Assembly: GCF_000003815.2 (NCBI RefSeq)
Contig: NC_049994.1
Location: forward strand, 15,260,070-15,324,069
DNA from: Branchiostoma floridae
Taxonomy: Eukaryota; Chordata; Leptocardii; Amphioxiformes; Branchiostomatidae
Direction: 5' to 3'
Length of the DNA: 64,000 bases
In this document: positions 1 through 64,000 of the stretch, piece by piece
How the letters are laid out: each line of letters starts with the position of its first letter
How positions within the stretch are numbered: position 1 is the stretch's first letter
Notes under the pieces: model-generated
Told to the model about the DNA's origin: nothing
What the model saw: only the letters and a program-made list of their open reading frames with translations
Databases searched by the model: none
Position numbers and translations under genes: made by a program

Positions 1-132
1 ATATACATACTGTCCAATCAGACGACCCATGCAACTGAACGGGTCAAGAAATAGTTCAATACAATTGTACACATTCAATTTCACAGCAGTATTAAACAAA
101 AACGATTCTCCTTGGAGATCAGTTTACCTTGC

Positions 133-1464
133 TCACTCGATGTCTTCCACGCTGGCCAAGGCTTCAACAGCTGGCGTCTGCACTGACTTTGGCGGGGCTA
201 CGAACAGCACATCTGCGCGACTGGAGCTCTGTGCGTTTCTCGGATTCTCTGTTGGTCTTCGAGGGAATACCCGTCTGGCCGGCTGGTCAGTCCGATTGCC
301 CGTACTCGGTCCAGCGGTTCCCATTCCTCGCGGCGCTCCGACCACCTGAATGTTCACCACTTGATTCGATGACCAGCCAAACTTTTCACGCACCGCGTTG
401 GCGAGTCGTCGCGCCCTACGATGCATAGCGTCTCGAATCTTCTCGATCCTGAGTGCGTAGATGACCGGATTGATAACCGAACTGCAGAGACCGATCAACA
501 TCCCCCATTTTGGCTTTGCCTCCATCTCACAGTCTACCCTTGCAAAGCACAAAAACTGCCGCACCATGTCGATGCAGAGCGGCAGCCAGCTTACGACGAA
601 CACCGCTGCAATAATGACAACTGTCACCTGCTTCTTCTGACTGTGTAGGAGGTGCTGGAATTTTCTTGCAGCAAGTCGTTGTTCCCTGCGTCTTGCGGCG
701 GGGAGGTTGTCTTGAGGGCTCTCGGTAGCCATGGGTCTGGTTCTAGAGATGCGCCGCTTCAGTACGATGAAGATTCTGACGTTGGTGAAGATCACTATCA
801 CTACGGCCATGAACAAGATGATGTTGATAAGGATGAGGTAGCCCACTGGTACCTGCCCTATGCAGTTCTCTGTGTTCATATCAACATCGATGCAGTTCCA
901 GCCCATGGCAGGGGACAAGCAGACAAGCACGCAAACTGTCCATGCGATCCCCAAGCTCACGGCAACGTGTCGCTTGGACATGCGGGTCTGGTAGAATATC
1001 GGGTGGAGGATGGCCAGATAACGGTCCACGGATAGAAGGACCACGCTAACTGCTGATAAGACCAGCACTAAAAGGAAGGTACAGACTACGCTCACTGATG
1101 TCAGTGGTTGAGGCACTTCCGTCTGGAAAATGGCACAGAAGAAGAACGAGAAGAAACCTGCCGCGCAGTCCGCCACAGCCAGGTTTGCCACGAACAGGTG
1201 CATGGGTTTGGACAGGTGGTGGTTTTTCAGCACCCCGGCCAGGACCGCGCCGTTCATGAGGAGAGCGACTGTCCCGACGGTGGCGGCGATGATCCCGACT
1301 TTCCGGTTCTCGTCCAGATGCGGAGCTGGCAGATGAGTACAGGAAGTTACCGCCAGGTCGTAGTCAACGTTGCTTTCTAGCTGCCCGCGGAAGCAAGGCC
1401 AGAAAGACTCGAACACCGTGGAGTTTCCTCCGGTGAAGTTCGCGGTGCTTTCGTTCATCCTCAA
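133..1464 (-). CDS. Rhodopsin-class GPCR, MECA-like (EDG/cannabinoid/melanocortin group), single exon
   Basis: An intact 443-residue reading frame encodes a seven-transmembrane receptor. The N-terminus has N-glycosylation sequons at residues 4, 9 and 14. Class A landmarks are visible: N71 in TM1, LAVAD with D99 in TM2, DRY at 147-149, W175 in TM4, SWLP at 292-295 in TM6 and NPVIY at 332-336 in TM7. The second extracellular loop carries MGWNC (187-191) followed by a second Cys at 201. That pattern, with no Cys at the usual TM3 start and no conserved TM5 proline, is typical of the EDG/LPA, cannabinoid and melanocortin receptors. Loop 3 is basic and the ~95-residue tail is Arg/Ser/Pro rich. It would act at the plasma membrane through G proteins. 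The ligand cannot be read from sequence. A GTGAGC motif overlaps the stop region, so an alternative spliced tail is possible. It is transcribed in the same direction as nebulin and lies downstream of it. Confidence 0.9.
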   Translation of the reverse strand: MRMNESTANFTGGNSTVFESFWPCFRGQLESNVDYDLAVTSCTHLPAPHLDENRKVGIIAATVGTVALLMNGAVLAGVLKNHHLSKPMHLFVANLAVADCAAGFFSFFFCAIFQTEVPQPLTSVSVVCTFLLVLVLSAVSVVLLSVDRYLAILHPIFYQTRMSKRHVAVSLGIAWTVCVLVCLSPAMGWNCIDVDMNTENCIGQVPVGYLILINIILFMAVVIVIFTNVRIFIVLKRRISRTRPMATESPQDNLPAARRREQRLAARKFQHLLHSQKKQVTVVIIAAVFVVSWLPLCIDMVRQFLCFARVDCEMEAKPKWGMLIGLCSSVINPVIYALRIEKIRDAMHRRARRLANAVREKFGWSSNQVVNIQVVGAPRGMGTAGPSTGNRTDQPARRVFPRRPTENPRNAQSSSRADVLFVAPPKSVQTPAVEALASVEDIE

Positions 1465-2285
1465 GACAGCCCTTTCCTCTCCCTATGGCAAGAAGGACTG
1501 ATTTGGGGCTTTCCACCTTTTCTTCTAACTCATGACGACTTCGGCTACATGACTTTCTACAATAATCTCTCGGGTCTACTGACAACTGAGGAAAATGTAG
1601 TACATTGTATTTTGCTTCTGTACGTCAGTGTTACCACGGCTTCACACCTGCCACATGTGTTGCCATGACAATCAACAGTCACGATTTGCTTGTCACCCAT
1701 TTGATCAAAATGTCAATCCGAGCGAGAATGCTGTGGTGCTGGACACAAACATAGCTCAGGGTTTTGCCCCCTCATAGCAAATACCAATCCCTTTCAATTA
1801 CAAATTGCCACAAGCTTTTCATCCATGTCTTTAGAAACATGTCTGAACGGAGGTGACGCATATAAGGCCACAGCCTGGCGCGCACGTTTCATCCACCCAC
1901 CGTACACGTGGCCTTAAATATATATAAAGTCCTTCTACAGTAATAGTTTCTTTCACCGGACAGCAAACTTACGGAACTCGACGATACCTGTTTCCCTCCT
2001 GTCTACAACTTATCAGCCTTCAAAACAAATGTCCAAAGCTACCTCCGTACACAGTTTCCAACTTTTTAGTTCATTCCATTGAAGAAGACAGAAGCCTTAA
2101 CCTTGTGTGGAGAGCAAGAATACAAATGACTTATAACTATTAAAGTAAAGCCCTAGCCTCATGCATAGCTACGAAGACAGAGAAGCCAGTATGACCAAGA
2201 AGAAGAACTGTCGCAACTGGGCAAATCCGGGAATGAGAGATCAATCGCCTTGTTTGCCAACGAGTCTAAACGTTTTCAGTGACAG
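1465..2285. other. Intergenic, upstream of the GPCR
   Basis: No coding exon is recognised. The stretch would hold the receptor's 5' UTR and promoter; a TATATATAA-like tract lies near 1918-1926, but its link to transcription is not supported by anything else seen. Confidence 0.4.
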
Positions 2286-3665
2286 AAATGTGCTAAAATA
2301 TGCTTACTTAGTAAAATGTCTATCTTTTCTGCCTCGACTTTCAATCGAGTGTAAAACTGAAGTTTCTACGAAATGAATACTGGTAAAGTTTGGAGTGTTA
2401 TTTCCTTGCCATATGGATGTCTCTAAAAGTAGGTGCACTCTGTGCTGCACGTCAGACGTGAATACCAAGAATATTCTAATAACTGTTAATATTACTCTGC
2501 CGAGCATTGATAGAATTACAAAATTAACATGGTAGCTATCAGAAAATTCTTCCTATGTGTTAGACGGCGATCGCTCTGATGATGAAGGAAACCGAAAGCG
2601 TGAAATACAAAGGTTGGTATCTTCTGCAGTTATTAAACTGTAATGTAAAGATCAACCGCTGAATACCTTTGACGCCAGAGTCGAGCTTTAATCAGAAAGG
2701 TTGTTAAAAACAACATTCTTGTTCGCTGAGACATCACGTTGCAGTTCCTGAATAAATTATCTCTCCTTAGCCAGTAGTACTTGTTGGTGAGTATTCTGAA
2801 TGTAAACATGTCTCGTCTTTTTTCGTGACAGCTATATGATCAAAGATACAAATAGTCTAAAATAAACACGCATCATAGAATATGTTTGTGGCACTGAGGA
2901 CAATGGTGTTTTTGTTGATGGACTTTTTATTGAGAGTAAAACTGAAGTTTCTACGAAATGACTACTGGTAAAGTTCGGAGCGTTATTCACTTACTTAGTG
3001 GTTGTGTCCAATTGTAGGTGCACTCAGACATGAATACCAAGAATATTCTAATGGCTGTTAACGTTACTTCGCCAAGCTTTGATAGAAAACACTTGTATAA
3101 AAATGACATAGTAGTTATTAGGAAATTCTTCCCATGTCTTGATGATCATGACGCACCGAAAGCGTAAACAACAACGGTTGGCAATTTCCAGAGTTATTAA
3201 GATCTTCATGTAGACTGTCTTTTTTCGTGACAGCAATATGATCAAAGATACAAATAGTCTAAAATAAACACGCATCATAGAATATGTTTGTGGCACTGAA
3301 AACGACGGTCTTTTTGTTGCTGGACTTTTTATTGAGAGTAAAACTGAAGTTTCTACGAAATGAATACTTGTAAAGTTTGGAGTGTTATTCGCTTGCTTGA
3401 TGGTTGTCTCTAAAAGTAGGTGCACTCTGTGCTTCGCGTCAGATGTGAATACCAAAAATATTCTAATATCTGTTAACATTACATCGCCTGGTTTTGATAG
3501 AAAACAAAATAACATAGTTATTAAAAGATTCTTTCCATGTGTTCGATGACGCACCGAAAGCGTAAATAAAGGTTGGCAATTTCCAGAGTTATCAAGATCT
3601 TCATGTACACGTCATCCAAAAAATATTTTCGACTTCAGTCACAAAGGTTGTTAAAAACAACATTC
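2286..3665. repeat. Three-copy diverged tandem/dispersed repeat (~400-bp unit)
   Basis: The phrase gtaaaactgaagtttctacg recurs near 2350, 2936 and 3340, each time followed by taaag-rich sequence, a shared aggtgcactc block and gaatattcta. The last two copies are about 403 bp apart and also share the leading block starting cgtgacag (2825, 3227). The first copy shares the trailing block with a small palindrome, gttgttaaaaacaac. This is an unclassified repeat family with no coding capacity seen. Confidence 0.8.
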
Positions 3666-3959
3666 TTTCCCGCTGAGATATCCCGTTAGCCACTGAATAT
3701 ATGTTGGTTTCTTAAGCAAGGACATGTCATTGAGCATACTGATGGCACTAATCCAAAGTACACTACACTGCACGAAAAGTGGTATTTAACGTAGTAAATG
3801 TCAGGTGCTTGCTGCTTTAGACAACGATTATCAGACTTATGTAGGATCTATCGCTATCGTCATGGCAACCATAACCAGATGCACCTGCCGGACTTACCTT
3901 GGAAATAATCTCGTGATAGCTTAAATAACACCTGGAGTTGGGTATAGAGGGCTTACTCC

Positions 3960-4212
3960 ACAGAAAAAGGGGAATTTACAAATGGCGACAAATGCATCCA
4001 GGGAATCTCTACTGGCGACTTGTATCGCTCAAAGTAAGCCATTTAAAATCCTATCCAAAGGACGGCCCTTATAGTAGCGAAGTATACCCATTAAGCACGG
4101 GAAGTCGTGATAAGTCCCTTTCCAAACGACACAAGTAGCATATCAACGGATTCGAACACAGGGCCTCTTGGTTATAAGACAATTCAATGGTTTTGAATTT
4201 TGAATGATTTTG
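3960..4212 (-). mobile_element. tRNA-derived SINE fragment
   Basis: Read on the minus strand, the unit starts with a tRNA 3' half that includes a B-box match GTTCGAATCC (plus 4148-4157). It continues into a body with a short run like GGAAAGGGACTTATCACGAC and then TAATGGGTA. This order matches the general layout of tRNA-head SINEs of deuterostomes. The 5' tRNA half is degraded. The assignment rests on pattern recognition, and the ends are approximate. Confidence 0.6.
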
Positions 4213-4608
4213 TTTGTTTTTCATATCCGGTAAAACGCCTCATGGCGTAACACACCAGGTCTGTACTGAACAGTACCAGCTGCATAACCGGACAGATTCA
4301 TTCGATCCACTCACACCGGGAAGGACCCATATTATTTTCGATAAGTGCGGTGGGTTCTTCAGCGCGCTGGAGGTGTGGGTCTCCTCAAACAATATTTATA
4401 CGTGCACTGTAGATACAAACAGTTCATTTATCTTCGTATGATAGTGGTAGGATTGGTGATTTCGACCGTAACGGAGATGTCACCTCAAGACTAATGTCCA
4501 TCAAGGTCATTTGATCTGGACCTGAGGTCCATTTTTTTCTGTCTGTCTGTGGAATCCCTGCTTTCAGAAAGAATCAATCAAAACTACACGCAGCCTGTAC
4601 AACGGGGG

Positions 4609-6060
4609 GTATAACTTTATTGTCTAGAGATGTGTAGATGCGTGTTAGGTGATATCATCACATTGTAAGACTACACCAGAGTCTTTGGTATAGCGAGGCA
4701 CACACCACGCATGCATGTTCAGGGACAATGACATTTAAAAAAATTGTCTACATATTGAAAGGTAAGATGTAAAAGTTGCGACTTAAATTGCTGTGCCGTT
4801 ATATGAGGTAAGTCATGATTCTTTAGTAGTGCTTGACGCGTAACGTTGCTATGCATTTAGGGGGCTGTTGAACTGGAGGTGGGCATATAAGACATTGGGG
4901 ACCACCTACGGCCATAGGAAAAAAACAGAGGTCTATGAAAGATCACTGAGCTTTGGAAGATGTCACTGGGAGATCTTGGAGGTCATTGAAACATCACTAA
5001 GAGCTCTGGAAGATCACTCTATTAGGAGACTTTGGAGATCTTTGGTTGTGATTAAAAGACCTTGAACATAATTGAGTGAGTACGCACTGGATGAAATACC
5101 ATGAGATTTGACGCTCAAAATAGAATCCTCACGTCAAAAATCACTCAAAGAAAACAACACACAGATCTGTGGTCTTGGAAAGATCACTTCGCTTTGGAAG
5201 ACCATTTCATCGGAAGACCTTAGAGGTCATCGAAACAGCAAGAAAGGAATTCTGGAAGATAACTTTACTAGCAAATGAGTGTTAGGTGATGTCATCACAT
5301 TGCAAGACTACGCCAGAGTCTTTGGTAAAGCAAGGCACACACCACGCATGCATGTTCAGGGACAATGGCAAAATTCAAGCGTTTCGTAACGTTACATTGA
5401 AAGGTAAGTTGTGATGTAAAATTTATGACTGAAATTGCTGTGCTGTAACATGAGGAAAAGTATCATTCTGAGGCAGTGCTTGACACGTAATGTTACTGCC
5501 ATTGGAGACAACTTAAAGGTCATAGGAAGATCTTGTAAAGATCACTGAGCTTTGGAAGAACTTCATCGGAATACCTCATTACAGGTCATCACGCAAAACA
5601 TTAAGCAAGGAACTCTGGAAGATCAGTTTATCAGAAAGCCTTGGATTTTTATCCGATCGCTGTCGCATTTTAAAAGTTATATTTATGCATCAATGTTTTA
5701 AAGGTAATTGTATCACTTTCAAGCGATTCTGTGACTGATGGCGCATTTCATGTGTTTTTTGTATATGACACATGCCGATTCAATCTGAAATAGGCTGAAT
5801 CTTAGGTCTTTGATTATGATTAGTAGATCTTGAACATAATTGAGTACTGACTGAAAGGCAGGGAAGAATTTGATGCTCAATCTAGAATCCTCACAAAGAA
5901 GAATGACTCAAAGAAAACCGCCACGCACGCTGTACATCAGGGGATATAACTTTATTGTCTAGAGATGTGCAGATGAGTGTTAGGTGATGTCATCACATTG
6001 CAAGACTACGCCAGAGTCTTTGGTAAAGCGAGGCACACACCACGCATGCTTGTTCGGGGC
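4609..6060. repeat. Three-copy repeat with taggtgatgtcatcacattg core
   Basis: Copies of a ~120-bp block (from gtgttaggtgat to cacgcatgcatgttc) lie at about 4642, 5279 and 5977, spaced 637 and 698 bp. The first and third are preceded by the same ataactttattgtctagaga stretch. Between them are repeated agatcactgagctttggaag motifs. There is no open coding frame of note. The family is not identified. Confidence 0.8.
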
Positions 6061-7095
6061 GCGGCGTATTAACACAGAACGTGTGCAGCCGCTCTGTGCT
6101 CCGCCCCACCTTACTGCACTCACATAGGTTCACTCACGCTCAAAGAAATTTTACAAGTTTCACCCAAAAAAAAAGTTCTCTTAAAACATTCCCTGCAAAA
6201 TGTCCATGAACTGGTGAAGGGAAAGGTACAGTACAGTATGGCACGGTACTTAGAAATGTTTCTTACAAAGTTTTTTTTTGCTATGTAAGCCTCAAGTTAC
6301 TAGATACAAGGGATAAACTCCCTAACTTAGGTATAGTTGTCTATACATGCACAACAGTCGAGGTTTCACGGCCATTCACTCTACACAAACTCTCAAACTT
6401 GCTAGTTTCAGATTAAAGCTAACAAAAAGCCGATAGTTACAATGACTTAGTGATAAAGTACACTAAAAACGAACAAAATCACCTACGTATGATCAATGAT
6501 AAATAAAATGCTATTGCAGTGATACAACGTTTGATCATTTTCAAACTCAAAGTTAACGTCCTACAAATATAAAGGCACATGTTTAAAGTTCAGCTTTCAA
6601 ACTAGTTACTGCATCTACCTCTACTATTTCTATGGCTGAAAGGTAAGTTATACACCCATCCAAACATAATAAGGTCTACACGTTTTGTAGTGTTTCGCAA
6701 AACATGAGGTTTGGTTCCCCTGTGGAATAGACCGATTCAGGGGAATCTCTCACATACTTTCCGGTCCTTAAAATAATACAAATCCCAGAAACATCAGGAA
6801 TATGTAGTAAAATCCTGGCATTCATTCTCATTCATCAAATCCAGACAAAGAGGAGTTTTTGTCACTCCTTGTTTAGACATTAGACGTGAAACTGGGAAGA
6901 CGTTCTTCCAGGCTAGAAGTGGTCAGCCCTAAGTGTAGAAAAAGATCTCACATCCTGGCATTTTTCTCTAATTTTTCGTAACATTCAACTGTTTCTTCAT
7001 TGCAATTATAGATTCCTCAAAACCTATCTTCTAGATTACAGTTCAGCTCGTAAAAAGTTCCATATTTTTTACCAAAAAAGCGCCGCAACTGTTAC
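6061..7095. other. AT-rich intergenic DNA between nebulin 3' end and repeats
   Basis: No exon, RNA gene or mobile element is recognised here. It lies downstream of the candidate nebulin poly(A) signal. Confidence 0.5.
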
Positions 7096-7101
7096 TTTAT
7101 T
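7096..7101 (-). promoter_or_regulatory. Candidate nebulin poly(A) signal AATAAA
   Basis: AATAAA on the minus strand lies about 155 bases downstream of the SH3-exon stop codon, a normal distance for a short 3' UTR. It is the first canonical hexamer after the stop that I see. Cleavage site not determined. Confidence 0.5.
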
Positions 7102-7255
7102 TCCGTTGCCAAGGATGGTGCAGTGCTAGTATGGCTCCATAGCTAGCTAGGTCGTCCGCAATCTGTCGTTGTTATAACATCGTGTATGTGAAGAGGTTGT
7201 GATTTCTTTGACGAGTGGAGTTTTTCTTTTTTGTTTAAGCGTTGAATGCTGCTGT

Positions 7256-7435
7256 CTACGACATGGGCTCCACGTAGTTTGCCGGCAGCATGCCGCTCTG
7301 TCCGGTACGCTGCACCGTCCCGGTCATCCACCCGTCGTCGATCTTCACGCAGTTGACAATGACGTCACCGTCCATGAAGCTGATCTCGTCGTCCTCAGCG
7401 GCGGTGTAGTCGAACACCGCGCGCATCACGTTTTG
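7256..7435 (-). CDS. NEB: Nebulin terminal exon: SH3 domain and stop
   Basis: The exon encodes 59 residues plus a stop after a CCACAG acceptor. It is a complete SH3 fold: [11 protein letters not shown] (RT loop), [19 protein letters not shown] and [12 protein letters not shown]. The ALYDY-like motif, the Trp pair position and the PxxY signature are intact. The nebulin-family hallmark GTVQRTG-x-GMLPANY is unmistakable. In vertebrates this domain anchors nebulin in the Z-disc by binding Pro-rich partners. The phase-0 start fits the upstream mini-exon at 8301-8345. Confidence 0.96.
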
Positions 7436-10400
7436 CTGTGGGCGGGAATGATACAAGAAGTTAAGATCATTTCATGCTTAATGGTAAAGGTAGTGCCGAG
7501 GGTTGTTTTAAAGGCCATATACACCTTTCTCACGCGGCGGCCATGATAGATCGAAGAAGAGGTCAATGAGGCAAACAGACAAAACTTATTTCTAAAATCA
7601 GGTCCCATTTAGTTTCCCCCCAAACCACACAAATTTTCATGATATAAGATAGAATAATAAATATTACAAGAAGTGTTATGCACCGAAAGATGTAGCAATT
7701 TAGAGTAGTGTAGACTGACCCCATAGTCCCTTAAGAGATGCAAAATAAAAACATAATAATGCAAATCTTTAACGAATTTGCAGCCATTCACTTACTGGTC
7801 GATTTCCTAATTGGCAGGCTACCATTGGTCGAACTGCTAATTAAGATGGACAGCCTTTTGTTTGCCACATTGAACTCGTTTTAGATCTATCATGGCCGCC
7901 GCGTGAGAAAGGTGTATAGGGGCAATAGATTCTAATCCACTGTGTCTGGGGCATGGTATTGGGGGGGTGGAGCCTAACCCTCTCCTCCCATCCGCTTTTA
8001 TCTTCCTAAACGAAGTCAGGTACCCATTTTCCCCCAGCATTTTTTCATGCTTAAAGACCTGTAATAGTTTCTATATTGCTCACACGATATTGTACAGGTA
8101 CATGTTGGTTTTCACGATTGTACAACGAACTCGGCTGTACAACAAGCCAAAGGAAAAATGAAAGCTTTGACACGACTTGCACTTGCAAATAAACTTCTAC
8201 TGATTATAAGCATAGCAAGAGAAGCTCTACTTCTATGTAATTATCATCAGTGTGAATTCAACAAAGACATAGAGTTTTTTCTTGTTGTTAGAATACGTAC
8301 CCCTGACTGGATTGTTGGCTCTGGTTCACTGACAGCAGCGGGAGCCTAGAGGAGGGGTCAGTAACAGCAGCACGGTCAGGTTAGGCGCTACTCTACTACA
8401 GGGGTCTAGAATAAGTCACACAAGCGAAAGGTCTTCTGCTTTTAAGCCCCGGTCACACATGGTCGACAAAGGCCTCCCGAATTTCTTCAGACCATAGTTC
8501 ATAGTTATCAAGGAAGCTCATCCGGTGGCACTGCTTGGGGAGTGGTTGGAAGAAAAGTCATACATGGAAAGGTTCTGTATGTGTGACAAGGGCTTAAGAC
8601 AAGGTACAAGCTAATAGATGGGAAAGAAGGCTTTCAACATCTTTTAATCACTTTCTGCTGCAAGCAAACAATATACAGTAACACATAGGAATGACGGCTC
8701 TAGTGTTATTGCATCAAACAATGTAAGGAAATCACAACACTTTAAACTGCAAGGAGATTAACATATCATAGGAATACCTTTTACGAAACTGTGGTAGCAT
8801 AGATTTTGAATCTTGCACAACATTTACTACTGATTAACAGCCATAGCTCAGACACAGAAAAGACCTCTACGTTACAACATACATATCAGCTGTTGTTAGG
8901 GAATATTAAAGAGTTCTAAGGCCTCACCAATATATTTTCTTGTTTCTCGCACTGTTTAAGGCAAATATATAAAAGGTGGACATCTTAAAAGCAGAGGGCG
9001 GAGAGGAAAACTTGAGAAGGACTGTATTCACTCCATGAAACTGGGGTTAGCAATGCATAAACCTTGTCCACAGGTTTTGTTTTCATTATGTTGTTTTTCA
9101 AGTTAGAAACTTTGAGCATACATTTTTAAAGTCTGGGAACCAACAACTTGGATTGGTGTGGTCGAACTTAGAAATACCAGTCTGCGATGGTCAAAGACTG
9201 GTATTTCTGGTACATCTTTCAACAGAACAACGTTGTGAGAAAGTTGTAAGACGGGCGAACGTACCTCAAACTTAGGCTGCTGTGCATCAGGATGGGTCAT
9301 GGGGTCGTAGTCTTCAATCTTGCCTGGCTTCAGCCTGACCTGTTGGTAGCCTGAGTAATGAGGGAAACGGGATTCGTTAATCTTTGACCCACTCATGATA
9401 CCATGGAGACCTTTCCTTCAGCTTAATGGTAGGAGTATACCCAAAAAGTGATTTTTGTTTTTCTTTTTACTTAATGGTCATTACGTAACAAGGCCTGAAG
9501 GCCACTCAAGGTTACGGGTTACACGATTGTAACTGTAACAGCATCTCTTCTCCCTATGTCAGAAACATCATGATTGAGACCAGCCCAATTGCTCACTATG
9601 AGTGAGGACTAACTGACCCAATATGCGAAGCGCGGGTTACGAGGGCTGCTCGGGAGATTCCCTACCCCATTTTGGCCGGAATGATTTGAAATCTGTATGC
9701 CTTGGTTGATAACTTGATACCCAAGCAGCGACCTGTATACCGTATGACTGGTGAACCATCGTGAAGTAACAAAACCCATTCTTGCCAAATTGGCAAGCTC
9801 AGAGAGTACTGTTTAAGCAGTAGTTAAACCAACCTTCAAGCAACATTGGAACAAGTTTTGCCAATGGCATTGTAAGTCCTTGTTAATATTGCTTCTAATA
9901 AGCAAGGTACATGTGGTTCACAACATTTGTGAACTGTATCTATAAATACTAGATGACAATTCCTTCTGAATTCATTCAATATAAGTTTACAACTAGATAA
10001 CTGTATGTAAGTCTTCAGTTATGACAAAACTATGAACAACTAATTAGATGGTCAAAGCTAGAAATGGGGAGAAAACTATATCATATAACAATATTTAGAA
10101 GAGGATCATACAGGATGTTATGATATCTTGCACAGCAGCTAAAAGAACCTAACATTTCATTTTAATGACAATCAGCTGTCCCCAAAGATATCAAAATAAT
10201 AATGTACTGGGTAGTCCTGCAATAGCTTGAATAAAAAAATGACTTGAAGAATTTGTAGCTGAGTAGGCCTCTAACCACTGAAGAAGTTGTGAGCAAAGAC
10301 ACCTGGTCTGGGTGACAGACTAAATAAAAGTTCTTTAACAAGATCTACACATGTATGCAGCTCCAGATGTCTTACTTTACATTCTCTTCTGAGATCTTAA

Positions 10401-13400
10401 GTTTCATGAGTCCCACCACGCATACTAATCATGAACTTAATATGTTCACCAAGTGTGCTCTTCTCAGTACAAATTATGAATTTAGTACTATATAAAAGAC
10501 CTCGCAGTATGATACTTAACTGTTGGATCAGGAATAACGTCATTGTTCTGACCTTTGTAGCATCTAGTGGTGCATACGAGGGGCGTGCAATTAGTAATGG
10601 TCCTGACCCATTTCCCATAGCAGGAGATTAATGAAACTTGGCACAGTTATTAGTCTTTCTCTTCATAGGAATCACCCAGAGTTATGCATTTCTCCCATCG
10701 TTTGATGCAGCTCTGGACACCGATTTTGTAGGACACCCCAGGTTGGTCCTCCAACTGATGCCTCATCAATGGCACAAGAGGGACGACCAGGTCTGGGAGC
10801 TGTTTCCACAGACTTCCAGCCACGTTTGAATTCAGCATGCCAGCGTTTTACAAGGTCATATGATGGGGCATCATCACCATAAGTTTCATTTATTTCATCA
10901 AAAGTCTTCTTTGGTGTGCGTCCTTTCAAATACAAAAACCGGATCACTGCGCGACACTCAACTGGTTCCATTTCACACCTGGTCCATTTCGCACCTGACT
11001 AAGTTCAAACACCAGTAAATCAGAAACCACAATTAGTTCAGAGCTGTCTTTTGCAACATAACCCATAGAGATATGAATTATTACACATACAAAATTTAGA
11101 TCAGACAACTGGAAGTGGGTCAGGACCATTACTTATTGCACGCCCCTCGTAGGTCACCACGTTTGCAGGCTGTTTCTGTAGCAAGGTATTTTTCTAAGAC
11201 AGTGGTTACTAACCTTCTCCTTTAATCTGCATCCCTTTCAAAAAACTGATACAGCCCCAACTAAGATGTCCTAACCCAGAACATCTGAACCCTGAACCGG
11301 GCCTTCCAGCTAGCAACTAATTGGACCTAGGAGCACAACTGCTGCTCGTACCAGTTCCTCCCTTGCATGACACCATACTAATAATTATCCATCTAAAGTG
11401 CCAGGAGCAACACTTTGATACAGAACACCAACTTACGTTGTTCTGCAGAGATTCTGTATCCTGTTGTGTGTGAATGAGAGATCAGGACGGTAGAGACATG
11501 GCAGGAAGAACAGATGGAGAGAAGAAGAAATGGCCAGAAATGAGAGCAGAAATGAAATGAAAAGAACAGATTGGCAGAAGGTGCAAATAGAGGAATGATA
11601 TATGCAAAGATAGGTAAAATATCAACTGATAGACAATACAAAGCAAGCAGTACAATGAATAGATGAAATTAGAAAGAAAAGTTTTGAGAGAATGAAACAA
11701 AGAGAAAGTTCAATGGCAGCAGAACTTTAACATCAACTCTCATAATTTTACCGGGTTACCTAAGACCACTGCATTTGCTAAACACTCACTCACATTAGAT
11801 ATTGGTGTTATCAAGGTTTTCCCAAGAATGTCTCAAACACCTGGATGTCTGAGTGCATACTTCGGGTACATTTGTATTACTGATGTTGCACCAAAGACGT
11901 TGCACTTAGTAGAACACTTTGGACTCACCACATATTTTAATGTCTTAGCGTATCCCATGTAATTATGAGAGTTGACGAAAGAGCTTTCACAAACGAAAAA
12001 GCCATTTTTTAAAAGTTATGGAGGATGTAAGATTGCATGGAAGGAATGAGGGCGAAGTTTACCCCTGGCTTTCCAGTACTTGTCGGGATCGTAATCCCAC
12101 ATGCCCGACGACTCGGAGGCGCTCTCTCTGGTCGACGACTCGTTCTCTGTGGTGTAGATTACTGTTGGGTCATGGGTCAAATGTCGGGTCGTGGGCCAAA
12201 TGTCGGGTCATGGGTCAAATGGCATGTGTGGGAAGGAAAGAAGGAAGAAAGCAGAATCGTGAAGGAGAGAAGCAATGAAAGAAATGAACAAAAGTGAAAA
12301 GCATGCAGCAGAGTTTTCATGAAGGCAAAATGAAAAGCAAACTACAAAAGAATAGACAGGCAGACAAAAGATTTTAAGTAGGTTACGATACAAAAATAAA
12401 GTGTGATTTATAACATAGGATGAATAACAACAAGACCACGGCATGTTGGCATGAAATGTAAGGACACGTACAGTCTGCATTGAGGTTGAGGAAGTCCTCG
12501 ATCTTGCGGTACTTCATGCCGGAGGTGGTGACTGAGGGGGCGACGAACCAGGGTGAAAATGTGCATAGACATGAAAGGAAGTACGAAAATGTTCAGAGAA
12601 AATGAAAGAAAAGCATAATGTCTGTGAAGACTTCTTTGTTATGGCTTTAAGAAAGAAGAAGACAGTATGAAACAGTGAGGCAACAAAATTTGTAATTGGC
12701 AGCAAAATGAGAACAGAGCAGAAACTTACCAACTCCACCCAGTTCACCTTTATGGGGAGGTGGGAAGAACAGAAAGTGAGAATGAAGAAAAGAGGAAGAA
12801 ATGAAGAAAATGAGGGATGCTTCCAGGCCACCACAATGCAATAATGCATTAGAACATTGTAACATAAATCTGTATGCAGAACATATAAACACAAACAAGG
12901 GCCTTAAATGGTGTAGAACTGGTAATTCTTCTTAACACTCATCACCAACTCTTAGTTCCCCATCCACGTTGATCCAAGAAAAGCAGGCAACCCCACAAAG
13001 CCATTCTTCTTTAACCAGTGACAAGTAGCTATGAGATGCAGCTTTCTTTCAAGCAGTATTCGAGACCCTACTCAATGTTAACCATAAAATATCACAGCAT
13101 TGCATTAGCTACTAATACATGACAAGCTTGAGAACCTTAAATTTTGAACAAACTCAAGTATTTGCATCATATTTTATTCTTCATGCTACAAGTACAGGTA
13201 TATTCAATCAATCAATACCAGGCAGTTGGCCATAACACCTCAAGTCACAGAATTCTTATTCCAAAACCAGAGTGCTAATTACAATACACCATTCAATTTC
13301 CCTTTAATGGATATTTATGAGTGCACTGATGCAGCTATGGATTGTTTGCCGTATTAACCTGTGGTCTTAGACCAGTAGTGGTGGGAATATTTCTCTGGGT

Positions 13401-16400
13401 CGTACTCGTACGAGAGACCCTCCCCTTGCCTGCGTTCATACTCCATATCCATCTCTGTAGGCCAGAAAATGAAAGTGTTGATGAAGGTAAAAAATGAAAG
13501 TGTTGGTACAAGAAAATGAAAGTTTTGGCACAAGAAAGTAAAAGTGTTGGCACAAGAAAAAGGAACTTGGATAGACAGGAGGGAAGTTAACATGAAATAT
13601 GTTGTTCCTGTATGCTATTATGATTAATAAGTACAGCCAGAAACAGAGAGAACAAAATGGCAAACTTTCAAAGTGAGGGTTGACAGGAAATAGCCCAGTG
13701 GTAATTCCTGACAAGTTGATCTGACGTTTTGTGTTTTTCATTCCAACATATCAACTTTACCTCTGCTGTATCTTATACAAATTTGGTACTAGGATGTGGG
13801 TGTTAGCCACAAATTTTGATGATCTAATTAATATCGGTCTCCAAAAAAGCAATTTGTTTGGGATTGAGGATGTACTTCAATCAAAACAGTAATTTATTTT
13901 GGATTGAGGATGTACTTCAATTAAAACAGTAATTTATTTTGGACTGAGGATGTACTTCAATTAAAACAGCAATTTATTTTGGATTGAGGATGTACTTCAA
14001 TTAAAACAGCAATTTATTTTGGACTGAGGATGTACTTCAATCAAAACAGTGATTTATTTTGGATTGATGACATTAAAAATCACCACTGGAAAGATACATA
14101 TGTGCAAAAACAGAGTGGACAGAAAGAGAGAGGGAAGAAAAGAATGAGACAGAAAGACAGACAGTACCAGTAAGTTTGTCTCTGGCCTCCATGGCTTCTG
14201 ATGAAAGTAAACAGTAGGACAGACATTAGTGACAGAAACTGTGATCAAACTTGACAATTAAGCAGAAGATTGTGTAAAACTGAATTCTGACCAAGGAAGT
14301 CCCCATGGAATGCTGCTGATGTATGCTGTTGGCAGTTAATATTGTTAAAGAGAAAAACTCAAATCATTTTGATATTATGCAGAAATGAATTAGTGCAGAT
14401 ATAAAACATGCATATATTAAGGTACAATTGAGATGAGTGTAAAGTATATTAATAGAAACATTGTGGCAATTGGAAATTTCAGCCACATTACTTTTCTTCA
14501 AAGGATCGCTCACTTCTGTGTCATATTTTGAAACAAACTATTTGGACCGTTGTCTTTTTTCTTTTACTATGTAACAAGGCATTCTCATCATGGCATCATT
14601 TTGCAATAATTTTGAACATCATGATAGTGTTGCTATGTTATTACTACATGTGTATAGCATGAACGAAACCAGTTATGCAGATGAACTGTGTTATCTTGCA
14701 AAACTTGATTTGTTATGCCTTAGTCAGAACAATATTTTCCATCTTAAGTTGCAACAAACGTTCTTAAGAACAGAATTTTCATTTTTATTTGAAGATATGA
14801 AATATATCTTTCCTCTTGCTGCAGAAATGTTTGCACGATATCAAGCTTGACAAAAGACAGCATGTTAGGATAGGCGCAATGAGGGTGGTGGGGACGGAAC
14901 TACAAAGCTTTTTTTATCCAAAGAAGTCGTTAAGACAAAGAAGCACAAAGAACAGATTGTGAAGAAGAGAGGAAAGGAAGAAGCAAGGGAAATTGTCCAA
15001 AAGAAACAGCACAGAGGATATTACCCTCAACTTTGGCAGCGCTGACTGTTTTTCGGGAACAAAAGGGGGAGCGCTTGTTATTATTCAAAAGTATTAAAGA
15101 GGACTACAAATATTGTAAAATATATATTAGGGTATTACTTGGCAAAGGAAATGAACAAGAAAGACAGCATATACAAAAACAAACATGCGTTAAGAAGTAG
15201 AAACATAGAAATCTAAGAATAGCATTATCTTATTAATGGTACACAAATTAATGCCAACTGTACAAATGTACAGAAAAGGTTTATGAATGTGACAGAACGG
15301 AGACAAAAGCTTACAGTGACATTGAATATTCAGAGGATTGTTTAAAGCAAAACACAAAGGTATGTAAAGAAGATAAAAATCTAAGCGATGTGATACACTT
15401 ACATATACAGCTTTAGAAGGACAAAGAAATGGTAGCGATATACATGTATGAATGAATAGACAAATTGAAAGAAGCAAAAGATAAACAAGACAGAAGAAGA
15501 AGAAGAAGATGAAGGGATGATATATGTACCATCTGTGGATTCCTCCACCACAAAGTCTTCAATGGTGCGTATGGGCTTGGCTGGCTTCCATGTGGCAGTG
15601 GTAACTTGAGGAGCGGGGACAGAAGGAGCATGAGTGGAGGAGTACTTTTAACAGTTACAGAAGGCAGGGTTGGACAAGTCCATTAGTCCGATTGTCCAGG
15701 GCAAGTCAAAGTGCCAATCGGACAAGTGCATGCCCTGCCCCGCTTGTCCGATCGGGCAAGTAAAATTTTTTCATGAGTGAGATTTTGATATACTTGTTAC
15801 CTTTCATAGTCATGGCATCAAGTATTGGTCAACAGAGAAAAATAGAGCCAATAACAAAAGAATTCCATTGCTGGAAATGAAAATCCATAGAAATTGTCAA
15901 TTAGATTGCGGGCAAGTGAAAAGTTGATTTGGGCAAGGAGATTTTTTAATGTACTTGCCCAATAGGACAAGTGAATTTTATAAAACTTGTCCAACCGTGA
16001 AAGGAGTGTTAGCTGTACAAGGAAGAACTGTATTAGTAAGAGTAAAACCTCAGGTGTTCAATGATGCTTGAACTTATGAGTTTCACATCGACATGAGAGG
16101 TTCAACTGGTGGTGGCAGATTTGCAAGAAGCAGTAGCAGTGAGAGTTACGTGCAGTGGTAACAAGGAATTAGCTATATGGGCTTTGACTTAACGCAATGC
16201 TTATATTTTTTATAACGCAAGCTTGCACATGACATGCAGTGGAAAGGGATGGTACATATGCACAGACTCAAGAAGTGTAGTTTTTCAATGAAACAAAGGG
16301 TTGAAGGAGAAAGCATGGCCTGTTTTCCCCCTGATGTTGTAATCTTGTTAACTCATTCCCAGTATCACAATGTAATTCATGTTCTAGCATTTGATAATAT

Positions 16401-19400
16401 ATGGTATATAACCAGTATGATGTGAACACATATTCTTCCATAGACTGTCAGGCTCCATACCTTTAACTGAACATGCTATCTTACAGTGTTACTTATATGA
16501 ACAGGAAACTAAAGGGAATACCAAAGGTCTTTTTCGTGTCCTTTTCTGTAGTTTATAGGAAGAAAACAACAACAGAAACTTGGTGGTCAGTATTTGTTGG
16601 ATAACTTATCTATTAAGGCTTCTTATGAATTGGTAGCTAATTTTGAATCGTGTCATTCTACTTTTAAAACTTAGCATATATAAATCCTGTAGTAGGATTT
16701 ATCTATGTCTTACTCTTGGACCTAAAGTGACTGCAAACCTTCTTCAAAGTATTGTCTACAATGTTATATACGTTTTGGGGTACAACATGCTTGTCTGTAT
16801 ATTGTTTGTATTGAACCAAATTGCAGGGAAAGGAAGCTAGGAAGTTGCCTGGGTGGGTGCAGCCAGGTCAGCCATTCTTTACAGGCATCTCAATATTTTT
16901 AACCTCAAGTGGAAATACTGAACTATTTTGGAACAGTGTAGTCCTATACAAAATGAATGTCCTTTCACACTTAGTTGGATATTGCTCCAAGAAAAGGGAT
17001 GTAACGTTACAAAGGAAGGAGTGTGTTTGCAGACAAGGCCAGGGATTGAAGCCTGCTACATTTTGCCTTTTGAAAATGGTACAATATTTCCACTTGAAGG
17101 TTGCTTCATATTATCTGCACCTTGCTGAAAAGTAATCACCATCAAATGCAAGAGGACTAATGTAAAAAAACAAAACAAAGGAAAGCAAGAAATGACAGAA
17201 AGAAAAAGAAGAAGAAAAGAAAGAGAAAAAGGTACCATAGATAGCCCTTCCTGCCTCCTCCTTGCCTTGATAGGGTTCGTAATCAAAGATGGAGCCTGGA
17301 TCGCCCAGTCTGATGGGCATGTAGCCTGGTTAGTGACAGGAGAGGGACACACAGAAAACAGGAGAGAGAACAAAATCACAAGGAGGAAAGAAACTTCTAA
17401 CAGTTCTAAAAGGTGTTCTAACAGTTTTAAGAGGCGTTCTAACAGTTCTAAGAGGTGTTCTAAATGTTGTTCTAAATGTTCTAAGCGGTGTTTTTACAGT
17501 TCTAAGATGTGTTCTAAAAGGTGTTCAACAGTTCTAAGAGGCATTCTAACATTCTAAGATGTATATACTAAGACAGTAGACAAACAGGAGATTATGTCAT
17601 TCTATTCTTAAAGAACAAAAAACGTTGCAGCTTGCATACTTCTTACAAGAATCATTAAACTGTTTTACAATCTGAAGAACCTTAGCAAAGATGTATTAAC
17701 CCCCCAAGTTGCAGATAAATATACCTTACATGCATATTCATTTTAAATACTATAAAGAACAAGGCATTCAAGCAACTAACATCATCTGGAACAGACTTCC
17801 AATTCAAGCAGTCATTGGAAGAGATAGCAGTTCAATAATAGTACCTTCAGCACCAAGGACAGGTCACAACCAACAAGACAACAGTCCATTGCATGGTCAT
17901 TACTTCTTCTACCTTATCAAACAAATATCCATACGCCAATGCACACGATATATGCATACCTTAAGTTGATATAAAAAGTCGGACAACCTCTCAGTCCAGG
18001 TAGCAACTGACCCAATCAAATGACATGCTACAAATGTCCCAACCAGCGAAAACTTATGTCACACTCATATCAGTCCATGATGCATTAAACCCTATTCTTA
18101 ACTTCTCACACAACATTGTGTCTTGCTCTGTCAAAACCAAGCACAAGTCTTCCAAAGCATTCACCCACCATGCATTCTCTTACAGTTGCAATGCACAAAA
18201 TGCCACATGCATTTGGTATGTGTACACAGATTTGCAATGCATTTGGTATGTATTCATAAATGATGATGATGGCAATACTCCTTTGCATGCTCTTGCCCAC
18301 ATGGGCGAGACTCGGTATGCTTGTCATTTTTCTTCTTACATGTACACATGTCACTATCAGTAATACAGTGGGAATACACATGAATAAAATGCATGAAACA
18401 AGCTCTGAAGAGGATGCAATTTATGTATACTGTTATCAGTAACGATGGCAAGTGCTGTATATATACTAACAGCACCAGTACATTTAAGTACATGAGCCAT
18501 TGTTTTCATGAACCCCACAATGACTGTATAGACAAACTTAGATGCAACTTTGTGTAATGACTTAAGCTAGAATCACTGATGTACACAAGACATAACAACA
18601 CTTCTGTCTACGCATTGTATCATAATGGAAAGGAAGGCCTCCAAGACACAGTATTGAGATAACAGTGACTTGTGGGTATACGTGTACAGTTTTGGAAAAG
18701 AAGCTTTTCACAGTACTAAGAAATCAGAGTTGAGAGTGAATAGAGAGTACAGAATGAGAGAAGACAGATTTGGTGCTGGAAAATGGGATATATCTGTATA
18801 GAAATTGTGCCAAAAATGTGCACAAACTGGTGGCAAAATTGCTGAAAATGAACAAACTTTTCCTGTATTTGTCTGCATGTAATTGTGATCAAAAGGGTGA
18901 TTTTTGACAAATAAAAACGGCTTTTGTGCTGGAAAAACGACTCAAAGGCCTCCCTGCTTGTTGCGCTAGCCGTCTTTAACTTACGTCCTCCAACTTTGCC
19001 CTTCCCCTTGGCCTTGAACTGGGCATAGGAAGCATCAGCAGCCATCCGGGCTTCCATTTCTACAGGGTGACCACAAGGGTTTAGTGCACAGATGGGGTGA
19101 ATGTGTACAATGTGTGGACTTTGGTAGTGTGTACATGTACAATGTACATGCACAAAGTGACCTCAATATTCAAGTGTACAGATGTGGTGCTTTTGGTACA
19201 TGTAGTATGCACATAGACTTATAATGGATGTTGTTACAGACATTATACGAATTGTGGAATTTAGGTACATACAAGTACAGAGCTGGCTCAAATTTTAGTA
19301 CAATGCACATTTTGTAATGGTAAATGGCAGGATGACAAAAAAGCTAGGCGCAAACACTTCATGAAGTTGTTTTGAAGACAAACAAAGCGACAACATGTTT

Positions 19401-22400
19401 TACATGATGACTGTGTCAGCATGCATCATGAAGACATACAGTGAGAAGTGTTACCACAGTGAGAAAGGTAGTAACAAAGGTTATAGAGAAAGTGGTGGAC
19501 AAGTATACATGTAGTTAAGAGATGCATTGTAACATGGGTGCACAGCTTGGCTATTTGTAATTTGTATGGCCCAGCTGCACTAGCTTCCATTGTTAGCCAG
19601 CAGTTATACAATGGTGTCAATAGGAATTGCAAGCCAACAGGGGGGTTGATATGGTAGATAATCAATGTCAGTTGCTATTGATGAGGCACAACCACAAGGA
19701 ACTCTACGATGGTATCACCATGCATGCTAAAGTGAATCAGAAATATGTTGTTTAATGATTAACATGTAGTACTAGATGTAGTGTTACAGACAAATGCAAC
19801 TGATGTTAACATTCTGCAGACTTATTCACGGTGACAACATTACACAACTCCACAAAATGAAACATAGAACGGTACTGGCCACCATGTAATATATGATGTC
19901 TATGTGTGATGAAATACAACAAGATGTACCTACAATGTAAACATGTACATGTAGTCTGGTAAAAGTGCACTTTTGAGCACACAGTATAAACTACATGATT
20001 CTAAGCAAATGGTATATGGCAAGTAGTAAGGCTGTGAACTGAATACAATGCCTATAACAAGATATGGAATAGCTACATGATGGGAACAAAATGATTGCAC
20101 AAGTTATACAGTGGATGTAACATGACTACTGCACAGTCTGCATTGAAGAAAATTGATGGTTCTGAGACAAAGCATGGAGACGTAAACCTTACCTCCTTAC
20201 CCAGAGAGAAGTAGATTCCAAGATGTCTTAAAAATTGCTAGACAAGCTGTTAATGCAATGTAATCATCTCAGTCATGTGGTTGTAATGATTTATGAATGA
20301 AGAATGGTACCACAGCTACTGATGCGCCAGCTTCCAAGTGTCATCTTAGTTTTTGGACTGCTGAGATTCAAACTTTAATAATATTATTTGCTCATACTTA
20401 AGAAAGGTTAGGAGCTTGGATTTTTAACATCTTGAGCAGATCTGAAGTATGCATTGTAGTTAATTGTCCCGAAAGAAATTTCTCACACAGAAAATGGAAG
20501 ATATAGTGTTTGATCTATATTGTTCTTGTTTCGATCAATTTAGCATTAAAGGTGGCCCAAACACAGAAACTGCAGATGAAAATGACTGTATCTATGTTGC
20601 TTTTCAATCTGTTCCTCTGAAAATTTGTACTACTTCAAAGTACCCCAAATCAGACAAATGGGGCAGCCTTAACATGGTGGAGCAGCTTACTTTGTATGGA
20701 GATAGGGAGTATCCTTTTTTTTTTAACTGTTCCTTTCAAAGTTACCCAAAAAAGACAAATGGGACAGCCCAGACAACCTGTAACACTGGTGGAATGACTT
20801 ACTTTGGATGGAGATAGGGGGGTTCTCCTGCCTGCGCATGCTGGCCAGGTGCCGGGCCTCCTCCTCCTGTTGTTGTTGTAGTTGTTGTTGCATCATGCGT
20901 TCGTGCCCGTCCTGGATACTCATGCTTTCCATGCGGTGGGTGGGGTCCATCACTACAGTACAGGTGACCACAAACTTCAGTGCACAACATGCTTCAGGCA
21001 GTTACCACACAGGGGTGTGACCACACAGTTAAGTACAGAGTCAAGCTCACACATACTAGGTTACTTGTAAGTAAACATTTCCCAACTAGTAGCTTTGTGA
21101 CTCCAAGATCCTAGCACACACGTTAGATTGTACCAAACCTTCTAAAATGATTATTGCCATGCGTCAACCTCTAGTGATAATGTTTTATACTTTACAGTAC
21201 AAGTGCAAACAAACTGTGACATGTGACCTCTGAGATACAGATATTAGCTTTTGCCTTGAAGTTGTAGTAAAATGTACATTCTGCAGTCCAATTTCACACA
21301 CAATTAGCATGACAATGAATTATGGAGTTGCAATTCCATTCAAGATTGGTGAATGCAAATGTTGAATGGGCATGTTGTACAATTTTGCAAGGCACTGACG
21401 CACATTTCTAAAGATTAGTCAATGGCATAATCTTAAAGAATTTTGTACATTGTTAGTAGAAGTGCATAATACTGAGTGCATGATCAAAAAACATTATTAT
21501 CACATGCACCTCTCCTTCTTCTGCTAGGTAGACTTACCTGACTTTTTTCTTTCTAACAAGAAGGCCACTCAAAAAAGGGACATACATTGTACTTACCTTA
21601 GTTACAAACCTTACTTACCTCAGTACCTCACTGCCTGAAAGGAAATAACAATCTTATCTCTCCCTTGCCCTGTTGGTATAAGAGGGTTGTGTTAACTTCA
21701 CTCTAGGACTTGTCTGTTAGAACTCACGTGTTCCGAGCTGCTGCCCTGCCGGCTGTGGCATGGGGTGTTCCCCTGGGATCATCTGTCGCCGCGACTCCAT
21801 CGTCTGAAGCTTCTCCTTGACGCCCTGGTACGCCAGGTTGCTCTGGATCACCGTGTTCTTCTTGACCCGCGTCAGCTCCGGGTCGTCGATTACCGTGTGG
21901 TACGCCTTCCCCTTCTGCTTCTCGAAGTCCTCATGGTACTTCACCTGGAGGGTTCAGAGGTCGGAGGTTATGACATGGTGTTTCTATTACCACGAGGTCA
22001 AACCCAGTTCTATTTGACAAAGTAACATAGAACATCGTGTCAGCCATTTTGTTTGCAGATAAAAGAGCTCAAGGGTTGCAGTATGAGCAAAATGGCAGAC
22101 ATAATGCTTATTCTGTCCAAAGGTCGAACAAGATTCTATTTAGTAGAGGTCAAACATAGAGACAACATGTCAGCCATTTTGTTCACCACAGAGGACTCTT
22201 CAGGTATTTCACTTGAAGGGGTTTAGAGGTGAACAAAATGGCTTACTTGGCATTGCTGATGTTCTAAAGACAAACAAGGTTAGAACAAGCATGATCAACG
22301 TCACTGTTAGAATCAGGCAAAATGGATGGGCAGTCTTGTTCCTCCAAGTATCCTTTGTAAGCTGTAGCTACTGGTGTTGAAATGGCTTGTAATTTAGCAA

Positions 22401-25400
22401 CAACCTCAAACACCACAAGTTCCAAGATCATGCTATACAAGACATATGGAAAAGAATCATGACATGGAATGTCCTCTCTATAAAGTGTTCTCAGTGCACT
22501 ATTTTAACTTCTTTGAAAAGGTAGCGAGACATTCAAGTTTTAATCAAGAAATTGCAAAAGATCAATATACGCAATCAAACATTTTCATTCACAGTGAGGG
22601 TAGAAAAAACATTGAAAATCAGGCAGTATTTGTATTTTTGAAATCCTCTTCATGCTTACAATTAACATGTCATGAGATAATACAACATGATAAACCTATG
22701 AAATGCTGAAAAGGGAACAAACATTATAAAAATCTAACCAAAATCCATGCTTTGGCACAATAGATGGAAATGTCAAAAATCAATCTTTTTGACATCACAA
22801 CATCATGCTACACATCATGTATACACAGCAACAGTTTCAACCCTAATTCACACAACGGCTGAGTCTCCAAGTCTACCTCGCTGGAGATCTTTGTTGCGTT
22901 TCTGATTCTGGCCATGTCCGGTGTGTCCAGGACGGCATTGTACATGTTTATCTTCCTCCCCTTCCTGTACTCATTCTGTGGAGGAAAATGGCGGATTGCC
23001 ATGGCAACAAGTCAGTACAAGAAGAATAGATATGGAATATATACTTTACTTGAAACCCTGGGTGATTTCATGGATGAAAATGACTGAGAAAATGAAGAAT
23101 GGTTTTCCAGGATTTGAGTATGACCCACAAAATGAGATGAAAAACACTGTATCACTTCTACACAATATCATATGGAAATTGACTATCGACTTCAGGCTAA
23201 GTGATACAATAAAACCGGAATAAAGGACAACCATTGGCACAACAGAAGACCAAATCTTTTCTACCATGTCTGTACTTTCATGATGAGAAATCTAGAATCT
23301 AGAACAGTTGCTTTAGATCAACAAAGATGTCCCTGCAACAGTACACAACAAAGGAGACAACTTGACACTCAGGACATGAGACCAACAGACTTACAAAACC
23401 ATATGTCCACATGACAAGCCACAACACTTTCTTGTTGTATGAGCCAATATATATATACAATCCATCAAAACTAATGCAGACTGAAATTTTGCAAGATGTC
23501 AGTAACGCAATTAACAACAGTATTCTGACATTTCCACATCAGTACAGGAATACACCAAATGCCTTGTAACTTTGACACACTGTACAGACTTTTGTCATCT
23601 TTTTTCAAATGATTAGTAAGTCTTGATTCCACAGGACACTACTGGTCTGTAATCTAAACAATTGCCATGTATCTACAACAAAAGAAAGACATAAACAGCT
23701 AACTGAAGGCAACACAAAAACAACTTCACAACAATTGACGTTTCAGCACCATGAACAGCGACACCCACACCACAAGTCTTTACCTCACTACTTAGTTTGG
23801 AAGCTCTTTTGATCCTTTCGTAATCCATAGAGTCCATGATGCCATTGGTACCAGTAAAAGTACCCCTGCCCTTGCTGAAGTCCTTTCTGTACAGGGTCTG
23901 GTCGTGTCAAAATATAGAGACGGTTATTTTCAAAAGCAACTTTCACAACTAGTTGAGCATTGGACCTTCCACTGTCTCCCAAGAGTCAGCAGCTTTACAG
24001 ACCCAATAAACAGGCAGAACTAACAATAGTAAGAATCTCAAGACAAATAACCAGCCATGATTTGCTTTGAGAATACAACACAAGAAATTCAAAACAATAA
24101 CCTAGCAAACGCAATGAAAAAAGGCCCAATACAATAAATTTGACCTTTCTCCTTTTTTTTGAAGACACTAGGCTATACCATTTTCGTCACGGCATTCCAG
24201 TTCAGCATTCCGGTTCAGTCGAACATTTTCTTAATTTATCAAGCTACCATGAAATTGAAGCTCTTAATATGCTAGGCATAAATTACATGTCTTAACATAA
24301 AAGGAATGTATGGGGAGCTCTGTAAGCAAAGGGGGTAGATTAGACTTACAGTTTCATAACAATTAATAAAAACAATATATCCTTGCTAGTTTATGAACTA
24401 GGGTGTTTTAAGGTGTAAATGTTTACTTACTTGCAGCAAATTATGTTTCAGGGAGTAAAGAGCACTTTAAAGAGTAAAAAAAAAGCATCATAAGATTGCA
24501 AATTTTCTTGGCATTGTAGGGGCAGCCGGCCTACATGGCACAGGGTGGTTGTTGATAACTTGCAGCCAATTAATTATCTTTGATGGGGAACACATAAAGC
24601 ATCTTAACGGAGTAACTACTGCATCTTAAAAGTTTTCTTTCTTTGCACAGGCTCATGAAGGGGTAGCCAATAGATAAAGGGCAGGGTGGGGCGTTCGTTG
24701 GAGATACCTTACAGCCAATTACCTTTCAGGGGAGGAAAAAAAAGCATCTTAGATGGGGTAAGGTCATAGAAGAAAGCATCTTAGAATTTAAAAACGTTTC
24801 TTTCTTAGCATTTTGGTTTAAGGAAGGGGCAGCCTGCGTCATAGGGGAGGGGGGCGTAGTTGATAACAGCCAATTATATTTCAGGGGAGTAAAAAAGCAT
24901 CTTACAGGGGGAAAGAAAAAAGCATCTTTGTAACTTTTCTTTCTTGGCATTTTGGTTTAATAATGGGGCAGCGTGAGAGGGGAGGGGGTGTTGTTGATAA
25001 CTATCAGCCAACTATCTTTGAGGGCAGTCAAAGAAGAACAAAAAGCATTATATAAAACTGCGACAAGTTTTCTTTCTGGCACGGGAAGGTCAGCGAGTTC
25101 AATAGGCACGGGGTGGGGGAGGGGGGCAGTGTTGATACCTCGCTCTGTATTTTGGTGTTCCGTCTGATCCTCTCGGCATCAATGTCATCAGTGACCACGT
25201 GTAACTTTCCGACCTTCAACTCTTCATCGCGATACTGGAGCTGATGTTTCCATGGAAATGGGGCATTTTATGGACCGTGATGAAGTTGTAAAATTACTAG
25301 CATTCAATATCCAATAAGAGAAAAGCTTTCAGCATGAAATAATCTATTTTTACCATGTTGCCAGCAAAGCTTCTCTGGACTAAGCAGATGAACATACTTT

Positions 25401-28400
25401 GATAGAGCAGGGCTTATTGATTGGAGCAAGGGCTATTATAAGGGTAAATACAATTTCAAGCAAATTGCTTTTATCTAAAATTTCCTTCATTCCTTTCTTC
25501 AAAAACAGTCTTAACTCTGCTGAACTTTTATGAAAGCTAAACTTTGCTAGGACATTTACAGTACCCAACAAGTCATGAAGACCCTGACTTTAAGGCACAT
25601 TCATGTTCAGGGAAGCACTTTATTTAAAAGTTATGGCAAAAAGCTTAGGGTACTAAACGTTGGCACTGGGGATAGTAGGGTGGGGTTTTCTTGTACCTCG
25701 CTCTGTATTTTGGTGTTCCGTTTGACGCGCGCGGTGTCCAGATCGTCTGTAACTGCTGTCAATCTTCCTGCCTTTAACTCTCGGTCACGATACTGCACCT
25801 AGTCACGTAACCGGGGGAAACGGGAGGGTGGAGATGATCATATGTAATGGAATGATGGGAGGTCACAGTCAGCCATTTTTAGTGTGTCAAAAGTCAATTG
25901 AAAGGTCATTAACAAAAATCCGTGTGGTCCATAATTTTGTATGGTGCCACCTTTTTGAAGTTAATTTGACAAAAACTGTTTTGAAATTCAAAGCATTTTA
26001 GCATTGAAACAATCCTAAAAATCTAACTCTGTGACAGCTGTTTTGCTTGTTAAGAGAGAAAAACGATACAGAAGTATGGTTTGAAGACAGACTGTGATCT
26101 CAGAGAATGGAGAAAAAAGTGGAATAGTGTGGAGAAGACATGACTTTGAACTGTAGTCATCTGATAAAAGAACTAGAAATATTTCAAGTCTGCTGACCTC
26201 ATTTGTTTTTTCAAACAACAGAAATTGGTGGAAATTTTACATTTCCAAGCATTTTCAGATGACGAGTCATCAATTTAAAATGTTTCCCTACCAAAAAATT
26301 ACTGTTAATCCAGTTCAAAGTCATGCAAATCAAGAAAAAAAAGAAGATGGTACAGTGGATTATAGTCAGTGAAATATCAACACATAGCCAGAGCCATTCA
26401 GTTACTTGGATCTTGAATCTGATCTTTAAGAAAAGTTAAAAGTGTCTTTAAGATTATCTGAAAGAAAACCAAGCAATGAAACATGTCTGGCTTAGTGCTA
26501 AGATTGTTGATATTCCATTAGCTATAATGAAGATGAAGAATCAGAAATGCACATGAGAATGAAGCAGAGTCGCAATGGGGTGAACCGGGAGGGTGTGGCT
26601 CTAGGTTGCCATGGCAATGGGAAACTTTGCACTAGGCCAGCAACTTTACAAAAGATATGTCTATGGGGTATTCTTTTACCATACATGTATAGAGCTCTTT
26701 GAAGCAGCTTGGTACATGGGTTGTTTACAAAAAGGAGCTTCAATACTCATTTTAGAGCCATACAGTAGGCCATTATCAGAGTGCTTTTGGGCAGGAAACT
26801 TGCAAAAGGGTAGCAACTTTACTAAAGCTAACTATGGGGTATCTTTACCTTACATGTGTGCTCTTTTAAGCTGTTTACAGAAAGGAGCTTCTAGGTCGCC
26901 ATACAACAGGCCATTACCACTGTGCTTTACAGCTTTAGGGGAGAGGAGATGAATGATTTCCAACCATTATCAGCAGACCATTGCCTTATAAGGGAAGGGG
27001 GCGATTTTCCTGGGGGGGGGGGTCTGTATTTACCTCGCTGAGCATCTTGGTCACCCCCTTGATTCTGTTCATTTCCGGATCGTCCAGGACGTTGGTGTAG
27101 CGGGCTCCAGTCTTCCTGGTCTTCTTGTCCCTGTATTGCAGCTGGGGGGGGGGGGGGGGGGGATTCCACAGGTTTTATGGACATGTCCTTGGTGAAGAGG
27201 TGTCATGCTCATCCGCAGACCAAGAAAGTAGTATCCAGACTTTCTCTGCCATAACAGTTTTGATGGACATGCTCTTGATGGAGAGACATCATGCTTATTC
27301 ACTGACCAAGATGATATAGCGTTTTTCTCACATCCTTTACCTTAGACGACCATTATCAAGAACTTGCCTCCCGAGCATCTTTTTAACCAGAGGGTTTTCA
27401 GAACTGGTTCAACACACATGCTCTTGAGGATGCCACTAGGACGTCATCATAACCACTAAACCAGCATCTCAACACAGCAGTTTGCTGTGATATGCTGATG
27501 GGTACATCATGCTTATCAACAGGCCGGAACAACATCATCCAATCTTCCTCTGCCACACGAATCTACCACAGGCAGTCAAGAATCTGCTCCTTCAGAATAT
27601 TTGTCTCAGGCATTCTTGGTACCATCTAGCAGGCAATGTATTGAGTAAACTACTTAGTATAGACTTTGAGCATTCCTGTAATACTGATCATCAACAATTT
27701 TTTTCTGTGATGCAATAGGATGCTTAAACAGCCTTGTAAGGTCAAAGACCATGTACATTGTACCCTATAACCTCTTTCTCTAGTTCATGTTATGAGATGC
27801 AGATATGACATGGAGGACCAGACATGCTCAAGACATGTTCCATTGTCATCATTACATCTAAAGATTGTATATTTTCAAGAATTCATCATATACCGGTACC
27901 CCTAGCAGTCATGCCTAAAGGTTCATCTATAGCAATGCACTTTAAACTTAATTTATAAGTCTTTATATATAGGTATAGGTAGACTCCACAGTAATTGTCA
28001 TGCTTAATTGCCATAGATTGGAGTCACATTCAACCGAGCTGTACCTGTATATACTTCATTCAGAAACAAGTTAACATGCTATTTCTCCATCTTTTTCAGG
28101 TTTGTAGATTGAACTACGTATGTACCTCACTCTGGAACTTGCCAACGTTCTTCATACGGTTCAGTTCTGGATCGTCCAGAACCGTGGTGTACCGATTCTT
28201 TTCATCAAACTTTCTCACTGCTACCTGAGCCTACGTGTTGTGAGGAAAGGTGCAGATGAGAGAAAGAAAGAAAGAAAGAAATGAAACAAAATGACAGCAA
28301 GACTCAATAAGAAGGAGAAACAGAAAAGCAAGGTAGTTATAGGACAAACAATACAGAAAAGAAATACACAGCTCCTTTAATATATTTGGTTACAAAGTTC

Positions 28401-31400
28401 ACGTCCTCTTCCAAAATGTTTCATATATTGTTTTTGTTTCTCATGTTGTTCAACCTTGCAAGGCAGGGATAACCAACAATTTGTTTATTTGTTTGTGTTT
28501 ACCTCTGATGCATAGGCATTTGCCTCCTTCAGTCTCTTCATCTCTGGATCCTGCTGGATGGTTGTGTACTTGCCACGCCCCTTGCTGGCATCGTCCTTGT
28601 CCTTAATCTCTCCATAGAGAACCTTAGGAATATCCCAACCAGCCATTGTTTGTTTATGTTACAATTCACTAGACATTAGCTGCTGATTAGCCATTGATAC
28701 AAGATCAGGGAAAGCCCATCACATTGTCTGTGCTGACTGGATTCTGCCTCCAAAAGGCACTTAACCATTCTCACGCTATTCATACTAGTATTAAAGCATT
28801 CCAGATGTCAAGAATGACCACCAGACCACAAAGGTACAACCATAGCTACAAGCAGATTCAGTAAGCCCAACCTGTGTTGGTCGATCTTCGACATAAGAGA
28901 CTGTGCCATGCTATTCACAAATAGAATATGTTTATCAAAAAGCTGTACTGCTTTGAGGGGAGGACTACATGTAAGTATGTAGTATATTTAAGGCAAGCAT
29001 CACTTATTGAGGATTTTGACTGCCAATTCCCCAACATGAAACTTTCCCAATCACAAGCAGTTTTCTGAAAACATTATGCCTTCCGACATAATCCAAAGTC
29101 CAACACCTAGACTTGTATTTGATATCAAGTCACACAACATTCCTTGTGGCAGGCATGAATACCTGGCTTTGGAACTTTCCAACTTCCTGGAGGCGCTTGA
29201 GTTCGGGGTCGTCGATGGCGGCATGGTACTTCTGTCCATGTTGCTCCAGGCGAGTGTGGCCATAGTGGATCTATTGAGAAGTGAATTAGGCAGAGGAGAA
29301 AGATATAGACACCGAAAGGGACAGCCAGCAATACAGGTAGGAAAAATAAATGATCAGCCATTCAAAATTAAGAAGAAAGCGTTAAGACTAAAATAATATA
29401 AAAAGAAATGAAGGGAAAAGAAAATAGGCATGCATCTAACAAAGGTTAAAATAGTGCTACCAATAACAGTGTACACATAAGGGTGTTTTGGAAGGTAAGC
29501 TAGGGATAAGGTGCACTACATGTACATGTGTAAAGTTGCTTAAAGGTATACATGGCATGATTTTTCCAATTTTCTAATGTCAATTTTCCTTGAAGAGCAC
29601 AAATCTTGCCTTGTATACTTTTATTGTGAGCAAACTGAAAGAAAAGCATTACAGGCAGGCAGAAAGGTTTCAACATAAACAAAACAGAGAGAAGAGAGAT
29701 AGAAAGGAACAACAAAGAGCAACAGGTGTCCAGCAAGTGGTGTGTAAGAAGATGGGAAACAGTACACAGATAGATAGAAGGCATGAGATGCATCAGAGCA
29801 AAGAAAAAAACACCAGAGAGACATGGTGGAAGAGAAAGGTTTAGGTTCTGGGAGCAGTTGGAAGGATGGAAGAGGAGAAAGCTTCTTCGAAGGAAGAGAC
29901 AGTGGTCTACTGTAGCTTTGGTTTGGTTTGGTTAGCTAGGCGGATCCTACGACTACAAAGTAAGCTTCTTCTACGAAGGGAAGGGACCTCGTCTACTCTT
30001 GTAAGGCTTCCCTAACTGTTTAGTACTGTTAGTGGATAGTTTCGAGGTCCATGTACCTGACAGTAAGTGAGCGCCTCAGGGTCTGCCATAGTGCACACCG
30101 TCCACGTTGGCTGCCTATATCTTGTTGCCTCCACGACCTTATTATTGTTATTGTTCCCATTCAAAGCCGCTAGGTCCTCATCGAGGGTGCGCACTATCCC
30201 CCGCATCGATTGCTCGTGGAGTTCGATAAGACGGCGCACCATGTCCTGGGTCATGGGGGTGTCATCATCCTCCTCCTGACCCCCATCCCTGAGCGCCTCA
30301 GGGGGAGTGTCCGAGCGGCGACTCGTAACCGACACCCCTGGTTTCTCATCTTTCACCGCCCCTGCTGACTTCAAACCCACCTGCTCTATCGTCTGTTTCA
30401 CCTCTTCTACCTGCTCTTTAGTCTCTACGACATCCCCACCCTTATATATAACCTCCAGCTCCGCCTTTCCAGCAGAGTCGGCCCCTCTTAACTCCTCTCC
30501 GGACAGGCTAAAACCTACCTTCTTCTTCCCACGGTATTTAGGCGCCCCTTTACTACTGCTTGTACCCTCAGTATAGGATGGGATCTCTGGTTCACGATGC
30601 TTACCAGAGGCAACATCTTCGTAGAATTTGGCCATGCTTTCAATATCTAGGGACCACTGAGGTTCCTCAAACTGTGTGCTTTCTGATACCCTATCCCCGA
30701 AAGAGCTCTCAAAAACTTGCCTTTGGTATTCAGCCTGAGCGGTAACTTTGGACAGAGTCAGGGCCCGCTGTGTCTCTGGATCATAAAGGACTGTTGTGTA
30801 GCTACCTTTAGTTTCCTTAAACCTCTTTTCATAGTTAACAAAGCTGTCTAGACGCGAGATCTCGATAACGCGGCTGTTCTCGGAGTTGAACAGCAGGGTC
30901 CTGTAGTTGCTGGTTTCGATGATGAGCTCTTCTTCGAATGCAACTAAGTTGTCAACCCTGGTCAGGTCTATGAGACGTAGGACCACCTTGTTTGTGGCAC
31001 GTTTGACAATGGTCTCAAAGCTTTCCACGTAATCGTTGCGGAAATCCTTCTGTGATGAGATTGAAGACAAGTTCATGGCCTTCTTTGTGGCTGGGTCGTA
31101 CAAAACTGCAACATGAGGCCCAACCTGGTGCGTGAACGCTTCCTTGTACTTGTCAAGGTGCTGGATTTTGGATATTTCCATCACATGCCGTGTTTCTGGG
31201 TCATACAAGATGGCATTGTAGTTCGCCTTTGCGATGTCATAGTCCTCGTGGTATCGGGTGACACCGATAGCCTGGGACATTTCGATTACCCTTAGGATGG
31301 ACATGTCTATGCTGGCGGAGTACGCAGCCCGACCCTCCATTGTTTGAGGGTAGTCTTTGCGATACCTAACCGAGCTCTGAACCTGGGTCAGGTCAAGAGC

Positions 31401-34400
31401 CCGCTGCGTTTCTGGATCAAAGAGGATCGTCGAGTATTTCCCCCTGCCCTTCTGGTGCTCTTCCTGGTACTTTGAAAGGCTCAGGATCCTCGAGAGTTCG
31501 ACCACACGTTTGGTTTCTGGGTCATACATAACGGTGGTGTACTTGTCCTTATCCCTGAGGAACTCCTCCTGGTACTTTATCACACTCTGAACATTTGAGA
31601 TGTCGATGAGTCTCAACAGCTCTTTGTCACCGTATGTAGAGATGTGAGGCCTTCCTTCGAATGTAATCGGGAAGTCCTTCTTATACCCAATCTGTGACTC
31701 TGTCTTTGACAGCTCAATGCATCTCCTAGTCTCAGGATCGTAGATGATGGTTGCGTAGTGTCCTTTCTCTTTCTCGAAGTTCTTCTTATAGTTGACGTAG
31801 CTCTGTATTCTGGTCAGCTCAAGGACCCTCTGCGTCTCAGGATCATACATACAGGTGGTGTAGTCGCCCTTAGACAAGTCATACTCTTTCTGGTATTGTA
31901 TCAAACTCTGTAGTTTAGTGAGCTCGATGATGCGCAGCGTCTCCTTGTCGTCAGGAATGGGGATGTAGGCTGCCCTGCCTTCAAACTCTTGTGGGAAGTC
32001 CCTCCTGTATAAGAGAGTGCTCTGAACTCGGGAGGCTTCTTGTGCATGGCGGGAGTCGATGCTGTCAGTTGCCAGAGTGTACTGTCCCTTCTCTTGCTCA
32101 AACTGCTCGTGGTACTTGAACACACTCTGCATCTTTTGCATCTCAATCACCCGTTGCGTTTCAGGATCGTAGAGAACAGTTTGGTACTGACCAACATTCC
32201 TCTTGTACTCATCCTCGTATTTGACCAGACTCTGGACTGCTGACAGTTCAATGACTCTCTGTGTCTCTGGATCAAAGAGCACTGTTGTGTATTTGCCCTT
32301 GTCCTTCTTGAACTCCTCATGATACTGTGCCAAGCTCTGAAGCTTGCTCACGTCAACGAGACGGAGGATTTCCTTATCAGCCTCATCAGCGCCCTTTCCA
32401 CCGCGGCCTTCCATGCCAACAGGGAAATCCTTCTGGTACTGAATCTGACTCTGCAGTTTCGTAGACTCTACCGCTGTCTTGGTACGGGGGTCCCACAAGA
32501 CAGTTGTGTAATTTCCCTTATCACGATAGAACTGCTCCTGATAGTTTATCAGGCTCTGGACTCTGGAAATCTCAAGGAGTCTCTTGGTTTCCGGGTCGAA
32601 CAGGATAGTGGTGTAACCACCCCTTCCCTTCTCATACTCAGAGCGATACTCGGCCAGGCTGTGCAGTTTGGACATCTCAACAAGCCTGACCATTTCCTTG
32701 TCTGTTGTGGATGAAGTGTAGCCAGGCCTTTGTTGATACTCCAGCGGATAGTCTCTCCTGTACTCGAACGTGCTCTGGAGATGAGTGACATCGGTGGCTC
32801 TACGAGTCTCCACATCGTCCGTAATCTGCATGATGTTGCCCTTTCCTTTTTCGAAGTCCTCGTGGTACTTGAAGGCGCTCTGGATTTCAGACATCTCCAT
32901 AAGGCGTTGTGTCTCAGGATCAAACATAATGGTGGTGTACTGACCCTTCGATCTCCTGTAGTCCTCTTCATATTTGATCAGGCTCTGGATGGAGCTAACC
33001 TCCACAACCCTCTTAGTCTCTGGGTCGTAAAGGACAGTGGTATAGTTGCCCTTGCCTCTCTGGAACTCCTCTTGATACTTCGACAAGCTCTGGAGCTTGC
33101 TGATGTCCACAAGACGCAGGACCTCCTTGTCCTGGTCGTCTATCACACCAGCATCTCTTCCTTCCATGGCAACTGGGAAGTCCTTTTGGTATTCCAGCTG
33201 GCTCTGAGTTTTGGATAACTCTACCACCCGCTTGGTCTCAGGATCGTACAGAACGGTGGTGTAGTTGCCCTTCTGTTGTTGGAACTGTTCTTGGTATTTC
33301 ACCAGGCTCTGTACGTTTGAGAGCTCCATGGTTCTCCTTGTTTCTGGATCAAACAGAATCGTGGTGTAACCGCCTCTTTCCTTCTCGTATCTCTCGTGAT
33401 AGTTGATCAGGCTGTGAAGCTTGGTCATGTTCACCATCCTGACCACCTCTTTTTCGTCGGCAACAGGAGTGTACTGTGGCAGCTGTGCCCGAGCTTCCTT
33501 CCCGTACTCAACTGTACTCTGGAAGTGGGACACCTCCTCTGCCCGTTTTGTCTGAACATCATCTGGTATCTGTGAGTAGATGCTCTTGCCCCTCTCAAAG
33601 TCCTCCTGGTATTTGAAAGCGCTCTGGATTTCAGAAAGCTCCAAAAGACGCTTGGTCTCTGGATCGAACATGACAGTTGTGTACTGTCCCTTATTTTTTT
33701 TGTACTCATCTTCGTACTTGACCGCGCTCTGAATTGAGGACAGTTCAACCACCCTTTGAGTCTCGGGATCGTAAAGAATGGTGGTGTATTTTCCTTTGCC
33801 CTGCTCAAACTCTTCCTGGTACTTGAGGATGCTGTGGAGTTGAGACATGTCCACAAGACGGAGGATTTCTTTGTCAGCCTCTGCACCTGACTGTGCAGCC
33901 CTACCCTCCTTGAAGTCCTTCTGATACTCGACCTGGCTCTGAATCTTGCCAACTTCGATGGCACGTTTAGTCTCAGGATCGAAGAGAACAGTCGTGAAGC
34001 TGCCCTTTTCCTTCTGGAACTGTTCCTGGTATTTGATCAAGCTCTGGATTTTGGACAGCTCAATCAGACGTTTGGTTTCAGGATCGAACATCACAGTGGT
34101 GTAAGCACCCTTTTCATCTTCATACTCCTTGTTGTACCGGATGAGACTGTGGATTTTCTGAAGGTTCACAACTCTCAGCAGCTCTTTGTCATCAGGGATC
34201 GTTGTGTAGCCCGATCTACCTTCGTAACGAAGCGGGTAGTCTTTCGGGTACACCACTGAGCTTTGGACCTTAGTTATCCCTGTCTGCCTCCTTGTCTCAA
34301 CATCGTCAACAACCGATGTGTATTGGCCCTTTTCTTTTTCATACTGCTCATGGTAATGAACATCGCTCTGCTTGCTGGACAGGTCAATGAACCTCTGAGT

Positions 34401-37400
34401 TTCGGGATCATACAGCACAGTTGTGTATCCACCCTTTTCACTCTCAAACTCTTCCTTATATTTGAGGAGACTTTGCACCTTTGACAGTTCCAGAACACGC
34501 TTGGTCTCAGGATCGAATAGGACAGTGGTAAACTTGCCAATGTCATCCTTGTGCTGTTCTTGGTATTTGATCAAACTTTGCAGTTTTGTAACATCCACAA
34601 TTCTCAAAGTTTCCTTGTCGGCAGCCAACGACTGGTACTCTGGACGACCTTCGAACTTGGACGGGAAGTCTTTCTGATATTCGCTCATGCTCTGCCACTT
34701 AGAAACAGACCTAAGACGTTCAGATTCAGGATCATCTGTTACAGTTCTGTAACTACCCTTCATCTCATGATACGCCTTCTGGTATTCAACATTGCTCTGT
34801 ATCTTTCCAACCTCCTGAACACGTTCGGTCTCCGGATCGAACAATATGGTGGTGTATTTTCCCTTGTTCTTTTCGAATTCCTCCTGGTATTTGTTGATAC
34901 TCTGGATTGAGGAGAGTTCCACAACTCGCCTGGTTTCTGGATCATACAGGACAGTGGTGAAGTCTCCTTTGTCCTTTTCATACTCTTCGTGGTACTTCAC
35001 AACACTGTGCAGCTGCGACATTTCTATCACTCTCAACATCTCTTTGTCAGGGACCATTGTGTAGAAGGCCTTCAGTTTCTGATATTCTTTCTGATATTCT
35101 GTCTCGCTGGCAAACTTGCCAACATCCTTGAGTCTCTTGCTGTCAATGTCATCAGCAACAGAGTGGTACTTGCCCTTCTCTTTCTCATACTCGTCATGGT
35201 AAGATACTAAGCTCTGTATCTTTGACAGCTCTGTGAAACGCTGGGTCTCAGGATCATACAAGATGGTGGTAAACTGGTCCTTGTCCTTCTGATACTCCTT
35301 CTGATAGGCAATTGCGCTCTGGATACTGGACAGTTCAACCACCCTCTTGGTCTCGGGATCAAAGAGGATCGTCGTGTACTTGCCCTTGTCTTTCTCAAAC
35401 TCTTCCTGATACTTCAGCAAGCTGTGAAGCTGAGACATCTCCACCACTCTGACTGTCTCCTTGTCTGCAACAGGAGTGTACCCTGTCCTTCCTTCAAACT
35501 CTTGAGGGAAATCCTTTTGGTACTCCAGCTGGCTCTGATACTTCCCAACATCCTTCGCTCTCTTGGTCTGCACATCCTCTTCCACAGAGGTGTACTTTCC
35601 TCGTAGTCCACGGAACTCCTTCTGATATTCTACATCGCTCTGCCACTTTCCAACCTCCTTGTATCGCTTGCTTTCAGGATCGAACAACACTGTGATGTAA
35701 TTGCCCTTGTTTTTCTCAAACTCCTCGTGATATTGCACTGCACTTTGTAGCTTGGAAAGCTCAACCACACGTTTGGTTTCTGGATCAAATAGAATGGTGG
35801 TGTACTTTCCTTTCTCCTTATTGTACTCATCAGTGTAGTGCAGGAGGCTCTGAAGTTTGTTGACCTCGACGATTCGCATGTGCTCCTTGTCATCAGGAGC
35901 TGAGTGATAGATGCCTCTCTCTTCCAACCACTTCCTGACATACTCATACTGGCTCTGGTGGCGGGACACCTCCCTGATCCTCTCAGACACAGGATCGTCA
36001 GTGACCAGCTGGTACTGACCCTTGTCTCTTTCAAACTGTAGATGGTACTCATTTAAGCTCTGAAGCTTCGACATCTCCATCGTGCGGGAGGTCTCTGGAT
36101 CGAACATTACAGTCGTGTACTTGTCTTTGTTTGCTTGGTATTTCTTCTCATATTGGATGACGCTCTGAATGCTTGAAAGCTCCACGACACGCTTAGTCTC
36201 GGGATCGAACAGAACGGTTGTGAACCTGTCCTTGTCTTTCTCGAATTGCTCCCGATACTTGATGAGGTTGTGGAGCTGGGACATCTCGACCACGCGGATG
36301 GTTTCCTTGTCGGTTACGGGGGTGTATCCTGCCCTCTCTGTCATCTGTTGCGGGAAGTCCTTTTGGTATTCAAGCTGACTTTGCAGTTTGCCAGCCTCCG
36401 TTGCATGTTTGGTCGCAACTGTGTCTGCAGTGGCTGTGTACTTGCCACGGAGGTCTTTGAACTCTTTCTGATACTCCACATCACTGGCGAGTTTGCCCAC
36501 TTCCTTGTATCGCTGAGACTCGGGGTCAAACAAGACAGTGATGTAGTTGCCCTTGTTCTTCTCAAACTCTTGCTGATAGTAATTCATGCTCTGAAGCTTG
36601 GACAGCTCGACAACTCGCTTTGTTTCCGGATCGAACAGTACGGTGGTGAACTGGCCCTTCTCTTTCTCAAATGTCTCGTGATACTGCACAAGACTGTGCA
36701 GCTTGTTCATCTCCACAACACGCACTTGCTCTCGGTCATCAGCGACCATTGTGTATTGCCCCTTCTTTCTGCGATGTTCCCTTTCATACTCATACGGACT
36801 CTGGTACTTTGTTGTCTCCTTGACTCTCTGAGTATTGGGATCATCCGCCACGGCAGTATACTTTCTCCTCCTTTCCCATTCCATCGGGTGGTCAACAGGA
36901 TACTCCACCGAGCTCGCCAATTTACCAACTTCCTTGGCATGCGTTGCTCTCATCTCATCAGTCGTTGTGGTGTACAGTCCCTTCTTCTCGTGATAGTCTT
37001 TCTCGTATTCTACCCTGCTCTGCATTTTGGACATATCTGATGCATGCACAGTCTGAACATCATCTGCAACCATCTGGTAGCCTTCTCTTCCTGTCATCTG
37101 CTCTGGGAAGTCCTTCTTGTACTTCACCTGGCTGTACATGTGCTTCATCCCAAGCTGCCTCTCCATCTCCTTGTCATAATCCAGCCATGCCGTGTACCAG
37201 CCGAGACCCCGTTCCTCGAGGAACGTGCGCTGGTACTCATACTGGCTCTGCAACTTGGTCATCTCCTGCACTCTCCTCGTCTGTGGATCGTCTCCCACCA
37301 TGGTGTACTTATCCTTTGACGCCTCGTAGTCTTTCTCGTACTCGATCCTGCTCTGCATCTTCCCAACATCCTTCATCCTCATGCTCTCTGGGTCATCAGT

Positions 37401-40400
37401 CACCAACGTGTACTTTGACTTCCCTTCTTTTCCCTTCTCGTAGTACTTGATCAAGCTTTGGATCTCAGATGCCTCCTTTGCATGTTTTAGCCCGGATGCA
37501 TCAACAATGGTCGTGTAACCAGACCTTCGCTCCATGTTTTCAGGGAAGTCTTTCTTGTACACGTTTGAACTGAGGTATTCTGCTGTCTCTTTTGCATGCT
37601 TTATGAACGGGTCATCCGCAATGGAGGTGAAGATTCCAGTTCCCCTCTTCTCACGGTACATTCTCTGGTACTCAAAGTCGCTGACCATCTTTGAAACATT
37701 CTTAACTCTCTCTGTGTTGGGGTCATCAAGAGCAATGGTGTATGCCTGTTTTCTCTCATGTGCTGCTGCCTTGTAAATTGTATCACTGGCTAGCCTTGTC
37801 GAGTCCTTCACCCTCTCTGTAACAGGGTCGTCAACAACTGCAGTGAAACTTCCACGTCGTTGCAGAGCCCTCTTCTTGTACTCCAGTTCACTCTGATACC
37901 TGTTGACCTCCTTGACACGCTGTGCTTCCGGAGTGTCAACGACCGCGGTAAAGCTTCCGCGCCGTGTACGGAAGTTCTTGGTGTAAGCTAGCTCGTTCGA
38001 AACCTTTCCAGACTCCTGAGCGTGCTTTGTGGCGGCATCATCCGTGATGGCAGTGAAGCTGCCCCTTCTCTGGCGGAAGTTGCGCTGGTATTCAACATCA
38101 CTCTGGAACTGGTACACCTCTTTGGCCCTTTCGGTTGTGGGATCGGCTTCAACAGACGTGTAACCACCACGCTTTTCCAACTCCATTGGGAAGTCCTTGG
38201 TGTAGCCCTGTTGGCTTCCCAACTTGGACACGTCTTTGACGTGCTGAAGATTTTTGTCATCGGCAATCATGGTGAAGATACCAGTACCCTTCTTCTCACG
38301 ATACAGCCTCTCATACTCCAGTTGGCTTTGCAGCCTTTGGCTATCCTTTGCTTGCACTGTTGCAACATCATCAGTGACTGACTGATAGATCTCTCTCCTA
38401 GGCTTGTCCTTCTTCTGGTACTCGATACCACTAGAGAGCTTGGTAACATCTTTGACTCTCAGAGTTTCCGGATCGTCCGCAACAGCTGTGTAGTCCAACC
38501 TTCCTTCCAGGGTCATTGGATGGTCTTTTTGATATTCGACCTGGCTATGAAGCTTGCCAACCTCCTTCATTCGTTTGGACTCCATGTCATCGGTGACAGT
38601 CTGGTAAATCTCCCTTCTTGGCTTGTCTTTCCTTTCATATTCTATCTCGCTAGCCATCATGGTAACATCCTTGACTCTGCGGGTCTCTGGGTCATCAGCA
38701 ATTGAGGTGTAATCGAGACGACCCTCCAGTGTCATTGGATGATCTTTTTGATACTCAATTTGGCTGTGCAGTTTACCAACTTCTCTCATCCTGTTCGATT
38801 CCATATCGTCTGTGACCGTTTGGTAAATTTCTCTCCTGGGCTTGTCTTTCCTTTCATATTCAATTCCACTGGCCATGATAGTCATATCCTTAACTCTGCG
38901 GGTTTCAGGGTCATCTGCAACAGCTGTGTAGTCCAACCTGCCTTCAAGAGTCATCGGATGGTCTCTCTGGTACTCTATCTGGCTTTGAAGATGCCCAACT
39001 TCTTTCATTCTCTTTGATTCCATATCATCAGTCACTGTTTGGTAAACCTCTCTCCGCGGCTTGTCTTTCCTTTCATATTCGATTCCACTGGCCATCATTG
39101 TAACATCCTTAACCCTGCGTGTCTCTGGGTCATCGGCAATTGAGGTGTAATCGAGACGGCCCTCAAGTGTCATAGGATGATCTTTCTGGTACTCGATTTG
39201 GCTGTGAAGCTTTCCAACTTCTTTCATTCTGTTTGACTCCATATCATCTGTTACCGTTTGGTAAATTTCTCTTCTTGGTTTATCTTTCCTTTGATATTCA
39301 ACGCCACTGGCCATCAGTGTCATATCCTTGACACGGAGAGTCTCGGGATCATCTGCAACAGCCGTGTAGTCAAGACGACCCTCGAGGGTCATCGGATGGT
39401 CCTTCTGATATTCGACCTGGCTGTGTAGTTTCCCAACCTCCTTCATCCTCTTAGACTCCATGTCATCGGTGACTGTTTGGTACACTTCTCTCCTTGGCTT
39501 GTCCTTTCTCTCATACTCAACCCCACTAGCCATGATGGTCATATCTTTGACACGGCGAGTTTCAGGGTCATCTGCAACAGCTGTGTAGTCCAGCCTACCT
39601 TCAAGAGTCATTGGATGGTCTCTCTGGTATTCTATCTGGCTTTGCATATGCCCAACTTCTTTCATCCTCTTAGCCTCCACATCGTCTGTCACAGTTTGGT
39701 AAACCTCCCTGCGCGGTTTGTCTTTCCTTTGGTATTCATACCCGCTGGCCATCTTAGTCACATCTTTCACACGAAGAGTTTCGGGGTCGTCCGAGACCGC
39801 AGTGTAGTCATGCCTTCCCTCAAATGTCATTGGGTGGTCTTTCTGGTATTCAAGTTGGCTGTGCAACTTGCCCACTTCTTTCATTCTCTTTCCCTCAGGG
39901 TCATCTGTGACGGTTTGATACACCTCCCGTCTGGGCTTGTCTTTGCGTACGTACTCAACTCCGCTCGACAACTTGGTCACGTCTTTCACGCGAAGAGTTT
40001 CGGGGTCGTCAGATACTGCTTGGTAGTCTCTTCTTCCCTCAAAGCCCATGGGGTGGTCTTTCTGGTATTCAATCTGGCTTTGCAGGTGCCCTACCTCCTT
40101 CAGTCTCTGACTGTCCTTAGCGTCAGTGATAGTTTGATAGTACTGTCTCCTCTCTTTGTCTGGCTTCTGGTATTCAATCTCACTCTGCATCTTGCCCACA
40201 TCTTTGACTCTGACTCCTTCAGGGGTGTCAGCAACTGTCTTGTAGATGTCTTTCTCCTTGTGGTACCTTGATTCATACTCTACCTTGCTGGCAAGGTGAG
40301 TAGCTTCCTTGGCACGGATCGTGTTTGGATCATCATGCACGGATTGGTAGTCCTTCCTCCTCTCAAAGTCCATGGGGTAGTCTTTTTGGTACTCCAGTTG

Positions 40401-43400
40401 GGACTGAAGAGTTTTCATGCGCCTTATGCGTTCCTGCTCAGGGGTGTCAAGCTCTATATACCCGACATGTCCTAGCACTTCTTGCTTATACCGTTTCTCG
40501 TACTCAAGCTGACTGGACATTTTGTAGGCATCTTTGGCATGCTTAGAGCTTGGGTCTTCTTCCACTGAGGTGTATGCATGTCGTTTTTCCATGGCCAAGG
40601 GGTGATCTTTGACGTAGGAAACAGAGCTCTGCATCCTGGCAGCGTCTTTTTGTGTCTCAAGCTGCAGCTCATCAGTGATGGCTGTGTACCGGTCCTTCGT
40701 TTGTTTAGCCCTTTTCTGATATTCCAGTTCACTGCTGATGTGGGTTACCTCCTGAGCACGCTTTGTCACGGTGTCGTCCGGCGTGCTTTGGTACTTGAGT
40801 CGCCAGGTCATGTCTTTTGGGTGGTCGCGTGGATACTCCACAGTGCTCTGCTCGTGAGTTTGCTTCTTCTGCCCGATCATCCACCTGTCGACAACAGCCA
40901 CCATGCCTGGCTTGGCTTCCAGGTACCTGGGATAATCTCTGTAGCGGACGTCGCTCTGCATTCTGGCGAGCTCTGCACGACGCCTTGCCTCTGCCTCATC
41001 AGGGAGGCCGCCCTGGTAGCGCCACATCCTGTCTTTGGCTTCCTTCTCATACTCAGCCCGACTGAGCAGCTTGGTGACCTCCTGTGCCTTTTGCAGGAAG
41101 GGGTCAACCACAACTTGGTAGGTGTCTTGCGGAACCGCCCTGTACTCCTCGAAACCCTCCTGGGAGAGGATGTTCTGGGCCAGGTTTGTCAGCCTCCTTT
41201 CTGAGGAGTGCTCGCGATGAACAGCAGGGCTGCGGTCTCTGAACCTCCTTGCAACTGGTGGCGGCTCTCTTCCCCGTGGACGGTCTGCCACAGGGGGTCC
41301 TGGGGAGGGCGACCTACGGGTTCGGCGCATGGGGGATATCGGTTCAGCAGGAGAGCTTGGCGGTGTTGGAGGCCAGGAGCGAGGTTGACGGCGCACAGGC
41401 GTCGGATCCCTCCTGATGGTCTTCAGCTTCATTCTCTCTCCTCTGATCTGCACCTCCCGTTCGTACATCTCCACACATTTCGAGACTGAAGCCATCCAGT
41501 CTTCACCTTCTTCCCCTTCGGGGGGAGGTGGGGGGCGAGACGGTGGGGCTGTAGTTACCGGAGAGGCAGGAGGAGAGGGAGTGGGCGGGGCGGGCGCGGG
41601 AGGCGGCGGGCGCGGTGGCGGCGGCCTCTCTGGTGTCCCTTCGTCATCCGACGACATCGATCTTCGGAAACTGTCGGAGCGAATCCTTCTACGCATCCGT
41701 CTGGGGCTTGGTGGAGGAAGCAATTTAGCCTCTGCGGCCTTTTCGAACAGTTCCTTCTTGGTGCTTACGCCTGCTGCGATTTGTATCTCTTCCCTCTCTT
41801 CTGTCTCAGAGCTGCTCCAACGACCCTGTGAGAACTGCTGGAACATCTCTCGCTTCTGGATCATTTCATGGGAGGGCGTAGGCGGCCTGATAGGAATCAC
41901 GCGCTCTCTCTCTTCTCCCTCTTGCCTGACAAACTGGCCGACGGCGACTTTTTCGAACAGCTCTGCCTTCTGGCCAACATCCTGTCTAGGAGGAGGGGGC
42001 CGCTCTGGGGTTTCTTCTTCACTACCACTCCTTCCCCTTTCGAAGAGCTCTCTCTTTCTCACCACATCTTGCTGAGTTATCATCTGAAGAGCCTCTTCAG
42101 TTTCAGAGTTGGTTCTCCTCCACGACTGCCCGACTTTTTCGAACAGCTCTGCCTTTTGGCCAACATCCTGTCTCGGAGGAGGGGGCCTTTCTGGGGTTTC
42201 TTCTTCACTTCCACTCCTTCCCCTTTCGAAGAGCTCTCTCTTTCTCACCACATCTTGCTGAGTTATCATCTGGAGAGCCTCTTCAGTTTCAGAGTCGGTC
42301 CTCCTCCAAGACTGCCCAACATTTTCAAAGATCTCCTTCTTCTGACCGACATCAAACCTTGGAGGAGGTGGTCTCTCGGGCGCTTCTCCACCTTCGTCAG
42401 AGTCCATGTATCGACTGGCCCAATGGCCTTCGGCAACTTTCTCAAAGAGCTGTTTCTTCTGGCCGATGTCCTGGCGTGCCACTTGGATCTCTTCCCTCTC
42501 CGCCATCCTAACCTCGCTCACTCCTCTCTCGAAGGCCTCCTTCTTCTCACCAACTTCTTGGCGTGTAATTTGAGTTGGTTCTCTCTCATAATCCTCGGCA
42601 TCGCTGGCTCCCCGCTCGAACATTTCCTTCATTTGTCCGACTTCATGCCGGGTTACATGCCTTCGCTGCCTCAGCTCTTCTGCTCGGGCCATCTCAAACA
42701 TCGATTTTGCATCCCTGGCACTGAGAGTAGGACTCTCATCTAGCTCAGGAGGCACTGCCTGTTGTACGGTGAACTTGTACTTGTGCCCACTGCCATACTT
42801 CCTCTCATGAGCTTTGTAGATGACTTTCTGTTGCTGCACCAACATGCGGGATGTCTCTGCCGATATCTTCATGATACTCTGCTCGATCAAAGGGGGCACT
42901 TGGACCCTGAGACAGGACTCCTTAGCCACACGATCTGGAGATATTTCTTTAAGGAGGATGTAGACGTATCTAGTGTCTTCACTCACATCTTCCTGTGTTT
43001 TCACTTCCGTAATTGCTGGCCAACGAAGTTGCGACCAGGCATATGCTGTAAGTCGGTTTGGTTTGTCCTTCTTACCGAAACGGATCTTAATACGGAGCAC
43101 TCTTTCCCTGGACCCCCTTGGGAGTTGGATCTTCACGGTTTCGGTCCGACGTGCCACAACGATCTTGGGTTGGCTTTCCACCTTCTTTGTAACGCCTGTA
43201 TGGACAGCTTTTGCCGCCCTGACGCTAGTAACATGGCTAGCTCTTTCTTGGCTCATTGCAGAACTAGTGGCATGACTAGATCTTTCTTGAGTCATTGCAG
43301 ATGTAGAGACATGGCTAGCTCTTTCTTGACTCATTGAAGAAGAACTGACATGACTAGCTCTTTGTTCACTCTGTGAAGATGTAGTCACACGACTAGATCT

Positions 43401-46400
43401 TTGTTCACTCATCGCAGACGTGGTAACTTGGCTAGATCTTTCCTCACTCAGGGCATTAGTGGTTTTGATGGTGTGTTTCACTCCGCCACGAGACTTGGAC
43501 ACACCTTTGAGGGAAATACCCCTCAGTGTCCCTGGTTCTTGTTTTATGGTCACTTGGCCGATCTCCACTGGCAACGGAGGGATAGGTGGAGGGGGTTCTA
43601 CCTCCATTGCTGCACCAACCGCTTGTTGTACGGTGGTTGAAGCCTTCGCTTTCTTCTCCATCTCCATTGCTCTCATTCCCTGAGTGGGCTCAACGGTTGT
43701 TACGCCGCCTGACGTGGTCTTCTTTTTCTTCTGCATCTCTAAGGCCTGCATGGATTCCTCTGCCTCTCTCTTTGTTGTTACAGTTTGCTTACCATCTGAC
43801 CGGCTGGTTTCAGATTTAGCTCTTGCCTGAGACGCTTCAGCGTGGGATGTTTCCTCAGACTCTTGCTTTGAGACCACCTTGCCGTCGGAGGTCACAACTT
43901 CCCTGATGGTTTGCTTTGTGGAGGACCTCACTTCACGGACGCTTTCCTCATACTGGTATGAGCTGTATGACCCAGTTTTTACCAGCCTTCCTCCTGATAC
44001 ATGTTCTTGCTGAGGACTGCTGGATTTCTCCTCAATAGGCGGAGGAGTGCCAGGGTTGTGTGGATGTGGATTGCCAGGGTTGTGTGGATGTGGATTGCCA
44101 GTTTTGTGGCCTGGATTTCCTGCAAAAGGATGAGGGTTTCCAACCTCTTCTTCATCAAGCTCATCTGGATTGGTGAACACCGACGATGTACGTTGGCTAG
44201 GTTTCTCGACACGGACGGGAACATCTCTTACAACGTCTTCCGTTAAGGTTTCATATGAAGGAGGACTGGGGAAGTCCGGTTCCATGGGTGTTTCTGGAAC
44301 TTCGGGTTCCACTGCCTCCATGAGTGCATCCGGTACCACAGGGCTTGGAGCCTGTTCCATATAAGGTGGGGTGGGGACATCTGGCCGTCCCGTAGCTTCT
44401 GCAGGGCTGGGGAAGGCAGGCTCTACGAAGACGTCTTCTTCCATCGGAGAAGGTGGCCTCTCCAGAGGAACAGCTTCTTCTCCAGGAGATGTTGCTCTGG
44501 GAGAAACAGGTCTTTCCTCTGGAGTTGCCTCCTTGCTAGGAGATACTCCCCTGTGCTCATCAGGGGACACCTTTTCAGGAGGTGGACTGGGGAGGTCAAA
44601 GTCAATCAGAGCATCTTCGGCTTCCTCATACTCTGCAGGTTGTTCCTCTTCAGGCTCCTCGACAACAGGAGTTCGAATTGGTTCTAAAGGAGCGTCTGTA
44701 GACAAAGGCAGCTCTGTGAACTGCTCTGAGGGGCCCTCTTCTGCCTCCATGGCTTGTTCTATCCCCGTGTCTTCAACCGTAGGGCTTGGTGCCATCTCAA
44801 TGATGGGTCCTTCTGGTTCCTTCGGTTGAGTTTCCTCCTCAAAGACATCTTGCTGAGGAGGGCTGTCTTCTGGAGGAGTTACCTCAATGGATGGACTTTC
44901 TTGAGGTGGTTCTTCTTCTTGAGCTTCTCCTGGTGGAGGACTATCATCTCCTTGACCTTGATCTTGTGCACCTTCTGTGCCAAAGGCACCATTACCTTCT
45001 GCCTGATCTGCATTGTCAGATTCAGTATCTTCCTGACCAGGGTTTTGCTCTGGGTTGTATGCAGCAGGGGTTTCATGTTCACCAGGCTGGGCGTTACCGT
45101 TACCATCATTCTCATCATCACTACTGCCATTGTTGTTGTTGTTATTACAGTTAACAAGGGCAAGCCGTGAGCAGCCAGTAAGCACCCACATCGCGCCCTG
45201 TTGGTACGGCGCGGATTCCTGACTATCGAATTTAGGATGGCTCATAATTTATCGATTTTAGGAATGCCTACGCTGGACACTATGCGAACCCTGAGGCGCT
45301 CAGGTACTAGGTCTGATGGACCCGTTAGTTTGGGCTGCGCAAGGCTTTCCTCAAACACTCCTCAACTGTAAAAAAACAGTGTAATTGGCATATGGGCCAA
45401 GATCTCTGTGCTTCGGAATACTCATAAAGCGTCTATGTACGAGAAACGAATGGCAGCCGTTTTGCTGAAGAAAGGTCGACTGCTCTTCAGAAAATGAATG
45501 AAAAAAGAAACCAGGAATGACTAATGTCTTTTTCTAAGTGATTATCTGCACTGTGTTTTGTATGGTGTCTTATGTTGGAACAGTATTCACCAATTTTACA
45601 ACATGGAATTTTCAAATAGATAACCACTTAGAGAATGACATTTCAGAAAAAGATCAAACAGAGAGTAAGGCACCAATGTATAGAGAAAAGGAAGACTTAA
45701 AATGAATAAAAGGATAGATTATGATTCGGAAGAGTAGAGAGATATGTTGGGGATATAACGTTGATCCCGAAAACTGTGTAGTTCATCTTTCCATTGCAGG
45801 TGACCAGGTCTGTGATCTATTAGAGCACCCAGTGATATCCACACTCTGGCAAGCTTTTTAATAGTAGGTTTGTGCTAAAGATTTTGTACAGTACCTGGCT
45901 CTGAATCTTACTGACGCTCCTTATCCGGTTGTGTTCGGGGTTATCGGCTGTGTAACTGAACTTCCCTGCCAAAGCCTTGTAACCCTTCTGGTATTCGTTC
46001 TATGGAGAAAAGAAGAGGGACAGAAGGAAAGAGTCAAAGAAAGGAAGAGAACAGAAATGCAAAGGAAAACATTAAGCAGAAGGTTGCAAAGAATAGAATC
46101 AAGAGGTAAAAGTTAGAACATAGAGAATAGTAGAACAGATAAATTTGTAGAAAAGAGAAAAAACAGTTTGAAGTAACAGTGCCAATATACAAGTGTACAA
46201 GAGGAGAGAGCTTGATGTTCACATGTGTCCTGTACAGCTGATGTCTCTCTTTATATCTAAGATCATCTATATATAAGTATATCAAGGATATATAAGGGTT
46301 ATGGAATGACTCAGTACAAAAGTCATGATACTATATTGGATGAAGAGTCACCACATGACTTGGACCAATGCAGTGATGACTGCTACCCATTCAACATATC

Positions 46401-49400
46401 ACAATTTTATTCATGTATTGCAATAAGATGATGATGCAATGACCTTCATGTCGGTGTAAGCATTCTAGTACAAGTAATGAATCATCAGATACAGGCTACT
46501 TTTAACTCTATAAAGAATCACCACATGATGCTACATTACATCAAAGCAGTCACAACCGCAACCCATTAAATTATCCAACATTTTATTTATCACAACAACA
46601 GATGCAGTGGCCATATTCGCGCCTACATTCCAGTGCAAGTAATGATCGCGACAGGCTACTTTTATCTCTAATGACCCACATGTAATAATAGAAGCAAGGG
46701 GCCAGTTCCCTGCCAAAGCACTTACGCAGTAGTACAGGCACACACATGGCACCCTACAGTTTAACGACTATCGAGACATGGATCAGAACTATTCGTTGAT
46801 GATTGTATACCATTCAGTACATATTCACAGGCCTAACACAAAGACTTAGATATTTTTAATACATGTATACAGTCAACAACATGCGTGTACCAAAGGAACA
46901 GAACAACAAACACGTAGCATGATCATCCATCTTTCTGACTGCGATTTATGGATAGAACTGCCATGCTCTTCCGAAAGGATTCAATCATGAAACACAAATT
47001 TTAAATACAATATTATAGAAGCTGTACGTAGACATCTAGAATCTACGAATTACATCTATACCCAAAGGGAAATTTAGCAAAAGATAAGCATGCAGACATC
47101 AATCCGGCAATGCGACAAGCAGAGCAAAAATAGCAGTAGACAGCAGCATTCCTGAGTACAATCTCCATCCAGCAAGCCTTATTGCCCATCGATAACATTG
47201 ACAGACATACAACACCAACTTACATGTGATCCTTTGACTGATACACCTCAACAAATTAAAAAACCAAGCAGTGCAGAAACTCCTTGGTACCGATCTGTGA
47301 ACAGAATCCCCAGTGCAAGTCCTACATGTACGTGCTAGTCAAAGAATGGAAAGGCAGTGCAGGATGATGGAAAAGAATGCCGCTATTTATATCCTCACTC
47401 CTTTTTTGGAAAACATCTGTTGACTCAGATGGACCCCCTGGATAGATCTATCAGGGCGAGTCTGGTATAATCATCATGGAAATATTTTTAGTACCAGAGG
47501 GCATCAACTTTTGGATAAATAATGCGGCATTAAGGGTGGGAGGAATTTGAGTCCAAGCGGATGCCGAACCTTCTCAGTGATGCACACCAAAAACATGTTT
47601 TGTAACATGTGGCAAATCATTGCGGTACAAAAGTGAACTCCGTCCTGGAACATTCTCGTGGTTACATCACCATAAGGCCACACAAGTTTGCTTTTATGGA
47701 GAGCAACTCTAGACACACCAAATCTGTCATGCATAGTGGTGAAAAAATCTTGAGCTTGCTTAGCCAAAAATAGGACTCATATGCATGCTCCCCTTTTTGA
47801 CAGTTCGTTTTGATAGCAATTACACATGTAAGACAATATTCTCCCTTCTTCAACAATGAGCCCATAGAAACTCATCATTGACCAACTTGTCACCACCATG
47901 TAACCCACAACTTTACATCTGCCTGGCTTTATCTTTATAGCCTCATTGCACGGAACAACTGTCGGTAGAGAGTAGTACAAAAGATGGAGATGTCAACTTT
48001 GCCTTCTCCAAACTAGTCTAAGAGAATGTATCAGAGACTGGGACAAAACATAACTTACCAGGGCTCACATACAAGAAACCCTGTAAATTCTACAACTGAC
48101 ATACATTCTGAAAACAGCTTTAAAAAAAGCCGAACTCGTAAGCCTGTAAAAGATGCTAGGCGAAACATCTGATGTCTTGTGGCTCTGGCTGAAGATCTCT
48201 CTGGTGCCAAAAGGTTACATGCAGCAAGTGGTCAGTGCTACCTGCTATGGAGAAAATGTATGATGAAAATCTCAAGCTGTAAATCAAATAATTTTCTTAC
48301 CTGGCTCTGAATCTTGCTCTGTTGACGGAGGCGGATGTTCTCAGGTGTGTCCACCACAGGTGTGTAACCCTTGATCTTCGACTTCTCATAGTCCTCGTGG
48401 TACTTGGTCTGTTGGGAAGGACGGGCGACAAAACGCGAAATAAGCACCATCGCAATGTTATGTAGATAAAACACAGAAAAAGCCTAATATAATAATAATA
48501 TAAACTTTCCTTGCATGTTATTTAACCTTCTTTCCCCAACTAACCTTGTAATCATGGTAAATTTAATGCCAAAAGGAAAATTTGGCAGGAAATAGGTTAA
48601 AAAGTTGACATATTTCTTTTTTAATTTTAGTTGTGATATTTCAGCTTAAAATCCAGCATATCAACAAAAAGGTTTTCTTCCTCTTTTTGCCATTACTAGC
48701 CTGGTATTCATCCATTTGCAGCTTGTGTCTGCTTCCCTTTTAGAGTAGTGATGATTGGGAAGCAGACATTAGCTGACGAGTGCTGGATACCAGGCTATTC
48801 TGTTCATTTACAGCCAAACTGAACAAAATAGAGTCTATGATTCTAGAAAATTGCACTAAGAATCTAATGACATTATACGCTTAGCACAAAGACAAACATG
48901 TTCAATACCCTGTAAAATACATGATTGTACACTTAGTCTAACAACAATGCAATAAGAATCTATATTTACTATAACTTGTAGTGTAGTAGGCAACAGGTAT
49001 AACAACAACAAGTAAAAACATCACAAAACCATTCTATTTATCATCATCATCATTAACTATATGGGAATATGAATTATGATGCACATTCACACATTTGTAT
49101 ATGTTCATGCACTCCTGTATCTGTGTGTGTGTATGTGTGTGCGCACGTGTGTTGTGTGCACGTGAATGCACAGTCTGTGTCTGCATGCATGCGTGCACTT
49201 TGGAATCCTGTTGTTCGTACATCATCAGTTTGACATCTTCCAGTACAGGTTGCTCCAACAAGTCATGCTTATAGAAGAACTGTTGTTTAACTAGCATATT
49301 CCAGTTTGCATGCTGTTTCTGTAACAACAAACACTAGTCAGTACAACATCATTATACATTCATTTATTATTATTAATTAAACTAACTACATGCTTAAGAA

Positions 49401-52400
49401 CTTTTTGATCAAAATTGACCCCTAACAATACCACAATTAGCAACAACTTTCGGATTTCTCATGCTATAAATTATAGCTAGTCGAAAGTACTACAAGGCAA
49501 TTGTTAACATGTCAATTCTGACCTCAGTTTCTTTTTTCTACTATCACAACTTTTCAACAACAGGCTCAGGCATCCTTTGAAAACAATCTGAAGAAAAATT
49601 TCTTTTGCAAAAATTCCGATTTTTCAAGACTTTTGCCTCATTCTTAATTTTTTTTAATCAGAAAGCATGCCATAGGCTCAAATGTGATTACAATATACAC
49701 ATATATCAGATATGCAAGCCGATTCAATTTAACACAGTACAAATTATATGCTAAAGTCAACATTTTCCACAGCCTAAGAATCATATCAAGACAAAAGTCA
49801 CATGCTTAACACTTTCTTGCAATTTCAAATTGAAATTTCCTTTTATCACAGTCTTGTAGGTATACATGTACATGTATCACATGACAAACAGTACTAAAAA
49901 CAATTTAGTATGCTATATCATCCTATTCATAAAGATGACACATACCTATCTTGCTTCAACATCTAAAAAAACACAAGATACATCACTAACCAGCAAATAC
50001 TTAACAAATACTGAGACAAACAAAACCATCAAAGATACAACAAAATTTTTCTTACCCTGCTGGCCAGCTTGTTCACCTGTTTGCACCTCTCGAACTCTGG
50101 AGTGTCGATCAGCGCATATCCCTTACCCTGCAGCGCCTTGTAGGCCTTCTTATACAGGGTCTGGGAATAGCAAGGAAAATATGATTTTATCAATAAAAGT
50201 GGATGTACATTGCATGTTAAGAAGGCCACACAAACTTAATTTGTTGGTACTGCATGGGAAGTTTAAGAAATAGTTCCAAAAATACTTCCAAACTGAAACA
50301 TCAACATGATCATGAAAACAAAAGTCCGAAGGAAATCTCTGCACCCTGGTACTTTTTACTAGTCAGAATGATGCAAAAACAAAGTCTAATCATACCTCAC
50401 TGGTCAGCTTGTTTGCCTTCTGCGCTGTTTCATACAGTGGTGTCTGGGCAACCATCGAGTACTTGCCCCTTTCCTTGTGTATTCTTCCTTGTACTTANNN
50501 NNNNNNNNNNNNNNNNNNNNNNNNNNNNNNNNNNNNNNNNNNNNNNNNNNNNNNNNNNNNNNNNNNNNNNNNNNNNNNNNNNNNNNNNNNNNNNNNNGTG
50601 TTGTAACTACCATAAGTGTTACAGCCACATCTATTATGGTGAGGAAGTGCCTGAAACCACAAGAATGGTAAAGCAATTATGGGGGAGTGGGGGGGGGGGT
50701 TCTTTCTAGTAGCAAAAGGCTTGTTTGTTATGTTGAAGGGCAGGTATACTGGGCTTTTCAGTTACAGATACAGAAAAGAATGGCACAGCCGGGTGTACGG
50801 GACAGTACAGTGAAGACCAACAAATGGTACAACTATCTATCATGGGGAGGGGGGTGTCTTTTTGTTAACCACGACAAACCTCGCTGGATGCATCTCCGGC
50901 CTCCTTGTTCCTCTGGTACAGCGGAGTCTCGGCATAGTTGGCCACACCCTTGCCCTTGATGTTCTTGTTGTAGTCACCCATGTAATTGTCCTGAAAAAAA
51001 TTACCATTCAATTTTATACTCAAGATTAATATTTTCTTTGAATTGTTCAGCTAGATATTTGTCATTGGAAGGCATTCAGTACCAGTTACAAGGTATTAAT
51101 AAATGGTATTGATATCTTTGGATAGCTTAATAACCATCAACTGTAGTGTGCAGTTTCTTTGAATTGTTCAGCCTCAATATTTGCCATTGGAAGGCATTCA
51201 GCACCAAGGACAGGCCCATCCATTAATCTATTAGAATGGGCCAGCATACACAATTACATGTGGATAGATTTAACAGCTTGATAACAGTCAATGGCATTTT
51301 GCTTTTCCTTTGGATTGTTCAGCTCAATATTTGCCATTGGAAGACTTTCAGCACCAGAGACAGGGTATATTTTGCCTACTGGCAAAAAACTTTTTTTTTT
51401 TCACTGGTGTTCATATCTTTTAATAGCTTAATAGCAGTCAATTGTATTGTGCCTTTTCTTTGGATCTATATTCACCATTGGAAGGCATTCAGTACTTAGG
51501 ACAAGGCAGGTTAAGATTCACACACATTATAATATGTCGATGAAACAAAAATGCTCCAAGTAAACTGCATTACTTACGTCGCAAGTGTCTGCTGCAACCT
51601 GCCTCATTCTCTTGTAAAGCTGAGTTTCAGCAATGTTGAATTTGGGCTTTTTCTTCAACTCTTCGTACTTTTCCCTGTACTTGAACTGTGAAAGATAAAC
51701 AAAATAAAGAAGGAAATCAGCTGAAAGGACTCTATTTAACACATCCTATACAATATAAAAGTATTTTAGTTTCAAATAAGTATAAACATTGTACCTTGCT
51801 ATCATATAAACATTGACAACCAAATTCCATGGACTTAAAACAGGTAGGCAAATCTTTTTGGACATAATCAAAGAGTTAAGAACCTAAACCGACATTTGGT
51901 TGACCATCTGTCAACTTCCTCAGCATTGGTTTGCATTGCAGCTAGGTGTCACTGCTGTAGTGTGAAAAACAGCCTACCATTACCAAACATATCCCTGAGT
52001 ATGACCCTGAAGGATGTGACAGACGGTCACCAAAGCATCAGCTATGTATTGTTTCTGGTTGTGTACAAAGATCTTCTTCATCAAGCGATTTACCACACTG
52101 ACGAAACTTGAAACAGTCACATATACATACCCCGCTGTGCCTGNNNNNNNNNNNNNNNNNNNNNNNNNNNNNNNNNNNNNNNNNNNNNNNNNNNNNNNNN
52201 NNNNNNNNNNNNNNNNNNNNNNNNNNNNNNNNNNNNNNNNNNNNNNNNNNNNNNNNNNNNNNNNNNNNNNNNNNNNNNNNNNNNNNNNNNNNNNNNNNNN
52301 NNNNNNNNNNNNNNNNNNNNNNNNNNNNNNNNNNNNNNNNNNNNNNNNNNNNNNNNNNNNNNNNNNNNNNNNNNNNNNNNNNNNNNNNNNNNNNNNNNNN

Positions 52401-55400
52401 NNNNNNNNNNNNNNNNNNNNNNNNNNNNNNNNNNNNNNNNNNNNNNNNNNGGGGAGAAATCAATAATCAATCAATCAATCAGTCAAAATCAATCTTTACT
52501 GAATCAACAGCAACTGTTGATATTAAGATTATGTAATTGCTCCTGATGCCAGAGTTGTGGAGAAATTAATCAATCAATCAATGAGTCGATCAATCAGTCA
52601 ATGAGTCAATTAATCAATGAATCTTTATCAATAAAAATACCAGCGGTAACTGTATGCATTAGGCCAATATTATGTCAACTTAATATCAAGAGTCTGATTA
52701 TTACAAAGGGCTAGCCTTGCTAACAAAGACAATGCAAGATGTGCATTCACAACAGTCAATACTACAGTCTAACTAAATAATAATAGTGAAGTTAACAGGA
52801 TTCCACAGATACAGATAAGGTTTACAGTGCATTACAATACAGACAAGGTTATTGGTGCATTATTTTAGAAAAACTGAAAATAAGAATTCCCTTACATCAC
52901 TCTGGATCTTCTGCGCTTGGTCAGCGCGCTCGTTGGACGGGGTGTCCTTCACTGGGTGGTACTTGTCCAGGTCTGGTTTGGCTGTCTGGTACGCTTTCTG
53001 TTTTTTGTACATAGGGATTGGGAAAAGGGTTTTTATATTCATAAAAACGAGTCATACATTTCAGTTCAACCACACAAAGTCATTGTCAGACAGATAGAAG
53101 ATTTTTGGCTCTACATTATATGAAGGCCAATTAAATCTGTCAGCTTCTTAAAATACATCTAAGCTGAAGTTACGAAGGATTTTTTTTTCGTGACTTTCCG
53201 AATTCAAATTTAAAAAATTGAAATATCATATTATCTTGTTTTGGCATCTATTTCATTAATAGAGAACCACTGCAAACATATCTTCAAAATATTCAGAAAC
53301 TTTGTGAACAGTGAAGCAATTGACAAATGCATAGGAACTGAGACAAAGAGCTGAGTGTAAGCCAAAGGATTAAGAANNNNNNNNNNNNNNNNNNNNNNNN
53401 NNNNNNNNNNNNNNNNNNNNNNNNNNNNNNNNNNNNNNNNNNNNNNNNNNNNNNNNNNNNNNNNNNNNNNNNNNNNAAAGGCAAGGTCATTAACCACTAA
53501 CCATACATATATGTAGTAGTATCTAGTTCATGTATTTGATTGTACTGCTGCTGGGGTCCCTGACATGGGTAGGCAGCAGTTGGCTAGTCTTCAAACTGCA
53601 CTTCCATTCGACTCAGTCCAGCAGACTAACCCTAGTCAGACCCCACATTTTTATGTCTCTCCTAACACACTCCATCCAGGATTTCCTTGGTCTACCACGA
53701 CCTCTGTTGCCTGACAATTTCAATTTGATGATGGTGTTGATGCAGTCACTAGATCTTTCAACATGTCCATACCAACTGAGATGGTGAGACTGCAACACTG
53801 AGGTGATGCCCAGGATACCAAGTTTATTTAGAAGGATAACTGATGTTGTGGCTGAGGTTTGACTTCGCAAATCCATCTGATCATGGCTCAGTCGCCATGC
53901 TGTGGATGAATTTGGCTTGCTGCTCATGGCATGCAGTTTGCTACACACATTTTTTTCAAGTAGTACTCACCTCACTGGTTATGTCATGGACCTCCTTGGC
54001 ATGCAATAAGTCGGGGGTGTTGGCTAGCGTGGTGTACTTGTGTTTCTCCAGTTCGCCGCGCTCTTTGTACATTTGCTGTGGAAAATAAGAATGGTATTCA
54101 TGATATTAAGCAAATCAAGAAAGTCCCTGACAATTTGTGAAATTTAAGTTGGGTGAGCAACACAGCTGCAGTCAAACCCATAACTTCTAGTTCCTGAAGC
54201 AGGGTTACCAACCACTGGACTACAAACACTACTACAAGGCTAAAACTTTGCAGGGCTTGAAATTTATTTTTGGGATTAGGTGCACTGGTTCACCCAACCT
54301 AAAAAATTGGGTGCACCCAAAAATTCACCACATACAGTTTTGAAGTGTTCAAAATTTCGCTGAACCCAAATTCCAACTTTAAATTCTTAGCACCCACAGA
54401 AAAAAATTGCATGCACAGAACCCATTTTGGGTGCACCAGGATGCACATGCACCCAGTATTCCAAGCCCTGCTTTGTGAAAGACAAAGGCGACTGCCTTAC
54501 ATCGCTCTGTGTCCTGGACAGCTCAGCCATACGCAGGTTCTCTGGTGTGTAGGGGTACTGTGTGCAGGCGATGGTGTGGAGACGTTTCGCCTCATCCTTG
54601 TATACAACATCACTCATGTCCAGGACCTTCTTGTGGTGGGCACTGGCTGGGGTCTCGTTCACCTCCTTAAAGGCTTTTCCGATCATCTCATTCTTGGCGT
54701 CTGCTCCGTAGTAAAGCTGTGGAGGGTAACAAAAGTAGTGAGAGAAGTAGCATCAGTGATATGTGTCATTCCTTACTTACATTGTAGTAACTTTTCAAAT
54801 GGTGAATGCATTGGAGAATTTAAAAACTGTAGTGTAAATGGTCATATAAACATACAAACACATGTACCTTGTTATTATCATCTTAAAATCTTCGTAACTA
54901 CCTTTGGGTACTTACTATATGTATAACTATACATAGTACAAGTTCCTGTACTTTCCTTGGGCCACCAATTCACTTCTAAACAAGCTTGAGGCAAGTGAGC
55001 CCAAGTGGCAAATGTAGATAATGAATAAAACTGCGTGAAATTAGCGCAGACTTACAGTGCTCTGGTTCTTGTAAGTGCTGATGGCTCTCTGGTTATCTGG
55101 GGTGTCCAGCACCGTCGCATACTTGGCAATGTCCTTCAGAGCCTTGGGGTACTTTACCTGTTGAACAGATATGAAAAGAATGTTTATAACAGCTGGATTG
55201 TTACTTCAAGAAGTTCAAGGTATGGCAGAAAAAAGTTGGCACACTGAAGGGTGGTAATACAGGCTATGGGAATGACATAATCTGGCTCCTGTTACATTTG
55301 GACGTCTTCTCTATGAGCAAGTTCTGGAGGAACTATTGCTACGCTGTGCAAAGGCCATGAGATACTGTGTAGATTCTTTTTTTAAATTCTAATTTTAAGT

Positions 55401-58400
55401 AGATCATTGTTCTTAAATGTACATATTGTACTTCTGTATGGTCCATGGTGCCTGAAACAAACAATAACTATGCAAGAAGGTAGGAAAAGGTACAAGATCT
55501 AGAGTTCCAGAAACTGCCATGTCTTACCGAACTCTGGATCTCTTCCATCTTCTTGACATGTCTGTGCTGTGGCGTGTCGGCGGTCGGGGTGTAACCTTTG
55601 CCCTCACGGATCTTCTTAAGGTCCTTGCCATACTTAAGCTATACAAAAAACGCATTGAAAAATAAATTAAACTTCAAATAGTTAATGTAAAACGAGGAAA
55701 GTGTGAAATCGAAAAGGTGTGGAATTGTTTCAAGTTTGGGTAGTTGGGTGTGTGAAAAACAGCAACTCCTGAAAATAAGGACAGGGTAATTGGTAGTCAA
55801 GCTGTGGGGAGAGCGGGGCAAATTTATCGTAATCTGTCTATTAATAATCAAAATGAAAGAAATAAAGAAAGATGATTAAGTTGCAAAGGAGTGTGCTGGC
55901 TGGGAAGGTAAATTGTGAGCAAAATTGCTAGGCTGGTTGGGAAAAGAATTAGAAGAGGGCAATAAGGATAAAGTTCTTGTCACTTGAAAAATACTGCTGG
56001 GAAGGAAGAGGTAAGTTAAGCAAAAGGGAAGAGCATGGGATATTGCAATTAATATACACAGCAAGGAATAAATAGCTTTGAAAAAGGATACTGTCTTGGA
56101 ACACTCTGAAAAGGAAGAGCAGCGCAAACAATTTTCAAAGCTGGAAGGAAGTCGGGAAGTTAGCAAGGAAAGGTTTGCAAAAGGATACCGTTGAATGATG
56201 AAGTAATGGGTTTGAGTTGGGATGATGCTAAGGGAAGAAGGATTGGATGGCAAAATCTGCAAAATAAAAGTGAATATAGCAGGTGAGCAGTTACAAAGCA
56301 GTCTTCCTAGTGTATCAGAGGCTGGGGATGTNNNNNNNNNNNNNNNNNNNNNNNNNNNNNNNNNNNNNNNNNNNNNNNNNNNNNNNNNNNNNNNNNNNNN
56401 NNNNNNNNNNNNNNNNNNNNNNNNNNNNNNNACAGACACACAAATGTGCCTCGACATTGGCGGTGATTGCCTAGTATTCATGTTGTCCCAGGGCTCTCTC
56501 AAGCATCTGTTTGCTAGTAATTGGAGCTTTTGCCTTCCATATGGACAGTTTAAATTTTAAACCCAACTTACAATTACTAGTATGCAAAGGAGTATGGAAG
56601 ACGAACAAAATTTAAACTTCACAACATTTTCATAAGGTTTCTAAAGCGCTGCGGAACGTTTACAAAATTGAGATGAAAACATATGAAATATTTTTTCTAT
56701 GAGTGTTTCTGAGGGTTACAATTTATAGGAAAGCATGCCCTAGGACTGCCCTAAATTCTTTTTGCTTTGTTCCATTGATGAAGGAGAAGAAATTAGCACT
56801 GGAGAGAGCCCTGTATTTGATAAAAACTACACATCCAAAAAATGATAGGATAAAACTCAGCAGGAAAACAAAAAATGCCACAAGAACAGGAAGGTTGAAA
56901 GCACAGAGCAGGGTTTGAGGAAGGGCATTGCTGGTTGATGGGTAGGAAGAATCTTTGCAGGGAAGCCTTGATAACAGAGAAGTGGATGAACAGATCGAAC
57001 AGAACATAAAAAGGAAGCAAGAAAACAAAAGCAGGTAGTCTGGATTGAAGCAAATAACAAAGAAGGGAGGAGGATAAAGCACATTAAGGAAGCAAGATAA
57101 AAAGTAGCAAGGATAACAACAGATACAAAGCTGGGAAAACATAACAGGTAGCATGGATTGAAGCATTCAACAAAAAAGGGACCAGAACAAAACATATTAA
57201 GGAAGCAAGGGAAAAAAGAACAGCCAGGATAAAGTAACAGGTATACGTAAAGCTGGGAAAACGTAATAGGTCAAATGTACAACAAGAAAAGGCAGGGACA
57301 GCAACAGCTAGGTACATGTTATTGCAACACGGACAGCAAAAAGAGGACAAATCATATAATGATAAAGGTAATACAAGTAAGCAGGAGACAGGGTATAGTA
57401 ATGGGTAAAATAAAAGCAGCACATACACAATATCACAAAATGTACACATAGATTGCGATGAATAACTCGGTAATGATATGTGATAGTAAGAAAAATCTTG
57501 ATTTTTATCAAGGCTAACTGATAACATACAAATAATATTCAAATGTACACAGTATTCAACACATCAAAGACACGGTGTTTGGAAGACACAAAAACAAAAG
57601 CACTGATACTGATAAAGCACTTAAAGCAAAACCATAGGACTGTCAGCAAAATGTACTGGACAAGAACTTAATGGATGAAAAAAAATATAGGCACTTTCCA
57701 AACGTAATTTTTTTAATGAGGATGAATGAATGGAAGGATTTTATGAATTTCCAGATAAAGAAAGAAGGAAAGAGTTTTGAGGTGGCGTTACCTGGCTGCT
57801 GATCTTCTGAGCCTCCTGTTGGCGTGAGTATTCGGGGGTCTGGGTCACGTCGATGCTCTTCCCAAGCAGCTTCTTAGCCTCTCCCTTGTATACATTCTGC
57901 AGAAACAACGGGTAGAGTTGATAAGTTTCAGTTGCTTTCAGTGATGTAATTTTCTGAGCTTAAAAATTGAACTGTAGCTACAGTAGAGAGCATTTGCTTC
58001 AAGCCCAATTTGTTTACAACTCCCTTTTCATGGCTAGAGCAGTATTTTAGATAAGTGCACATTTTGTGTAAACTATCTAGCACTCTAGGCAAACAAGATC
58101 TTATTCTTTTTGACATAAAGATTAGGTGTACATGATGTCTTCTGTGCACTCTGAGCATAATAATTTTACTTTATTCTGAAGTTTATGTTCCCTTTAAGGA
58201 AAACTTACATGTACTGTTCAGTAATTTGCCATATATCGTACCCATTATGTTTGCTGTTTGATTTTTTATAAATGAGGGCTGTTAAAGTAATGAGTAAAAA
58301 GTAGGAAATATTGAACGTACATCGCTGTTCTGGGCGGTCACCCTCTTCATCCTCTGGTACAGGGGCATGTCGGGGGTCAGCTTGTAGCCCTTCCCTCTCA

Positions 58401-61400
58401 GTTCCTTCATGTAACGCTCCTGGTACTTCAGCTGTGCACAAGAAAGAAAGTAAAAGTGATGTCAAAGAACTAATCACTATTCATCACAGAGAAGATGTAC
58501 CGTAACGGTATTTACAGGTTCAATGCACTGTGGAATTTCTCTCTTTTGACAAGTACAATCAGCAAAGGACCATGGCTTTTACACTCAATCCTAAAGACAA
58601 CAGGTAGATGCACACTCTCAATTGCGAGCCACTGGACTAATTAAATTTCAAATTAACATATTAATCTTTATAAACTACAGCATTTAGTCAAATCTGTACT
58701 TCTTCACTTTAATAGCCATAATCTTGCAATCGTGACAATCAAGAGTCAGTGAAGGATTCATACGTTGTACATGAAGACATGTCTAAAACATGATGAAAAT
58801 CATGTAACTGAACATCACTTACATCACTCTGAACGTCGTTCATTTTGTTGAGGCGTTCGAACTCGGGGATGTCGGGGTACAGATGGAAGTCTCCACGTGT
58901 ATCCAGCGCCTTCTGCCTGTAGTCAGTCTGAAAACAAAGTCACATTTCATTATAAGCATCTGATCTGTGTACCATTTTGGGAACTGAATATCTCTCAGAA
59001 GTAGTATATCAGGGTAGAACTTTTAAATGCCTGTTGAAACATTTTTTATTTGAAACAAACGGAACACTTAACCACAAATGAAATGAAATGAAATGAACAG
59101 TAGAGCTTACACATCAAAGCAGTCAAATACATTCATTTTGATACAATGTAGTTTTGGTTCAGACTACGAAAGGCAAGGACTTTCACAGTTTCCAGTCAAC
59201 ACAATAAAAAGATGAGACACGTAAAAATTAAGTATGAGAATCCATTAAAGTCTTACATTGCTGTAGAGACAGCCAAACTATGGAACTCTCTCACTGAAAC
59301 AATCTTCAAGCCTTCGAAAACAGTGTTCACTGCTACCTCCTAGCAAAACAGTTTCTACCTTCCATCAACTTACTTCAAAGCCTTTAATGGCCTGGCTTTG
59401 AAAAAAAAACTTTGTTAAGAAGAATTATTAGTACAATGAGAATCTGTGAAAGTCTTACGTCGCTGTAGAGATCCTGCAGTCTCCAGAAGCGCTCCATCTC
59501 GGGAGTGAGCGGGAACTGCGAGCAGCACTTCTCGTTGATCTCCTTGGCCTCCTCCTTGTAGATGGTGTCGCTGACGATCTCCTTCAGGCTCTTGAGACGG
59601 TTGGACTCGGGCGTGTCCACCGGGGTGAAGCGCTGTCCCCTGTACCTGGCCCGGACAGTGCCTGCATCGTGCTTCTCGTATGGCAGCTGTTTTACCAAAA
59701 GGAAAGATGGGGTGATTAATATGACGTATTGTTATTTAAAAGTTTTAGCTGCAAGAAGTTTTCTGTCCCCTGTACCTGGCATGGACCGTGCCTACATCAT
59801 GCTTCTCGTATGGCAGCTGTTTTAACAATGGGAAACATGGGGTGATTAATACGTACTGTTAATTTGAAGTTGATATAATCAGATTCCAGTTTTCTTCCCT
59901 GGGCTCTTTGTTCTTACCTTGAAATTATGCTACATATTTTTCTTAAAGTCTAATGAAAAAAATAGATTGCTGGGACTTTACTAAGGCACAAAGAATACAT
60001 TTCACTGTTCAAATACTAATTTACAGCAAAGGACTTTGGTCTTTTTACAGACATGAATGTTGTATATATCATTTGCTATCTGTCTTGGCAACTGTCGTAA
60101 ATAATACTGATAAAGATTTACATGTTTGTCCTTGGTGCATGACACGTACATTCAAAATTTAAAAGTACCTTATCCTAACTTTGTTACAATTACTACTTAG
60201 CTTTATATTGATAGCAGATGTTCAGACTTACGTAGCCCTGGATCTCTCCCATGTGCTGCGCATGTCTCACGGCTACGGTGTCCGCGATGGGGATGTACTT
60301 CTCTGTCTGCTTATCCTTCTGGTACTTGATCTAGGGGGAAAAGGAGTTGAACCAAACACAAATGAATAAATAAACAAACCAAACACAAGGTGAATATCAA
60401 CATGTCATAGGTACATCAATTAGAAAAAAAATTAATTTGCATGTTTTGTCAGAAGAAAACAGAATGTCTTAGGCATCAGCAACTTAAATAAAAAGTGTTA
60501 GAAGTTTTTTAAAAATTAAGAAATTACTATAAAATGGTGGAAGTTACATAAACAACAATAGCAACAAAAATGTTAGAAGCTACAAAAAAATACACGAAAA
60601 AGTTTACACTTCAAACCTGTAGCATGGCTGTCATCTGTCTTCTTACAAAGTTGGCACATGACATTATGTGTTTTGATAGCTAGTTTGCCGCAAAATGTCG
60701 CTGTCGATTGTTTAAAGCAGTCCTAGAATCAATCTCGCTGCAAATTGATTGATTTCAAGGGGCTAAATGTGGGAGTGCATTACATATTACGCAAAATTCT
60801 CTGTGCTCATTATACGCAGTGCAGTAAATGCAGCAATGTCCCTAACACAGGAAAAATATTTACTCCTAACTCTGTTGAATTGAAGCTTTCAGATTACGAA
60901 TCCAGATAAGGTTTGTTACCTTAACAGCAAAATGGCATGCAGAATAAGCGCATGTACAGGAATCTGTCGAATAGCAAAAAATGGTCGCAGTAGCGTGCAT
61001 GTCAAAGCACAATAAGAATGTCTCCAGTCACAAGACTGTGACTAATCAAAGTTGGCAAATCGCGCAAAACGGCGCCCTTAAAAAAAGCAGTGAAGCAGAA
61101 AATGAAAGACACAATAGGACAATGTACAAGTGAAAATACTGTTTCAACCCAAATCTTACATGTATCTACTGCATTCTACAAGTTATCATCCTATACCCTG
61201 AGAAGTATTTATTTCATTTACATATTACGGAAATATGATAAAATATGTAGTAAGACCTACATTGTACTAGGGGGAAAAGACATAACTATGCTAAGCAGCT
61301 AACTGAATGCCTAACCTAAAACTACAATCACAGCAAATAGCTTTTCATTGCATCATTATGCTTACAATAATGCGATTAACTAGTAACTAGTGACTTGAAT

Positions 61401-63420
61401 TTCTTAACTGATCAATTACTATAAGCAAATTTTTAATAAAGTGAAGCAGCAACTGTATATCATATACAGGCATTTACAACATTGCTTGTCTTGCAAGATC
61501 TTACAACAGACAAGTATTTCCACATAGTATATTAATTTCACAAATTATATATAAATAGTATAGCAAAAAATATCTTTAAAGGCAAAAATAGCAGCCTTTT
61601 TTTTCAATATTGTATGCTAAAAAAGTATCAGAAACACTTAGCCTGAAAACAGCAGAAGCCATAGACCACGTTAACCACCCTCACTGGAGAAAGCATGTTG
61701 CCATATAAATGTACTACTAGGTATGGAAGGATCTAAGTCAAAGTATCAACGGATACAGTAAGAAAAACTCTTTTTTTCCCTGTGGTAGTACCTCACTGGC
61801 GATGTCTCCTGCCTTCTTAACCCTCTTCAAGTCTGGCGTGTCCACAGGAGTCTTGAAATTGTCTCTTGTCTCTGGGAACTTGTTGTACTTGTGCTAAAGG
61901 AACAAAAGTAACAGAGTAGCCATTCAATCATAAACATACCAGATAAAAGAGGATTGTATTTAGTAGATTCTAATTCATTGGTCGATCCCAAAGTGTCAAG
62001 TAAACGTTTTTAGAAGTGTTCTTTGACAATACTGCTTGATCATTCATGCAGCATAAGTTTGTTCACTACAACTTACTACATGCTCTGTGTTATTTCATTA
62101 CAATGTACAGAAGTGTACAGTATCATTAGAACTTTATGTAACATAATCAAATGACTCCAACATGCATTTCTTGACAGGACAACATTACATTTTACAAAAT
62201 TAATGTTTAAACTCTAAAGCCTCAGGATATGCTATTAAGTACATAACAAATCTTTATTGGACTACAATGCTTACAGGACTCTGGTTGTCTGTGTTCTCCT
62301 TCTGCATTTTGTACAGGGGACTCTCATGGACAGCCGTGTAGTTCTTCTCCCTCATTTCAGTCAGTGCCTGCCGACTATAGTGGTCCTGAATCACAAGAAA
62401 ACATTTTTCTTCTCATATCTGATCTATGTTTCCATCTATACACTACATTTATTTCAGGCTCTGGTATATTTGTATTAAATATGTTTCCAGAAGAGTATAT
62501 CAATCCAAACTTAAGCTGTCTAATTACCATATTGGTCAGATCATGTACATTGTGTAACACTGACAACGACACACTGTAATTTGCAGGGCAAAATTCTCAC
62601 AATCAATTCAAACCTTTACAATGTAAGGATGCTGCACACTTTTCTCACAAAATTCAATATCTGACAGTTACAAAACATACAGGAAAAGTTGTTACACTCT
62701 AAGGACCTTCTACTGTTTACACCTTCACTATTTTGGAAAGCATACACAAGCTCACTCATATTTTCTCAGTACAATGTATATCTCAATATGATCCAACTTA
62801 CCGGGCTGGCGTCCAAAGCAGCTTTTACAAGAGTCTTGTACAGTGGAGTCTCAGTAACCTTGAAGTACCCTTTGCCTCGTGCCTCCTCATACGCCTTCTT
62901 ATACACAAGCTACAAGAAAGAAAATATGTAAGAATCTTGGCTGTAGACATTTTACACAGATATGAACAATATAAAACAATGTGAAGATGTAAATATTGTC
63001 TTGAACTATTCTTCCTTCTTTATTGATTTGGCTTTGAAAAACATGCAGATACAGATAGAGCTATCAAGCCAGTAGCAGTTAGAAAGGGCTATGACAAAGA
63101 CAATATAGTACAGTACTACAACTTAGAAGATTTTGTATAACACAATAGGTTGTAGATGTAAAATAGATCTGTATTAAATGAAGCAGGTATCAATTTCTTC
63201 ACAAATACATTGATATAGCTTCAAATTCAGCCTCCATTTTGGAATTGCATTAAGTCAAATCAAAGTTGATAAGAAATGCATTTCTGCAAACGCAAAGAGA
63301 AAATAAACAGTCACTTACATCACTCTGAATCTTGTCAGCATCAATCACCCTCTTCACTTCAGGGCAGTCTGGGAAGAGATGGTACTGTCGCGCTTCGTCC
63401 ACTAACTTCATGTACAGGCC
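7256..63420 (-). CDS. NEB: Nebulin gene, 5'-truncated by the window (join of the exons listed separately)
   Basis: This is the envelope of a multi-exon minus-strand gene; the individual exons are separate entries. Nebulin is a giant sarcomeric protein whose ~35-residue modules each bind one actin along the thin filament, with a C-terminal SH3 domain in the Z-disc. The call rests on more than 120 modules with the family pattern (SxxxYK or SxxEYQK, then a D-x-P-E block, then K-[LIM]-x-S), on a last module leading into an A-Y-x-G-V stretch as in nebulin/nebulette, on a [11 protein letters not shown] motif in the linker, and on a terminal SH3 with GTVQRTG and GMLPANYV. Module exons are phase 0 at both ends, linker exons are phase 1, and SH3 is phase 0. 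The 5' exons lie beyond 64,000. Some exons are lost in assembly gaps. Whether the 5' half and the 15-kb exon are always in one transcript is not settled. Confidence 0.9.
7520..7916. mobile_element. Non-autonomous MITE with ~33-bp TIRs and TA duplication
   Basis: The left end begins TACACCTTTCTCACGCGGCG (7520 onward) and the reverse complement of the right end (7916 backward) is the same for about 33 bases. TA lies directly outside both ends (7518-7519 and 7917-7918). Length is 397 bp and no transposase frame is seen. It sits in the intron just upstream of the SH3 exon. Tc1/mariner-type mobilisation is inferred from the TA target. Confidence 0.85.
8301..8345 (-). CDS. NEB: Nebulin linker mini-exon (45 bp, phase 0-0)
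   Basis: A pyrimidine-rich acceptor (CCCCTCCTCTAG) and a GGG|GTACGT donor bound 15 open codons, [15 protein letters not shown]. Both edges are phase 0, as needed to join the exon at 9265-9350 (phase-0 end) to SH3 (phase-0 start). It is low-complexity and Pro/Glu rich, so family evidence is absent; splicing logic alone supports it. Confidence 0.55.
8346..9264. other. Intron sequence
   Basis: AT-rich, with no further exon or identifiable repeat recognised. Confidence 0.5.
9265..9350 (-). CDS. NEB: Nebulin linker exon, KIEDYDP motif
   Basis: The exon runs from a TTACTCAG acceptor to a GAG|GTACGT donor, with a phase-1 start and phase-0 end. It encodes [17 protein letters not shown] followed by an MTHPD tail. 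The start aligns with the exon at 17236-17325 ([18 protein letters not shown]), so the two look paralogous. It is the exon that switches the linker from phase 1 to the phase-0 C-terminus. Confidence 0.8.
9351..10576. other. Intron sequence
   Basis: Nothing recognisable beyond AT-rich intron. Confidence 0.5.
10577..11149 (-). mobile_element. Internally deleted mariner-type transposon
   Basis: The ends are inverted: the left starts CGAGGGGCGTGCAATTAGTA and the right reads the same on the other strand with a few changes over about 40 bases, both just inside a TA duplication (10575-10576, 11150-11151). A minus-strand frame from 10971 encodes a mariner-type N-terminal helix-turn-helix: [13 protein letters not shown], then [19 protein letters not shown] and RPGRPS. 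The DDE/D catalytic part is missing, and the frame drifts after about 70 residues. It is 573 bp, non-autonomous, in a nebulin intron. Confidence 0.92.
11437..11460 (-). CDS. NEB: Possible nebulin linker micro-exon (24 bp, phase 1-1)
   Basis: A CACAACAG acceptor and a CAAC|GTAAGT donor flank an open 24-bp segment encoding YRISAEQ plus split codons. Both edges are phase 1, matching its neighbours. There is no homology evidence. Confidence 0.4.
12063..12146 (-). CDS. NEB: Nebulin linker exon, GMWDYDP motif
   Basis: This 84-bp phase 1-1 exon encodes [15 protein letters not shown] then [13 protein letters not shown], between ACCACAG and GG|GTAAAC. The Ser/Glu-rich start resembles the serine-rich linker before nebulin SH3. 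The WDYDP core matches other linker exons (YEYDP at 13359-13454, FDYEP at 17236-17325). The intron just upstream carries three copies of a ~21-bp unit (12168-12222). Confidence 0.82.
12472..12531 (-). CDS. NEB: Nebulin linker exon, YRKIEDF motif
   Basis: This 60-bp phase 1-1 exon, from CCCCCTCAG to GACT|GTACGT, encodes [19 protein letters not shown]. It aligns with the exon at 15530-15604 (TTATWKP..., IEDFVVEE), pointing to exon duplication inside the linker. Confidence 0.75.
12730..12747 (-). CDS. NEB: Possible nebulin linker micro-exon (18 bp, phase 1-1)
   Basis: A strong pyrimidine tract with acceptor CCCCATAAAG and a TTG|GTAAGT donor bound 18 open bases, giving ELGGV with split end codons. 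The phase agrees with the neighbours. It is too short for homology. Confidence 0.42.
13359..13454 (-). CDS. NEB: Nebulin linker exon, YEYDPEKY motif
   Basis: This 96-bp phase 1-1 exon, from GCCTACAG to ACAG|GTTAAT, encodes [14 protein letters not shown] then [14 protein letters not shown]. The YDP core and Tyr/His-rich tail parallel the exon at 12063-12146. The adjoining intron has a 22-bp minisatellite directly at the acceptor side. Confidence 0.82.
13465..13558. repeat. 22-bp minisatellite beside an exon acceptor
   Basis: About four imperfect copies of aaaatgaaagtgttggtaca plus ag lie immediately upstream (in transcript sense) of the exon at 13359-13454, close enough to form part of its branch-point and pyrimidine-tract region. 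Confidence 0.8.
13840..14072. repeat. 40-bp minisatellite, about 5.8 copies
   Basis: Exact 40-bp period: ggattgaggatgtacttcaa starts at 13861 and 13901, and ggactgagga/ggattgagga variants start at 13941, 13981, 14021 and 14061. Copies differ at only a few positions. It lies in a nebulin intron. Confidence 0.95.
14168..14197 (-). CDS. NEB: Possible nebulin linker mini-exon (30 bp, phase 1-1)
   Basis: A good acceptor (TTTACTTTCATCAG) and an ACTG|GTACTG donor bound AMEARDKLT with split end codons. The MEAR core recurs at the start of the exon at 18985-19059 ([10 protein letters not shown]), which gives weak homology support on top of the matching phase. Confidence 0.5.
15025..15045 (-). CDS. 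NEB: Possible nebulin linker micro-exon (21 bp, phase 1-1)
   Basis: The acceptor follows a CTCCCCCTTTTGTTCCC tract and ends AACAG; the donor is GAGG|GTAATA. The segment encodes SAAKVE in phase 1-1. Support is splicing logic only. Confidence 0.4.
15530..15604 (-). CDS. NEB: Nebulin linker exon, IEDFVVEES motif
   Basis: This 75-bp phase 1-1 exon (CTCCTCAAG to GATG|GTACAT) encodes [13 protein letters not shown] then [11 protein letters not shown]. It is paralogous to the 12472-12531 exon by shared TT..., K and IEDF positions and by similar bases around the acceptor. Confidence 0.75.
15664..15999. mobile_element. Fold-back/hAT-like MITE with GGTTGGACAAGT ends
   Basis: The left end reads CAGGGTTGGACAAGT and the right end reads CACGGTTGGACAAGT on the other strand. 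Internal copies of acttgtcc/ggacaagt in both orientations make the element self-complementary. A clear target duplication is not visible. No coding potential. Confidence 0.6.
17236..17325 (-). CDS. NEB: Nebulin linker exon with the conserved [11 protein letters not shown] motif
   Basis: This 90-bp phase 1-1 exon, from AACCAG to TATG|GTACC, encodes [20 protein letters not shown] then a KEEAGRAIY tail. Vertebrate nebulin and nebulette have a closely similar DPGSIFDxxP stretch between the last module and SH3, so this exon fixes the identity and orientation of the linker region. Paralogous to 9265-9350. Confidence 0.9.
17395..17560. repeat. 21-bp minisatellite (ttctaacagttctaagaggtg)
   Basis: At least three tandem 21-bp units starting near 17395 are followed by shorter degenerate units to about 17560. 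It lies just upstream (transcript sense) of the exon at 17236-17325. Confidence 0.85.
18985..19059 (-). CDS. NEB: Nebulin linker exon, [14 protein letters not shown]
   Basis: This 75-bp phase 1-1 exon (CACCCTGTAG to GGAC|GTAAGT) encodes [14 protein letters not shown] followed by a Lys/Gly-rich [10 protein letters not shown]. It has no named domain; the basic tail is a possible actin or PIP contact, which is inference. Confidence 0.75.
20803..20952 (-). CDS. NEB: Nebulin linker exon, Gln-rich coiled segment
   Basis: This 150-bp phase 1-1 exon, from TACTGTAG to CAAA|GTAAGT, encodes [20 protein letters not shown], a Q-rich run (QQQLQQQQ), [13 protein letters not shown] and ENPPISIQ. The Gln/Glu stretch is probably helical. 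Its 3' edge, including the donor, is partly duplicated about 110 bp downstream in the intron (20690-20715). Confidence 0.82.
21728..21944 (-). CDS. NEB: Nebulin last module plus start of linker
   Basis: This 217-bp exon has a phase-0 start (CCTCCAG|GTG) and phase-1 end (ACAC|GTGAGT), so it bridges the module exons and the linker exons. It encodes [20 protein letters not shown] then [17 protein letters not shown], then [17 protein letters not shown] and a Pro/Gln tail. The AYxGV...MxxRR stretch after the last module is a nebulin/nebulette feature. Confidence 0.92.
22877..22975 (-). CDS. NEB: Nebulin module exon
   Basis: This 99-bp phase 0-0 exon (CTCCACAG to GAG|GTAGAC) encodes one 33-residue module: [20 protein letters not shown] then [12 protein letters not shown]. 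The Y-N-A-V-L-D-T-P and K-I-S-S-E positions are canonical. Confidence 0.92.
23784..23897 (-). CDS. NEB: Nebulin module exon
   Basis: This 114-bp phase 0-0 exon encodes a 38-residue module starting [16 protein letters not shown] and ending [11 protein letters not shown]. The usual D-x-P-E is replaced by MDSMDYE, so it is a divergent copy. The donor is GAG|GTAAAG. Confidence 0.9.
24500..25136. repeat. Tandem ~130-bp intronic repeat (about 5 copies)
   Basis: Recurring blocks contain tttctttcttggcattttgg, ggggcagc, gttgataac, cagccaatta and aaaagcatctta in the same order. The array stops directly at the donor side of the exon at 25139. Confidence 0.8.
25139..25240 (-). CDS. NEB: Nebulin module exon (copy A of a recent pair)
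   Basis: This 102-bp phase 0-0 exon encodes [20 protein letters not shown] then [13 protein letters not shown]. It is a close duplicate of 25697-25798; the last seven residues and the splice donor region are the same. Confidence 0.93.
25697..25798 (-). CDS. NEB: Nebulin module exon (copy B of a recent pair)
   Basis: This 102-bp phase 0-0 exon encodes [20 protein letters not shown] then [13 protein letters not shown], between GACTAG and GAG|GTACAAG. It is the sister copy of 25139-25240. Confidence 0.93.
26620..26945. repeat. Two-copy ~185-bp tandem repeat
   Basis: Shared ordered blocks: agcaactttac, ctatggggtat, tttacc, tacatgt, aaaggagctt, catac, aggccatta and tgctttt. Intronic; no coding signal. 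Confidence 0.7.
27034..27141 (-). CDS. NEB: Nebulin module exon flanked by homopolymer G
   Basis: This 108-bp phase 0-0 exon encodes [20 protein letters not shown] then [16 protein letters not shown]. On the plus strand it is flanked by G runs of 11 (27012-27022) and 19 (27144-27162). In transcript sense the acceptor's pyrimidine tract is therefore pure C. Confidence 0.92.
28126..28230 (-). CDS. NEB: Nebulin module exon
   Basis: This 105-bp phase 0-0 exon encodes [20 protein letters not shown] then [15 protein letters not shown]. An in-frame alternative acceptor (CTCAG) six bases inside would remove two residues. The usual Tyr of the first motif is absent. Confidence 0.9.
28503..28622 (-). 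CDS. NEB: Nebulin module exon (long, 40 residues)
   Basis: This 120-bp phase 0-0 exon encodes [20 protein letters not shown] then [20 protein letters not shown]. It is longer than usual because of an acidic/basic insert after the Tyr motif. Confidence 0.9.
29163..29270 (-). CDS. NEB: Nebulin module exon following the giant exon
   Basis: This 108-bp phase 0-0 exon (TCTCAATAG to CAG|GTATTC) encodes [20 protein letters not shown] then [16 protein letters not shown]. Its phase-0 start fits the donor of the giant exon at 30057. Confidence 0.92.
30057..45245 (-). CDS. NEB: Nebulin giant exon: ~1,360-residue non-nebulin region, ~97 modules, acidic linker
   Basis: One uninterrupted frame of about 15.2 kb ends at donor TCAG|GTACAT (phase 0). 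Residues 1-400 are acidic and Pro-rich with NPHPHNPG repeats. Residues 597-672 hold about seven Ser-rich units (MSQERASHV-like). Residues 860-1170 hold about nine [DE]VGxKKExFE units, including a 62-residue tandem repeat. Residues 1200-1240 are poly-Pro and 1300-1340 basic. From about 1360, nebulin modules run without a break: divergent modules, eight 2-module repeats (40073-38322), more divergent modules, then eight super-repeats (36794-30735). A ~200-residue acidic, Gln/Asn-containing linker closes the exon. The true 5' boundary is uncertain. An in-frame stop lies just before the first ATG (45245). Phase-0 AG sites follow at codons 9 and 16. A strong acceptor at 45365 would read into a stop, so it suits only a 5' UTR. 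Confidence 0.95.
30735..36794 (-). repeat. Nebulin super-repeat array 8-8-8-7-7-7-6-6 modules
   Basis: Super-repeats start at 36794, 35948, 35102, 34256, 33512, 32768, 32015 and 31370, ending at 30735. Their lengths are 846, 846, 846, 744, 744, 753, 645 and 636 bp. Module types recur in order: a ([16 protein letters not shown]), b ([12 protein letters not shown]), c', x, a', b', c and d (DDVxTRRAxEV). Type x is absent from the fourth unit on, and type d from the last two. Confidence 0.92.
38322..40073 (-). repeat. Eight tandem 2-module (219-bp) nebulin repeats
   Basis: The array is exactly 8 x 219 bp. Each unit encodes a 38-residue module ([20 protein letters not shown]...) and a 35-residue module ([15 protein letters not shown]...). 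Central copies differ at only a few residues, so homogenisation is recent. Confidence 0.95.
41954..42400 (-). repeat. 186-bp (62-residue) tandem repeat in the non-nebulin region
   Basis: The block around [19 protein letters not shown] and [10 protein letters not shown] recurs at plus positions 41954, 42140 and 42326, exactly 186 bp apart. The first two are almost identical, the third diverged. Confidence 0.92.
45895..45999 (-). CDS. NEB: Nebulin module exon preceding the giant exon
   Basis: This 105-bp phase 0-0 exon (TTTTCTCCATAG to CAG|GTACTG) encodes [20 protein letters not shown] then [15 protein letters not shown]. It is the last small exon before the 15-kb exon. How it splices into that exon is unresolved. 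Confidence 0.92.
46000..48300. other. Intron without recognised content
   Basis: AT-rich intron of 2.3 kb; the start is purine-rich (46010-46120). No module exon or transposon is recognised. Confidence 0.55.
48301..48408 (-). CDS. NEB: Nebulin module exon
   Basis: This 108-bp phase 0-0 exon encodes [20 protein letters not shown] then [16 protein letters not shown], between CCCAACAG and CAG|GTAAGA. Canonical module. Confidence 0.94.
48697..48798. mobile_element. Short fold-back MITE (~102 bp)
   Basis: The left arm tagcctggtat...tgtctgcttccc is the inverted complement of the right arm gggaagcagaca...ataccaggcta, with arms of about 42 bases and almost no loop. It would form a near-complete hairpin. 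Confidence 0.75.
49120..49165. repeat. (TG)n-rich microsatellite
   Basis: An interrupted tgtgtgtg/tgcacgtg tract in the intron. Confidence 0.8.
49208..49318 (-). pseudogene. Probable decayed nebulin module exon with a broken donor
   Basis: A strong acceptor (TTGTTGTTACAG) opens a 111-bp stop-free segment of the right length. It encodes [19 protein letters not shown] then a module-like [17 protein letters not shown]. The end CAG is followed by GATTCC, not a GT donor. The P-x-L-x-x-V-K spacing fits a module, but the key Tyr/Lys positions have drifted. Confidence 0.5.
50056..50160 (-). CDS. NEB: Nebulin module exon
   Basis: This 105-bp phase 0-0 exon encodes [20 protein letters not shown] then [15 protein letters not shown]. 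Donor AGG|GTAAGA. Confidence 0.93.
50396..50497 (-). CDS. NEB: Nebulin module exon, partial at an assembly gap, with a frame break
   Basis: The 3' part reads [20 protein letters not shown] then LTSE and a GAG|GTATGA donor. The 5' part reads KYKEEYTRK in another frame; the two meet in an AAAGGGGC run. The acceptor is lost in the 100-N gap. A one-base sequencing error next to the gap is the likely cause. Confidence 0.8.
50498..50597. other. Assembly gap (100 N)
   Basis: Run of N. It removes the acceptor and first bases of the neighbouring module exon. Confidence 1.
50880..50990 (-). CDS. NEB: Nebulin module exon
   Basis: This 111-bp phase 0-0 exon encodes [20 protein letters not shown] then [17 protein letters not shown]. 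The donor GAG|GTTTGT is weak. Confidence 0.9.
51030..51510. repeat. Tandem intronic repeat, about four copies
   Basis: Blocks with ttctttgaattgttcag, atttgccattggaaggcatt, cagcacca and agcttaata recur at irregular ~110-150-bp spacing. Confidence 0.8.
51578..51685 (-). CDS. NEB: Nebulin module exon
   Basis: This 108-bp phase 0-0 exon encodes [20 protein letters not shown] then [16 protein letters not shown]. The D-x-P-E block is changed to ETQLY, as in a subset of modules here (ETPLY). Donor GAC|GTAAGT. Confidence 0.92.
52131..52143 (-). CDS. NEB: 3' edge of a nebulin module exon, rest in gap
   Basis: Only CAGGCACAGCGGG before a GTATGT donor remains; in phase 0 it ends RHSG. It is placed as an exon only because of the donor and the regular exon spacing. 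Confidence 0.35.
52144..52450. other. Assembly gap (307 N)
   Basis: Run of N; probably contains most of one module exon. Confidence 1.
52455..52625. repeat. (AATC)n microsatellite-like tract
   Basis: Clusters of aatcaatcaatcaatc and agtcaatgagtcaat in two blocks. Confidence 0.85.
52896..52997 (-). CDS. NEB: Nebulin module exon
   Basis: This 102-bp phase 0-0 exon encodes [20 protein letters not shown] then [14 protein letters not shown]. Acceptor AAAAAACAG, donor GAT|GTAAGG. Confidence 0.93.
53377..53476. other. Assembly gap (100 N)
   Basis: Run of N between two module exons. Confidence 1.
53540..53905 (-). mobile_element. LINE reverse-transcriptase C-terminal fragment
   Basis: The minus-strand frame reads [14 protein letters not shown], then [20 protein letters not shown]. 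The WYGHV...GRPRKxW pattern is typical of the tail of non-LTR (RTE/CR1/I-like) polyproteins. The polymerase core is absent; it is 5'-truncated, as usual for LINEs, and lies in a nebulin intron. Confidence 0.8.
53971..54075 (-). CDS. NEB: Nebulin module exon
   Basis: This 105-bp phase 0-0 exon encodes [20 protein letters not shown] then [15 protein letters not shown]. Acceptor TTTTCCACAG, donor GAG|GTGAGT. Confidence 0.94.
54251..54470. mobile_element. CAGGG-ended MITE with 5-bp target duplication
   Basis: The ends are CAGGGCTTGAAAT and, inverted, CAGGGCTTGGAAT. CTTTG lies directly outside both ends (54246-54250, 54471-54475). The interior is rich in gggtgcaccc-like palindromes. The CAGGG ends suggest hAT, although a 5-bp duplication is shorter than the usual eight. 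Confidence 0.8.
54501..54716 (-). CDS. NEB: Nebulin two-module exon (modules 6+7 of a super-repeat)
   Basis: This 216-bp phase 0-0 exon encodes two modules: [20 protein letters not shown] then [16 protein letters not shown], and [20 protein letters not shown] then [22 protein letters not shown] matches the SDxxYK actin-binding motif of nebulin. It is organised as in 59459-59686. Confidence 0.95.
55056..55157 (-). CDS. NEB: Nebulin module exon (module 5 position)
   Basis: This 102-bp phase 0-0 exon encodes [20 protein letters not shown] then [14 protein letters not shown]. Donor ACT|GTAAGT. Confidence 0.93.
55528..55638 (-). CDS. NEB: Nebulin module exon (module 4 position)
   Basis: This 111-bp phase 0-0 exon encodes [20 protein letters not shown] then [17 protein letters not shown]. 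Canonical module. Confidence 0.94.
56332..56431. other. Assembly gap (100 N)
   Basis: Run of N in the 2.1-kb intron between 55638 and 57792. The 7-module count on both sides is complete without an exon here. Confidence 1.
57000..57290. repeat. ~115-bp tandem repeat, 2-3 copies, purine-rich
   Basis: The blocks tggattgaagca, attaaggaagcaag, aaagctgggaaaac and ataacaggta recur at about 57040, 57155 and partially beyond. Confidence 0.75.
57792..57896 (-). CDS. NEB: Nebulin module exon (module 3 position)
   Basis: This 105-bp phase 0-0 exon encodes [20 protein letters not shown] then [15 protein letters not shown]. Donor CAG|GTAACG. Confidence 0.94.
58321..58431 (-). CDS. NEB: Nebulin module exon (module 2 position)
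   Basis: This 111-bp phase 0-0 exon encodes [20 protein letters not shown] then [17 protein letters not shown]. Confidence 0.94.
58823..58927 (-). CDS. NEB: Nebulin module exon (module 1 position)
   Basis: This 105-bp phase 0-0 exon encodes [20 protein letters not shown] then [15 protein letters not shown]. The HLYPDxPE signature recurs seven modules upstream (HLFPDCPE at 63319-63420) and marks the super-repeat start. Confidence 0.95.
59225..59275 (-). pseudogene. Partial duplicate of the 3' edge of exon 59459-59686
   Basis: In transcript sense CTCTACAGCAAT|GTAAGACTTT matches the authentic exon end CTCTACAGCGAC|GTAAGACTTT, donor included. No matching acceptor or module body is seen. Confidence 0.65.
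59459..59686 (-). CDS. NEB: Nebulin two-module exon (modules 6+7 of a super-repeat)
   Basis: This 228-bp phase 0-0 exon encodes [20 protein letters not shown] then [20 protein letters not shown], and [20 protein letters not shown] then [22 protein letters not shown] is the SDxxYK motif. YK[DE]EAK...C-x-Q-[FY]-P-x-TPE is shared with the second module of 54501-54716. Confidence 0.95.
59762..59865 (-). pseudogene. Partial duplicate of the 5' edge of exon 59459-59686
   Basis: The acceptor and first ~50 coding bases are copied about 130 bp upstream in the intron. In transcript sense: a TTGTTAAAACAG-like acceptor, then [18 protein letters not shown], then divergence. The flanking intron (ggggtgattaata) is copied too. 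Confidence 0.75.
60232..60330 (-). CDS. NEB: Nebulin module exon (module 5 position)
   Basis: This 99-bp phase 0-0 exon encodes [20 protein letters not shown] then [13 protein letters not shown]. The Pro of D-x-P is replaced by Val. Donor TAC|GTAAGT. Confidence 0.92.
60331..61791. other. AT-rich intron
   Basis: No exon, transposon or RNA gene is recognised in this 1.46-kb intron. Confidence 0.5.
61792..61893 (-). CDS. NEB: Nebulin module exon (module 4 position)
   Basis: This 102-bp phase 0-0 exon encodes [20 protein letters not shown] then [14 protein letters not shown]. Acceptor TTCCTTTAG, donor GAG|GTACTA. Confidence 0.93.
62275..62385 (-). CDS. NEB: Nebulin module exon (module 3 position)
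   Basis: This 111-bp phase 0-0 exon encodes [20 protein letters not shown] then [17 protein letters not shown]. Donor CCT|GTAAGC. Confidence 0.93.
62802..62909 (-). CDS. NEB: Nebulin module exon (module 2 position)
   Basis: This 108-bp phase 0-0 exon encodes [20 protein letters not shown] then [16 protein letters not shown]. Donor CCG|GTAAGT. Confidence 0.93.
63319..63420 (-). CDS. NEB: Nebulin module exon (module 1 position), most 5' exon in the window
   Basis: This 102-bp phase 0-0 exon encodes [20 protein letters not shown] then [14 protein letters not shown]. The HLFPDCPE signature marks a super-repeat start. The gene continues past the window end. Confidence 0.94.
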
Positions 63421-64000
63421 CTGTAAAAGAAAGGACGATATGTTGGTAAAAACATGAAAAAACATTGTCACTGATGTAAGGTAATGGATTCTACTTGAAA
63501 CGTTCTACTTGAAACTTTCCGATTTTCATATCGAGTTGCTTGAGTAATTGTTCTTTGGCTCTAGAATACACTCTGGTAGTACAAACAGGGACACATCATT
63601 AGTGATGAACATTTGAATGTTTTAGGCACCTTCGGCCCTTATGCGTTATGTGAGGATACAAAAATTCCACTTAATGATATGTTTCAAAGGTCTAGAATGC
63701 ATTTATTACTGTCACAATTATTCCTCCCTTTTATAGGTGCATATTCACAAAATTTAGTCTCCAATATAAATTATCATGATACGAGTATTAAGCCTTTTAT
63801 TGTTTTTACCATGGCTACATGAATAAAGGCGAAGAAAGTAAAACAAACTTAAGAAACTTCAACAGTGGTGGCACTAAGCAATTTTGAAGCTTATATTCAA
63901 CACAATGTTAAGCTTGTGTGTGCAAGGGCTAATCATCATTATGATAATGTTCAGTTTGACTTTGAAACATCCACAAAATTTACATGTCAAATATCTCATG
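63421..64000. other. Intron at the window edge
   Basis: No further exon is recognised up to the window end. Confidence 0.5.

Follow-up and report, generated by a model that had tools for sequence, protein, structure and literature searches.

A nebulin-family array with super-repeats that step from eight to seven to six modules

Results

The window, the whole 64,000-nucleotide stretch of DNA that was analysed, carries a presumed giant exon in which about 97 nebulin modules were counted by hand between residues about 1390 and 4850 and 94 were detected with a profile built from its own sequence (Table 1). Two stretches of this open frame match the Pfam family PF00880 (4.2e-96 in 30015-36800 and 4.7e-69 in 36801-42200), bearing out the nebulin identity proposed in an earlier, sequence-only reading of this DNA. 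These many tandem repeats are accompanied by two further features of the family: a C-terminal SH3 domain (PF00018, 3.9e-15), whose frame probably belongs to the same gene, as inferred from strand and order, and the putative actin-binding motif S...Y, present in 52 of the 57 modules of the array described below. Four of the five array modules without S...Y lie in its last unit, and the D of SDxxY is mostly not kept, the second residue being L in 22 modules and D in 3 of the 57. Ten of the 12 stretches taken as neighbouring exons end after S-[DEQ], with one ending CD and one reading through. Runs of N occur elsewhere in the window.

Cutting modules at the S of the SxxxY motif resolved, on the minus strand and within the 5,078-codon frame, an array of 57 nebulin modules (30741-36800) divided into eight units. 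This typing reproduced exactly the proposed unit lengths and module counts (8, 8, 8, 7, 7, 7, 6 and 6), the proposed layout of the long unit as two halves (a b c' x / a' b' c d) and the proposed direction, with eight-module units on the N-terminal side and six-module units on the C-terminal side. The array position first given, 30735-36794, had the right number of modules and was off by 6 bp. Seven modules, the count expected throughout a vertebrate-type array, occur in three of the eight units.

Table 1. Positions, within the window, of the nebulin array and associated features
Feature	Position	Strand	Description
Predicted one-module exon before giant exon	45895..45999	-	Ends ..KIQSQ at GT donor, phase 0; prediction
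Giant open frame	30012..45248	-	Single frame, 5,078 codons plus stop; presumed giant exon
Upstream modules without B motif (0/39)	36801..41159	-	Includes the 2-module repeat; most 35-residue modules here resemble spacer x
2-module (219 bp) repeat	38446-39944	-	Lies within the upstream modules
Unit 1	35955..36800	-	8 modules (a b c' x a' b' c d), 846 bp
Unit 2	35109..35954	-	8 modules, 846 bp
Unit 3	34263..35108	-	8 modules, 846 bp
Unit 4	33519..34262	-	7 modules, x absent, 744 bp; c' still ends in VGK like x-bearing units
Unit 5	32775..33518	-	7 modules, x absent, 744 bp
Unit 6	32022..32774	-	7 modules, x absent, 753 bp
Unit 7	31377..32021	-	6 modules, x and d absent, 645 bp
Unit 8	30741..31376	-	6 modules, x and d absent, 636 bp; most diverged
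Predicted one-module exon after giant exon	29163..29270	-	Begins IHYGH after AG acceptor, phase 0; prediction
SH3-domain open frame	7259..7471	-	PF00018 3.9e-15; probable C-terminal exon of the same nebulin gene

Every unit keeps a core of A-B-B, A-B-B, and the spacers, named x in the first half and d in the second, number 2, 2, 2, 1, 1, 1, 0 and 0 per unit. An A module has 34-38 residues, often with a KD[FY]P...EGR-like stretch; a B module has 35 residues and contains a 20-residue stretch; and the spacer is a fourth, less conserved 35-residue module that follows each A-B-B on the N-terminal side (35 residues in 9 of 9 x and d modules). The motif [LIVM][FYW]DP marks 31 of the 32 B modules and is found in none of the 25 other array modules and none of the 39 upstream modules. 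It occurs four times per unit, and three times in unit 8; both B modules of each half are thus kept, identifying the spacer as the missing module. For 38 of the 57 modules the nearest neighbour is of the same type, compared with a mean of 6.6 and a maximum of 17 in 5000 shuffles. Mean identity in units 1-3 is 0.45 for x and 0.43 for d and 0.68-0.71 for b, c' and b', with a (0.43) and c (0.49) nearly as low as the spacers. The c' modules of units 1-4 end in a VGK tail that is seen in none of the 28 other B modules; it is a weak marker, since it also occurs outside c', in x and d of unit 2 and, as VGK or VGH, in 11 of the 39 upstream modules.

Order-preserving alignment against units 1-3 placed the absence at x in units 4, 5 and 6 and at x and d in units 7 and 8, by both protein and DNA, although the DNA margin for unit 8 was small (70 against 66). 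This agrees with the claim that units from the fourth onwards lack x and those from the seventh onwards also lack d, and neither spacer was found in diverged form in the shorter units. When modules were deleted artificially from units 1-3, the same placement recovered 19 of 24 single deletions at either level, protein or DNA, and, of 84 double deletions, 57 by protein and 55 by DNA; of the five single deletions missed by protein, two were wrongly assigned to x. In the seven-module units, all 21 artificial deletions were recovered at both levels. Cutting 12 residues before S had suggested that the third module of the shorter blocks is a c/d hybrid: in an ungapped test of seven such modules, four fell clearly on the d side (blocks 9, 11, 13 and 14), with a weaker preference for d in blocks 15 and 16 and a slight one for c in block 7. 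The hybrid reading came from that cut and was rejected, as was the suspicion that x and d had been misnamed under it, the naming holding when modules are cut at S.

Periodicity was assessed from the similarity of modules at increasing lags. The first 24 modules have a mean similarity of 86.0 at lag 8 and the next 21 one of 94.4 at lag 7, whereas the largest best-lag values in 2000 shuffles were 74.4 and 78.4, respectively. Among the last 12 modules, lags 3 and 6 score alike (51.3 over 9 pairs and 51.0 over 6 pairs), both below the shuffles' 95% point of 56.3, so that the lag analysis gives units 7-8 no 6-module period distinct from 3 and the six-module unit is defined by its homology to the half-units of the longer ones. 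Upstream of the array, x is the nearest array type for 13 of 18 modules of 35 residues, with 2 more tied; as the common type among the upstream modules, x is probably the older type.

Divergence between units shows that the step pattern is ancient. Across all 28 unit pairs, fourfold-site identity ranges from 0.16 to 0.43, where saturation would give 0.26; dN is 0.23-0.67, and dS, computable in 5 of the 28 pairs, is 2.2-4.4. Saturation of the fourfold sites makes an assembly collapse hardly tenable, as does a DNA identity between units of at most 67%. The runs of N and the divergence of unit 8 would suit an assembly or repeat-collapse artefact, or a decaying array, but the frame is open over 5,078 codons, the units are too dissimilar in DNA to have been collapsed, and protein similarity is kept where synonymous sites are saturated; we regard this explanation as highly improbable.

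We constructed a unit tree without an outgroup, and thus unrooted. It groups units 4-8 (SH-aLRT/bootstrap 91/73 for protein, 79/61 for DNA) and units 7-8 (92.5/82 and 88/70), a moderate level of support for the deciding branches, and fits, with modest support, two one-module events spread by tandem duplication. The AU test rejects a 1-8 clade (p 0.002) and does not reject a 4-5-6 clade (p 0.23 protein, 0.40 DNA) or, for protein, 3-7-8 (p 0.25) and 6-7-8 (p 0.058), clades that would disturb the two-event history. Midpoint rooting selects the long branch leading to unit 8, a result that would favour gain if accepted as it stands; with unit 8 removed, the midpoint moves to between units 1-4 and 5-7. 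In half-unit trees the halves do not separate cleanly, and module trees including the upstream modules as outgroup were too weakly resolved to root the units.

Relative to a seven-module register, units 1-8 are offset by +1, +2, +3, +3, +3, +3, +2 and +1, so no common seven-module register spans the array. The one WLKGIGW per super-repeat of vertebrate-type nebulins is also not found: the loose pattern [KR][GA]xG[WFIYL] has no match inside the array and three upstream, and inspection of tryptophans turned up one weak WLKGIGW-like stretch in the 57 modules (WLEERGIY, unit 2). The suggestion that a mean of about seven modules per unit might carry structural meaning does not survive these offsets and the near absence of WLKGIGW; we dropped the numerology of 57 modules (mean 7.1), as no register is kept. 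Searches of solved structures returned no significant relative (best E 0.48 and 0.091, both unrelated proteins), and the AlphaFold model of one eight-module unit, with a mean pLDDT of 36.7, was uninformative.

Discussion

The array is the super-repeat zone of a nebulin whose 8-7-6 layout, missing modules and age are established above; we consider it probable that its spacer steps stem from two one-module events and that it binds actin without a once-per-unit link to troponin. Each event would have been in frame and involved one 105-bp module, spreading by tandem duplication of neighbouring units. That modules were "lost", as originally stated, holds for the absence of x and d; as an event, loss is only the more likely history, since the unrooted tree also allows gain. 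The competing history starts from a repeated ancestral A-B-B of three modules, with d inserted in every second block to give seven and then x to give eight, each step spreading by tandem duplication towards the N-terminal side. It needs equally few events on the unrooted tree and draws on the midpoint root, on the 3-module rather than 6-module pattern of the 12 C-terminal modules and on the spacer-like modules directly upstream as a possible source. Yet the long unit 8 branch may reflect divergence at the array edge rather than age, that unit holding most of the modules without S...Y, and c' of unit 4 carries a VGK tail that among B modules otherwise stands only in front of x. This retained x-side tail speaks for loss, as do the commonness and probable age of the x type and the place of x and d among the least conserved positions, though a and c are nearly as low. 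On balance we lean somewhat towards losses over gains, and regard the full insertion history as a serious but less probable alternative. Exon skipping as the origin of the missing x was set aside on weak evidence, a single residue: skipping predicts x's S-D or S-N before a', and a' starts SQ in all five shorter units.

The order of the units might instead have been selected, with unit length varying by zone to match a geometry or binding partner that changes along the thin filament, such as eight modules towards the pointed end and six towards the Z-disc. The step is ancient and orderly and is maintained in the amino-acid sequence, and of the 560 ways to arrange these eight lengths only 2 are monotone; however, tandem duplication of neighbours yields a sorted order anyway, so this count is no fair test, and actin and tropomyosin repeats are not known to change along a filament. 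We therefore think a selected step unlikely. We give a little more room, still tentatively, to the view that the 8, 7 and 6 lengths are a long-lived functional design without a fixed once-per-troponin register, the seven-module lock being either a vertebrate addition together with WLKGIGW or confined to the middle zone.

For the two-event account, the likeliest functional reading is continuous actin binding. If, by analogy with vertebrate nebulin, each module advances one actin subunit along the thin filament, A modules would fall every 4 actins, then at alternating intervals of 3 and 4, and finally every 3. The entire zone could then hold no single fixed register with the seven-actin tropomyosin-troponin repeat of 38.5 nm; only units 4-6 would step by seven. 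Nebulin here would bind actin continuously and lack the once-per-unit link to troponin of its vertebrate counterpart, leaving the spacer free to vary. This one-module-one-actin argument is simplified, as contact of every vertebrate module with three adjacent actins has been reported (PMC11026289).

An ancient nebulin that occurs naturally with 8-, 7- and 6-module units offers a test of whether the seven-module troponin register is a general need or a vertebrate specialisation, and a constant A-B-B core with an optional spacer is a clean case of a protein repeat growing or shrinking step by step. Should the window come from amphioxus, the gene is probably the same as, or an ortholog of, the amphioxus nebulin gene of Hanashima, Kubokawa and Kimura 2009 (Gene 443:76-82), where the stepped units may already be described; none of the titles and abstract openings surveyed mentions 8-7-6 units. 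N-RAP, nebulette and LASP also contain nebulin modules, and human forms of the LASP class that carry a LIM domain and an SH3 domain are reported to have two or three (PMC3305314).

With vertebrate nebulin (NEB), described as a giant thin-filament protein, this gene shares tandem S...Y modules of ~35 residues, super-repeats and a C-terminal SH3 domain (PMC7109182, PMC4126377, PMC11026289). In vertebrates each super-repeat is reported to comprise seven modules and a single WLKGIGW motif, which is now believed to contact troponin T (PMC12402328), whereas the units here have 8, 7 or 6; and human NEB is reported to have 183 exons (PMC4126377), whereas this array lies in one open frame. Published accounts of human NEB (PMC11026289, PMC4126377) report that deletion of exon 55 removes 35 residues from super-repeat 9 and causes nemaline myopathy, explain the disease by a mismatch with the thin filament and propose that partial super-repeat deletions are not tolerated; in one patient, skipping of exon 77 or 32 was accompanied by normal protein levels. 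A super-repeat short of one module length is common to the exon 55 deletion and to this array, where the change is fixed and carried by several units.

Results

Cutting modules at the S of the S...Y motif, we found that units 1-8 of the nebulin array, numbered from the N-terminal side, measure 846, 846, 846, 744, 744, 753, 645 and 636 bp and hold 8, 8, 8, 7, 7, 7, 6 and 6 modules. The sequence-only reading had given exactly these lengths, with coordinates displaced by 6 bp, and its step-down along the protein was confirmed: translation proceeds towards lower coordinates, placing the 8-module units N-terminally and the 6-module units C-terminally. In a shuffle test on the 57 modules (shifted one place relative to the S-cut set), mean similarity among the first 24 modules was highest at lag 8 (86.0, against 74.4 for the largest best-lag mean in 2000 shuffles) and among the next 21 at lag 7 (94.4, against a shuffle maximum of 78.4). 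For the last 12, lags 3 (51.3) and 6 (51.0) were equivalent, neither passing 56.3, the 95% point of the shuffles; lag 9 reached that value exactly, but from three pairs only. A rolling test in the S-cut frame favoured lag 8 in windows with start modules 1-13, lag 4 at start 16, lag 7 at starts 19-37, and then lags 3, 3, 6 and 3. The 8- and 7-module units are true super-repeats; for the terminal '6', four A-B-B repeats are the better description.

The 8-module unit reads a b c' x / a' b' c d, in which a and a' are A modules, b, c', b' and c are B modules, and x and d are spacers. Placing units 4-8 in order against the eight module positions that units 1-3 define showed, by protein and DNA alike, that x is absent from units 4, 5 and 6 and both x and d from units 7 and 8, with a slim DNA margin for unit 8 (70 versus 66). 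Calibration recovered 19/24 artificial single deletions by protein and 19/24 by DNA, 57/84 (protein) and 55/84 (DNA) double deletions, and 21/21 in 7-module units; of the five misses by protein, two falsely named x. The B motif [LIVM][FYW]DP occurs in 31 of 32 b, c', b' and c modules, in 0/25 a, a', x and d modules and in 0/39 modules upstream of the array, at four per unit (three in unit 8), and the A tail marks 15/16 A modules and 0/41 others; each unit therefore keeps two A and four B modules. These motifs settle which modules are missing: spacer count alone changes, as 2-2-2-1-1-1-0-0. The earlier proposal that x is gone from unit 4 on and d from unit 7 on is thus borne out by placement and motif counts.

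Across the six positions common to the units, unit pairs share 30-68% protein and 48-67% DNA identity. Taking all 28 pairs, fourfold-site identity ranges from 0.16 to 0.43, compared with 0.26 expected at saturation; dN is 0.23-0.67, and dS was computable for five of the 28. These values indicate that the unit duplications are ancient and that selection has since held the protein. Protein and DNA gave the same tree, (1,2),(3,(4,((5,6),(7,8)))), with identical splits in a repeat run on the same alignments. SH-aLRT/bootstrap support was 91/73 (protein) and 79/61 (DNA) for the branch separating units 1-3 from 4-8, and 92.5/82 and 88/70 for 7+8. AU tests did not reject a 4-5-6 clade (p = 0.23 protein, 0.40 DNA) or, on protein, 3-7-8 (0.25) or 6-7-8 (0.058), and rejected 1-8 (0.002). 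One event on each of two branches would explain the steps, other histories also being compatible with the tree alone. The chance of monotone order for these unit lengths is 2 in 560, which is no argument for selection, since sorted order is expected when neighbours arise by tandem duplication.

That modules were 'lost', as first proposed, holds as regards their absence; we consider loss modestly more likely than gain. In favour of loss, x is the closest array type for 13 of 18 upstream 35-residue modules (tied in two more), and so is common and probably the older type. VGK ends c' in units 1-4 and in 0/28 other B modules, so unit 4 retains an x-associated tail without x, which counts for loss; VGK or VGH tails in 11/39 upstream modules weaken this marker. 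Low conservation of the spacers also counts for loss: within units 1-3, x (mean identity 0.45) and d (0.43) are among the least conserved positions, though a (0.43) and c (0.49) come close to them. In favour of gain, the midpoint root sits on unit 8, and the module trees provide no firm outgroup.

Nebulin modules fill residues about 1390 to 4850 of the giant frame. PF00880 (Pfam) matches two stretches (4.2e-96 and 4.7e-69), scanning with a profile derived from this very sequence detected 94 modules, and a hand count gives 39 upstream of the array, 57 within and one partial behind. Pfam gave no significant match to the first 1,363 residues (best E 0.14), in which P, E and S are abundant by eye. 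Among the 28 pairs of the eight 2-module super-repeat units, protein identity is 68-95% and fourfold identity 0.07-0.48 (13-25 sites per pair), so this repeat also seems old and strongly conserved.

On both sides the gene extends as small predicted exons, mostly of one module; of 12 module-scoring stretches, ten end S[DEQ] before GT, one ends CD before GT and one reads through. Direct joining of the two flanking exons would restore S-Q-I-H-Y; in-frame skipping of the 15 kb exon, or its use by a separate promoter, is therefore conceivable. Codon 2 of the giant frame is ATG, and upstream of it lie, by eye, a good-looking AG acceptor and then stops in all three frames. The imperfect inverted repeat at both frame ends scores 41 (maximum 27 over 30 shuffles), has a perfect 15-base core, and may derive from a mobile element or serve a regulatory function.

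Features in and around the amphioxus nebulin gene
Feature	Position	Strand	Remarks
Giant open frame	30012-45248	minus	5,078 codons
N-terminal part of giant frame	41160-45248	minus	1,363 residues
186 bp tandem repeat	41945-42340	minus	in N-terminal part; reads 18 protein letters (not shown)
2-module super-repeat	38446-39944	minus	73 residues, 219 bp; N-terminal of array
Nebulin array	30741-36800	minus	eight units
Predicted one-module exon	45895-45999	minus	ends ..SQ, phase 0
Predicted one-module exon	29163-29270	minus	starts IHY, phase 0
Inverted repeat	30046-30101 and 45270-45322		about 55 bp
Frame with SH3 domain	7259-7471	minus	PF00018, 3.9e-15
108-residue frame	10672-10998	minus	by eye like N-terminal part of mariner-type transposase
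449-residue open frame	133-1482	minus	by eye like seven-transmembrane receptor; past SH3 end of gene

Discussion

The array may have been described before, in a 2009 paper on the amphioxus nebulin gene; there is also a paper on a Ciona nebulin. A 2012 survey reports no nebulin-repeat proteins beyond the LASP class in the non-human species it covered, and earlier work cited there placed such proteins in vertebrates and Branchiostoma floridae only (PMC3305314), which agrees with the amphioxus attribution in the sequence-only reading.

The vertebrate seven-module super-repeat spans 38.5 nm (PMC7109182), each module is reported to contact three adjacent actins (PMC11026289), and WLKGIGW and ExxK motifs touch troponin T (PMC12402328, PMC11026289). 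At 5.5 nm per module, units of 8, 7 and 6 modules would measure 44, 38.5 and 33 nm; relative to a seven-module register, units 1-8 would be displaced by +1, +2, +3, +3, +3, +3, +2 and +1. If each module advances one actin, such offsets exclude one constant troponin register for the entire zone, and they lend no support to the earlier speculation that a mean near seven modules has structural meaning. A loose WLKGIGW pattern had no match in the array and three upstream (residues 2320, 2535 and 2680), and unit 2 holds one WLEERGIY stretch; this near-lack is consistent with no fixed register. The simplest reading is that this nebulin would not be bound to troponin once per unit. The WLKGIGW-like stretches read GTGIF (residue 2320 of the giant frame), GTGIF (2535), GLGW (2680) and WLEERGIY (3107), three of the four upstream of the array; counted by hand, they lie at intervals of 6, 4 and 12 modules.

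In humans, loss of 35 residues (exon 55) in one super-repeat causes nemaline myopathy, and it has been proposed that partial super-repeat deletion is not tolerated, yet protein levels were normal in one patient skipping exon 77 or 32 (PMC11026289, PMC4126377). Comparable changes are fixed in the array described here.
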